This document shows positions 1-39,234 of a DNA stretch of 39,234 nt, one piece after another. A program made the translations under genes and the position numbers. How positions within the stretch are numbered: the stretch's first letter is position 1; every line of letters begins with the position of its first letter. The stretch covers positions 1 to 39,234 of the forward strand of contig JAFUYX010000049.1 of the NCBI GenBank assembly GCA_017476885.1, in the 5' to 3' direction. The notes beneath the pieces are model-generated. The model had not been told where the DNA came from and did not search any database. It saw only the letters and a program-made list of their open reading frames with translations. This stretch comes from Bacilli bacterium (lineage in GTDB: Bacteria; Bacillota_I; Bacilli_A; RF39; UBA660).

Positions 1-29
1 CGTAGGTTCGAGTCCTACATCAGGCGCCA
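1..29 (+). tRNA. tRNA 3' end (partial), possibly tRNA-Asn
   Basis: The window opens inside a tRNA. A T-arm is visible (stem GTAGG, loop TTCGAGT, stem CCTAC), followed by the 3' acceptor strand ATCAGGC, a G discriminator and an encoded CCA. The anticodon lies outside the window. The T-arm and the G73 discriminator resemble Firmicute tRNA-Asn, but the identity is a guess. The transcript ends at the hairpin just downstream. Confidence 0.85.
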
Positions 30-37
30 TTAAAAAA

Positions 38-66
38 ATAAAGCAAACAAGAACGTTTGCTTTTTT
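38..66. terminator. Bidirectional intrinsic terminator between tRNA and dusB
   Basis: An 8-bp stem AAGCAAAC/GTTTGCTT with loop AAGAAC has T-runs on both sides. It can end the tRNA transcript on the plus strand and the pduL-dusB transcript on the minus strand. Confidence 0.8.
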
Positions 67-71
67 CATGT

Positions 72-1085
72 CTAAATTTCATACTGCTCTTTTGAACTAT
101 CCGCAGTATTTTTTAATTCAAATAAATAATCATCCAGTACCCTCATCATTTCTTCTTCACTCTTAGCTTCACAAACAAGATTCTTTACTTTCTTAGAATG
201 AGGCAAACCAGCTAAATAAAATAAAACATTAGAACGGATTTCTAAAAGAGCACTCTTTTCACTTTTATCTTGCTTTAACAAAGAAAAATGTTCTTTCATC
301 ACTGCTATTCTCTCATCAAAAGAGATTTCTTTTTGATACTTTCCTGTTTCTAAATAATCGAGGCATTGTTTGATTAACCAAGGATTACCAAGAATTCCTC
401 TTCCAATCATAACCGCATCACACCCAGTCTCCATTAACATTCTCTTTGCATCTTCAGGACTTCTCACATCTCCGTTTCCAATCACTGGAATCGAAACCGC
501 TTCTTTGACTTGTTTAATATATTCCCATCTAGCTATTCCACTATACCCTTGAGTTCTAGTTCTAGCATGTATAGTAATTGCACTGGCTCCTGCTTTTTCA
601 ATGACCTTAGCCACTTCCACGCAATTAATAGAATTCTCGTCCCAACCAAGACGAATCTTTACAGTCACAGGAACTGAAACACTTTTTACAACAGAAGAAA
701 CAATTTCATATATCTTATCTGGATGTTTTAATAATGCACTACCAGCCTGAGAAGAAATAGCCACTTTAGGAACAGGACATCCCATATTAATGTCAATGAT
801 ATCAAAGTGATGTGTTTCTTCTACAATCTTAGCTGCTTTCACAAAACTATCCACATCACTTCCAAATATTTGTTGTGCAATAGGCCTTTCTTCCTCACTA
901 ACAGCTAACAAATCAAACGTTTTTTGATTATGATATACCACAGCCTTATCACTTACCATCTCCGCAAAAATAAGTCCTGCTCCCATTCTCTTAATAATTT
1001 TTCGATAACTCGTATTACTATATCCCGCCATCGGAGCCATAACAATTTGATTTTTAATCAAAATATTTCCAATTTTCCATTCCAA
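72..1085 (-). CDS. dusB: tRNA-dihydrouridine synthase, DusB-like
   Basis: This is an FMN-dependent enzyme that reduces uridine to dihydrouridine in tRNA D-loops in the cytoplasm. The protein of about 338 residues has the usual Dus layout: MAPMAGYSN at the start of the TIM barrel, DINMGCPVPKV with the catalytic cysteine near residue 103, and GNGDVRSPEDA and GRGILGNPW in the FMN phosphate region, then a helical C-terminal domain. The start is TTG at 1085; the plausible site TAGGTGAG lies 7 nt ahead. The gene begins 6 nt after the pduL stop, so the two are very probably co-transcribed and coupled. The length is normal for bacterial DusB. The exact Dus subclass is inferred from similarity by eye. 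Confidence 0.93.
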   Translation of the reverse strand: MEWKIGNILIKNQIVMAPMAGYSNTSYRKIIKRMGAGLIFAEMVSDKAVVYHNQKTFDLLAVSEEERPIAQQIFGSDVDSFVKAAKIVEETHHFDIIDINMGCPVPKVAISSQAGSALLKHPDKIYEIVSSVVKSVSVPVTVKIRLGWDENSINCVEVAKVIEKAGASAITIHARTRTQGYSGIARWEYIKQVKEAVSIPVIGNGDVRSPEDAKRMLMETGCDAVMIGRGILGNPWLIKQCLDYLETGKYQKEISFDERIAVMKEHFSLLKQDKSEKSALLEIRSNVLFYLAGLPHSKKVKNLVCEAKSEEEMMRVLDDYLFELKNTADSSKEQYEI

Positions 1086-1091
1086 TATTTC

Positions 1092-1661
1092 TCACCTACG
1101 TTTAATTACCTCTAATTCCATCTGATTTTCAAGCAAGAACGCACTTGCTTCATCCCGATCTACATGAAATTCTAAAAAGCCATTCTCACTAGCCTTAATA
1201 TGAGCTTCTAAAACTCCCCTTCTACGTCCATGAATAACCACATCAACAACTTCATCATCTTCTACTCCATAATGTTTTAAATCTTCAAAATTCATATGAA
1301 TATGACATTCTGCTAGAATACAAACATTTTCCAAATCAACCCTTTTCTCCAAATGAAGAATAGAAATATTTTCTGCCCCTTCCAAATGTCCACTCCTTCT
1401 TACCGGAGGATTCAATCCTAACTTAAATGCATCTGAACTAGAAATCTCAACCTGATTATAAGAACGAAAAGGCCCTAAAACTTTAACATTCTCTATTTTA
1501 CCATTAGGTCCTTCAATACTCACAGATTTATCAGTAACAAACTCTCCGCCTTGTTTTAAATCCGCAACTTTATTAGGTTCTTCATCAAATAATAAATGAT
1601 ACGTTTCAGCAGTTAAGTGCACATGTCGATTACTAATACCTACAGGAACATAAAAATTCAT
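1092..1661 (-). CDS. pduL: PduL-type phosphate acyltransferase
   Basis: This enzyme interconverts acyl-CoA plus phosphate with acyl-phosphate plus CoA, normally acetyl or propanoyl. The N-terminal GISNRHVHL and the later CHIHMNF carry the paired histidines that bind zinc in PduL, and PVRRSGHLEG matches the family core. The length of about 189 residues is typical of stand-alone PduL. It lacks the N-terminal extension used for microcompartment targeting, so it probably acts in the cytoplasm in place of a Pta-type enzyme. ATG at 1661 is chosen because AGAGGG sits 7 nt upstream; the frame stays open to 1694 but has no better site. No acetate kinase gene is in the window. dusB follows directly. 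Confidence 0.9.
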   Translation of the reverse strand: MNFYVPVGISNRHVHLTAETYHLLFDEEPNKVADLKQGGEFVTDKSVSIEGPNGKIENVKVLGPFRSYNQVEISSSDAFKLGLNPPVRRSGHLEGAENISILHLEKRVDLENVCILAECHIHMNFEDLKHYGVEDDEVVDVVIHGRRRGVLEAHIKASENGFLEFHVDRDEASAFLLENQMELEVIKRR

Positions 1662-1703
1662 AACAATCCCTCTTTCTTCTCCAACATTATACAATGATTT
1701 ACA

Positions 1704-1743
1704 AAAATAAAAAAGAGAAAGACTTCAAATAATAGTCTTTCTC
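1704..1743 (-). terminator. Intrinsic terminator downstream of the kinase gene
   Basis: A perfect 9-bp stem GAGAAAGAC/GTCTTTCTC with an 11-nt loop is followed on the minus strand by TTTTTTATTTTT. It ends transcription coming from the two-component operon, or from the putative short RNA, before pduL. Confidence 0.85.
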
Positions 1744-1853
1744 ATAAAAGTTGTGAGTTTGAGTTTATATTTTTATAGTATTATCATGATAGTTTATATT
1801 TTGTAGCAGTTTCAAAATATATTGGAATAACTATTTATCACTTCTCCTTTCAT
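1704..1853 (-). ncRNA. Candidate short RNA after the two-component operon
   Basis: About 160 nt separate the kinase stop codon from the terminator, unusually long for this compact window, with no convincing reading frame (the best is a 13-codon ATG frame). A two-component-type direct repeat lies just upstream at 1887-1903, with possible -10 elements TATGAT at 1860-1865 or CATATT at 1873-1878. A transcript starting near 1853 would be about 150 nt and end at the terminator. It could equally be just a 3' untranslated region. Confidence 0.3.
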
Positions 1854-1886
1854 GTTTTAATCATACCTTATCAATATGAAATTTAT

Positions 1887-1903
1887 GTGAAGAGAAAGTG
1901 AAA
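1887..1903. promoter_or_regulatory. Direct repeat GTGAA-N6-GTGAA, possible response-regulator box
   Basis: GTGAAGAGAAAGTGAAA has two GTGAA half-sites in an 11-bp period. It has the same layout as the repeat in the promoter of the response-regulator gene at 3977-3993. It lies immediately downstream of the kinase stop codon, read on the minus strand. OmpR/PhoB-family regulators commonly bind 11-bp direct repeats. Confidence 0.45.
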
Positions 1904-3289
1904 TCATTTCTTTTTGACAGAAAAGTAAAATGTCGTACCATGATTAATCTTAGATTTTACACCATATTCAAAATTATGCCTTTCTAATATTGATTTTACA
2001 ATGGATAAACCAATTCCCGTACTAACTACATTTCTTTTATGATTCTTATCATTTTTATAATACTTATCCCATATATAAGGAAGATCTTCTTCCCTCATTC
2101 CCTTTCCAGTATCAATAATCTCCACCAAGTAAGAATCCTTTTGTTTTTTTATATGAATCTTAACAACTTTATCATCTCCCGTATAGTTAATCGCATTATT
2201 CACAAGATTATAAATCACTTGTCCAATCTTTGTTTGATCTGCAAAAACCATAGCTTTTTCTGGCATAGAAAGTTCAAAATGATAATTTTCTGTCTCTTTA
2301 ATAATCTCATAACGAGACAAAATAGTGTTAATTTCTTGAACTAAATCAAATTCCTTCATTTCCATTTGTTCCGCATTTGCTTGAATTTTAGAAAGTGTTA
2401 AAATATCATTCACCAAAAGATTTAAACGATCCACTTCATCCATAATAATATTACAATGTTCTTCTCGTTTCTTATCATCTTTATAAGAGATATCCTTAAC
2501 CATTTCAGCATAAGCCTTAATCATGGTAAGTGGAGTTTTTAAATCATGAGAAACATTAGCCATTAAATCCCTTCGTAATTCATCAGTTTTTAACATATCG
2601 CTTTGAGCATTAGAAAGAACACTGGCAAGCTCATCAATCTCTAAAATCCCATATTTAGAAAATTGAACTTCATTTCCACTTCCTAATTTTTTAGCCTTCC
2701 TAGTAATGTCTAAAATTGGCCCAGATAGTTTTTTGGATAAAAAGTATGCAATCACAGAAGCTAAGATAATAGCAATAATGGTAAGATAAATCAGTTGATC
2801 TTTTAATACCATATTGGCTCCACTAACGTCCTCTAATGTACGATATAAAAAAACACTTCCTTTTTCTAATTTAATTCCATATAAAAACGCTTTAGCTTCA
2901 TACTCTTTGTTCACAAGTTGATAATCTTGAATAGTACTATTGGATACCAAAAAATTCTGTTCCAATTGTAAAAGTTCAAAATTATTCTTCCCTAACGCAC
3001 ATCCATTCATCATGGTATTATAAAAAAAGTTTTTCCCATCATACATGCGATACTCTATACACACTTCATTTTCATAAGCAATTTTTTCTAATGTAGAAGA
3101 TACATCATCTCTAGTACCTTGAATCTTTTGAGCCAATCGATTCATCAACCTTGTCTGATAATCACGATAAGAATATTTTAAATACACAATTTGAAATAAC
3201 CACGTAGTAAGTAGAATTCCTGCACTAAAAAGAATTAAGTAAAGAAGCGTTTTTGCATTCATACTAGTACTTTTCTTATTCATAATCAA
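1904..3289 (-). CDS. Sensor histidine kinase (membrane, HAMP-HisKA-HATPase)
   Basis: This is the membrane sensor of the two-component pair with the regulator upstream. Two membrane helices, near residues 13-36 and 165-186, flank an extracytoplasmic sensing region of about 130 residues. A HAMP segment follows, then the HisKA box ANVSHDLKTPL with phospho-accepting His about residue 248. The ATPase domain shows the N box (NLVNNAINYT), DTGKGM and GIGLSIVKSI. The start is probably TTG at 3289, 7 nt after GGG; ATG at 3283 is in frame but poorly spaced. It overlaps the regulator gene by 14 bp. The signal sensed cannot be told from sequence; PhoR/ResE/WalK-like kinases share this layout. Confidence 0.93.
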   Translation of the reverse strand: MIMNKKSTSMNAKTLLYLILFSAGILLTTWLFQIVYLKYSYRDYQTRLMNRLAQKIQGTRDDVSSTLEKIAYENEVCIEYRMYDGKNFFYNTMMNGCALGKNNFELLQLEQNFLVSNSTIQDYQLVNKEYEAKAFLYGIKLEKGSVFLYRTLEDVSGANMVLKDQLIYLTIIAIILASVIAYFLSKKLSGPILDITRKAKKLGSGNEVQFSKYGILEIDELASVLSNAQSDMLKTDELRRDLMANVSHDLKTPLTMIKAYAEMVKDISYKDDKKREEHCNIIMDEVDRLNLLVNDILTLSKIQANAEQMEMKEFDLVQEINTILSRYEIIKETENYHFELSMPEKAMVFADQTKIGQVIYNLVNNAINYTGDDKVVKIHIKKQKDSYLVEIIDTGKGMREEDLPYIWDKYYKNDKNHKRNVVSTGIGLSIVKSILERHNFEYGVKSKINHGTTFYFSVKKK

Positions 3290-3935
3290 ATTTATACCCT
3301 ACCTTACGTATCGTTTTAATACACTTGCCATATTCTCCAAGTTGATGTCTTAAAGTCTTTACATGCGTATCAACCGTTCGATCATCTCCATAGAAATCAT
3401 ACCCCCAAATTCTAGAAAGCAATTGTTCTCTTGAAAGAGCAATATGATTGTTTGAAACAAAATAATTTAATAAGTCATATTCCTTAGGAGTTAAATCAAT
3501 GACTTGATTTTGAATGCGAACTTCATGAGCAGAATCATCAATTACAAGCTCACCAAGAGTTATTTTTTCTTGACTCTTTCTTTCCCTTTTAGTAACGGCT
3601 TTAATTCGAGCAACAAGTTCTTTAGGACTAAAAGGTTTAGTAACATAATCATCAATTCCCAAATCAAATCCAATTAATTTATCATACTCTTCACCTCTTG
3701 CAGAAAGCATAATAACAGGAACCTCTTGTGTTTTTTTAATTTCCTTTACAGTAGAAAATCCATCTTTATGAGGCATCATAACATCCATGACAATTAAGTC
3801 ATAAGTTTGATTCATGGTTAACGCAATGGCTTCATCTCCATCACTGGCCTCATCTACCTCAATTCCTTCCAAAGTCAAATACTCTTTTACAACATTACGA
3901 ATTAATTTTTCATCATCAACAACTAATACTTTCAC
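3276..3935 (-). CDS. OmpR/PhoB-family response regulator
   Basis: This is a DNA-binding response regulator phosphorylated by the kinase encoded just downstream. The receiver domain (about residues 1-120) has VVDDEK, the phospho-accepting Asp in VMDVMMPHKDG, and the conserved Lys in DDYVTKPF. A winged-helix trans_reg_C domain follows, ending RTVDTHVKTLRHQL and IRKVGYKF. I choose GTG at 3935, giving about 219 residues, because GAGGTG lies 7 nt upstream and the protein then begins directly with the receiver strand MKVLVVDDE. A longer frame to 4034 reads through the promoter and is not credible. An 11-bp repeat in its own promoter suggests autoregulation. Confidence 0.93.
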   Translation of the reverse strand: MKVLVVDDEKLIRNVVKEYLTLEGIEVDEASDGDEAIALTMNQTYDLIVMDVMMPHKDGFSTVKEIKKTQEVPVIMLSARGEEYDKLIGFDLGIDDYVTKPFSPKELVARIKAVTKRERKSQEKITLGELVIDDSAHEVRIQNQVIDLTPKEYDLLNYFVSNNHIALSREQLLSRIWGYDFYGDDRTVDTHVKTLRHQLGEYGKCIKTIRKVGYKFDYE

Positions 3936-3962
3936 GTGCTTGCACCTCATTTCAATACCTAT

Positions 3963-3993
3963 ATTATAACAAAAATGTGAAAAAGAAGTGAAA
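3963..3993 (-). promoter_or_regulatory. Promoter of the two-component operon with embedded direct repeat
   Basis: On the minus strand TTCACT and TATAAT are 18 nt apart, with an extended -10 (TGTTATAAT). The -35 is part of GTGAAAAAGAAGTGAAA (3977-3993, plus strand), two GTGAA half-sites 11 bp apart. This is a plausible autoregulatory site for the encoded OmpR-type regulator. Confidence 0.6.
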
Positions 3994-4006
3994 ATTAAAA
4001 ATAGAA

Positions 4007-4035
4007 TTGTTTTTAAAAAAAGAATTTGATACAAT
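4007..4035 (+). promoter_or_regulatory. Promoter for the zinc-ribbon gene
   Basis: TTGTTT and TACAAT are separated by 17 nt and lie 24 nt ahead of the ATG at 4059. The promoter is divergent from the two-component operon promoter, and the regulator repeat at 3977-3993 is about 14 nt upstream of this -35, so both genes could respond to it. Confidence 0.55.
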
Positions 4036-4058
4036 AAACCTATAAAGTTGGTGATAAA

Positions 4059-4601
4059 ATGAAATCTTTAAAATGTAAATCTTGCGGTGGAGAAATGGTA
4101 ATAGATAGTGCCAAAGAATTCGCAACCTGCCCCTATTGCAAATCAAAGATAAAACTAAAAGAAACTCATGACATTAATATCAAACTAGATGATTCCATAA
4201 AAGAATTTATGAAACCTCCAAAATGGATTTTTATACCGATCATAATAATCTTTACCATAGTTTTACTAGTGTTTTTTACAGTATTTAAGAGTATGTCAGA
4301 AACCCATAATGACATGGGAAAAACAACATTTTCAATAAACCAAAGCATGCATAACATGAACTTTGAACCATACAGTGGAACACAGGCAAAAATATTCATC
4401 GAAAATTTGTTAGACAATGCAGTAACAAACAACAAAACCAATCAGGATTTAATCGTTTCAGTTCAATATGCAGACAAAGAAACAAGTAACCCAAACGAAA
4501 TCATTGAAATAAAACATTCTTTAGAAAATAAAAAATATGAAATCAAACTAGATTATAATGACGATGGCTATGTAAATAAAATCACCATTGAAAATCTTTA
4601 A
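4059..4601 (+). CDS. Zinc-ribbon membrane protein of unknown function
   Basis: I do not recognise a named family for the whole protein of 180 residues. The N-terminal 30 residues form a zinc ribbon with CKSC and CPYC pairs. A hydrophilic linker follows, then one membrane helix at about residues 54-75 (WIFIPIIIIFTIVLLVFF) and an extracytoplasmic domain of about 100 residues. The topology is ribbon inside, C-terminal domain outside. The start ATG is preceded by TTGGTGAT, which pairs with the anti-SD extension. It stands alone, divergent from the two-component operon, and ends in its own terminator. A regulatory or stress-sensing role is possible but unsupported. Confidence 0.75.
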   Translation: MKSLKCKSCGGEMVIDSAKEFATCPYCKSKIKLKETHDINIKLDDSIKEFMKPPKWIFIPIIIIFTIVLLVFFTVFKSMSETHNDMGKTTFSINQSMHNMNFEPYSGTQAKIFIENLLDNAVTNNKTNQDLIVSVQYADKETSNPNEIIEIKHSLENKKYEIKLDYNDDGYVNKITIENL

Positions 4602-4630
4602 GAATTCAAATCCTATTGAATTCTTTTTTT
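4601..4630 (+). terminator. Terminator of the zinc-ribbon gene
   Basis: A 9-bp stem AGAATTCAA/TTGAATTCT with a 6-nt loop is followed by a T-run. It begins at the stop codon. Confidence 0.8.
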
Positions 4631-4636
4631 ACGCAT

Positions 4637-4660
4637 AAAAAAAGATAGCCAAAGCTATCT
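4637..4660 (-). terminator. Terminator of the NPETG surface protein gene
   Basis: On the minus strand AGATAGC/GCTATCT forms a 7-bp stem with a 4-nt loop, followed by seven T. It overlaps the TAG stop codon of the surface protein gene. Confidence 0.8.
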
Positions 4661-5321
4661 ATACTTGATACATTTTATTGTTTTTAGTAGCAAAGAATAA
4701 TCCAATTACTAACAATACCCCTACACCAATAACGGCAACTGGTAAAAAAGCACCTGTTTCTGGATTTGAAGTAGTACATGCCTTATCGTATTCTGCTTTA
4801 GTTACTTCTACTCCATTGTTATTATAATACTTTCCATCTACAACTTTACACTTTGGAGTAGTACTAGGAGTATTTGGTGTTCCTGTTAATGTAATCGTAC
4901 ATGTATCCGTTGAAGAAGCAGCACTATTAACTCGCAATCTAACTGTACCAACCAAATGTTTTCCAGCAGCTACACCAGTCGAATTAGTAAATTTAAATGT
5001 AACAGTACCATCATCATTTTTAGTAGTTACTTGAGTCCAACCAGATTCAGTTGTAATATCTCTAAAAGTAAAGTTAGAATTGATTAATTTTAAAGTGGCA
5101 GTAAATTCTTTTAGAGTTCCTTCTGTAACATTAACTCCTAAATACAATTTAGTATTAGCTTGCGCATTTTCAATAGCAAATTCCTTTCCACCTTCAGATG
5201 TATTAACCATAGTCTCTTCTTTCGCTCCAAATATTTCATATGAAGCAGCATTCGTCTTTAATGGACTAAACACCAATGTCAAAATAAATAAAACTCCTAA
5301 CAACAAACCTTTCTTTCTCAT
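4659..5321 (-). CDS. NPETG-anchored surface protein
   Basis: This is a secreted protein of 220 residues destined for covalent wall attachment. A signal peptide covers residues 1 to about 25 (cleavage near TNA-A). A beta-rich region of about 120 residues with a cohesin-like feel follows, then a short Cys-bounded module (CKVVDGKYY to YDKAC, about 158-182). The C-terminus is a sorting signal: NPETG at 186-190, a hydrophobic helix, and a short tail with lysines. NPxTG motifs such as NPKTG are known substrates of class B sortases, and a class B sortase gene is divergently adjacent. AGAGG lies about 8 nt before the ATG. The ligand or exact role is unknown. Confidence 0.85.
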   Translation of the reverse strand: MRKKGLLLGVLFILTLVFSPLKTNAASYEIFGAKEETMVNTSEGGKEFAIENAQANTKLYLGVNVTEGTLKEFTATLKLINSNFTFRDITTESGWTQVTTKNDDGTVTFKFTNSTGVAAGKHLVGTVRLRVNSAASSTDTCTITLTGTPNTPSTTPKCKVVDGKYYNNNGVEVTKAEYDKACTTSNPETGAFLPVAVIGVGVLLVIGLFFATKNNKMYQV

Positions 5322-5353
5322 AACAAACCTCTTTTCTTTTTTATTATGGTTCT

Positions 5354-5383
5354 ATTATAACATAAAAATACTCCAATTCCACC
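5354..5383 (-). promoter_or_regulatory. Promoter of the NPETG surface protein gene
   Basis: An extended -10, TGTTATAAT, is clear at 5354-5362 on the minus strand. The -35 region is weak (TGGAAT-like). It lies about 30 nt from the start codon. Confidence 0.5.
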
Positions 5384-5471
5384 TTTTTTTAATAAATTTA
5401 TCATTTTTTTACAATAAATTGTCAAAAATATGATATGATATTAAAGAGAAGATTTGATTGGTGGTGCTAAT

Positions 5472-7037
5472 GTGAAAAAAATTGTCATACATATTCAAAA
5501 TAACATCTTATATTTTTCATATAAAAGCGGTAAATCAATCAGAGAAGATCTAATGAACACCAACATTATCTCTGATAGTGAAATTGTCTTCAGCGATGAT
5601 TACATCAATCAAAATAAAAACCTTGTAATTCCTTTTTTCAAAGAACTATGTGACATGAATCAAATTGACACCATAACATTTCAAAATAGTGAATTAGCAT
5701 TTTCTCTTATCGAGTTATTTAAAAATATCAAGATTCGTACCATAAAGATTAAAAAAGAAGAAACACTTCCCTATTCCTTATGTGAAAAAATCCCAGTTAT
5801 TAAAAGTGTAAAAGAACTTCACTGTTATAGCATTGCAAATTATCTACTTGACTACCTCGATAAATATAAAATAAAGGTACATAGTAATGCTGAGTTATTA
5901 ACAATTTCGAATTTTATGAGTCAAAACAATTTAAAAAGTTACACAGATATTTATTACAAAAAACAAATTACAATATATCAAAAATTAACAGAAGAAGACA
6001 AAGAAGACTTAACAAATTTTTTCAAACTCAATCATTACCTCCGAATGATTCATCTCCAAGTGCTTTACTTAGAAGACTTAAAATACATAGCAAGTTTATT
6101 AGAAAACTTTAGATTAAAAAGAATTATTATCAAACTATATGAGAACATTTCAAATTTAGAACAAGTAGAATATTTAAAAAATTTAAACAAAAAATTTAAA
6201 AAAGCAAAAATCTCAGTAGAATTAGTCTATTCGAAAGAATACATTGAAAATAATCTTATGAAACAAATTTCCCTAAATACTTTAAAACTATGCGGTGTTA
6301 TTCTAATTGCTATGATTGTTGGTACCATCTCTTATATTGCTTATGACAATTATAGTTCCTTACAAGAGGTTACAGCCATCCAAGAAGAAGTCCAAAAAAT
6401 CATTGCTAAAAATGAAGATGAGATAGAGATTCCTCCTATTAAAGAAGAACTAACCATTAAAAACAAATATATTGCTTCTCTTCTATCCATTAACCAAGAT
6501 GTTGTGGGCTATTTAAGAGTAAACAACACGAATGTTGATTATCCTGTAGTTTTAGGTCAAGACAACAAACACTACCTAGATAAAAACCTTTACAATCAAG
6601 AAGATAAAAATGGATGGATATTCATGGATTTTCGAAATTCCGATAAGATATTAAACGATAATACCATTATATATGGACACAACCGCTACTATAGTGATAT
6701 CATGTTTGGATCTTTAAAAAACATTATAAAGCCAGAATGGTACAATAATGAAGAAAACATGATTATTGAATTTGATACCATGTATGAATCTATGAAATGG
6801 AGAGTATTCTCTATTTATACACTTCCAAAAACAAGTGATTATCTAAAAGTGTCATTTAGTTCTCAAGAATCTAAAAAAGCCTATATAGATATGGTAAAAA
6901 ATAGAAGCGTGAAAGATTTTGGTACAGAAGTTACAACCGATGATATTTTCTTGACACTTTCAACCTGTAATAATTATGACAAAAGATTAGTATTACATGC
7001 TAAATTAATAAAAGAAGAACAGAACTCCAATTTATAA
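5472..7037 (+). CDS. Class B sortase with large cytoplasmic N-terminal domain
   Basis: This membrane transpeptidase cleaves a sorting motif and joins the protein to the cell wall. The C-terminal domain (from about residue 335) is class B sortase: VNNTNVDYPVVLG, catalytic His in YGHN (about 403), Cys in LSTCNN (about 499) and Arg in KRLVL (about 505). One membrane helix lies at about 271-291. Before it is an unusual cytoplasmic region of about 270 residues, rich in Ile, Leu and Lys with a faint repeat feel, that I do not recognise; ordinary SrtB is about 240-280 residues in all. GTG at 5472 is preferred, with GGTGG 7 nt upstream; TTG at 5454 is in frame. The neighbouring NPETG protein is its probable substrate. 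Confidence 0.9.
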   Translation: MKKIVIHIQNNILYFSYKSGKSIREDLMNTNIISDSEIVFSDDYINQNKNLVIPFFKELCDMNQIDTITFQNSELAFSLIELFKNIKIRTIKIKKEETLPYSLCEKIPVIKSVKELHCYSIANYLLDYLDKYKIKVHSNAELLTISNFMSQNNLKSYTDIYYKKQITIYQKLTEEDKEDLTNFFKLNHYLRMIHLQVLYLEDLKYIASLLENFRLKRIIIKLYENISNLEQVEYLKNLNKKFKKAKISVELVYSKEYIENNLMKQISLNTLKLCGVILIAMIVGTISYIAYDNYSSLQEVTAIQEEVQKIIAKNEDEIEIPPIKEELTIKNKYIASLLSINQDVVGYLRVNNTNVDYPVVLGQDNKHYLDKNLYNQEDKNGWIFMDFRNSDKILNDNTIIYGHNRYYSDIMFGSLKNIIKPEWYNNEENMIIEFDTMYESMKWRVFSIYTLPKTSDYLKVSFSSQESKKAYIDMVKNRSVKDFGTEVTTDDIFLTLSTCNNYDKRLVLHAKLIKEEQNSNL

Positions 7038-7050
7038 AGAGTTCTATTTT
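7021..7050 (+). terminator. Terminator overlapping the sortase stop codon
   Basis: The arms AGAACTC (7021-7027) and GAGTTCT (7039-7045) pair around the stop codon and are followed by ATTTTAAT. It is weak alone, but a second hairpin follows. Confidence 0.5.
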
Positions 7051-7052
7051 AA

Positions 7053-7083
7053 TAAAAAAAAAAATCCCTAAAATGGGATTTTT
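7053..7083. terminator. Bidirectional terminator between convergent genes
   Basis: AAAAATCCC/GGGATTTTT forms a 9-bp stem with a 6-nt loop. The A-run on the left gives a long U-run for the minus-strand gene, and the T-run on the right serves the sortase gene. Confidence 0.85.
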
Positions 7084-8586
7084 CTATTCTTCACGCTTAC
7101 AAGAATCTCCTAAAATATCTTGAATATCATACTCTTCTGAGAATAAATCAGTATCAAATTCATCAGGCAAAGAATCTACAGAAAGTGTCGTATTAATAGA
7201 AATCTGCAATTTATCTTGATTAAATGTAGCAACACCTTCAATTCCATTAATAGAATTGGAAGAATTATAAGATTCTACCGCTTCATTATAAGAAGCTTCA
7301 TCTGAATAAGTAAAAGTAACAACTTTAGAAGCATCATGGATATAACCTTCAAAATCAATTCCAAATCGATAAGCTAAAACTTCGCCTTCCTCATCTCCAT
7401 CAAGTTCACACGCATAATAATATTCTGGAGCATGAGCATCTACAATCAGTTTTGCAGTTTCAGTAACAGTATTATTATATAAATCAGTAATCTCTAAAGA
7501 AACTTCATAAGTTCCCTCTGTTGTAGTACTAACTTCCTGAACAAAACGAACATATTCAGTATTTTCATCAATACTAGCATCTTCCACTGTCACAATAAAA
7601 TCTTTTGGCGATACTTCAGCATTTGGAACTACAGTAACATCTTTAACAACAACAACTGGAGGCAAAGTATCTTTTACTTCAACCGTTTGTTTTCCAGACG
7701 ATACACTACCACAAGTTATTGTATACTCATAAGTTCTAGCAACTTTCGTATCAATAGTAGAACTTACACTACACTCACTAGAAGGCATTCCACTAACAAT
7801 TGCAAATGTAGATGCAGATGTTAAATCAAGATCTACTCCTAACTGAATTTCTTTCAAAAAAGGATTAATGGTAACGGCTTCTGTTTTAGACTTACTTCCA
7901 AAAAGGACAAACCAAACGCCAAAGCCAACAGCAGCAACAAGAACAACCACCAAAACAAGAATTAACGTTTTATTCATAGGTTTCTTTTCTTTTCCAATCC
8001 CAACAGGTGCTTGAGGTGGCACAGGAATACCCATATTAGGCATTGGTGCACCAGGCATTCCTCCCATTGCTGGTGGAACCATTCCTGGACCAGCAGGCAT
8101 TCCAACAGGTGGTGTGGTCTGATTCATATCGGGTGCAACTGGAGGTGTTGGATTAAGATTCGTATCAGCAGTCAATGGTGTAGACATTAAAGGACTTACT
8201 GTAGGTTCTGGTGTAGCAGCAACCGGAGTTTCTACAACACCCATAGGATTTAAATTCATATTAGGTGAAGGTTGCACTGGAGCACCCACCTCTGGTTGAG
8301 GCATAGGACTTGGAGGTACAACAGGTGAAACTGGAGCACCCACCTCTGGTTGAGGCATAGGACTTGAAGGTACAACAGGTGAAACTGGAGTACCTACCTC
8401 TGGTTGAGGCATAGGACTTGGAGGTGCAACAGGTGAAACTGGATCCCCCATCTCTGGTTGAGACATAGGAACAGGATTAACATTCATTCCCATCCCATTA
8501 TCAGCCGGATTTATAGGAGTGGGAACTGGATTAGGAACCCCTCCTCCATTCATATTTACATTATTAGGTATTTGATCATTATTCAT
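7084..8586 (-). CDS. Pro-rich repeat membrane protein with Ig-like ectodomain
   Basis: The 500-residue protein has three parts. Residues 1-200 are low complexity, rich in Pro, Met, Asn and Gly, and contain about three copies of an 18-residue repeat (core MPQPEVGxPVSPVVP). A single membrane helix lies at about 207-229. Lysines just before it (KEKKPMNK) suggest that the Pro-rich part is inside and residues 230-500 are outside. The outer part includes an Ig-like/HYR-like stretch (about 295-385, with DTLPPVVVV and YEVSLEITDLYNNTVTETA) and a Cys-containing C-terminal domain. There is no signal peptide. AGAGGG stands 7 nt before the ATG. Function is unknown. Confidence 0.75.
   Translation of the reverse strand: MNNDQIPNNVNMNGGGVPNPVPTPINPADNGMGMNVNPVPMSQPEMGDPVSPVAPPSPMPQPEVGTPVSPVVPSSPMPQPEVGAPVSPVVPPSPMPQPEVGAPVQPSPNMNLNPMGVVETPVAATPEPTVSPLMSTPLTADTNLNPTPPVAPDMNQTTPPVGMPAGPGMVPPAMGGMPGAPMPNMGIPVPPQAPVGIGKEKKPMNKTLILVLVVVLVAAVGFGVWFVLFGSKSKTEAVTINPFLKEIQLGVDLDLTSASTFAIVSGMPSSECSVSSTIDTKVARTYEYTITCGSVSSGKQTVEVKDTLPPVVVVKDVTVVPNAEVSPKDFIVTVEDASIDENTEYVRFVQEVSTTTEGTYEVSLEITDLYNNTVTETAKLIVDAHAPEYYYACELDGDEEGEVLAYRFGIDFEGYIHDASKVVTFTYSDEASYNEAVESYNSSNSINGIEGVATFNQDKLQISINTTLSVDSLPDEFDTDLFSEEYDIQDILGDSCKREE
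8281..8460 (-). repeat. 54-bp in-frame tandem repeat, about 3.3 copies
   Basis: Three near-identical 54-bp units encode the 18-residue Pro-rich repeat, with a diverged partial copy on the N-terminal side. Units differ by single substitutions (for example APP/PSS/PPS). Copy-number change would keep the frame, so length variation between strains is plausible. Confidence 0.85.
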
Positions 8587-8623
8587 ACATATCCCTCTTA
8601 TTCTATTTTTCTATCTATTTCAT

Positions 8624-8652
8624 ATTATACTAATTTTTAGTAGAACATGCAA
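8624..8652 (-). promoter_or_regulatory. Promoter of the Pro-rich membrane protein gene
   Basis: On the minus strand TTGCAT and TATAAT are 17 nt apart, about 38 nt before the start codon. The -10 is perfect; the -35 is weak. Confidence 0.5.
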
Positions 8653-8653
8653 G

Positions 8654-8684
8654 AAAAAATGTGTAATTTACATTACACATTTTT
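8654..8684 (-). terminator. Terminator of the glucosaminidase-like gene
   Basis: AAAAATGTGTAAT/ATTACACATTTTT forms a stem of at least 9 bp with a 4-nt loop and a U-run on the minus strand. It overlaps the stop codon. Confidence 0.8.
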
Positions 8685-9350
8685 AATCTTATTCATATAA
8701 TTATTAATCTTTCCAGCCCAAGTTTGACTCATTGCATACTTAGGTCCAATTGTTTCTGGCGTTGTAAGTCCTTTTTGAATATAATTACGAGATAAATTTC
8801 GAATCATAGCTTCAATACCTGCATCTAATGATTCAAAAGCAGCCCATCCATTACATCCTTGACCACGCATTCCACCAACATTATTACAACTTCGAACTAA
8901 ATTACTACAAGTCCAAGTACAACCAGTTTCATGTAGAGTAATAGCAACTGCTAAATAAGGATCTACACCATATTCAATGGAATACTTAGCAAATGAATGT
9001 CCATAACCTTCTAAAGTAGAAGATAAACTTTTATCTAATTTTGCAGCAAGCTGTTCCATTGTCATGCCATCATAAACAATCTCAGGAGAAGAAGCTTTTA
9101 AACTTACAATTTCAATTTCTTGTTTTATAATACCATTTGTATTAACATCTACTTTAGCAAGTCTCTCATCAATAACACTTTGCCTTTGTCCCTTAAGCAT
9201 CACTGCTTCAAAAAACATATTTCCAATTGTTGTAAAATTACTATTTAAAGATAAAACTGTCACATGTTGTAACTTAAAAAATGAGAATTGTATAAGCGCT
9301 ATAAAAAGTAACGCTAGAGATACTCGTTTAACCGAGGGTAATTTTTTCAT
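8673..9350 (-). CDS. Glucosaminidase-like peptidoglycan hydrolase
   Basis: This is a membrane-tethered or secreted wall hydrolase of 225 residues. The N-terminus has a hydrophobic helix (about 11-29). Residues 115-225 form a lysozyme-like fold of the GH73/glucosaminidase type: YGVDPYLAVAITLHETGC with the likely catalytic Glu at 141, NNVGGMRG, then LDAGIEAMIRNL and a C-terminal IGPKYA...WAGKI segment. Four cysteines lie in the catalytic domain, so disulfides are likely. The region between helix and domain (30-110) is a linker or stalk. GGATGG is 9 nt before the ATG. Its role in wall turnover is inferred. Confidence 0.8.
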   Translation of the reverse strand: MKKLPSVKRVSLALLFIALIQFSFFKLQHVTVLSLNSNFTTIGNMFFEAVMLKGQRQSVIDERLAKVDVNTNGIIKQEIEIVSLKASSPEIVYDGMTMEQLAAKLDKSLSSTLEGYGHSFAKYSIEYGVDPYLAVAITLHETGCTWTCSNLVRSCNNVGGMRGQGCNGWAAFESLDAGIEAMIRNLSRNYIQKGLTTPETIGPKYAMSQTWAGKINNYMNKIKNV

Positions 9351-9378
9351 TTCTACTAACCATCCTTTTCTTTTCCGG

Positions 9379-9419
9379 AAAGTAACTACATTATACTATA
9401 TTCTATGTTACTTTGTCAA
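9379..9419 (-). promoter_or_regulatory. Strong promoter with overlapping inverted repeat
   Basis: TTGACA (9414-9419) and TATAAT (9390-9395) on the minus strand are 18 nt apart, both consensus. An 8-bp inverted repeat AAAGTAAC (9379-9386) and GTTACTTT (9407-9414), 20 nt apart, brackets the -10 and touches the -35. This looks like an operator for a dimeric regulator. Confidence 0.65.
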
Positions 9420-9503
9420 ATTTTGAACAAAAAAGAGAAAACATTTGTTTGCTAAAAATAGGATGAATAGGCATCAGAAAAGGGAAAAATAAGCATTAAA
9501 AAA

Positions 9504-10025
9504 TTATCCAAAAAAGAGAAATGTAATGACAAAAGCCGCTACAATTCCAACAAAATCGGCAAATAATCCTGCACTTAAAGCATGTCTAGTATTCTTCACT
9601 TTAATAGATCCAAAATAAAGTGCCAAAACATAAATAGTAGTATCTGTACACCCTTGCAAAGTACTAGCCAGTCTTCCTACAAAAGAATCTGGTCCATATA
9701 AAGAAAAAAGGTTATTCATAACAGCCAAAGAAGCTGTCCCACTAATCGGACGTATCAAAGCCATTGATAGTACTTCAATCGGTACATGAACAAGATTTAA
9801 AATAGGACTTAAAAAAGAAAAAAAATATCCCAAAAAATTAGATTTTAAAAACAAATTCGTAGCAAACACCATAGCAATCACGGCAGGTGCAATATGAAAG
9901 ATAGTCACTAATCCATTTTTAGCCCCAATAAGAAAAGAATCATACAAATTCACTTTTTTTAAAAACCCATATAATAAGATTCCTATGACAAACAACGGAA
10001 CAATCAATTCACTAAGTTTTAGCAA
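9504..10025 (-). CDS. spmB: Spore maturation protein SpmB family
   Basis: This multi-span membrane protein of 173 residues belongs to the SpmB/nucleoside-recognition (Gate) family. Matching stretches are RPISGTASLAV, the conserved LQGCTDTTIYVLALYFG, and RHALSAGLFADFVGI. In B. subtilis the dacB-spmA-spmB operon helps dehydrate the spore core, but the family also occurs in bacteria that do not sporulate. The start is TTG at 10025, with AAAGGAGG 7 nt upstream, overlapping the spmA end by 14 bp. It is the last gene of the operon; no clear terminator hairpin is visible in 9421-9503. Confidence 0.9.
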   Translation of the reverse strand: MLKLSELIVPLFVIGILLYGFLKKVNLYDSFLIGAKNGLVTIFHIAPAVIAMVFATNLFLKSNFLGYFFSFLSPILNLVHVPIEVLSMALIRPISGTASLAVMNNLFSLYGPDSFVGRLASTLQGCTDTTIYVLALYFGSIKVKNTRHALSAGLFADFVGIVAAFVITFLFFG

Positions 10026-10599
10026 GTTTCTTCCTCCTTTTTATATAATCAAAAATAAGACCAGAAACGTTTGAACAAAGGGTAGCTAAAATACTGGTAA
10101 TAATAATTTCTGTTGGATTGACACTTCCATGAATCATACGAAGACTAATCACTGTAGTAGGAACAATCGTAACACCACCCGTATTTAAAACCAAAAATGT
10201 CACCATAGCTTCGGTTGCACACTCTTTATGAGGATTGTCATTTTGCATGCATTCCATTGCTTTTAACCCAAAAGGAGTAGCAGCACTTCCAAGCCCTAAG
10301 GCATTTGCACAAATATTAGAAGCGATATATCCTAAAGCAGGATGATTTCGAGGTAAACTAGGAAACAATTTACTAAGAAAAGGTCTTAATAAATTCGAAA
10401 ACTTTTCAAGCAATCCAGAATCTTCAGCAATCTGCATAATTCCTGTCCATAAAACAAGTAAAGGCATCATCTCTAATAAAAGTTCGATTCCATCTTTTCC
10501 GCCGCTTAAAATAAAAGAATTTAATTCTTTCAAATGTCCTGTCACACAAAAAGTAAGAGAACCCACAACAATAAAAAAAATCCAGATAAACGTTACCAT
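10012..10599 (-). CDS. spmA: Spore maturation protein SpmA family
   Basis: This partner of SpmB is a membrane protein of about 195 residues with a Gate-type domain. The family core NICANALGLGSAATPFGLKA is clear, followed by LNTGGVTIVPTTVIS. The ATG at 10599 is chosen because GAGGTGG precedes it by 8 nt; it overlaps the last codons of dacB (ATGGTAA). The order dacB-spmA-spmB is the same as in Bacillus, but whether this organism sporulates cannot be judged here. Confidence 0.92.
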   Translation of the reverse strand: MVTFIWIFFIVVGSLTFCVTGHLKELNSFILSGGKDGIELLLEMMPLLVLWTGIMQIAEDSGLLEKFSNLLRPFLSKLFPSLPRNHPALGYIASNICANALGLGSAATPFGLKAMECMQNDNPHKECATEAMVTFLVLNTGGVTIVPTTVISLRMIHGSVNPTEIIITSILATLCSNVSGLIFDYIKRRKKLAKT

Positions 10600-11645
10600 G
10601 AGAATAGCCACCTCAAAAATTTTGTGAAAAATCCTTCTTTCTTTTCTTCCAACTTATTTAAAATTTTTTCGCTAGCCAGTAACTCATCTTTCAAAAACAC
10701 TTGAACAACCCCTGCTTCAGAACTATTCTCATTTGTTATTTGATACTCTACCCGTACTTTTTGGACTTCATCTTGTTTAAGAAGTCCATATAAACTACGT
10801 TCAAGATAATAGTTAGAATTTAAATTCTCTGAAAAAATAAATGTTTCCTTATCTACTAAAGTTACCCTTTGATAATCCCCAAACACTTCATCACACAAAT
10901 TCTTATGATCTAAAAAATCATTTCCATCATTCAACGTGACCACAATACAAGTCTTATCATCTTTTCTAGATGCTGTAACAAGAGTTCTCTTTGCCTTTTT
11001 AGTATACCCCGTTTTTCCTCCTAAAGCGTATTCAGACATAGAAAGCAATTTATTTTTATTATGCCAAACATAGGTCTTTCCTTCTCCTTTTACAGTATGA
11101 ATCTTAGTCCCAATAATTTTTAAAAACATTTCATTTTGAAGCGCATATCTCATTAAGATAGCCATATCTTTTGCAGTCGAAACATTTCCACTTCCATCAT
11201 CTTCTTCTAATCCATGCGGATTTAAAAATGTTGTATCCTTCATTCCAAGTTCATAAGCTTTTTGATTCATCAACATCACAAATTTTTCTAGATTACCAGA
11301 GATATGATAAGCAATCTCAATGGCCGCATCATTGCCCGAACGAAGCATCAAACCATACAAAAGATTCTCTAAACTCATCTCTTCTCCAACCTGAACATAG
11401 ATTCCGCTACCAAAGGACTTTAAAACTTCATTCCCAACTTTTCGAATCGAATTTAAATCACCATTCTCTAAAGCAATAATACACGTCATAATCTTAGTCG
11501 TAGATGCAATCAACTTCTTTTTCTCTTCACTTTTAGACATCAAAACTCTTCCCGTATCATAGTCCATTACAACATAAGACTCAGCCGAAATCGCTTGACA
11601 ACGGAAAGGAATAAAAAGCAACAACAATAAAAGTATTATTTTCAA
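10593..11645 (-). CDS. dacB: D-alanyl-D-alanine carboxypeptidase (DacB/DacF type)
   Basis: This low-molecular-weight penicillin-binding protein trims the terminal D-Ala from peptidoglycan stem peptides outside the membrane. The catalytic motifs are complete: STTK (SxxK, near residue 48), SGN (near 103) and KTG (near 211). A signal peptide (KIILLLLLLFIPF...CQA) opens the protein and the C-terminus is basic and aromatic as in membrane-bound PBP5. I choose TTG at 11645 because AGGTGATC is well spaced before it and the signal peptide then starts MKIILL. GTG at 11654 lies inside that site. It is the first gene of the dacB-spmA-spmB operon. Confidence 0.93.
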   Translation of the reverse strand: MKIILLLLLLFIPFRCQAISAESYVVMDYDTGRVLMSKSEEKKKLIASTTKIMTCIIALENGDLNSIRKVGNEVLKSFGSGIYVQVGEEMSLENLLYGLMLRSGNDAAIEIAYHISGNLEKFVMLMNQKAYELGMKDTTFLNPHGLEEDDGSGNVSTAKDMAILMRYALQNEMFLKIIGTKIHTVKGEGKTYVWHNKNKLLSMSEYALGGKTGYTKKAKRTLVTASRKDDKTCIVVTLNDGNDFLDHKNLCDEVFGDYQRVTLVDKETFIFSENLNSNYYLERSLYGLLKQDEVQKVRVEYQITNENSSEAGVVQVFLKDELLASEKILNKLEEKKEGFFTKFLRWLFSW

Positions 11646-11661
11646 GAAGATCACCTATCAA

Positions 11662-11691
11662 AGTATATGAGAGAAAAAAAGAATAATTCAA
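11662..11691 (-). promoter_or_regulatory. Promoter of dacB-spmA-spmB
   Basis: TTGAAT and TATACT on the minus strand are 18 nt apart. The -35 lies inside the leuS terminator stem. Confidence 0.45.
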
Positions 11692-11704
11692 ACAAGAATT
11701 ATCC
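11674..11704 (-). terminator. Terminator of leuS
   Basis: GGATAATTC/GAATTATTC forms a 9-bp stem with a 6-nt loop, followed by TTTTTTT. It includes the leuS stop codon. Confidence 0.85.
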
Positions 11705-14110
11705 TTTTACAATAATATTAACAATTTTATTAGGAACATAGATAAACTTCACAATAGGCTTTCCAGCAATATATTTCTGAATATTTTCAATTTCAAGAAC
11801 TCTATTTTGAACACTTTCTTCGCTATCATCTATAGTAACTTCTACTTCCCCTCTTAACTTACCATTGACTTGTACTCCAATAACCTTAGAAGATTCTTTT
11901 GTTTTTTCTTCATCATACTCTGGCCAAGAAGATTTACATAAGACTTCTCCTAAATGATACATCTCATTTAATTCTTCTGTAATATGAGGAGCAACTGGAT
12001 TTAGTAAAATTAACATTACTCTATAATCATCTTTACTAATACCACCATCAAACTTCTCATACTCGTTTAACATCGTCATTAAAGAAGCAATCGCCGTATT
12101 ATATTTCAAAGTAGAATAATCTTCAGTTACTTTTTTTATCGTTTTATGAACTAAAGCTTCATTAGTATATCCATTCTTATCATTTAAGTTCTCACCAAGT
12201 CTTTCAATTCTTTTTAAGAAACGGTCACACCCTTTTAAAGACTCCGTAGACCATGGAGCATCCATTTGATAATCTCCCATAAACATCTCGTAGCAACGTA
12301 AAGTATCAGCCCCATACTCTTTTACAATATCATCAGGATTAATCACATTTCCTTTAGATTTCGACATCTTTTCATTATTAGAGCCTAATATCATTCCATG
12401 AGATACTCTTGTCCAAATCATCTCTTTATTAGGAACTAAACCAATATTATATAAGAATTGAACCCAGAATCTAGCGTATAACAAGTGTCTTGCTGTATGC
12501 TCCATTCCACCATTATACCAATCTACTTTTCCCCAGTATTTCATCGCATCCATACTGGCAAAAGCCTTGTCATTATGTGGATCCATATATCTTAAGAAAT
12601 ACCAAGAAGAACCAGCCCACTGAGGCATCGTATCAGTTTCTCTTTTTGCATCTTTTCCACACTTAGGGCATTTACAATTCACAAAACTCTCAATTTTAGC
12701 AAGTGGACTCTCTCCCGTATCCGTAGGTTCATATTCTGCAACATCAGGAAGTAATACAGGCAAATCTTCCTCTGGAACTGGGACCCAACCACAAGTTTCA
12801 CAATAAATCATTGGAATGGGTTCTCCCCAGAATCTTTGTCGTCCAAATACCCAATCTCTCATCTTATAGTTATTTACTCTTCTAGCAATTCCTTTTTCCT
12901 CAAGTTTCTTAGTAATGGCTTCTTTGGCTTCTTCCACCGTCATTCCACTGAACTCTTCAGAATGAACAAGCTTAGCTCCAACACCTAAATAATCATGCTT
13001 TTCATATGCTTTCTCGCTGATATCTCCACCTAAAATAACTTCTTTAATTTCAAGATGATGTGCTTTAGCATACTCATAGTCCCTCTGATCATGCGCAGGA
13101 ACCGCCATCACTGCTCCTGTTCCATAATCTCCTAAAACAAAGTCCCCTAAGAAAATTGGTACTTCTTCCCCATTAATCGGATTAATAGCTTTAATTCCTT
13201 TCACTTCAACACCAGTTTTTCCTTTGTTAAGTTCAGTCCTGTCCATAGCAGACTTAAGACTCGTTTCTTTAATATAGGCTTCAACTTCACTCTTATTCTC
13301 CACTCTAGGCATTAACTCCTGAATTAACTTGCCATCTGGTGCAATGACAAAGAAAGTAATTCCATATACAGTTTCAATACATGTCGTAAATATAGAGAAT
13401 TTACCTCCACCAACAATATCGACATCCATCTCAACTCCAGTACTCTTACCAATCCAATTAATTTGTCCTAACTTCACTTTCTCGGCAAAATTTGTATCTT
13501 TTAATCCCTCAAGCAAATCATCAGCATAAGAAGCCATTCTTAACATCCATTGACTCTTCTCTCGTTGTTCCACTACCGTTCCACATCTCTCGCAAACACC
13601 ACCGGCAGCATCTTCATTGGATAATACCATCTTACATTTTGGACACCAATTTACTTTAGTAGCTTCCTTATAAGCCATATCATGCTTAAAGAACTGAATA
13701 AATTGCCACTGGGTCCATTTATAATAATCAGGATCAGTAGTAGAAAAAGCTCTATCCCAATCAAACGAAAAACCTATAGATTTCATCTGATTTCCAAAAG
13801 TTTTAATATTTTGTTCAACAACAACTTTAGGATGTTGATGAGTTTTAATTGCATACTCTTCAGCAGGTGCCCCAAAAGCATCATAACCCATGGGATATAA
13901 TACATTATATCCTTGCATACGTTTCATTCTAGCTAAAATATCTTGAGCGGTATATCCCCTAACATGACCAACATGTAATCCAGCACCACTAGGGTATGGA
14001 AATTCTACCAAAACATAATAATGAGGTTTCTCTCCTCCATTTTCAGCTTTAAAGATTTTATTCTCTTCCCAATATTTTTGCCATTTCTTTTCAATTTCTA
14101 AACGATTCAT
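11699..14110 (-). CDS. leuS: Leucyl-tRNA synthetase
   Basis: This enzyme charges tRNA-Leu with leucine. It is a class Ia synthetase of 803 residues, the normal bacterial length. The HIGH motif appears as HVGH at 46-49, followed by an insertion with a CPKC...CERC zinc knuckle, the CP1 editing domain, a second Cys pair region (CETC, CKCPKC), the KMSKS motif near residue 580, and a C-terminal anticodon-binding domain. It overlaps the upstream small membrane gene by 4 bp (ATGA). The operon starts with a T-box whose specifier reads CUU, so expression should rise when tRNA-Leu is uncharged. Confidence 0.98.
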   Translation of the reverse strand: MNRLEIEKKWQKYWEENKIFKAENGGEKPHYYVLVEFPYPSGAGLHVGHVRGYTAQDILARMKRMQGYNVLYPMGYDAFGAPAEEYAIKTHQHPKVVVEQNIKTFGNQMKSIGFSFDWDRAFSTTDPDYYKWTQWQFIQFFKHDMAYKEATKVNWCPKCKMVLSNEDAAGGVCERCGTVVEQREKSQWMLRMASYADDLLEGLKDTNFAEKVKLGQINWIGKSTGVEMDVDIVGGGKFSIFTTCIETVYGITFFVIAPDGKLIQELMPRVENKSEVEAYIKETSLKSAMDRTELNKGKTGVEVKGIKAINPINGEEVPIFLGDFVLGDYGTGAVMAVPAHDQRDYEYAKAHHLEIKEVILGGDISEKAYEKHDYLGVGAKLVHSEEFSGMTVEEAKEAITKKLEEKGIARRVNNYKMRDWVFGRQRFWGEPIPMIYCETCGWVPVPEEDLPVLLPDVAEYEPTDTGESPLAKIESFVNCKCPKCGKDAKRETDTMPQWAGSSWYFLRYMDPHNDKAFASMDAMKYWGKVDWYNGGMEHTARHLLYARFWVQFLYNIGLVPNKEMIWTRVSHGMILGSNNEKMSKSKGNVINPDDIVKEYGADTLRCYEMFMGDYQMDAPWSTESLKGCDRFLKRIERLGENLNDKNGYTNEALVHKTIKKVTEDYSTLKYNTAIASLMTMLNEYEKFDGGISKDDYRVMLILLNPVAPHITEELNEMYHLGEVLCKSSWPEYDEEKTKESSKVIGVQVNGKLRGEVEVTIDDSEESVQNRVLEIENIQKYIAGKPIVKFIYVPNKIVNIIVKG

Positions 14111-14484
14111 TCTTTTCTTCCTTCTTTCTTTTGATACCCCTTTTTAACCAAATGTCTTCCATAAATTTCATACATGGAATAAATCAATGCAAAAACAAGT
14201 ACAAATGCAATCATAAGCTGCCAACCAAAATCAACTGGAATAAAATTCATAAACGTCCAAACAAAGGACATAATAAATGCATCAATCATACTAATCCAAA
14301 GGATTTGTTTCCTTGCATTTAACTTTTTACTATCCAAATGAAATTTATTTTGAAGATACACAAGTTCAATGATTTCTCTTTTCTTCTTTCTTTTAATTTG
14401 CCTTAAATAAATAAAGTAAAGCAAAACAAAAATAATCAAAAAACAGAGCAAAAAAGTAAAGATATGCCACAAATAGTTTTCCAT
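14107..14484 (-). CDS. Small membrane protein, unknown function
   Basis: I do not recognise a characterised family. The protein of about 125 residues has an N-terminal membrane helix (about 5-26), a basic loop (RQIKRKKKR), a cytoplasmic-looking segment with IIELVYLQNKFHLD, then two more helices (about 66-85 and 92-112) and a basic tail ending GYQKKEGRKE. ATG at 14484 has AGAAAGAAG upstream; GTG at 14493 is less likely. It sits between the T-box and leuS and overlaps leuS by 4 bp, so it is regulated by leucine charging, although nothing in it suggests translation. Confidence 0.75.
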   Translation of the reverse strand: MENYLWHIFTFLLCFLIIFVLLYFIYLRQIKRKKKREIIELVYLQNKFHLDSKKLNARKQILWISMIDAFIMSFVWTFMNFIPVDFGWQLMIAFVLVFALIYSMYEIYGRHLVKKGYQKKEGRKE

Positions 14485-14499
14485 AAGAAACACTTCTTT

Positions 14500-14694
14500 C
14501 TAAAATAAAAAGACGATACCAAAGGAGTCTAACATATAGACGGTACCATCCTTACATTTCTCTTCATTCTTGATAAAGGAGAATTCTCCTAGCCGCTCCA
14601 AAAGCAAGTTCAATAAAATCTAATGTTTTGTTTCACCAACCCAAAACTCTCTAAAAAAAGATTTTTATCTACTACTCTTTTTTCTTCGCACTTC
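14500..14694 (-). promoter_or_regulatory. T-box riboswitch (Leu) for the leuS operon
   Basis: The minus-strand leader has Stem I features (AGAGAG, GGTTGGTGAAAC), a specifier context GAA-CTT-GC with codon CTT (Leu) at 14606-14608, and the T-box sequence AAGGATGGTACCGTC at 14539-14553. A terminator follows: GATGGTACC (14542-14550) pairs with GGTATCGTC (14512-14520), then a T-run. The T-box bases pair either in the antiterminator or in the terminator, as in known T-boxes. Two substitutions against the usual GGGTGGNACCGCG are visible. Confidence 0.88.
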
Positions 14695-14700
14695 TTTTCC

Positions 14701-14729
14701 ATTATATGAAATTTTTTTCTTTTTTTCAA
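14701..14729 (-). promoter_or_regulatory. Promoter of the leuS T-box operon
   Basis: TTGAAA and TATAAT on the minus strand are exactly 17 nt apart, placing the transcript start near 14694. Confidence 0.7.
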
Positions 14730-14735
14730 GCCCTA

Positions 14736-15992
14736 TTATTCTTGGGGTTCTAAGGTTTTAAAACGATTTTGCATATATTCATCTGGATAATGCTTATCAC
14801 AAATCTCTTCAATACGATTAGAAGGGGGCTCATCTCCTTCTCTTCTTTCTTTATAACGCATTCCAGCAGCAATAGAAAGAACCGTATCAAAAACAAGTAA
14901 GGTTGTTAAAACAACGGTGATTATTTTTCCTAATCTTTCAGGTATTTTATCAATAAAATCATTCAAATATGGATAAACATACTTAATATACAAAAGTCCC
15001 ATAATTCCCCAATAAAAAGCAAATAACAAACAAACACGTCCATTAATATTCAATGGAAAATGAGAATAATCCCAGAAAGAAACATTATAAACAAATATAA
15101 TTCCTGAAGCAGCAAAATATTCAAAAGCACTTCCAATTACCATTCCATAAATGAACAAAAATAGATTTGATTTATTTCGATTCATATGTAAAAAAGAGGA
15201 AAATAATGCAATGCAAAGTCCCCAAACCAATGAGATTTCACCATACAAAAGAGAACTACGACTCATCCAAGTCCCTAAAGAAAGTCTACAATACACCATT
15301 TCAATAAGGCAACCCAAAACACCACTAATAATCAAAATTAATAAGAATTTATAGATTCCAAAATGATCCTTATCTAAAACTCTTTTCTTTTCTTTTACAT
15401 TAGGATAGGCCTCACTAATACGAGTATAGATATCCCTTGCAAGCCAATTTTTTTCTTCTAATTTTTTCAACTTTCCCGTTCGAATTTCTCTTAAAGCCCA
15501 AATAGAAAGTAATAAATCTAACACCATGACCCCAGCAATAAATATTAGACCGAATCGAAGTGTATTAGGACGAATGGAATGAAAAAGTTTCAAAACAACA
15601 GGATCCAAGATTTTTAAAATAAGAATTCCTAAAAATCCAAACAATAAAGAATGTTCTAAACAAATATACCCTTCCAAATTAAAACGCTTATTAGAATAAT
15701 CCCACCATCTTCTTCGACCTAACTCTTCTAATAATTTTCCACCTAAGAGTTGCATAAAAGAGATGTATAAAACAGATCCCAAATATATGAAAAACCAGTT
15801 CTCCTCTCCATAAAAGATAACATATAGTAATACCGAACTAAAACCACATGTAATAATAAATGGACCATTCAAAATTCCTTTATTAGAAAACTTATGATGC
15901 TTCATAGTACTATAAAAAGATGTAATACACCAACCTAAAAAACTATATAACACAAATAAAAACAATAAATATAGCACTCTCTCATTATTCAT
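14736..15992 (-). CDS. CmpB-like (ABC transporter type IV) membrane protein, duplicated
   Basis: This 418-residue multi-span protein matches the putative ABC-transporter type IV / CmpB family. Repeated features are SFLGWCITSFY with FSNKGILNGPF in the first half and GVLGCLIEMVY with SRSSLLYGEISLVWG in the second, each followed by a WWDYS or FWDYSHFPLNINGRVCL stretch. The protein is therefore an internal duplication of the domain. The C-terminus is a hydrophilic tail rich in acidic residues. No ATPase gene is adjacent, and the transporter label of the family is not experimentally firm. AAGGGG precedes the ATG. Confidence 0.78.
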   Translation of the reverse strand: MNNERVLYLLFLFVLYSFLGWCITSFYSTMKHHKFSNKGILNGPFIITCGFSSVLLYVIFYGEENWFFIYLGSVLYISFMQLLGGKLLEELGRRRWWDYSNKRFNLEGYICLEHSLLFGFLGILILKILDPVVLKLFHSIRPNTLRFGLIFIAGVMVLDLLLSIWALREIRTGKLKKLEEKNWLARDIYTRISEAYPNVKEKKRVLDKDHFGIYKFLLILIISGVLGCLIEMVYCRLSLGTWMSRSSLLYGEISLVWGLCIALFSSFLHMNRNKSNLFLFIYGMVIGSAFEYFAASGIIFVYNVSFWDYSHFPLNINGRVCLLFAFYWGIMGLLYIKYVYPYLNDFIDKIPERLGKIITVVLTTLLVFDTVLSIAAGMRYKERREGDEPPSNRIEEICDKHYPDEYMQNRFKTLEPQE

Positions 15993-16021
15993 AGAAACTA
16001 CCCCTTCTACAACTTACAATC

Positions 16022-16050
16022 ATTATAACAATTTATTCGTTTAGAATCAA
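16022..16050 (-). promoter_or_regulatory. Promoter of the CmpB-like gene
   Basis: TTGATT and TATAAT on the minus strand are 17 nt apart, with an extended -10 TGTTATAAT. Confidence 0.65.
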
Positions 16051-16056
16051 CCATAA

Positions 16057-16084
16057 GAAAAAAGACAAAAACTAAATTTTGTCT
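16057..16084 (-). terminator. Terminator of aspS
   Basis: AGACAAAA/TTTTGTCT forms an 8-bp stem with a 6-nt loop and a T-run on the minus strand. It overlaps the aspS stop codon. Confidence 0.82.
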
Positions 16085-17825
16085 ATTTTTTGACCTGAAT
16101 ATGTAATTCATCTAATTGCTTTTTAGAAACAACATTTGGACATTCACTCATCAAATCACTGGCACTGGCAGTTTTAGGGAAAGCAATCACATCTCTGATA
16201 TTCTCAGTACCAGTAAGTAACATAGTTAAACGATCTAACCCTAAAGCAAGTCCACCATGAGGAGGAGTTCCATATTTTAAAGCATCCACAAAGAAACCAA
16301 ATTTTTCTTCAATATCTTCTGGGGTCAACTCAAGAGCCTCAAACATCTTTTGTTGAACTTTTGAATCATGAATACGAATCGAACCGCCACCTGCTTCATA
16401 ACCATTGATCACAATATCATACGCTTTAGAATAACAATGCTTCTTATCCGTAAGTAATTTATCGACATCACTATCTTTAGGAGAAGTAAATGGATGATGA
16501 CAAGCAACATATCTGCCTTCTTCTTCACTATATTCAAATGTTGGAAAATCAACCACCCATAATAGTTTATAATCATTTTCTAAAATAAGATTTAAGTCTC
16601 TAGCAATTTTACATCTCAACGCTCCTAAAACAGTTTTTACCTTCTCATATTCTCCAACTACAGCAAAAATCAAATCATTCTTCTCTAAGCCTAAAGTACA
16701 AACAAGAGAATTTTTTTCTTCTTCATTCAAATTCTTAACAATAGAGCCAGTAAGTTCTTCTTCATATTTCAAATAAATTAACCCAGTAGCGCCCAATTGT
16801 TTTACAAAATCAGTACACTTATCAATCTCTTTACGAGAATAACGTTCTGCAGCATTCTTTACCACAATACAATTAATAATCCCCTCATGAGCTAAACTAT
16901 CTTGAATAAAACTAACCTCAGTATTCTTAAAAATAGCACTGATATCTTCAATCTTCATATCAAACCTTAAATCAGGTTTATCAGAACCATAATTGGCAAT
17001 AGCATCATCATACTTCATCTTCATCAATGGCAATGAAAGTTCAATCCCTTTCATATTTTTAAAAATATAAGAAAGCAATCCTTCAGTCATACTCATAATA
17101 TCTTCTTCAGAAACAAAACTCATTTCCAAATCCACTTGAGTAAACTCTGGCTGTCTATCAGCCCTTAAATCCTCATCTCTAAAACACTTTGCAATTTGAA
17201 AATATCTCTCCATTAAACCAACCATTAATAATTGTTTAAACAATTGAGGAGATTGAGGAAGTGCATAAAACTTGCCTGGATTAACTCTACTTGGAACTAA
17301 ATAATCTCTAGCTCCTTCTGGAGTAGACTTACAAAGCACTGGGGTTTCCACCTCAATAAAATCTTGACTATCCAAATACTTTCGAATCAGCATCATAAGT
17401 TGATGTCTTTGAATTAACTTTTCTTTAATAGGATTTCTACGAATATCTAAATATCGATACTTTAATCTTGTATCCTCCAAAGCAGTGGTATCATCACTAA
17501 TAGAAAAAGGAAGTTCACTTGCTTCATTTAGTAAATTTAAAGAAGAGACTTCAACTTCAATCTCACCAGTAGAAAGCATCTCATTCTTACTTTCTCTTTC
17601 CACAATTTTACCAGTCACTTCAATTACATATTCATTTTTCAAACTTTCTGCAATGGAATACACAGAACAATCTGGTTGCACAACGAGTTGAATAATACCA
17701 CTTCGATCCCTCAAATCAAGAAATATTAATCCTCCTAAATTTCTCTTCTTAGCTACCCAACCATATAAAGTAACAACTTTTCCTACATCCTTAATATTTA
17801 ATGTAGCATTCATAATTTTCTTCAT
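16083..17825 (-). CDS. aspS: Aspartyl-tRNA synthetase
   Basis: This class II synthetase charges tRNA-Asp with aspartate. It has about 580 residues and the bacterial layout: N-terminal OB-fold anticodon domain (VTLYGWVAKKRNLGGLIFLDLRDRSG), catalytic core with motif 2 FRDEDLRADRQPEFTQ, a GAD-type insertion (about 290-410), and motif 3 GLALGLDRL. ATG at 17825 follows AAAGGA; TTG one codon earlier is possible. A canonical T-box with a GAC specifier controls it. Whether it also charges tRNA-Asn cannot be told from this window, which shows no gatCAB genes. Confidence 0.98.
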   Translation of the reverse strand: MKKIMNATLNIKDVGKVVTLYGWVAKKRNLGGLIFLDLRDRSGIIQLVVQPDCSVYSIAESLKNEYVIEVTGKIVERESKNEMLSTGEIEVEVSSLNLLNEASELPFSISDDTTALEDTRLKYRYLDIRRNPIKEKLIQRHQLMMLIRKYLDSQDFIEVETPVLCKSTPEGARDYLVPSRVNPGKFYALPQSPQLFKQLLMVGLMERYFQIAKCFRDEDLRADRQPEFTQVDLEMSFVSEEDIMSMTEGLLSYIFKNMKGIELSLPLMKMKYDDAIANYGSDKPDLRFDMKIEDISAIFKNTEVSFIQDSLAHEGIINCIVVKNAAERYSRKEIDKCTDFVKQLGATGLIYLKYEEELTGSIVKNLNEEEKNSLVCTLGLEKNDLIFAVVGEYEKVKTVLGALRCKIARDLNLILENDYKLLWVVDFPTFEYSEEEGRYVACHHPFTSPKDSDVDKLLTDKKHCYSKAYDIVINGYEAGGGSIRIHDSKVQQKMFEALELTPEDIEEKFGFFVDALKYGTPPHGGLALGLDRLTMLLTGTENIRDVIAFPKTASASDLMSECPNVVSKKQLDELHIQVKK

Positions 17826-17843
17826 CAAAATTCATTCCTTTCT

Positions 17844-18068
17844 AAAAAATAAAAATGGGACGTCCTAACATAAGGACGAACTCCCATTTAAAGCCCGCGG
17901 TGCCACCTTAATTCATGTTTAAACATGCACTTTCTTCTCTCTTTTAACGCAAGAAAAACGAATTATACAACCCTTGGTGTCTTCTAAATCTAAATAATCT
18001 TTGTTTTCACCAACCACAAAGTCTCTTTGAAATCTCTAAATCTATACTCTTCCAAGTTCATAATTGAT
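17844..18068 (-). promoter_or_regulatory. T-box riboswitch (Asp) for aspS
   Basis: The minus-strand leader contains a Stem I with GGTTGGTGAAAAC, a specifier context GAA-GAC-ACC with codon GAC (Asp) at 17979-17981, and the near-consensus T-box sequence AAGGTGGCACCGCGG at 17895-17909. The terminator follows: AAATGGGA/TCCCATTT with inner GTCCT/AGGAC arms (17853-17889) and a T-rich tail. This is a standard transcription-attenuation T-box. Confidence 0.95.
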
Positions 18069-18074
18069 GGAACT

Positions 18075-18103
18075 ATTATACTTCTTTGAGAATAAAAATT
18101 CAA
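18075..18103 (-). promoter_or_regulatory. Promoter of the aspS T-box transcript
   Basis: TTGAAT and TATAAT on the minus strand are 17 nt apart. The -35 overlaps the stop codon of the ABC permease gene, and no terminator separates that gene from this leader. Confidence 0.65.
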
Positions 18104-19386
18104 TCCCTATTTTTCAGTGCCTTCCACATCTTAGACCATAAATGATCTCCGGAATAATTTAAAATTCCCATTTGATAAATTCGAATTCCAAAATGATACA
18201 CCAAAAACATAAACACAATAGAGACAATCATAGATAATATCAAAGAAGTCATCGATATTTGATTTAAAAAATAAAGAGTTGGCGAAAGCATAAAAGACAA
18301 TAAAGGAACATAAGAGAATGCTTTTACAAGAAAAGAACCTTCAAAAATCATAGCAAAAATTGAAAGATAAAGCCCCAAAGACACTAGAAGCATCAAAGGT
18401 GTTTGCAATTGTTGAAAATCATCAATATTAGTAGTTACAGATGCAAGAATTGCCGAAAGCATTGCATACGTAAGTAAAGTAATGATAAAAAAGACAACCA
18501 AAACCGGTAAAATACTGACAATACTTTGAACAACTTCTTTAGTCATCACTGTATTCAAAATCTCATAAATAAAGGATGAATTCGTTTGAGAAGATCTTGT
18601 TATAGTAGAAACAAACCCATAAACCCCAAACAATCCCACTTGAATCATATTAAAGAACATCGACGATAATAATTTTGATAAAAAATGAATCTTAGGAGGA
18701 ACATCAGAAATAATAATCTCCATCGTCTTATTGGTTTTTTCATCATTAATCTCAGCACCTACCATCTGTACTAAATGAATGATAATAAAGAAAGAAATCA
18801 TAATAAAAACTAGAACAACTACAGAAACAATAACATTAGAAGTATCTTCTCTAGTTTCATTACTATCAAAATCTAATAGTTGATAATTCAAAGGAACTTC
18901 ATCATAAATCTTACTTAAGACTTCCTCACTCAGTCCAAGTTCAGAGATAGCAATTTCCTTTTTTATAGTATTTAAAGTATTATTAATAGCAGTTTTCGTA
19001 ATAGTAGCAACATTACTTGAAGAATAAATAGTAGACTTTATATAGTGATGTTCATCTCTTAAAATCTCTACTAGAATAACACTGCTATCTTTCCTAACCA
19101 ATTGAAGTGCTTCTTCTAAAGAGGAACTCAAATAAGAGATAGGATAAGTAATATCAAAACTCTCTTCCTTTTTCATTAATTCCTCAAACTTTGGATAAAC
19201 AAAAGCCTTATCTAATACAACAATTTTCCTCTCTTCTTTATAATCTCCACCAAAAACCATAATAATATCACTCATATGAAATGTAAAAAAAATCAACAAA
19301 AATATCACTAGATTAATACCAATAAACCACTTAGATTTAATCTTTTTCTTCAAACTAGAGCCCACTAAAAACCATAAATTATTCAT
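18100..19386 (-). CDS. ABC-2 type exporter permease (NatB-like)
   Basis: This 428-residue membrane subunit pairs with the ATPase encoded just upstream. It has one N-terminal helix (about 24-41), a large extracytoplasmic segment of about 150 residues, then a block of five or six helices. The family signature EINDEKTNKTMEIIISDVPP sits at the first cytoplasmic loop after the second helix, as in NatB and related ABC-2 exporters. It overlaps the ATPase gene by 8 bp and its start follows TAGGTGA. The substrate is unknown; sodium, peptides or drugs are all seen in the family. Confidence 0.88.
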   Translation of the reverse strand: MNNLWFLVGSSLKKKIKSKWFIGINLVIFLLIFFTFHMSDIIMVFGGDYKEERKIVVLDKAFVYPKFEELMKKEESFDITYPISYLSSSLEEALQLVRKDSSVILVEILRDEHHYIKSTIYSSSNVATITKTAINNTLNTIKKEIAISELGLSEEVLSKIYDEVPLNYQLLDFDSNETREDTSNVIVSVVVLVFIMISFFIIIHLVQMVGAEINDEKTNKTMEIIISDVPPKIHFLSKLLSSMFFNMIQVGLFGVYGFVSTITRSSQTNSSFIYEILNTVMTKEVVQSIVSILPVLVVFFIITLLTYAMLSAILASVTTNIDDFQQLQTPLMLLVSLGLYLSIFAMIFEGSFLVKAFSYVPLLSFMLSPTLYFLNQISMTSLILSMIVSIVFMFLVYHFGIRIYQMGILNYSGDHLWSKMWKALKNRD

Positions 19387-20278
19387 GTTTCAATTCACCT
19401 ACTTTAGAAACAAAAATATCATTCAAAGAAGCATCTTCGACCATAAATTTATCAAGAACTTCACTTTGTTTCACAATGTGAAACACTTCTTTCACTACCT
19501 TTGAAGAAGCAACTTCTAATACATATTCATTTCCTTTTTTCTCAATAGATTCTACCCCTTCAATAGATTTTAACTGTTTAAAAGAGACCTTACCACTTAA
19601 ATAGATTTTCTTTTTTTGAAAATCCTCTTTTATACTTTTTAAAGTCCCACTTAAAATATTTTTCCCTTCCACTAAAATAAGTAAACGATCACAAAAAACT
19701 TCCACATGCTCCATACGATGAGAAGAAAAAATAATCATAGTTCCCTCCCTTGCTAATTCTTTTAAAATAGACATTAAAACGGTAACATTGAAAGGATCTA
19801 ATCCCGTAAATGGTTCATCTAAGAGTAATAACTTAGGATGATGTATCAGAGCACAAATAAATTGAATTTTTTGCTGATTTCCTTTAGAGAGTTCTTTAAT
19901 TCTCTTGTTCTTATATTCCTGTATTTCTAATCGAGTTAACCACTGATCAAGTTCAATACTAATTTCTTTCTTTTTCATTCCCTTTAATCGAGCAAAATAA
20001 TAAACTTGTTCTTCCACCGTCATCTTCGTAAACAAACTTCGTTCTTCAGTTAAAAAACCAATCTGAGAAGCCATACTATAATCAATCTTTTTATCATTTA
20101 ATAAAACTTCTCCACAATCCGGTTGTAATAACCCCACAATCATCCGAAACGTAGTGGTTTTACCTGCCCCATTCACACCTAACAAGCCATAGATTTCTCC
20201 ATCTTGAACTTCAAAAGACAAATCATCTACCGCTTTTAAATCACCATAACTTTTTGATAAATGAGATACCTTTAACAT
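19379..20278 (-). CDS. ABC transporter ATPase (NatA-like)
   Basis: This is the nucleotide-binding subunit of the exporter, 299 residues. Walker A GVNGAGKTTT, signature LSKGNQQKIQF and Walker B LLLLDEPFTGLD are intact, followed by the switch His in IIFSSHRMEHV. The C-terminal 80 residues form the extra domain usual in NatA/DrrA-type ATPases. It starts 2 nt after the rmuC stop, with GGAG upstream of the ATG, so it is co-transcribed with rmuC. Confidence 0.93.
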   Translation of the reverse strand: MLKVSHLSKSYGDLKAVDDLSFEVQDGEIYGLLGVNGAGKTTTFRMIVGLLQPDCGEVLLNDKKIDYSMASQIGFLTEERSLFTKMTVEEQVYYFARLKGMKKKEISIELDQWLTRLEIQEYKNKRIKELSKGNQQKIQFICALIHHPKLLLLDEPFTGLDPFNVTVLMSILKELAREGTMIIFSSHRMEHVEVFCDRLLILVEGKNILSGTLKSIKEDFQKKKIYLSGKVSFKQLKSIEGVESIEKKGNEYVLEVASSKVVKEVFHIVKQSEVLDKFMVEDASLNDIFVSKVGELKHE

Positions 20279-20280
20279 CC

Positions 20281-21366
20281 CTATTCTCCATTCTTATTTG
20301 GAAGTTCAGTAAATTCCACTTTATTAATAGAATCAAATCTTTTAGTAATCTTTTCTGTAGTGACATGAATATCTTTCACATCTTTACTTACAGTATCAAT
20401 ACTTCTAGAAAGCTTATCCCATCTTTCTTTATAACGTTCAAAATCTAAAGCCAGTTTATTAAGTTCTACTTGAATAACCTTAGCATATTTATCTCTTTCT
20501 AAATTTTTAATAATCATAGCAACCGTAGTTAACGTACTCATTAAAGTAGTAGGAGAAGTAATCCATACTTTTTTAGAATAAGCATACTTAAGTAAATCTG
20601 GATGATACGCATTAATTTCAGCAAAAATAGCTTCTGCCGGTAAAAACAAAATAGCTTGATTTGCAGTTTCTCCTTCAATAATATATTTCCCACTAATAGC
20701 ATCAATATGCTTTTTTACATCCATTTTAAATAATTTGAAGGATATTTCTCTTTCCTCCCTACTCAACTTCTTATTTGTCATTTTTTCATAATTCTCTAGA
20801 GGAAACTTAGAATCTATACAAATATTTCCTAAAGGTTTTGGCGCATGCAAAATACTATCTGCTATAGAACCATTCGACATCTTATATTGTAGTTCATAAA
20901 TCTTAGGATTATTCTCACCAAAGACACTAGCCAAGATATAATTTAAATTCACTTCACCAAAGATTCCTCTAGTTTTTTTATCGGTTAAAACACTTTGTAA
21001 AGAAACAATTTCTGTAGATAACCCATCAATTTTTTTCTGAGCCTCATCAATTTTAGAAAGTCTTTCTAACACATTAGAAAAAGTTTTATTCGTTTTCTCA
21101 AAATTCTCATCTAATCTTAAATTTACCTTTTCGTTAATCGCGAGCATCCGGGCATCAATCCGATCATTTAACTCTTCAAAATCTTTTTTTAAATTCACCG
21201 AGAATTGATACTTAAACTCTCCTATTTCTTTTGTTAAACTTGTTTCAAATTTACCAAGTCTCTCCGTCATATCGACTTCACTTTTTTGATTCTTAGAAAT
21301 TTTAAATATTAAAATAAACACCAAAACAATTAATAAAACTAATAATCCTATCATAAGATATTCCAT
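20281..21366 (-). CDS. rmuC: RmuC family DNA recombination protein
   Basis: RmuC proteins limit recombination at inverted repeats and have a nuclease-like fold. The ATG at 21366 gives about 361 residues and puts a membrane helix (MIGLLVLLIVLVFILIF) at the very N-terminus, as usual for the family. A long coiled coil follows (about 30-125), then the conserved core with RGIFGEVNLNYIL, DSKFPLENY and AILFLPAEAIFAEI. The longer frame to 21417 runs through the promoter. The ABC exporter genes follow in the same operon. Confidence 0.93.
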   Translation of the reverse strand: MEYLMIGLLVLLIVLVFILIFKISKNQKSEVDMTERLGKFETSLTKEIGEFKYQFSVNLKKDFEELNDRIDARMLAINEKVNLRLDENFEKTNKTFSNVLERLSKIDEAQKKIDGLSTEIVSLQSVLTDKKTRGIFGEVNLNYILASVFGENNPKIYELQYKMSNGSIADSILHAPKPLGNICIDSKFPLENYEKMTNKKLSREEREISFKLFKMDVKKHIDAISGKYIIEGETANQAILFLPAEAIFAEINAYHPDLLKYAYSKKVWITSPTTLMSTLTTVAMIIKNLERDKYAKVIQVELNKLALDFERYKERWDKLSRSIDTVSKDVKDIHVTTEKITKRFDSINKVEFTELPNKNGE

Positions 21367-21388
21367 ATTCCTATCACATCCTATAAGA

Positions 21389-21417
21389 ATTATACACAAA
21401 AAAAGAGGACTTGTCAT
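21389..21417 (-). promoter_or_regulatory. Promoter of rmuC-ABC exporter operon
   Basis: ATGACA and TATAAT on the minus strand are 17 nt apart. The promoter lies within the terminator of the rhodanese gene, a very compact arrangement. Confidence 0.65.
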
Positions 21418-21424
21418 CCCCTCT
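21397..21424 (-). terminator. Terminator of the rhodanese gene
   Basis: AGAGG/CCTCT arms on the minus strand are followed by seven T. The stem is short (about 5 bp plus imperfect pairs). It overlaps the rmuC promoter. Confidence 0.6.
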
Positions 21425-21434
21425 AAAATACTGC

Positions 21435-21692
21435 TTATTCCATCACAACTTGAGTGACATTATATCCCAAATATTCCAAAATTCGTACTGCTTGATTGCT
21501 ATGAATTCCCTTTTTACAAGTCAAAAAATAGGGTTCATTCTTATTTAAATATTGATCATAATAAAGCATAAATTTTTGATATGGAATATTAATAGAGCCC
21601 ATTAAATGAAAACTTGCATACCCCTCAGGACTAGACAAATCAATTAAAGTTCCCATATCCTTTTGATAATCATGACTAGAGATTCGTTTCAT
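21435..21692 (-). CDS. Small rhodanese-domain protein
   Basis: This is a single-domain rhodanese of about 85 residues. LIDLSSPEGYASFHLMGSINIPY matches the CH2A region, and the active-site loop LTCKKGIHSNQA carries the catalytic cysteine that takes up a persulfide sulfur. YLGYNV follows in the normal place. The ATG at 21692 has AGGTGAGG 6 nt before it; GTG at 21704 lies inside that site. The likely role is sulfur relay or persulfide handling in the cytoplasm. Confidence 0.88.
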   Translation of the reverse strand: MKRISSHDYQKDMGTLIDLSSPEGYASFHLMGSINIPYQKFMLYYDQYLNKNEPYFLTCKKGIHSNQAVRILEYLGYNVTQVVME

Positions 21693-21753
21693 TATTTTCC
21701 TCACCTAATCTATAGTATGCACTTTTTAATTTTTCGCATATAATAAATGTCCT

Positions 21754-21780
21754 AAAAAAAAGAAGATCATAAATCTTCTT
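21754..21780 (-). terminator. Terminator of the VirD4-like operon
   Basis: AAGAAGAT/ATCTTCTT forms an 8-bp stem with a 5-nt loop and T-run on the minus strand. It reaches into the stop codon. Confidence 0.85.
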
Positions 21781-23932
21781 AAGAAAAGAAATCATCAAAG
21801 AATTCATCATCAGTAATAGTATTATCATTCATCACGACGGAATCTTTATCGATATGAATCTTTGGCTTTTCCTCTTCCACAACAACCTCTGGAATAGTAC
21901 TTTTTTCTTCAATAACCGTGTTTTCCTCTTTCTCTTTTTCTAACTTAGGCAATTCCATTTTTTCTTTGACCTCTTGCTGCTTTCTCTCGCGTTCTTCTTC
22001 CTCGTCAAGTTCTTTTAATTTCTTATCGATATCTGCAATCATCTGATCAATTTCATCACTAGAAAGACTAGAGATTGGTTTCTCTAAAGAAGGCCTATCC
22101 ATATTTGAAGAAGATGGTCTAGGTGAAATAGGAGGACCCATAAAAGGATTCATTCCCATTCCTCCCATAAACGGATTAAAAGAAGGAGTCATTTCACCAG
22201 GACCAGAATCTTCCATCATTTGTTTTCTTTTCGCTTCAGAAACAAAAGTTTTTAAATCAAAATAATGCAAAGTTCCTTTCTCTCTTTTAGGAAAATCAAA
22301 ATCTTTTCTTTCAATTCCCCAGTCCATTTTCATATCGGGAAATAATTTAGTTTTAAATGGATTCATTCGAAGCCTTCTAATAATCACTTCTCCCATTTTC
22401 ATTTTTTGTAAATCAGTCACAGTTACTAAAGGAGTCGAAGCAGTTTTATCTTTATCTTTACTTTTGACTTCTCCACACATTTTACTAATTTCTTCTAATG
22501 CTGCAATCTCAGTACTAATAAGATAAATCATATTACCACAGTTTCCTTTTAAAGTCTCAGCAATTTCTTTCCCATACACATCATTTAACTGGGCAAAGTT
22601 TTGAATAATAAAAGTAAATCTTATATCTCTTGAACGAGCAGCAGACACCATAGAATCAACATCTTGTAATGCCGGCATGTTCGCAAACTCATCTAATATA
22701 AAGTTGGTACGATATTTTAATTTCCCACCCCGTTCTTGGGCTACATCAATTAAAACTTCATAACATTGTTTTAAGAAAATTGTTAACAAACTATGATAGG
22801 TTGTTTTTTCATCATGAATAATTAAAAATACAGCCGTTTTCTTCTCTCCAATACTGGTCATATCAAAGTCGCTATAAGAAAGCATCTCAGCTAGGTTTTC
22901 TTGAGTTGCAAATTTCTGCATTTTACTTCGAAAAGTAGATTGAATACCTCCTTTAGTTTCTCCAGGAGCATTAATCGTTGCTGAAGCAAATACATATTCA
23001 CTCGTATTCTCACCCTTCATATTAAAGTATTCGTTGATATATCTAGAAGCCCCAAATCTCTGGTCTCCCACACTATCCATTAAGAAAATAGAACTAATAT
23101 TAACTTCTTCTTCTTTTCCATCTTCAAATAATCCAAGAGCAAGAGCACTAAAATAATCCGCGGCAGTGGACTCCCAGAACGCAGAATCTTTATTCTTAGG
23201 ATCGACTAAAATATTATTACCAATATCTTTTAATAATTCAATAGCTTTATCTTTATTTCCTTCTTTATAATAACGATAAGGCATAGCAAGTGGATTCCAT
23301 GAATTTCCACGATCAGGATTACGGAAATTTAAAACAATGATATTATAATCTTGATTTTTTAAATAATCACCACAGTATTTGTATAACTCACCTTTCGGGT
23401 CATTAATAATCATCGATTCCCCTTTTTTAGCAAGAGTATTTACAAGAGGTTTTACAACTGACTCGGATTTACCTGAACCAGTAGATCCAATTACTAAAGT
23501 ATGATAATCACTATTATCCACCCAAAGTTCTTTACCATTATTTATTAAAGGAACTCCAGCCCCTTCTACTTTTTGATCACTAGCAAGAATATGAACGACT
23601 CCTCTATCACTTTTCATCTCTTTATCTTTAGCCCATCTGGAATATCCTTTTTCATCTTTTTCACCAATATTTAAAAACTTATCTCCACTTTTATCTTTTT
23701 CAAAAATATAAGAAGATACACTTGAAAAGATAATAGCAATAGCTACACCAAACATAAATAAAGTCAATAAAAGATACTTTCCGCCAAACGCTGGAAAAGG
23801 ATTTAATCCAAAGAATGTACCATCATTGGCAAAAGATGAAAAGTTTAGTACCGCAATAGCACATAAGTATAATAAAAAAATACAAAATATCACAAAAATC
23901 ACAAAATCTTTTGAAGACACACGAAATTTCAT
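21779..23932 (-). CDS. VirD4/TraG-type coupling ATPase
   Basis: This membrane ATPase resembles the coupling proteins that feed substrates into type IV secretion systems. Two N-terminal helices (about 11-33 and 53-75) anchor a large cytoplasmic part. Walker A is GSTGSGKSES (about 151-160) and Walker B is FILDEFAN (about 413-420); DPKGELY, SAARSRDIRFTFIIQNFAQL and KGNCGNMIYL also fit the family. The last 150 residues are low complexity: Met/Pro/Gly-rich, then a charged coiled coil, then an acidic tail. ATG at 23932 (about 717 residues) follows AGAGGG. No relaxase, VirB4 or oriT is seen; its neighbours are a wall hydrolase and Tad pilus genes, so a role in conjugation is not supported here. Confidence 0.9.
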   Translation of the reverse strand: MKFRVSSKDFVIFVIFCIFLLYLCAIAVLNFSSFANDGTFFGLNPFPAFGGKYLLLTLFMFGVAIAIIFSSVSSYIFEKDKSGDKFLNIGEKDEKGYSRWAKDKEMKSDRGVVHILASDQKVEGAGVPLINNGKELWVDNSDYHTLVIGSTGSGKSESVVKPLVNTLAKKGESMIINDPKGELYKYCGDYLKNQDYNIIVLNFRNPDRGNSWNPLAMPYRYYKEGNKDKAIELLKDIGNNILVDPKNKDSAFWESTAADYFSALALGLFEDGKEEEVNISSIFLMDSVGDQRFGASRYINEYFNMKGENTSEYVFASATINAPGETKGGIQSTFRSKMQKFATQENLAEMLSYSDFDMTSIGEKKTAVFLIIHDEKTTYHSLLTIFLKQCYEVLIDVAQERGGKLKYRTNFILDEFANMPALQDVDSMVSAARSRDIRFTFIIQNFAQLNDVYGKEIAETLKGNCGNMIYLISTEIAALEEISKMCGEVKSKDKDKTASTPLVTVTDLQKMKMGEVIIRRLRMNPFKTKLFPDMKMDWGIERKDFDFPKREKGTLHYFDLKTFVSEAKRKQMMEDSGPGEMTPSFNPFMGGMGMNPFMGPPISPRPSSSNMDRPSLEKPISSLSSDEIDQMIADIDKKLKELDEEEERERKQQEVKEKMELPKLEKEKEENTVIEEKSTIPEVVVEEEKPKIHIDKDSVVMNDNTITDDEFFDDFFS

Positions 23933-23984
23933 AGACACTTCCCTCTCTAATAAGTATTATACAATAGATTCCACAAATTCTAAA

Positions 23985-24740
23985 CTATTTTTTTCGATTT
24001 TTAAAAAGAATAAGAATAGTAAGAACAACAAAAAATATTCCAAATGCAATAAGAAGAATCATAACTTTATGTTCATTTGCAAATTCAACAATTTGATTCT
24101 CTTGAGCAGGATTCTCTTCAATATTAGATTGAAAATCACTTAAATCAACAGGATTAGTATTAAAAACAAAAGAAATATACTTACTATTTTGATTATCCTT
24201 TGTAAAATACCAATAATAATGATTTCCTTTTACTTCATCTGCATTTGAAGAAATAACATTATAATCAGTTTTAACATCAATGGTTAAATCTTCAAGCAAA
24301 GAATACTTCTTATATGCTTTACAACCAGTACTCGTATTAATTCTATAAACAGTATCATTTTTCTGAACTGATATTTCATCAAAACATTCTTTAATCATTC
24401 TCGAGCGATAAATATTATAATAATCAAACTGATATGACGAAGTAAAACCCTCAAATTCACTATTCTTATAAGGCGCTATCTTATAATATTCTACCCCTTC
24501 ATTTTTTTCGCTACCAATTTCAACACCATCATTTTCATCAAAAAAAACAGGGACATATGATTGAGTATAAGAATTTAATATACGATTTAAATCCACATTT
24601 TGATACACCTCTGAAGAATTTTCTTTCGTATATACATGATTTACCTCTTCTACATTTTCATCTAAAGTTAATTCATAATGAACACTACAACCACATGTAA
24701 AAAATAACAAACAGATTACTAAAAAGAATATCCTTTTCAT
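23985..24740 (-). CDS. Lipoprotein-like protein with C-terminal membrane helix
   Basis: I do not recognise a named function. The 251-residue protein has an N-terminal signal sequence ending TCGC, a plausible but imperfect lipobox with Cys18, a beta-rich extracytoplasmic domain of about 200 residues with two further cysteines, a membrane helix at about 226-247 and a short basic tail (FKNRKK). A lipid anchor plus C-terminal helix recalls the LppM family layout, but that is only a topological resemblance. It lies between the wall hydrolase (15-nt gap) and the VirD4-like gene, so it is probably a membrane part of the same machine. Confidence 0.7.
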   Translation of the reverse strand: MKRIFFLVICLLFFTCGCSVHYELTLDENVEEVNHVYTKENSSEVYQNVDLNRILNSYTQSYVPVFFDENDGVEIGSEKNEGVEYYKIAPYKNSEFEGFTSSYQFDYYNIYRSRMIKECFDEISVQKNDTVYRINTSTGCKAYKKYSLLEDLTIDVKTDYNVISSNADEVKGNHYYWYFTKDNQNSKYISFVFNTNPVDLSDFQSNIEENPAQENQIVEFANEHKVMILLIAFGIFFVVLTILILFKNRKK

Positions 24741-24755
24741 AAATCAACCTTCCTT

Positions 24756-26942
24756 TTATAAATGACATTTTGAAGTATCTGATAGAATAGATAAATCTAA
24801 ATAGTCATAAGGGTCAACTAAATGATTACTAGAATCATAAATTGTAAAATGCAAGTGAGGTCCAGTAGCAGAACCTGTCATACCCACTTCCCCTATTTTT
24901 TCACCTTGTGAAACTTCTTGATCTTTAGAAACAATAATAGAATTATTAAGCATATGCATATAAACGGTTTTAGTTCCATCTTCATGACGTATTTTTACGT
25001 AATTTCCCATTGAACTATGATTAAATCCAACTTCAAAGACAGTACCGGCTTTGGAAGCATAAATATCTGTACCAGAAGCAACTCCTAAATCAAGGCCAGA
25101 ATGATCATGAACTATTCCTGTAATAGGATGAACTCTTGTTCCAAAAGGAGAAGTACAATGAAACTCAGAATTAGATGGCAAAGGAAGAGCAAATCCATCT
25201 TTTCCAACACTTGCACATTGAGCTTGCCTTTCCATGACTCCTTCTGAATTATAATTATCATAATCACTCGCATCACGATGATCATAGAACTTCCCTTGAT
25301 CGGTATAATCTCCTGTTACAAATAAAGCAAACTCTGCTTTCCTACGCTTCATAAGTCCTTCCAAAACGCTGCCATTAGATTTACGACAAGTTTTCCATTC
25401 ATTCCAAAGTCCTTCCAATCCACCAGTTGAATATGCAGCAAGAACTTTAGATGCCCATTCAGAGCCACAGTTATAATTTAAAGAAGTAATTGCGTCTTTT
25501 TGAAACTGAGTAAGAGTAAGACCATACTTTAAAGCAGCCACATCAACACTGGCAGCATAATCCTTTTCAACAGAATTACTTTTTAAAGCATCAATAACTT
25601 CAATTGGAACACAATCTCCAGGCTCTAAATCATACTGCCCTTTATTATTCACACGAAAATAGTTACCCCAACCATTTTGATCAATCAATTCCTTAGAATA
25701 GGTAGTATTAACAACATGTTCAGTCACACCATAACCGATAGTAAATCTTGCATTATCTTTCAGTTTCTTTGCATAATACCCCGTATTATTACTACAAAGT
25801 CCCTCGTGACCTTCCCAACCATTTAAGAATGTTTCAAAATTAGCATTAGAAGATGATGTATTACAATAAGAAGATTGACTTCCCGATTCATAGGCTAACG
25901 TAGTTCCCTCATCCGTATTATTTTTATCATTTAAGGTTTTAATATAGATATCTTCTCCATAATAAGTAGTGAGTATCTGTAAAAAATTAAGTCCTAAATC
26001 GTGCCAATAGTAATATGCACCATATAAGTTAAACCCTTGCTCTTCTTCCTGATGCAAGTACTCTTTCTTATAAATAATTTCGGTGTCAGTAGAAGTTGTT
26101 CCATCTTCATTTTGAGTTTCATGCTCAATTTCCTCTTCAAAATAAATCCAACACTGAGGATCCTCATCGTCAAAAGGTTCAGAAGATTCAATAATTCCAC
26201 TAGACTTATTGCATACACACTCATTATATACCCGATTTTTAACATATTCATTCGAAAAAGAATTAGGAATGAACAAATTATTATGAAAAAGAACATGTAC
26301 TGGTTCCTCTTCATGAATCTTACTCCAACAAAAACTAGAAGCATGCGTAGAAATGAGTTCATCATTAATATTTACGATAACTAAATTTTTTGCCTTATCG
26401 AGTCCTTTTTCTATCTCTTGATCAGTTTCATAACTAGCAAATAAGTCTTTATCATCATGATAAGTCACAGAATAATTATTAGTTAGTGCCTCATTTCGAA
26501 GTGCAATCGCTAAAGCCCAGTAAACATGATAATCAAATCGTGCTTCATTTTCTGCTTCAATACTTTTGATACCTTGAGAATAAGCATACACAGCCTTAGT
26601 AATATACTCTTCTAAATCCATCTGAGTTGTAGTTTCCTCTTCTTCTCCAAATTTTCGATAATGAATCGTTACTTTACGAGAAAGTAACTCTTTTCCATTC
26701 TTATAATACGTGTAGTCATGAACATCGGAACCTTCCATTACTACACTAATCAAAATTAAAAAGAATAAAACCACTAGTACAATCCCTATAATTAATATCT
26801 TTTTCTTCAAAAGAATTTCTAAGGCCTTTTTACTTGCTCTACCACTGGCATTAATATCCCCCTTAAAAGATTCTAAAGTAATATCTTTAGAAGAAGGCTC
26901 TGTAGTAGAATTATCAATCTCTTCATAATCTTGATTATCCAT
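24756..26942 (-). CDS. Trimodular wall hydrolase: SpoIID-like + GH24 lysozyme + M23 peptidase
   Basis: The protein has about 728 residues. After a 40-residue cytoplasmic part and one membrane helix (about 50-70) come three extracytoplasmic modules. The first (about 85-335) is SpoIID/LytB-like: MDLEEYITKAVYAY, ALAIALRNEAL, and the ending NLYGAYYYWHDLG...ILTTYYG. The second (about 365-545) is a phage-type GH24 lysozyme: EGHEGLC with the probable catalytic Glu, TIGYGVT, SLNYNCG and KRRKAEFALF. The third (about 580-710) is an M23 LytM peptidase with zinc ligands in HSGLDLG and HLHF. ATG at 26942 has AAGGCGGTGA upstream. It probably opens peptidoglycan for the secretion machine encoded around it. 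Confidence 0.92.
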   Translation of the reverse strand: MDNQDYEEIDNSTTEPSSKDITLESFKGDINASGRASKKALEILLKKKILIIGIVLVVLFFLILISVVMEGSDVHDYTYYKNGKELLSRKVTIHYRKFGEEEETTTQMDLEEYITKAVYAYSQGIKSIEAENEARFDYHVYWALAIALRNEALTNNYSVTYHDDKDLFASYETDQEIEKGLDKAKNLVIVNINDELISTHASSFCWSKIHEEEPVHVLFHNNLFIPNSFSNEYVKNRVYNECVCNKSSGIIESSEPFDDEDPQCWIYFEEEIEHETQNEDGTTSTDTEIIYKKEYLHQEEEQGFNLYGAYYYWHDLGLNFLQILTTYYGEDIYIKTLNDKNNTDEGTTLAYESGSQSSYCNTSSSNANFETFLNGWEGHEGLCSNNTGYYAKKLKDNARFTIGYGVTEHVVNTTYSKELIDQNGWGNYFRVNNKGQYDLEPGDCVPIEVIDALKSNSVEKDYAASVDVAALKYGLTLTQFQKDAITSLNYNCGSEWASKVLAAYSTGGLEGLWNEWKTCRKSNGSVLEGLMKRRKAEFALFVTGDYTDQGKFYDHRDASDYDNYNSEGVMERQAQCASVGKDGFALPLPSNSEFHCTSPFGTRVHPITGIVHDHSGLDLGVASGTDIYASKAGTVFEVGFNHSSMGNYVKIRHEDGTKTVYMHMLNNSIIVSKDQEVSQGEKIGEVGMTGSATGPHLHFTIYDSSNHLVDPYDYLDLSILSDTSKCHL

Positions 26943-26972
26943 ACTATTCACCGCCTTCTTTAATTCATACAT

Positions 26973-27001
26973 ATTTTATCAAATTTATGATATAAAGTCC
27001 A
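26973..27001 (-). promoter_or_regulatory. Promoter of the wall hydrolase-VirD4 operon
   Basis: TGGACT and TAAAAT on the minus strand are 17 nt apart, about 30 nt before the start codon. It lies just after the terminator of the pilin operon. Confidence 0.5.
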
Positions 27002-27009
27002 TTTTTTTA

Positions 27010-27033
27010 TAAAAAAAGCAGGCAATGCCTACT
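27010..27033 (-). terminator. Terminator at the end of the pilin/cpaE operon
   Basis: On the minus strand AGTAGGC/GCCTGCT forms a 7-bp stem (one G-U pair) with a 3-nt loop, then seven T. It covers the cpaE-like stop codon. Confidence 0.82.
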
Positions 27034-28099
27034 TAAAAATATTAAACAAACTACCGCCCTTAGCCGAATCATCAACATCAAGTTTAGAAAAACCAAGTTT
27101 AATTAATAAATCATTTAGAACTTTATTATTATCTAGTTTATCATCCAAATATGGAATATTATAATAGATTTTACTACGAGATTCATATTCAAAATCAGAA
27201 ACATCCGTTTCATTTAAAACACTACGATTTAACAATATTTTCTCCCCTTTAAGATTTTCAAAAGCCCTAGGATTCTTTCGAATCAATTTATTTAACTTAA
27301 TTAATCCAGGTTCAATCAAATATAGAACTTCAGTACATAAGTTCTTAGAACCCTGTTCGTTCAAATCCACTAAAATAACATCCACATCATAATGACTAGT
27401 AATCATATCTTGTAATTCAGCATGATTCACCTTTTTTAAGGACTTATCATTAAAATATACAAAATCCTCACCATCAACTTCAATTGCCAAAACTTTATAA
27501 GCCTTCTCTAATTGTTTTTTTAACAAATAAGTTAAAGTCGTACTTCCAGCATGTTCTGTTACATTCTTGATCCCAATAACTCTAACATTTCGAGCTTCAT
27601 TAGAAGAAATTTGAAATGATTCGTCTTTAACTTCCTCTTTTTTCTTTTTTTTCTCCTTTTCTTTAATTCTTTCTTTTTCAGAACTTGAACTTGAATCGCT
27701 CTCATCTTCATCAAGCATATTTAATTGATGATATTGAGCCACATCTTTATACGTATTTGGATTATCAATCAAAAATTGAATTGCATCAATATTACGAGTA
27801 ACATTATAAATTCCCATAGAAACAAGTTGTGAAAGATATCTTGGGCTATTGACCACCTCAGAATCATCAAGCAATAAAATCACTTTACTCATATCCATAT
27901 TCACTGATAATTCTTGAATCTTTGTAATATCTTGATATCCTTTAATCGCTGTAATATCAATAATCATTTTATTATAGAAAAAATTGGAAAACTGCATAAT
28001 AATATCTTCCGGAGTAAACTCTCCTTGAATACTCTTAATGAAATCTACATCTAAATTGACTAACAACGTAGCATATTTATTAACAATTTTAACATTCAT
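27029..28099 (-). CDS. CpaE/TadZ-like protein with degraded P-loop
   Basis: Proteins of this type localise Tad pilus machinery. Residues 1-130 look like an atypical receiver domain, residues about 135-165 are a Ser/Glu/Lys linker, and the rest is a MinD/ParA-like domain. Where CpaE has its Walker A loop, this protein has NVTEHAGSTTL: the GSTT part remains but both lysines of a ParA loop are missing. VDVILVDLNEQ looks like the Walker B strand. ATG at 28099 (about 356 residues) follows AAGGAGG. It lies 13 nt after the last pilin-like gene. The assignment rests on fold pattern and context. Confidence 0.72.
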   Translation of the reverse strand: MNVKIVNKYATLLVNLDVDFIKSIQGEFTPEDIIMQFSNFFYNKMIIDITAIKGYQDITKIQELSVNMDMSKVILLLDDSEVVNSPRYLSQLVSMGIYNVTRNIDAIQFLIDNPNTYKDVAQYHQLNMLDEDESDSSSSSEKERIKEKEKKKKKEEVKDESFQISSNEARNVRVIGIKNVTEHAGSTTLTYLLKKQLEKAYKVLAIEVDGEDFVYFNDKSLKKVNHAELQDMITSHYDVDVILVDLNEQGSKNLCTEVLYLIEPGLIKLNKLIRKNPRAFENLKGEKILLNRSVLNETDVSDFEYESRSKIYYNIPYLDDKLDNNKVLNDLLIKLGFSKLDVDDSAKGGSLFNIFK

Positions 28100-28112
28100 A
28101 TAAAAATCCTCC

Positions 28113-28589
28113 TTAACTTGCAAATGGTATATCTCCATCAATCGAATTTGTAATATCTACTGTAACACCTTCTGCTTCAAAGGTATACAAATGCCCAATC
28201 ACAGGCAAATCAAATCGAAAGAAAATCCTTACTCGATATTTTGCTCTATTTAATTTCGTCCCCGTTGCAGTAGGCAACTTTGAAACACAATAATAATACT
28301 TTTGCCCAGAAGTAGCATTTTTTAAAACATTACTTTTCAAATCTTGACTTCCCATTTCCCCAGAATAACAACTATTCATCGTAGTATATCCACTTGAAAG
28401 CAAATAATTATTAATGATTGAAACAGATTTTTTACTAAAACCTTCATACTTTTCCACAATACTTACAACATCATTTTTTATTTTAAAAGCTTTTGTATAA
28501 TTCATTGTTAAAGCCAGAAAAGCAACAAAAATAAGCATAAAAATAATGACCAACTGATAAACCCAAGTAGCACCTACCGTCTCTCTCAT
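28113..28589 (-). CDS. TadE-like pseudopilin 2
   Basis: This 158-residue protein has a six-residue leader METV-type start (MRETVG) directly followed by a membrane helix (WVYQLVIIFMLIFVAFLAL). A soluble domain follows with three cysteines and a C-terminal beta-rich stretch (YRVRIFFRFDLPVIGHLYTFEAEG). It is a paralogue of the upstream gene product; both end with a FxxDLPxxxxxxxF pattern. By analogy it is a minor pilin of the Tad system. AAAGGAG precedes the ATG. Confidence 0.72.
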   Translation of the reverse strand: MRETVGATWVYQLVIIFMLIFVAFLALTMNYTKAFKIKNDVVSIVEKYEGFSKKSVSIINNYLLSSGYTTMNSCYSGEMGSQDLKSNVLKNATSGQKYYYCVSKLPTATGTKLNRAKYRVRIFFRFDLPVIGHLYTFEAEGVTVDITNSIDGDIPFAS

Positions 28590-28605
28590 AATGCATTACT
28601 CCTTT

Positions 28606-29109
28606 CTAAGAAACTGCAAACGTTTTAGTATCTCCTGTAATTTTAAAATTAAATACATCATGGAAAAAAGGTAAATCTAACTGATAAAAAACAACGATAC
28701 GATAATAAAACATATTAGGAAGTTCAGTGTATTTATTGTCTAAACACCCATTTTTATTATCAACATAAACTGGTGCAACACAAAATACAGGACTATTTTT
28801 GTTATCTTCCTTTCCTTCACGATTATAACAACGATATCTACCATTGTTATTATTATTACTTGTACAACCAACTTTAATATCTGAAGGTTTAACACCAGAA
28901 GTCCTATATGCATTTGATTTCATATACTCTACAATATCAGGCATAGAAGCATTCAAATCACCATTATTGGATTGAATCGTTTCTAAAATAAAATTCTTTA
29001 CATTAAATGCCTTAGAACGATTAATAGACAAGCACATAAAACCTGTAAACAAAAGTATAAAAACTATGACAATTTGAAACAACCATGTTCCTCCTATCGA
29101 TTCTCTCAT
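28606..29109 (-). CDS. TadE-like pseudopilin 1
   Basis: This 167-residue paralogue of the next gene starts MRESIG followed by the helix TWLFQIVIVFILLFTGFMCL. The soluble part has several cysteines and the same ending pattern (YRIVVFYQLDLPFFHDVFNF). The Asn-rich stretch NNNNNG lies mid-protein. The start has ATAGGAGG. It is interpreted as a minor pilin because of the short Gly-ended leader, the helix and its place after two smaller pilins. Confidence 0.72.
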   Translation of the reverse strand: MRESIGGTWLFQIVIVFILLFTGFMCLSINRSKAFNVKNFILETIQSNNGDLNASMPDIVEYMKSNAYRTSGVKPSDIKVGCTSNNNNNGRYRCYNREGKEDNKNSPVFCVAPVYVDNKNGCLDNKYTELPNMFYYRIVVFYQLDLPFFHDVFNFKITGDTKTFAVS

Positions 29110-29121
29110 TAAAGCCTCCTA

Positions 29122-29379
29122 TTAACCTTTCCAAGTGCATTCAAATTCACTACCAGCTTTTTGTTTAGTTTTAGAGTCAATGACATAACAATCCGTACAA
29201 ACTCCTGATGTTTCCGGATTTCCTTTTTTACAAGGACAAATTGCTTTACTACAAGAAGAAGTTTTATTCATATTATCCTGAATCATTGGCCAAAACGTAA
29301 AAAAGAAAAAAGATACTAGTATCCCTATCATAACTACAACAATAACCGTTACATTTAGCTCACCAGTAGCTTCTTTCAT
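29122..29379 (-). CDS. Flp-like prepilin 2, Cys-rich
   Basis: This 85-residue protein begins MKEATG, followed by ELNVTVIVVVMIGILVSFFFFTFWP, a class-III-like prepilin layout with the hydrophobic segment right after the leader. The exposed part of about 50 residues holds six cysteines. It is a paralogue of the preceding gene product. The inner string NPETS is not a sorting signal because no hydrophobic tail follows. Confidence 0.75.
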   Translation of the reverse strand: MKEATGELNVTVIVVVMIGILVSFFFFTFWPMIQDNMNKTSSCSKAICPCKKGNPETSGVCTDCYVIDSKTKQKAGSEFECTWKG

Positions 29380-29398
29380 TTAATTACCTCCATTTTAA

Positions 29399-29692
29399 CT
29401 ATTTAACATTACAATTTGCTTTTTTTATTTCAACTGCTCCAGAACCATCGCCTTTATCAGCAGTATACTCACATGTATACTTACCACCATTAGCCTGTCC
29501 ACATTTAATATAACCAGGTTTAGAGCGATTAGTTTCAGCAGATGTATAGTTTTGACCATTAGCACAAACAGTATTTGCTGAAATACTATCTTTGATTCCA
29601 GGCCAGATAAATGCGTAGAAGAACGCACCTACTGCTACAATTGCAACAACTGTAACAACAGTCATATTTAATTCACCTGTTGCTTCTTTCAT
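29399..29692 (-). CDS. Flp-like prepilin 1, probable major pilin
   Basis: This 97-residue protein has the MKEATG leader and the helix segment ELNMTVVTVVAIVAVGAFF, then a soluble part with four cysteines. It is the first gene after a near-perfect promoter and has a strong GGAGG site, so it is the best candidate for the abundant subunit. A peptidase cutting after Gly6 would yield a mature pilin starting with Glu; no such peptidase is encoded in the window. Confidence 0.77.
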   Translation of the reverse strand: MKEATGELNMTVVTVVAIVAVGAFFYAFIWPGIKDSISANTVCANGQNYTSAETNRSKPGYIKCGQANGGKYTCEYTADKGDGSGAVEIKKANCNVK

Positions 29693-29718
29693 TGATACAC
29701 TACCTCCATTCTATTTTT

Positions 29719-29747
29719 ATTATAACTTTTTTTTAAGAAAATATCAA
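29719..29747 (-). promoter_or_regulatory. Strong promoter for the pilin operon
   Basis: TTGATA and TATAAT on the minus strand are 17 nt apart, in the gap between tadC and the first prepilin gene. It would allow pilins to be made at higher levels than the assembly machinery. Confidence 0.75.
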
Positions 29748-29763
29748 TTATAATTAAATCTTT

Positions 29764-30552
29764 TTACATTCCCATTAACATGAGTACTGATAAAACAAGT
29801 AAAACCATAACTCCTAAACCAGTAGTAATAAGCATTTGAGTTGTTTTACCTTCCATTTTTTCTAAACGATGTTTATATTTAATCTCTCTTGCTTTTTGAG
29901 TTAAATTAGAGATTGTTCTTGAAAACGCAAGTAATTGTTCTTGTTTATGTTCCTGACTTCCAAGAGATAAACGATATAAAAGCCTCATCATACGCATAGA
30001 ATCACGAACTGGATACATCTTTGCAAAATTCATATATGGAGTGATAGTATCATCTCCATCATTAATTTGGTTAATCATCTCCTGTAGTCCTTCCCTAAAT
30101 ATCGGTGGAGCATCATTAATAGACCTACCAAGTGCCACTGGAACAGTATAATGTTGAATTAAAATTTCCAAACTTTTCAAATAATGAGGGAGCATTGAAT
30201 CGATCTCAGTCAAATGTGCTTTATAATATTTTTTAATATTTGAATAATCCATCTTAAACACTAAAAAGCCAACAATTAAACTAGCAAGAAAAGAAATATA
30301 AGACAAATTTGATACAAAGAAAGCTAATAAAATAACAATTGTAAGAAGCCCATTCTTTACTCGTTTATTAAACAAGAAATCAGGATTAGCACCATCGCCA
30401 TATTTTGCCTTAACATAAAAATCCCAATCACTTTCCTTAAATCTTCGAAATAACACCTCATTATCAGAAACAAACTTTGTCGCACTAATACGACCAGTAT
30501 AATTTAACATAAATAGAAGTAAAAGCGCTAAAACAAATATTTCCCAATACAT
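29764..30552 (-). CDS. tadC: TadC-like inner-membrane assembly protein
   Basis: This is a type II secretion F domain protein of 262 residues. An N-terminal helix, two central helices (about 68-100), a cytoplasmic helical F domain with LPHYLKSLEILIQHYTVPVALG, and a C-terminal helix (TGLGVMVLLVLSVLMLM) match TadC. With TadB it forms the membrane platform that the TadA ATPase drives. It overlaps tadB by 1 bp (TAATG). Confidence 0.85.
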   Translation of the reverse strand: MYWEIFVLALLLLFMLNYTGRISATKFVSDNEVLFRRFKESDWDFYVKAKYGDGANPDFLFNKRVKNGLLTIVILLAFFVSNLSYISFLASLIVGFLVFKMDYSNIKKYYKAHLTEIDSMLPHYLKSLEILIQHYTVPVALGRSINDAPPIFREGLQEMINQINDGDDTITPYMNFAKMYPVRDSMRMMRLLYRLSLGSQEHKQEQLLAFSRTISNLTQKAREIKYKHRLEKMEGKTTQMLITTGLGVMVLLVLSVLMLMGM

Positions 30553-31448
30553 TATTCCACCCCCACATCTTCATAGTAGAATTTCTCTCCGCCAATTAAG
30601 AAAAACGCATTAAATACGATGATTGCGTGTAAAATAAGTTGTACATACCACATTTCCAAAAGTTCAATATAAGAATCTGTGCCAAGCAAAAACTGCATAA
30701 CCATAACAAGTAAAAATAATGCCATCCCAAAAGTCAAAAATCTTTTATGAAACTCATTTCGATCAATTTGATCTCGATAAACACCTTCTACCAAGGCATC
30801 AATATCCATAGACATATTTTCTAGTGCTTGTCCAGAATCCTTAGCACCTTCTTTAGTGATTTGTAAAAATAATTGATGCATATTTTTAACCATGTAAAAT
30901 GGATATTTTCGATTAAAAAATTCAATGGATTCATCAATCGTACCATTCTGATAAGACATATCAATCATAGTAGAAATATCAGTTAAAATAGGATCTTCAA
31001 TAATCCCAGAATCACGAACACCTTCCAAAGATTTTACAAAACTCTGTGTGGTATTAAACTCCATAATAACATTGGTTGTATAAGTTTGAATCTGTTCAAA
31101 AATAAATTCACTATAAACTTTTTGACAACGAAGATAGGCCAAATAAGGAATAAAAGCAACAGCAATAGCAGCATAAATCAAAGATATCAATAGATTATAA
31201 AAATAAAGATAAGTAATTCCACCCGCAACAACAGCAAACAAAATTACTTGAGCAATATATTGCTTTACAGTATATTCCTGACCTAATTCCTTTGTTTTTT
31301 TTCGAACTTCTTTAAAACTATAAGGAGCATACTTATCATAAGCACCCGACACTTGATTTATAAAGAATCGATAGACATTCTCACCATTATTAAACCAATA
31401 AGAAAGTCCAAAAATAGCAATAACCAATAAAATGATTAACTCAATCAT
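30552..31448 (-). CDS. tadB: TadB-like inner-membrane assembly protein
   Basis: This is an F-domain protein of 298 residues with an N-terminal helix, a helix pair near 70-105, the cytoplasmic F domain (IQTYTTNVIMEFNTTQSFVKSLEGV and GAKDSGQALENMSMDID) and C-terminal helices. It is the partner of TadC in the Tad platform. AAAGGGG precedes the ATG, 21 nt after tadA. Confidence 0.85.
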   Translation of the reverse strand: MIELIILLVIAIFGLSYWFNNGENVYRFFINQVSGAYDKYAPYSFKEVRKKTKELGQEYTVKQYIAQVILFAVVAGGITYLYFYNLLISLIYAAIAVAFIPYLAYLRCQKVYSEFIFEQIQTYTTNVIMEFNTTQSFVKSLEGVRDSGIIEDPILTDISTMIDMSYQNGTIDESIEFFNRKYPFYMVKNMHQLFLQITKEGAKDSGQALENMSMDIDALVEGVYRDQIDRNEFHKRFLTFGMALFLLVMVMQFLLGTDSYIELLEMWYVQLILHAIIVFNAFFLIGGEKFYYEDVGVE

Positions 31449-31469
31449 AATCTGCCCCTTTCTTTACTT

Positions 31470-32636
31470 TTATAACGTTTCAATTACAGGTGTATTATTT
31501 ACCTGAGATGAAGTTATTGACGCAACAGGTTGAGACTGAACTTCTACATTAGAATTAGTAGAAACACTCGACTCTTTTTTACCAGGATTAAAAATATCTT
31601 CAGGAAGAGTTACTCCTCCAATACTTAAATAATCCCTTAAATTCTTTGTTGGTTGATTCATCGTCATTTGACCTGTTAAATTCTTTTTAAAAATAGTATT
31701 TACTTGAGCTTTATTATTTTCATCAACATAGAATTCACATATTTCCATAATTTCACGTTGAAATCTTCCGAGTTCTTTACTCATATAACCTTTAACATAA
31801 ATTCCGATTTGAACATAACGATGTATTGTAGTTAAAAACTGTTCAACATCAATATTACTTTCAATCAAAGCAAACATACGCATTGGAATCAAACTAGCTT
31901 TATCAGAGTGAATCGTAGATAAAATATGGTGTCCAGAAGAAATCGAGTTACGAACAGCCATAACCGCTTCAGCACTACGAACCTCAGAAAGTAATATCCA
32001 AATTGGGTTTTGTCTCATACATGCCACTAAAACATCAGAATAACTAGCAATATTATTTGTTTTTAAAGCAACAATATCACGATGTGGAAAAATACGATCT
32101 AAGTGTAACTCAAGTGTATCTTCGATAGTAATAATCTTTTCGTTTTCTTTAATATGCGACGCCAGATACTTAACCAACTCTGTTTTACCAGAACCAGTCT
32201 CTCCACTAACAATAATATTTGCATGCCCTTCAATACATTGAATCAAAAAATCATGCAAAGACTCTGTAATATATTTTTCATTAATTAACTTTTCTTTATT
32301 TAATCGTATTTTAGCAGGAGTCTTACGAATAAGACAACTAATTCCATTCGTTGAAATAGAATCGTGAATAAAATTCATACGTAATTCTGCGCTTTCTGCA
32401 TCGAGCATTGGATGTGCCATATTAAAAGTTTTTCCCATAACATTAGCACATTGAAACGCCAATTTTTCCATTAAAGGATTATTAATCTGAGGGCGATTAA
32501 CTTGATAAACACCTTTATCTAAAGTTTTTAACCATACTTGGCCACCATTACTATAAGAAATATCAGTAACATTATCATCTTGTAAAAATTCCTCTAACGG
32601 ACCAAAATCTAATTGTGAAAAAATAGCATCATTCAC
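31470..32636 (-). CDS. tadA: TadA/CpaF-type secretion ATPase
   Basis: This hexameric ATPase powers pilus assembly. In 388 residues it shows Walker A SGETGSGKTEL (about 144-154), an Asp box TIEDTLELHL (170-179), a Walker B region WILLSEVRSAEA (213-224; the usual VGEVRGxEA has become LSEVRSAEA) and a His box GHHILSTIHSD. The N-terminal domain (DNVTDISYSNGGQVWL) is also typical. The last 40 residues are a Ser/Val/Gln-rich tail. The start is GTG at 32636 after AAAGGGGATGAT; no in-frame ATG is near. Confidence 0.93.
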   Translation of the reverse strand: MNDAIFSQLDFGPLEEFLQDDNVTDISYSNGGQVWLKTLDKGVYQVNRPQINNPLMEKLAFQCANVMGKTFNMAHPMLDAESAELRMNFIHDSISTNGISCLIRKTPAKIRLNKEKLINEKYITESLHDFLIQCIEGHANIIVSGETGSGKTELVKYLASHIKENEKIITIEDTLELHLDRIFPHRDIVALKTNNIASYSDVLVACMRQNPIWILLSEVRSAEAVMAVRNSISSGHHILSTIHSDKASLIPMRMFALIESNIDVEQFLTTIHRYVQIGIYVKGYMSKELGRFQREIMEICEFYVDENNKAQVNTIFKKNLTGQMTMNQPTKNLRDYLSIGGVTLPEDIFNPGKKESSVSTNSNVEVQSQPVASITSSQVNNTPVIETL

Positions 32637-32654
32637 TTACATCATCCCCTTTGT

Positions 32655-33464
32655 TTATTCTCCAGTATCAGAAACGGCTGAATAATAGTTTTCTTCTCCT
32701 GGAAGAATGACTACATGTGGTAATATATACTCTTCTACAATATATGTACCTTCAACACGAGTAGATCCTGGATTAGTAGTGTAATTATTATTATGTGGAA
32801 CAGGAATCAATTCACCAAATTGCTCAGCCCTTACTAGCAAAGCATACAAATTATCTGGAACAGCAAATAAAAGTACTGCAGGAACTCCATCTCTAGAATT
32901 TTCGATAGAAACTCCTTCTCCATCACGAACATCTAACACACGAATAGCTTGGACTAAATTTCCATAGATAACTTTGTCATTTTCAGAATCAGTCCCTTGA
33001 AAATATAAATCAATATAGTTTCCTCTTTTGATTTGACCACCATACGTAGATAAAATATTAACAGGTAAAGAAAATGCTGTATATCCATCTTGAATATCAC
33101 TTAAAACAAAATCTGGTGAATAAGAAGGTTCTGTTAAATCTTCTTGATAAAACAAACCATGTTCAGGTATTTTATTACCATAAGTCACTTCTTTACCAAT
33201 AATTAAAGTGACATCCTGAATAAGATTATCAGCACTAGCAGCAATATCATTATTGATTTGAATATATTCAATATCTTCTGCTGTAATAACATGCCGTGCA
33301 GGCAGTGCAACTTTTGCACTTGGAACAGTAACAGGACTAACTTGTGCACGAACTCGAGAATTATATCCAATCCATAACACCGTAAAACCAGCAATCAAAC
33401 ATAAAATTGCCACAGTAGTACGATTACTAATAAATCTTTGTAATTTCACTATCATTGTCTGCAT
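32655..33464 (-). CDS. cpaB: CpaB/RcpC-like SAF-domain protein 2
   Basis: A membrane helix (about 18-38) is followed by a SAF domain (VPSAKVALPARHVITAEDIEYIQIN) and a beta-rich RcpC region (YIDLYFQGTD, VIYGNLVQAIRVLDV, LLFAVPDNLYALL). CpaB proteins belong to the Tad envelope complex. The frame opens at 33542 but that part overlaps the upstream gene; ATG at 33464 or 33473 is more likely, though no site is strong. It is a tandem paralogue of the preceding gene product. Confidence 0.83.
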   Translation of the reverse strand: MQTMIVKLQRFISNRTTVAILCLIAGFTVLWIGYNSRVRAQVSPVTVPSAKVALPARHVITAEDIEYIQINNDIAASADNLIQDVTLIIGKEVTYGNKIPEHGLFYQEDLTEPSYSPDFVLSDIQDGYTAFSLPVNILSTYGGQIKRGNYIDLYFQGTDSENDKVIYGNLVQAIRVLDVRDGEGVSIENSRDGVPAVLLFAVPDNLYALLVRAEQFGELIPVPHNNNYTTNPGSTRVEGTYIVEEYILPHVVILPGEENYYSAVSDTGE

Positions 33465-33465
33465 A

Positions 33466-34278
33466 TTAATCATTCTCACTTTCAACATTTCCAGAAGATA
33501 CATTACTAGGAACATATGCAGCCTTCGATAATATAAAATCATCTAAATAAGAATTTGCAATTTTGGTTGCTTCTGGATGCTCAGTAAAACTACGATTTCG
33601 TGGAACTGGGACAATTCTTCCAACCTTTAGGGCTGTATCAATTTTAAGTCGCATATCAGCAGGCACCCCAAATAAAAGTTGAGATGGTTCCCTAGCCTCT
33701 GAACCTGATTCAAATACAGAAGATCCCATATCATCTTGTACGTCTAATACTTTAATGCTACTAATGTATTTACCATAAATAAAGTTTCCTGAACTATCTT
33801 CTCCCTCAAACCATAAATCAATGTAATTCCCAGGATAAATTGCATTACCAAATGTAGAATTCAAATCCACACTTAAATAAATAGGGGTATATCCATTTTC
33901 AAGATTTCCAATAATATCAGAAGCCATAGCATTAGTTTTAGAATCAGCAACCGAATCTTCAAAAAAGAAACTATTTTTTTGAATGGTATTACCATATGCA
34001 ACCTCTTGACCAATTATAAGACCTGAATCTTTAATAATTCCTTCCATGTTGTTTAAAACACCACCAGCAACTTCTATAAAACTAACATCATCACTAGTAA
34101 TAACATGTCTAGATGGTAAAGTAGCCGTAGCATAAGGAATCATAATTGGTTCTGTAGCAAGCGAAACAATATGATTATAAACAAAATAAAGAGCAAAAAT
34201 ACCTATAAGTACAATAAGTATCGTTACGGTATTTTTGTTCTTTGTAATTTCTTTTATTTTACCTAATATATTTCCCAT
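33466..34278 (-). CDS. cpaB: CpaB/RcpC-like SAF-domain protein 1
   Basis: This 270-residue paralogue has a helix at about 18-40, a SAF domain (IPYATATLPSRHVITSDDVSFIEV) and the RcpC region (YIDLWFEGED, FIYGKYISSIKVLDV, LLFGVPADMRLKI). TTGGAGGAATAAAT precedes the ATG. The two copies are clearly related along their length but diverged, which argues for distinct jobs rather than a recent duplication. Confidence 0.83.
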   Translation of the reverse strand: MGNILGKIKEITKNKNTVTILIVLIGIFALYFVYNHIVSLATEPIMIPYATATLPSRHVITSDDVSFIEVAGGVLNNMEGIIKDSGLIIGQEVAYGNTIQKNSFFFEDSVADSKTNAMASDIIGNLENGYTPIYLSVDLNSTFGNAIYPGNYIDLWFEGEDSSGNFIYGKYISSIKVLDVQDDMGSSVFESGSEAREPSQLLFGVPADMRLKIDTALKVGRIVPVPRNRSFTEHPEATKIANSYLDDFILSKAAYVPSNVSSGNVESEND

Positions 34279-34576
34279 ATTTATTCCTCCAATAATTTAT
34301 TTACAAACCCTTATAAAATAACTTCTTTCATATAAAAACTTTGACATATTAACAAATTCATACAATTCATAGAAAACACACAAACTACAGTTCAATGCAA
34401 AAACAAAAATCATTTAATTGTACTATATAATGAAATCCATAATATCAAAGGTTTCTAAACCAAATTGATTACCATGTAAATAATCCTAGAACTATTCATC
34501 ACTGCAATTGAAACTGCTTGTTCAAGCAGAATCACCAACAATAACTACACAATTATCTAAAAGATAAGCCGCTCAC
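34279..34576. other. 298-nt gap in the Tad cluster with hairpin and weak promoter
   Basis: No credible gene is seen. On the minus strand a small hairpin CTGCTTG/CAAGCAG (34514-34529) follows the upstream gene. A weak promoter candidate, TTGAAC and TATGAA 18 nt apart (34366-34395), precedes the first cpaB. The gap divides the adhesin-like genes from the Tad machinery, possibly as two transcription units. Confidence 0.4.
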
Positions 34577-35062
34577 TTAACTAGATTTAGCAGCAGATTT
34601 AGAACCACTTCCTACTGCAGCAGTAGTAATTGAATTATCTTGCTTATCTGCAGTTAAAGCAGCACCATCAGTTTCTAAAATAGCATCAATTCGATTCGTA
34701 ATATCAAATGATGAATCACTAGCAGCAATATTATAAGTAGCACTTTTTGTTGTAACTTTAACACTAACTTTTGGAGGTGCCTCATAAAGTCCATAAAAAT
34801 CAACTTGATAATCACTTAAAGCGACATTTTCAGCAAACCTTCTTAAAAAATTTTCAACAAACATCTCTTTATTAATACGAAGTTCTCTACTTTGACGGTA
34901 ATATGCTAAATCTACAGCATCAACTAAAGATGCTTCAGTAACTTCTTTAATCAAATAATAATCTTGAGTACTCGTATTGGTTACATTAGAAACTAGTAAC
35001 ATAATTACAATTACAAAAACTCCTAATAGTATTAACCAATATCCCCAATAAGATTGATTCAT
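34577..35062 (-). CDS. Pilin-like small membrane protein
   Basis: This 161-residue protein starts MNQSYWG followed by the helix YWLILLGVFVIVIMLLVSNV, then a soluble domain (LVDAVDLAYYRQ, FVENFLRRFAENVAL, APPKVSVKV). From memory it resembles proteins grouped as DUF5411, but I cannot check this. The short Gly-ended leader before a helix is like that of the TadE-like proteins in the cluster, so it may be another minor pilin. It is unlike them in lacking cysteine. AAGGAGGGG precedes the ATG. It starts 14 nt after the giant gene. Confidence 0.7.
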   Translation of the reverse strand: MNQSYWGYWLILLGVFVIVIMLLVSNVTNTSTQDYYLIKEVTEASLVDAVDLAYYRQSRELRINKEMFVENFLRRFAENVALSDYQVDFYGLYEAPPKVSVKVTTKSATYNIAASDSSFDITNRIDAILETDGAALTADKQDNSITTAAVGSGSKSAAKSS

Positions 35063-35076
35063 ATACTATCCCCTCC

Positions 35077-38000
35077 TTATTTCCATGATGGACCTATAGC
35101 ATTTTCACGTGTAATACATTTATTATTAGCACAAGTCTTTTGTAAATCAGGATCAACACTAACCAAATCAGTAAACAAAATAAAGCGTTGATTCTTTTCA
35201 GGACGAATACTACTAATAGCAAATTTATGAGAAGAATCATTTTCAATAACATCTAAGAATGCACTATTACATTTAACACTATAGTCAATACCATTAATAC
35301 TCATATTAGAGCAATAAATAGCACTATTTTTTGGTGTAGTAGTATTATTCGACATATTTTCATATTTACTTGGAATCGTTGAATTTGCAAATGTTCCAAC
35401 CTCACCATTATAACCTTTAATATTCTTTAAATTCATGGCAGACAAAGTATAAGAATACTCAGGAGTTACATAACTTTCATCGCCACCTTGCAATTTTATA
35501 GAACCACGATTATATCCATTTTCAATAATCTTACGAGTTAGTGAACCTTTGTAATCATTAGTCCAGTTATAACCTTCATCAGAATTTTTAGAACGTTCAT
35601 TAGGGAACAAAGTACTTAAAGAAACAGGCCTGAAACTGTACGTAAAGTTTTCTCCATCAAAGATACAATCTCTACATGTGAATGTACAATTTCCATCTTC
35701 ACATTCTTCAAAATAACACTTTCCATCAGGATCACACTTAAATTTACAATGATCATCACAGTTCGTTAGATAATGACAAACATATCCAACTTGTTGTTGC
35801 ATCGTAGAAATACTACACTTTTTATACTCGCCACTATTAACTTTACGAGTATATTCCGTTAATACAGATTTAGTAGAACCAGTATTAATAATTCTTCCAA
35901 GTGAATTATCCTGATTTGATTGTCCAACTTTATTATAAGAAAGTACAAAAGGGAAGACACCCGTTTTAGTCAATAATGATACAGGAATAGAGTCCTTAGG
36001 TAAATTAGTATATAAGCAATCATTTCCATTACAAGCTGCACTCTTAAATTGTACTGTACCATATTGAGAACGAACAGATAAATCATTATTTGGTTCATAA
36101 TGAGCACTTTGAACCTTCGTCTTTCTAATCCAATTTGATTTACCAACTTGAATTACATTAGAAACACAGCTAGAATCATCACAATAAATAATATTTGTTC
36201 CCACTATCGCATTGGAAGAAGAATTTGCACTCCCACCACTGATACATTTATATGTAGAATCCGTATCACCAAAACAATATTCTTCAGTAGTCTGAATACC
36301 ATCATAATTTGCATCTAACAAAGTATTAAAATCCTTAATATAGTCTTCTTTGTAATTCATGTACACTTCTGGTCCATCAGAATTCCAATTAACCATTTTA
36401 TTATCCCAACCAGTAACATTTACAGAAGTATCATTTGGATTATTAACATTACCAGTACAACTATTATACAAGCGAATATTATTTTTAATGTCTTTCAAAT
36501 TATCTTCATAAGCTTTCTTATACTTATCAACATTTGGTTGAACCCTGCCCCTTACAACATCAGCTGAACCATCACGACAAGTTCCATCAGAACCACATGA
36601 GGAAGCATCAATAGCTTCTCCATCTGGACTAACGATGTTCTCAGATTGACTGGAAGAGCCAATAGAAATATGAGAAATTGTTCCATCAGCATTATAAATC
36701 GCAGTATAAGTAGAATAAGTATATGAAGGAACATAATAGATAGTAGCGCTACATGAAACATAAGAATCACAACCACAATCACCACCATCTTCAACTTTTG
36801 TTAAATTAATGTTCATATTAGGTGTAGTTTCAATAAAACGCGTCACAGCCGCTGACTCATCTATAGTCAAATTAGCAGTACCTACCGCAGCAGCTGCATC
36901 ATCATCGTCATCATCATCTTCTCCTCCACAAGGGTAAGATTCAGTTAAACCATCAGCAGATTCAGATTTACTAGTTATACTGTTTAATGCTGTTTTCCAA
37001 CGAACATACTCAGTATAATTTCTTAACATTTCGTCAGTTAATTCACGAATCTTATTCCTGAATTTTACAGTATCAATTCCTTTAGAAGGATCATCATGCC
37101 CACTAACATAACAATCTCTAGTTCCTTCGATACTAGCATCGATTGTAAAATAACTTCCACTATTGGTAGTACGTGCTGTAGGAACATTAAATTTATAAGA
37201 TTCTTTACACCAAACTTGGCAGTATGGATTGTCTCCAGATATTCCACTTGTTGATGTAGCATTATAAGAATTACCTGCCGCATCACTGCGATTAATAACA
37301 CAAGATTTAATTTGATCTTTTGGAGATTCGTTCTGACAAGAATATCTACCAGCAGACGTTTGAGAAATATCACTAATTACACCATTAACTTGAGAATCCA
37401 AATTATCAAAATTATTACATGTAGCAGGCATATACACATTTGGAGTACAATCTACACAATATTGATTATAATCTTGACACTCAGGATCACTTGGATTTTG
37501 ATTATCCTTACACTTATCTTCCCATTCATCACATTTCTGACAATCTTTTATATATTCTTCTTTACTACACTCTTTTCCGTCCCCAGCTCCTGGAGTAGAT
37601 TCTTTACAATAATATTTTCCATCTCCACTTTCACTTGGATTTTGACAAGAATGTTGACATTCTTTCTTAAACTCTTCCTCTGTACAAACTTCACCATTTT
37701 TACAATGAGGTTTTCCGCTATCATCTCTATAGCAAGTATTTTTCTTTTCACAAGTTCCAGGGCAAGTCACATCGGAACCAGCAGCCTTTTTAGCTTCTTC
37801 TAAAGTACTATAAGTTGTAGTAGTTTTATTCTTAGTAACTTTGTATAAACCAGTTGTAGTATCACAAATACAAGAAGGACCAGAAGTAATATGGATAGAA
37901 GGTCTGCCTGGACGACGAACAGAATTAGTAAACTCCTGTTCACTTACAGGACAAGAGCCATCCATAATAACAAGCATTCTTTGGATTCCAGAACGAGTAG

Positions 38001-38880
38001 GACTAACTAAGAACACTTGCATAGCAGCATCTTGAGGATCACAATATGCTGGAGTCACTTCAATACCATAATCAGTTCCAGTATATCCATTCAACTTTTC
38101 AACAGTCATATCAATTTGTACTCCAGCTGCACCATTATAAGCACCCGCAGAAGACATTGTACATTTAACATTAGTATTAGTACATTTAGCAGTAAAATTA
38201 TTATAATAAACTAAAGCAGGAACAGTACCATTCACAGAATTCAATACAAACGTAACCTTACTAGTATTTGTTCCAGTAGAAGTCTCAGTGTAACTAGCCG
38301 TTCCCCACTGAACGCCCCAAACAGAACCTTGGGATACCAATTCATCATAGGAAAGTGCAGAAGCATTCACAGCCTCTGTATAGATGCGTTTTGCTTCTGC
38401 AACTTCAGCATCAGAGTTGCTAAACTGATTTAAATCCGCATAATTAACCCCTTCAAAACTAACAGGATTTGATGCATAAGGAGAAGTGTTAATAATCCAT
38501 CGAAATAGTAATTCTTGAACTTTACGGCTACTTCCTTGGCTAGCTTTATATGCATAAGCAATCCTTTTATAAGTCGAAGAATTATAATCCTTACTCAAAT
38601 TAACAGTTAAATTATAATCTTGCCTAGTTTCTTTTAAACCAGTCCCCCATGGTCTACGAGGATCTGCACAATAAGTAGTATTAATTTCTTTACCATCTAT
38701 CACTGCCGTATAATAATTAATTGTTATACGCTTACCTTTTGACGTTAAGAAGGAATCAGCGTTATGATCACTAGCCCTTCTATAAACTTGAATCGATGCT
38801 GCTTTAGTAGATTGCATAAAAGCAATCATCATCAAAAACAGCAAAATAATTTCATAAAAAACTTTTCTTCCTTTTTTCAT
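35077..38880 (-). CDS. Giant Cys-rich secreted protein with possible thioester domain
   Basis: The protein has 1267 residues. A signal peptide (about 1-28) leads to a region resembling thioester domains of Gram-positive adhesins: Cys71 in TTYCADP and Gln122 in KVQELLFRW could form the internal bond. Residues about 337-488 are extremely Cys-rich and hold short modules ending EEEFKKEC and KEEYIKDC. A run of Asp then Ala lies near 660-675, and a second dense Cys cluster (CKFKCDPDGKCYFEECEDGNC) lies near 1060. The C-terminus has no sorting signal or helix, so the protein is released or held by partners. It overlaps the upstream gene by ATGA. Function as adhesin or pilus-tip protein is inference. 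Confidence 0.8.
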   Translation of the reverse strand: MKKGRKVFYEIILLFLMMIAFMQSTKAASIQVYRRASDHNADSFLTSKGKRITINYYTAVIDGKEINTTYCADPRRPWGTGLKETRQDYNLTVNLSKDYNSSTYKRIAYAYKASQGSSRKVQELLFRWIINTSPYASNPVSFEGVNYADLNQFSNSDAEVAEAKRIYTEAVNASALSYDELVSQGSVWGVQWGTASYTETSTGTNTSKVTFVLNSVNGTVPALVYYNNFTAKCTNTNVKCTMSSAGAYNGAAGVQIDMTVEKLNGYTGTDYGIEVTPAYCDPQDAAMQVFLVSPTRSGIQRMLVIMDGSCPVSEQEFTNSVRRPGRPSIHITSGPSCICDTTTGLYKVTKNKTTTTYSTLEEAKKAAGSDVTCPGTCEKKNTCYRDDSGKPHCKNGEVCTEEEFKKECQHSCQNPSESGDGKYYCKESTPGAGDGKECSKEEYIKDCQKCDEWEDKCKDNQNPSDPECQDYNQYCVDCTPNVYMPATCNNFDNLDSQVNGVISDISQTSAGRYSCQNESPKDQIKSCVINRSDAAGNSYNATSTSGISGDNPYCQVWCKESYKFNVPTARTTNSGSYFTIDASIEGTRDCYVSGHDDPSKGIDTVKFRNKIRELTDEMLRNYTEYVRWKTALNSITSKSESADGLTESYPCGGEDDDDDDDAAAAVGTANLTIDESAAVTRFIETTPNMNINLTKVEDGGDCGCDSYVSCSATIYYVPSYTYSTYTAIYNADGTISHISIGSSSQSENIVSPDGEAIDASSCGSDGTCRDGSADVVRGRVQPNVDKYKKAYEDNLKDIKNNIRLYNSCTGNVNNPNDTSVNVTGWDNKMVNWNSDGPEVYMNYKEDYIKDFNTLLDANYDGIQTTEEYCFGDTDSTYKCISGGSANSSSNAIVGTNIIYCDDSSCVSNVIQVGKSNWIRKTKVQSAHYEPNNDLSVRSQYGTVQFKSAACNGNDCLYTNLPKDSIPVSLLTKTGVFPFVLSYNKVGQSNQDNSLGRIINTGSTKSVLTEYTRKVNSGEYKKCSISTMQQQVGYVCHYLTNCDDHCKFKCDPDGKCYFEECEDGNCTFTCRDCIFDGENFTYSFRPVSLSTLFPNERSKNSDEGYNWTNDYKGSLTRKIIENGYNRGSIKLQGGDESYVTPEYSYTLSAMNLKNIKGYNGEVGTFANSTIPSKYENMSNNTTTPKNSAIYCSNMSINGIDYSVKCNSAFLDVIENDSSHKFAISSIRPEKNQRFILFTDLVSVDPDLQKTCANNKCITRENAIGPSWK
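36897..36921 (-). repeat. Asp-codon trinucleotide run inside the giant gene
   Basis: GAT/GAC triplets encode a run of seven Asp followed by Ala codons. Slippage here would change length in frame only. Confidence 0.7.
37417..37872 (-). repeat. Cys-bounded repeat modules in the giant protein
   Basis: Three or more degenerate modules of about 26-30 residues have the pattern aromatic/Tyr, Gly, then T/S-x-E-E-[F/Y]-x-K-x-C. A matching single module ends the ectodomain of the NPETG protein (YDKAC, about 158-182), 33 kb away. Confidence 0.6.
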
Positions 38881-39234
38881 TTTATTGTACTCCTTTGTGT
38901 TTTTCTAACAATCACATAAGTAACAACCCCTATTATTACTATAACAACAAAGCCTATCAATAGATATATCCCATATAACTCAAAAAATGACTTTTCTGAA
39001 CTCGTATTAGAAGATGACTCTTGAGGATTTTGTTTCTGTTCAAATCTCTTAATGGCATCTTCTGTAGAAAGACTAAAATCCAAAGTCGTAAGTGCTTGGC
39101 AATAATATTCGCTAGAATTTTCGCATGCAGCATATTCAGATAACACATTATACCTAGGTGTTTCAAGTTTAATTGAACGCAATGCTTCAGCTTTACAACT
39201 AGAATCAAGAGCATATACCTCTAAAGTATAAGTC
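38877..39234 (-). CDS. C-terminal part of an extracellular membrane protein (5' truncated by window)
   Basis: The frame is open to the right edge, so only the last 118 or so codons are present; TTG at 39182 is not a real start. The visible part has an extracellular stretch (YTLEVYALDSSCKAEALRSI, then AACENSSEYYCQALTT) with cysteines, a Ser/Gln/Glu linker, a membrane helix (YLLIGFVVIVIIGVVTYVIV) and a short basic tail. It is the gene before the giant protein in the operon and overlaps it by 4 bp, so the two products probably act together at the surface. Confidence 0.8.
   Translation of the reverse strand, partial: TYTLEVYALDSSCKAEALRSIKLETPRYNVLSEYAACENSSEYYCQALTTLDFSLSTEDAIKRFEQKQNPQESSSNTSSEKSFFELYGIYLLIGFVVIVIIGVVTYVIVRKTQRSTIK

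Follow-up and report, generated by a model that had tools for sequence, protein, structure and literature searches.

The hydrolase gene and its neighbors

The analyzed stretch of 39,234 nucleotides from a gut bacterium (the window) contains, on its minus strand, a 738-amino-acid open reading frame at 24756 to 26972 that encodes a membrane-anchored protein with SpoIID-fold, GH24, and M23 domains. The earlier note on this DNA had placed the upper end of the gene at 26942, which is Met11 of the frame. This start is probably right because the starts of relatives align there and a purine-rich sequence lies just before it, and the gene is thus given as 24756 to 26942. Hydropathy revealed a single strong hydrophobic segment, beginning at residue 59 of the 738-residue frame, and a transmembrane helix was placed at about residues 58 to 80 (26733 to 26801). 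Also on the minus strand are the SpoIID-fold domain (residues 85 to 366; 25875 to 26720), which is predicted to be catalytically dead, the GH24 phage-type lysozyme domain (25329 to 25835), and the M23 endopeptidase domain (24825 to 25106). The proposal that three wall-enzyme folds stand behind one membrane anchor was confirmed. VirB1-like hydrolases combine a membrane anchor with extracellular wall-hydrolase domains, a topology that the hydropathy of the window protein indicates.

Pfam recognized Phage_lysozyme (GH24; PF00959) at residues 398 to 547 (E = 1.1e-11) and Peptidase_M23 (PF01551) at residues 623 to 716 (E = 1.2e-27). Glu387 and Thr411, which we take to be the catalytic Glu and Thr of GH24, are kept in all four rows with this domain; the position of the Asp is uncertain, and its assignment to Asp406 is tentative. 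The metal site of M23 enzymes is marked by the motifs HxxxD and HxH, which appear in the window protein as HSGLD and HLHF (H624, D628, H673, H706, and H708). As far as can be judged from the sequence, the active-site residues of both domains look intact.

The neighboring genes on the minus strand have the appearance of a secretion system. Downstream of the hydrolase gene are a lipoprotein-like gene of 251 amino acids (23985 to 24740), which gene order shows to be kept in other genera, and a gene for a VirD4-like coupling protein of the CD1115 family (21779 to 23938; NF045973, E = 4.3e-86, above the cutoff). Upstream is a series of Tad-like genes, several of them labeled by gene order alone: a TadZ/CpaE-like gene (27029 to 28141), so labeled from its position, with no significant Pfam or NCBIfam match; two putative pseudopilin-like genes (28113 to 28589 and 28606 to 29109); two putative small pilin-like genes (29122 to 29379 and 29399 to 29692); and two membrane genes in what is presumably the TadC/TadB position (29764 to 30552 and 30552 to 31448). 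These are followed by a CpaF/TadA-like secretion ATPase gene (31470 to 32636; T2SSE, E = 1e-26; TadA family, E = 1.4e-29, and VirB11, E = 1.9e-34, both below the cutoff) and two CpaB/RcpC-like genes (32655 to 33542 and 33466 to 34278). The first of the latter pair matched PF16976 with an E value of 1.5e-8, the second with 0.012, and the first also matched TIGR03177 below the cutoff (E = 2.7e-13). Farther upstream are genes for a DUF5411 protein (34577 to 35062; E = 1.8e-54) and a large, co-oriented, Cys-rich, surface-type protein with no Pfam match (35077 to 38880). Elsewhere in the window are a separate small Glucosaminidase gene (8673 to 9350, minus strand; PF01832, E = 3e-8) and a gene for a sortase-domain protein (5454 to 7037, plus strand; E = 6.1e-13).

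SpoIID fold and active-site residues

The N-terminal domain had been described as SpoIID-like, and this description held for structure but not for sequence profiles. A model of residues 85 to 366, predicted from an alignment of 30 rows of relatives (alignment A1, from which the cut-off L041 was omitted), had a pLDDT of 89.6 and a pTM of 0.86. In a Foldseek search with this model the sole match under 0.001 was Bacillus anthracis SpoIID (4rwr; E = 8.6e-5). VIA-align superimposed the model on Clostridioides difficile SpoIID (5i1t) with a Z score of 13.9 and an rmsd of 3.3 over 163 aligned residues, on 4rwr with a Z score of 12.2, and on the spore transglycosylase SleC (9h68) with a Z score of 12.0; the remaining listed entries, which have unrelated folds, all scored 3.8 or less. 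The Pfam SpoIID profile (PF08486) did not match the window protein in searches up to an E value of 10, nor did a profile of the 30 relatives match PDB sequences up to that value. PF08486 matches to the relatives at L060 and L062 were below the cutoff (E = 0.023 and 0.026). The window protein qualifies as a SpoIID by fold but by neither profile, nor catalytic residue, nor motif. Two nearly invariant cysteines (columns C14 and C83 of A1) are both missing from its SpoIID-fold domain, a pattern resembling the paired loss of a disulfide.

To compare the active site, 30 genus rows were aligned with 20 from other genera and with 6 canonical SpoIIDs, of which 5 belong to the window's genus. The SpoIID family is defined by the motif GHGxGMSQ. 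This motif is present in the 6 canonical rows and missing in all 30 genus rows, in which GMSQ has been replaced by forms such as GYSV and GHG is gone. The column of the catalytic Glu, aligned through intact relatives, holds Glu in all six canonical SpoIIDs, including the five sporulation SpoIIDs of the genus. In the genus rows it holds Tyr wherever it can be read (29 of 29); L057 has a gap there at a contig edge. In the window protein this residue is Tyr131 (codon at 26580 to 26582, minus strand). Among the 20 rows from other genera, 17 have Glu, 2 have Asp, and 1 has Ala. Substitution of the catalytic Glu (E101A) inactivates C. difficile SpoIID in vitro and in vivo (excerpt of PMC6221140). 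The SpoIID domain of the window protein is probably no cutter, and the earlier suggestion of three wall-cutting activities did not survive this comparison.

It is unlikely that the protein is nevertheless a true triple cutter, in which the SpoIID-fold domain still cuts glycan via another residue, so that glycan is cleaved twice and peptide once. The intact fold and the invariance of the replacing Tyr, which may indicate a site under selection, are in keeping with such an enzyme, and an altered activity could involve the conserved Tyr. However, both SpoIID active-site motifs were lost together, and loss of the Glu alone abolishes activity in the C. difficile enzyme.

The Glu appears to have been lost once. 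In a tree of 37 VirD4 rows, the 12 rows with Glu were separated from the 25 rows lacking it at 98/95 support; the VirD4 trees take in only rows with VirD4 in their stretch (22 of 31 genus rows). All 17 Glu-bearing proteins from other genera matched Pfam SpoIID above the cutoff, and by our own profiles or Pfam 16 of them have no second glycosidase, the exception being L133, with a phage-tail lysozyme. The three Glu-less proteins from other genera all carry a GH73-like domain, and a GH24, GH73-like, or phage-tail lysozyme domain is present in all genus rows that extend to the C terminus. This distribution fits the gain of a second glycosidase before the Glu was lost, a link that carries no statistical weight with one loss on the tree. 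An extra glycosidase and loss of the Glu are not strictly tied, as L133 and a further Glu-bearing protein of the family, L226 (Glucosaminidase, GH73, above the cutoff), keep the Glu alongside a second glycosidase. In other genera the SpoIID domain with Glu is usually fused to a peptidase alone, and it was probably the part that cleaved glycan before further glycosidases were added.

A profile of the intact domain matched 44 of 392 genomes of the phylum at an E value of 1e-10. The best 30 loci were taken and eight longer frames were read as a sample. Six of the eight had no hydrolase by our own profiles, one in the family (L230) and five outside it (L228, L229, L235, L248, and L251), and L228 had LysM by Pfam. 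In L227 of the family, M23 precedes SpoIID, and the eighth frame is L226, with its GH73 domain. This sample, with five nonfamily frames, gave no support to the idea that fusions of SpoIID to hydrolases are widespread beyond the family.

Cassette exchange and secretion-system context

The window protein was matched somewhere in 46 of 58 genomes, and its N-terminal part, by row count, in 31 of 35 genomes of the genus, including the window's own. The C-terminal cassettes of the 31 genus rows were GH24 plus M23 in 4, GH73-like plus C39 in 10, GH73-like plus NlpC/CHAP in 3, GH73-like plus M23 plus phage-tail lysozyme in 9, and M23 plus phage-tail lysozyme in 2; the sequences of the other 3 (L036, L041, and L056) stop short of the cassette end. 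The Glu-less SpoIID domain thus carries five different cassettes in the genus, of which GH24 plus M23 is one. The GH73 label rests on structure, a domain model with a pLDDT of 90.0 that matched pneumococcal LytB (7pj4) with a Z score of 13.7, because the sequence support is weak: the best PDB sequence match of alignment A2 was LytB at an E value of 0.023. Foldseek with the GH73-like model gave no match under 0.001.

Cassettes are also exchanged as blocks. For example, L048 and L053 are 76% identical in the N-terminal part and have unrelated C termini, with 72% identity giving way to 15% near residue 360, a sharp cassette junction. L048 and L054 are 45% identical in the N-terminal part and 71% identical in the C terminus. 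Mapped on a VirD4 tree of 25 rows, the cassettes require at least 8 changes, the least possible being 4, and well-supported branches force 3 changes for GH24 plus M23. The earlier view of the triple set as unusual needs qualification: its GH24 plus M23 combination occurs in 4 of 31 genus rows, the others having different cutters, and a three-domain hydrolase of a Gram-positive type IV secretion system, PrgK, already exists (excerpt of PMC11323569). On whether the architecture is common in conjugative elements, no SpoIID relative was detected in 72,556 plasmid records queried with one intact domain. A search of viral contigs with the genus profile also found none.

In most stretches from other genera the homologue is followed by the lipoprotein gene and then VirD4. 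In these genera VirB4 and VirD4 flank the intact SpoIID-hydrolase, and the Tad-like genes are either kilobases away on the upstream side or outside the stretch read. At L119 the hydrolase is preceded by genes for a type IV secretion system pilin-like protein, a VirB6-like protein (Mbov_0396 family, E = 5.7e-11, below the cutoff), PrgI, and VirB4 (Mbov_0397 family, E = 1.6e-108, below the cutoff because the gene is split). At L134, VirB4, VirB6-like, and the PrgI position are likewise just upstream. The VirB4 of the window's genome, 76% identical to that of L119, is on another contig (contig 63). A VirB1-like hydrolase is encoded with VirB4, VirB6, and VirD4 and is required for transfer or for assembly of the channel; the window gene is beside VirD4, and its homologues in other genera are between VirB4 and VirD4. 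A SpoIID-like frame was within 1.5 kb of 13 of 30 VirB4 loci, an uncertain share, as several of the others are cut off and some have unrelated genes there.

VirB4 was present in 20 of 21 genomes of the genus and matched in 167 of 193 genomes of the family. PF03432, the sole relaxase family searched, was above the cutoff in 4 of the 21 and was not found in the window's own genome; in such fragmented metagenome assemblies absences are soft. On these counts of VirB4 and relaxases, a conjugative element was rejected as the description of the window locus. From the counts and the gene order described above, the locus is read as a core type IV secretion system of the chromosome, accompanied by a Tad-like operon, and the protein as its wall hydrolase. 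The earlier term "pilus/secretion operon" holds as to secretion, but the genes make up more than a pilus: a type IV secretion system and, in addition, a Tad-like operon. L170 of the genus has a separate, more distant VirB4 beside a plain M23 protein and looks like an ordinary element.

The surroundings of VirB4 and VirB6 had further features. Tandem genes upstream of VirB6 (L169:1262-2386, L169:2468-3553, and L134:2966-4219) have wall-enzyme-like N termini (VgrG3-like C-terminal domain, E = 2.4e-7; Peptidase_C39_2, E = 1.6e-9; and Amidase_3, E = 2.5e-12) and hydrophobic C-terminal tails. The tails resemble neighboring pilin-like genes, whose PF18895 matches are below the cutoff, and T4SS_pilin-like tails were also seen in L166:19041-19889 and L176:483-1487. 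These genes may encode hydrolases carried on pilin-like subunits. Proteins with collagen-like GPTGPTGP repeats are encoded near the VirB4 cluster (L169:8588-10621 and L176:14273-15064).

One alternative is that the protein serves the Tad pilus rather than a type IV secretion system, opening the wall for the pilus encoded upstream. In the window and at L045, L046, L047, L051, and L054 the hydrolase gene follows Tad-like genes with no other searched type IV secretion gene between them, and this order, together with the location of the genome's VirB4 cluster on another contig, speaks against the secretion-system reading and allows a pilus role. However, within the genus the gene stays beside VirD4, and in other genera it is the VirB4 and VirD4 genes that flank it, with the Tad-like genes at a distance. 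A hydrolase dedicated to the Tad pilus is therefore considered unlikely.

SpoIID, a lytic transglycosylase acting on glycan that SpoIIP has freed, is known for its role in engulfment, and a SpoIID domain with an M23 partner recalls SpoIID and SpoIIQ at the engulfment site. The small genomes contain sporulation genes: Spo0A was found in 177 of 193 genomes of the family, making it, like VirB4, nearly universal, and SpoIVA was found in 19 of 21 genomes of the genus. The survey coordinates included G000:C28:2340-2651 and G000:C85:3964-4674. The genomes are very small, about 1 Mb, and the family possibly consists of spore formers. However, 19 of the 21 genus genomes have a separate canonical SpoIID above the cutoff, and the window gene and its relatives stay with VirB4/VirD4, and a sporulation protein is accordingly a highly improbable identity for the window protein. 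No canonical SpoIID was found in the window's own genome (best E = 0.002), and the control sequences come from other genomes of the genus. The sole PF08486 match in the own genome is a 482-amino-acid frame at L043 (about 11800 to 12700, minus strand), whose C terminus resembles a peptidoglycan-binding region by eye and whose upstream gene has LysM-like repeats; it is perhaps a SleC-type germination enzyme.

The window protein probably occupies the VirB1 position, as wall hydrolase, in a Gram-positive type IV secretion system of the chromosome (VirB4, VirB6-like, PrgI, and VirD4) that is encoded with a Tad-like pilus operon, with the SpoIID domain as a noncutting mount and GH24 and M23 as the cutters. 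Just outside the membrane, the SpoIID-fold domain, its cutting presumably lost with the change of Glu to Tyr, would hold or read glycan and position the protein at the machine. Going by family and intact active-site residues, GH24 would cleave the glycan backbone and M23 the cross-links, and these cuts could make a hole for a channel or pilus. That an apparently dead fold is retained while cutters are swapped suggests that it is a mount reused in drilling through the wall. A broader scenario is speculative and, in our estimation, doubtful: the whole family would have recruited SpoIID, the glycan cutter of sporulation, for the wall-enzyme role in a core type IV secretion system that mostly lacks a relaxase. 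In one clade the active site, which in the window's genus has the invariant Tyr, would have been rebuilt to make a noncatalytic glycan reader, and glycosidase-peptidase warheads would be traded on it according to the wall chemistry of partners or prey.

Comparison with known systems

In the literature searched for SpoIID with type IV secretion systems, conjugation, VirB4, NlpC/M23, or Tad, no paper described SpoIID as a component of such a secretion system, and nothing relevant was found on RF39 together with these systems. The word SpoIID does not occur in the text of a review of type IV secretion (PMC12857230), and SpoIID-like domains have been noted in a few polyvalent proteins of phages and conjugative elements (excerpt of PMC5512222). 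The intact SpoIID copies in the wall-enzyme place of a type IV secretion system, and the clade in which the active site was lost, the domain kept, and the cutters became exchangeable, provide a graded series, from Glu with a peptidase, through Glu with a second glycosidase, to loss of the Glu. This series offers a way to study how hydrolase domains turn into regulators or mounts. The findings also suggest that a family with genomes of about 1 Mb has retained a secretion machine throughout.

The lactococcal proteins TraAd and TrsAd function in conjugation and have hydrolase folds; their N-terminal domains were proposed to bind substrate (excerpt of PMC11067333). Their folds differ from those of the window protein, and their adhesin role was demonstrated by clumping and mating. 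They provide a precedent, also covered in excerpts of PMC12857230, for a wall-binding adhesin that functions mainly in cell contact, as proposed for these two hydrolase-like proteins of conjugative plasmids, and a dead SpoIID domain could bind the glycan of another cell. However, the apparent integrity of the GH24 and M23 active sites is at odds with a protein that mainly adheres, and we consider an adhesin very unlikely.

In the reading as a secretion-system hydrolase, the window protein resembles TraG of pIP501 and Orf14 of Tn916, in which an anchored glycosidase and peptidase serve a type IV secretion system (excerpt of PMC12857230), but these have two domains of other families and no SpoIID mount. 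It shares its fold with sporulation SpoIID (TIGR02870/PF08486), and the LEEY..AV region aligns without gaps through intact relatives. It differs from sporulation SpoIID in lacking the catalytic Glu, GHGxGMSQ, and a profile match, in its fusion to GH24 and M23, and in being encoded with a secretion system.

A close parallel is PrgK of the pCF10 type IV secretion system, with three extracellular wall-hydrolase domains, in which two inactive domains, a degenerate LytM and a CHAP, damp an active muramidase (excerpt of PMC11323569). PrgK is a membrane-anchored, DELTA-class VirB1, for which a figure legend of the review gives CHAP, SLT, MUR, and LytM domains (excerpt of PMC12857230). Both proteins have three hydrolase domains, one of them degenerate and noncatalytic in PrgK and the SpoIID domain predicted to be dead in the window protein. 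PrgK is LytM-SLT-CHAP without SpoIID, whereas in the window protein the dead domain is the SpoIID fold and M23 looks intact. Three-domain type IV secretion hydrolases with degenerate domains were thus already known, and the SpoIID-fold case is a variant of them. PrgK is a single such case, whereas the relatives of the window protein let the change be traced on a tree.

Follow-up and report, generated by a model that had tools for sequence, protein, structure and literature searches.

A divergent Class II-like thioester domain predicted in a giant Cys-rich secreted protein encoded with a Tad-like pilus operon in Bacilli

Does the giant secreted protein encoded at this locus carry a thioester domain, and if so, which residues could form the bond and how could the protein be held at the cell? 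The window analysed here is a stretch of 39,234 nucleotides from a Bacilli bacterium (GCA_017476885.1 JAFUYX010000049.1:1-39234), in which the giant, its partner and the Tad-like operon all lie on the minus strand. An open reading frame with homologues within the genus and the order was identified at 35077..38880, encoding a secreted protein of 1267 aa with 55 Cys in total. Residues 1-27 (38800..38880) were assigned to a signal peptide, based on a hydrophobic segment at residues 4-30 and an invariant Ala27. A sequence-only reading had noticed Cys71 in YCADP and Gln122 in VQELLFRW of this 1267-residue protein, all of which are present in the window, and had placed both residues where a thioester domain would need them. 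It had also described the giant as lacking a membrane or wall anchor of its own, which was borne out, since neither an LPxTG-like motif nor a hydrophobic stretch other than the signal peptide was found in the window giant. No isopeptide or ester domain was matched by Pfam in the giant, and none of the Pfam and NCBIfam models matched the window protein. The same scan of its homologues gave nothing consistent across members, with scattered SMC-type matches in single giants that fit coiled coil.

Homologues of the giant were observed in 27 of 37 genomes of the same genus, which we take to belong to order RF39; a sample of 288 genomes from the order yielded them in 134, spread over 45 of 102 genera. 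In a class-wide sample of 395 genomes no giant was seen outside the same family. The isolate names of many same-genus genomes suggest rabbit and chicken gut metagenomes. One relative of 1539 residues (L171:3389-8008) has, ahead of the thioester-like domain, a stretch similar to a D-Ala-D-Ala carboxypeptidase, with the VanY/M15-like motifs SKHNLGVALD and EWWH. In addition, class I thioester proteins (PF08341) with ATQxxIW intact are encoded as separate proteins in many same-genus genomes (L021-L038), whereas a search of the window's own genome gave no PF08341 protein.

For the comparison of N-domains, 42 were combined with 22 from about 15 further genera of the order into a set of 64; the 42 closest mostly shared 16-31% identity with the window copy. 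Only three columns were invariant in all 64 domains, namely Cys71 (38668..38670; distant sequences had been trimmed around their Cys motif prior to alignment, which partly guided this column there but not the Gln column), Arg127 (38500..38502) and Gln300 in IQRML (37981..37983). With so strong a divergence, the conservation of just these three residues goes beyond chance. Arg127 lies in or beside the alpha2 helix and is a possible pocket residue. Pro74 was a further invariant residue in the 42 N-domains, and Cys71 and Gln300 were also invariant in separate alignments of 24 and 42 members. Class II domains have a Cys motif of [YFL]C followed by a hydrophobic and a hydrophilic residue, and a weak Gln motif of the form hydrophobic-Q-hydrophilic-hydrophobic-hydrophobic. 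The Cys motif, YCAD in the window, was [YFLI]C followed by a hydrophobic residue in 60/64 N-domains, and the Gln with its three next positions fit the Class II pattern in 58/64, with the preceding position variable. The number of Cys per N-domain was even in 41 of the 64 and odd in 23.

Cys71 could thus be kept as the predicted thioester Cys, as first proposed, but the proposed Gln could not. Among 30 genus members Cys71 was invariant, while Gln122 (38515..38517) was seen in the window protein alone, and it occurred in 1/64 of the whole set. In bacterial thioester domains the Cys and the Gln are the only universally conserved residues, and in the solved ones the bond Gln lies on the last strand, not in a helix (PMC6194298), so Gln122 is not at the expected position. 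The frequent Gln of AYQ (position 112) was also considered as the bond partner and rejected, since several members have K, T, E, N or Y at this position. The pair supported by these alignments is a predicted one, Cys71-Gln300.

The TQxxPhiW helix motif packs on the bond in known thioester domains; located in alpha2, it is common in Class II domains and reported to be inessential for the bond. It was present in 0/64 N-domains and was not visible either in the pLS20-type domains aligned here, so the motif was not treated as defining.

A Class II-like thioester domain was assigned to residues 28-312 (37945..38799) from an AlphaFold model, its best PDB match and a profile match to Class II domains. 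The model, built from the 42-member alignment, had a pLDDT of 89.8 and a pTM of 0.85, and contained three strands of which the third ends at Cys71, then another strand, helices, an inserted beta-sandwich of six strands (N-domain residues 164-249) and two last strands. Gln300 was located just ahead of the last strand, which begins two residues past the Gln. Class II thioester domains have their Cys on strand C, a sandwich inserted between alpha3 and strand P, and their Gln on strand Q (PMC6194298); the order of strands and helices in the model matches this description, which supports a Class II-like topology. In a Foldseek search 6FWY ranked 1 of 350,542 PDB chains (E 8.1e-6, probability 1.00), though with a TM-score of only 0.41. 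The other listed matches were MHC class I chains, which were set aside with TM-scores of about 0.13-0.21. The comparison with thioester-domain structures that the sequence-only reading had proposed therefore came out in favour of such a fold, with a Class II domain as the best match of residues 28-312. It had been proposed for residues 29-200, which exclude Gln300 and most of the beta-sandwich, so that a construct of this length would give a false negative.

The Class II reference set for the profile comparison had 10 domains; plasmids of Bacillus, Virgibacillus, Carnobacterium and Terribacillus supplied nine of them, and a genome from the same bacterial class supplied the tenth. The adhesin p34 of pLS20 has the thioester pair Cys68-Gln256, and its C68S mutant is inactive (PMC8092201). 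Since p34 was not found in the stretches of NC_015148 examined, the pLS20-type member was drawn from related Bacillus plasmid records; its invariant Cys and Gln are 188 residues apart, the same spacing as reported for Cys68-Gln256. When the 64-member profile was aligned with the Class II set by hhalign, the whole domain was covered with probability 81 and score 43, Cys71 being paired with Cys68 and Gln300 with Gln256 of the pLS20 adhesin. The giants' Gln motif is Q[RK][MF]L, against YQRLM in the pLS20-type adhesin. As controls, the reversed profile gave probability 0.1 and score 12.5, and 60 column shuffles gave at most probability 1.4 and score 20.5. The 42-member genus profile alone reached probability 6, with a match around the Gln, and it was the addition of the 22 distant members that raised it to 81. 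Against class I domains the giant N-domain profile reached probability 5; a comparison with class I thioester proteins from this genus was set aside, as it matched the Cys motif only. Neither of the Pfam thioester models PF08341 and PF20610 detected the giant, and no thioester domain was found by hmmsearch of the N-domain profile against PDB sequences. Taken together, fold, profile and invariant residues give good support to a thioester-domain fold in residues 28-312, so the N-terminal domain that had been proposed stands and the Gln named with it falls.

Beyond the N-domain, the alignments of homologues revealed a Cys-rich middle at residues 337-590 (37111..37872) with many invariant Cys. It is followed by two long helices predicted by AlphaFold (604-634 and 773-809; 36454..37071), which flank a variable segment and may form a stalk; the model of residues 396-1267 had a pLDDT of 68. 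The C-terminal part, residues 810-1267 (35080..36453), was highly conserved, and a fold search with it gave no PDB match. It ends with GPSWK (35080..35094). Of 61 complete homologues, 47 had GP[SA][WYM]K at the end or at most 8 residues from it (46 of them at the very end), and 10 more had GPSWR close to the end. In the 8 genomes searched, the codon pattern for a GPSWK-type tail plus stop occurred solely at the ends of giants, and this GPSWK/GPSWR-type tail is a possible docking or export signal. The N-domain was less conserved than the remainder of the giant, which fits a binding head with diverse targets at the N-terminus and a docking base behind it.

The gene had been described as overlapping that of an anchored protein and leading a pilus operon. 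The overlap was confirmed: the start of the giant gene and the stop of the gene upstream share 4 nt (ATGA, 38877-38880), and this upstream gene (38877..39233 for the C-terminal 118 aa, with its 5' end beyond the window) encodes a partner with a transmembrane helix near the C-terminus, then a basic tail. The link to a Tad-like operon was found to be conserved, while the first place in it belongs to the anchored partner, with the giant second. Downstream of the giant are DUF5411, a pilin-like membrane protein (34577..35062; PF17424, E 1.8e-54), two CpaB/RcpC-like genes (32655..34278; PF16976, E 1.5e-8 and 0.012), the TadA ATPase (PF00437, E 1e-26) with TadB/TadC-like membrane proteins assigned by position, length and synteny (29764..32636), and two Flp-pilin-like and two pseudopilin-like genes recognized by N-terminal hydrophobic helices and synteny (28113..29692). 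TadA is thus found together with TadB/TadC, CpaB and Flp-type pilins in conserved gene order, as in a Tad locus, and the window's genome encodes a prepilin peptidase at another site. The Flp-like pilins (window 29122-29692) start with MKEATGELN, and their leader is very short, if any.

Among the loci read, the partner was directly upstream in 48/51 giants and Tad genes were within 6 kb downstream in 42/51; the order partner-giant-DUF5411-CpaB-TadABC was kept across about 15 genera. The other 9/51 giants were without Tad genes within 6 kb downstream (in some of them the contig or the sequence read ends first), so the giants may not always depend on a link to the pilus. Extra partner-giant pairs were present in some genomes. 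In L061 four such pairs stand in tandem, and the 19.9 kb examined there contain no Tad genes; this looks like an amplified adhesin cassette. Near the Tad operon of the window (21779-26972) there are a VirD4/TraG-like coupling protein (PF02534) and a two-domain phage-lysozyme/M23 hydrolase, resembling parts of Gram-positive type IV secretion. At 5454-7037 a protein of 527 residues has a C-terminal sortase domain (PF04203), and the window's genome has five sortase matches.

These results make it quite probable that the giant is a secreted adhesin with a divergent Class II thioester head, a putative Cys71-Gln300 bond, a stalk, and docking to the surface or to a Tad-like pilus through its C-terminus and partner. 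From the computed fold class and the invariant Cys, Gln and Arg we infer that Cys71 and Gln300 would be joined by an internal thioester, ammonia being released. An amine of a target protein, e.g. lysine, could then attack the thioester and leave a lasting isopeptide bond, and such an attack leading to covalent binding is established for SfbI (PMC4450167, PMC6194298). A stalk hardened by disulfides would be provided by the Cys-rich middle and the helical segment. Docking to the cell surface or to the Tad-like pilus would fall to the conserved C-terminal half with its GPSWK end and to the anchored partner translated along with the giant. The synteny and the absence of a sortase signal are computed results; the docking, suggested by gene order alone, would take the place of the usual sortase anchor, and the adhesive role and the target are likewise proposals.

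A thioester between Cys71 and Gln122 is almost certainly not formed: both residues exist in the window protein, but the Gln is missing from 63 of the 64 homologues and lies in a helix region, whereas solved domains take the bond Gln from their last strand. Once Gln122 proved not to be conserved, the initial reading was a domain without any thioester, and this was dropped on the invariance of Gln300 and on the last-strand Gln of the Class II literature. A domain of the thioester fold that no longer forms the bond, in which Cys71 and Gln300 would serve folding or non-covalent binding, is given a small chance, because TQxxPhiW is lost and the invariant Arg127 has arisen near the site of the helix motif; a purely structural role, however, must keep exactly a Cys and a Gln while nearly all else changes.

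The abundance of Cys (55, mostly conserved) would suit a disulfide-rich structural or enzymatic surface protein with no adhesive role and with Cys71 in a disulfide. This is very improbable, as the equivalent of Cys71 is the lone Cys of the N-domain in at least two members, leaving no in-domain disulfide partner there, and as fold and profile point to thioester domains. A real thioester could instead serve assembly, joining the giant covalently to the anchored partner or to pilus subunits rather than to a host or bacterial target. The partner directly upstream of nearly all giants, and duplicated along with them, speaks for this; the lower conservation of the N-domain fits diverse targets at the N-terminus with docking at the C-terminus, and to our knowledge thioester domains act on external targets, so we regard it as improbable.

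If the reading as a thioester adhesin is true, a thioester domain of a Tad-like operon joins covalent adhesion to a pilus machine in many genera of uncultured gut Bacilli, giving a testable mechanism of colonisation for a poorly understood bacterial group. The thioester domain family would also be widened to members without the helix motif, which are missed by present Pfam models. It is a speculative idea, and one we think rather doubtful, that in Tad-type pili of these uncultured gut Bacilli the giant is a tip protein acting as an irreversible covalent thioester harpoon, maybe retracted by the pilus motor, with swappable partner-giant cassettes for different targets.

The thioester adhesins known so far are typically stalk proteins anchored by sortase or pilins that sortase assembles. 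The giant N-domain has its best fold match in 6FWY, the Class II domain of E. faecium TIE86, and shares with 6FWY, BaTIE and SaTIE the strand and helix order, the beta-sandwich insert, the Cys ending the third strand and the Gln on the last strand, with a Cys-Gln spacing of 229 in the window giant against 171-204 in those domains (PMC6194298). Unlike TIE86, BaTIE and SaTIE, the giant lacks isopeptide and ester domains, a sortase signal and TQxxPhiW; it is Cys-rich, tied to a Tad-like operon, and too divergent in sequence for the Pfam models. With pLS20 p34 it has a whole-domain profile match and similar motifs (YCIDP and YQRLM in p34), but p34 continues from the thioester domain into CnaB-type domains and acts in conjugation (PMC8092201), whereas the giants have a Cys-rich body and a Tad-like operon. 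The Cys motif YCIEP of the same-genus class I thioester proteins (PF08341) resembles the giants' YC[ILM][DS]P, yet those are separate proteins that keep ATQxxIW in the helix, and the giants are without TQxxPhiW. As in Tad/Flp pili, TadA, TadB, TadC, CpaB/RcpC, Flp-like and pseudopilin-like genes stand in one operon at the giant locus. In the open-access literature (subscription papers and preprints were outside the search) no report was found of a thioester domain tied to Tad or type IV pili. In kind the N-domain of the giant is a known domain, though a divergent one; the protein that carries it and its genetic setting are new.
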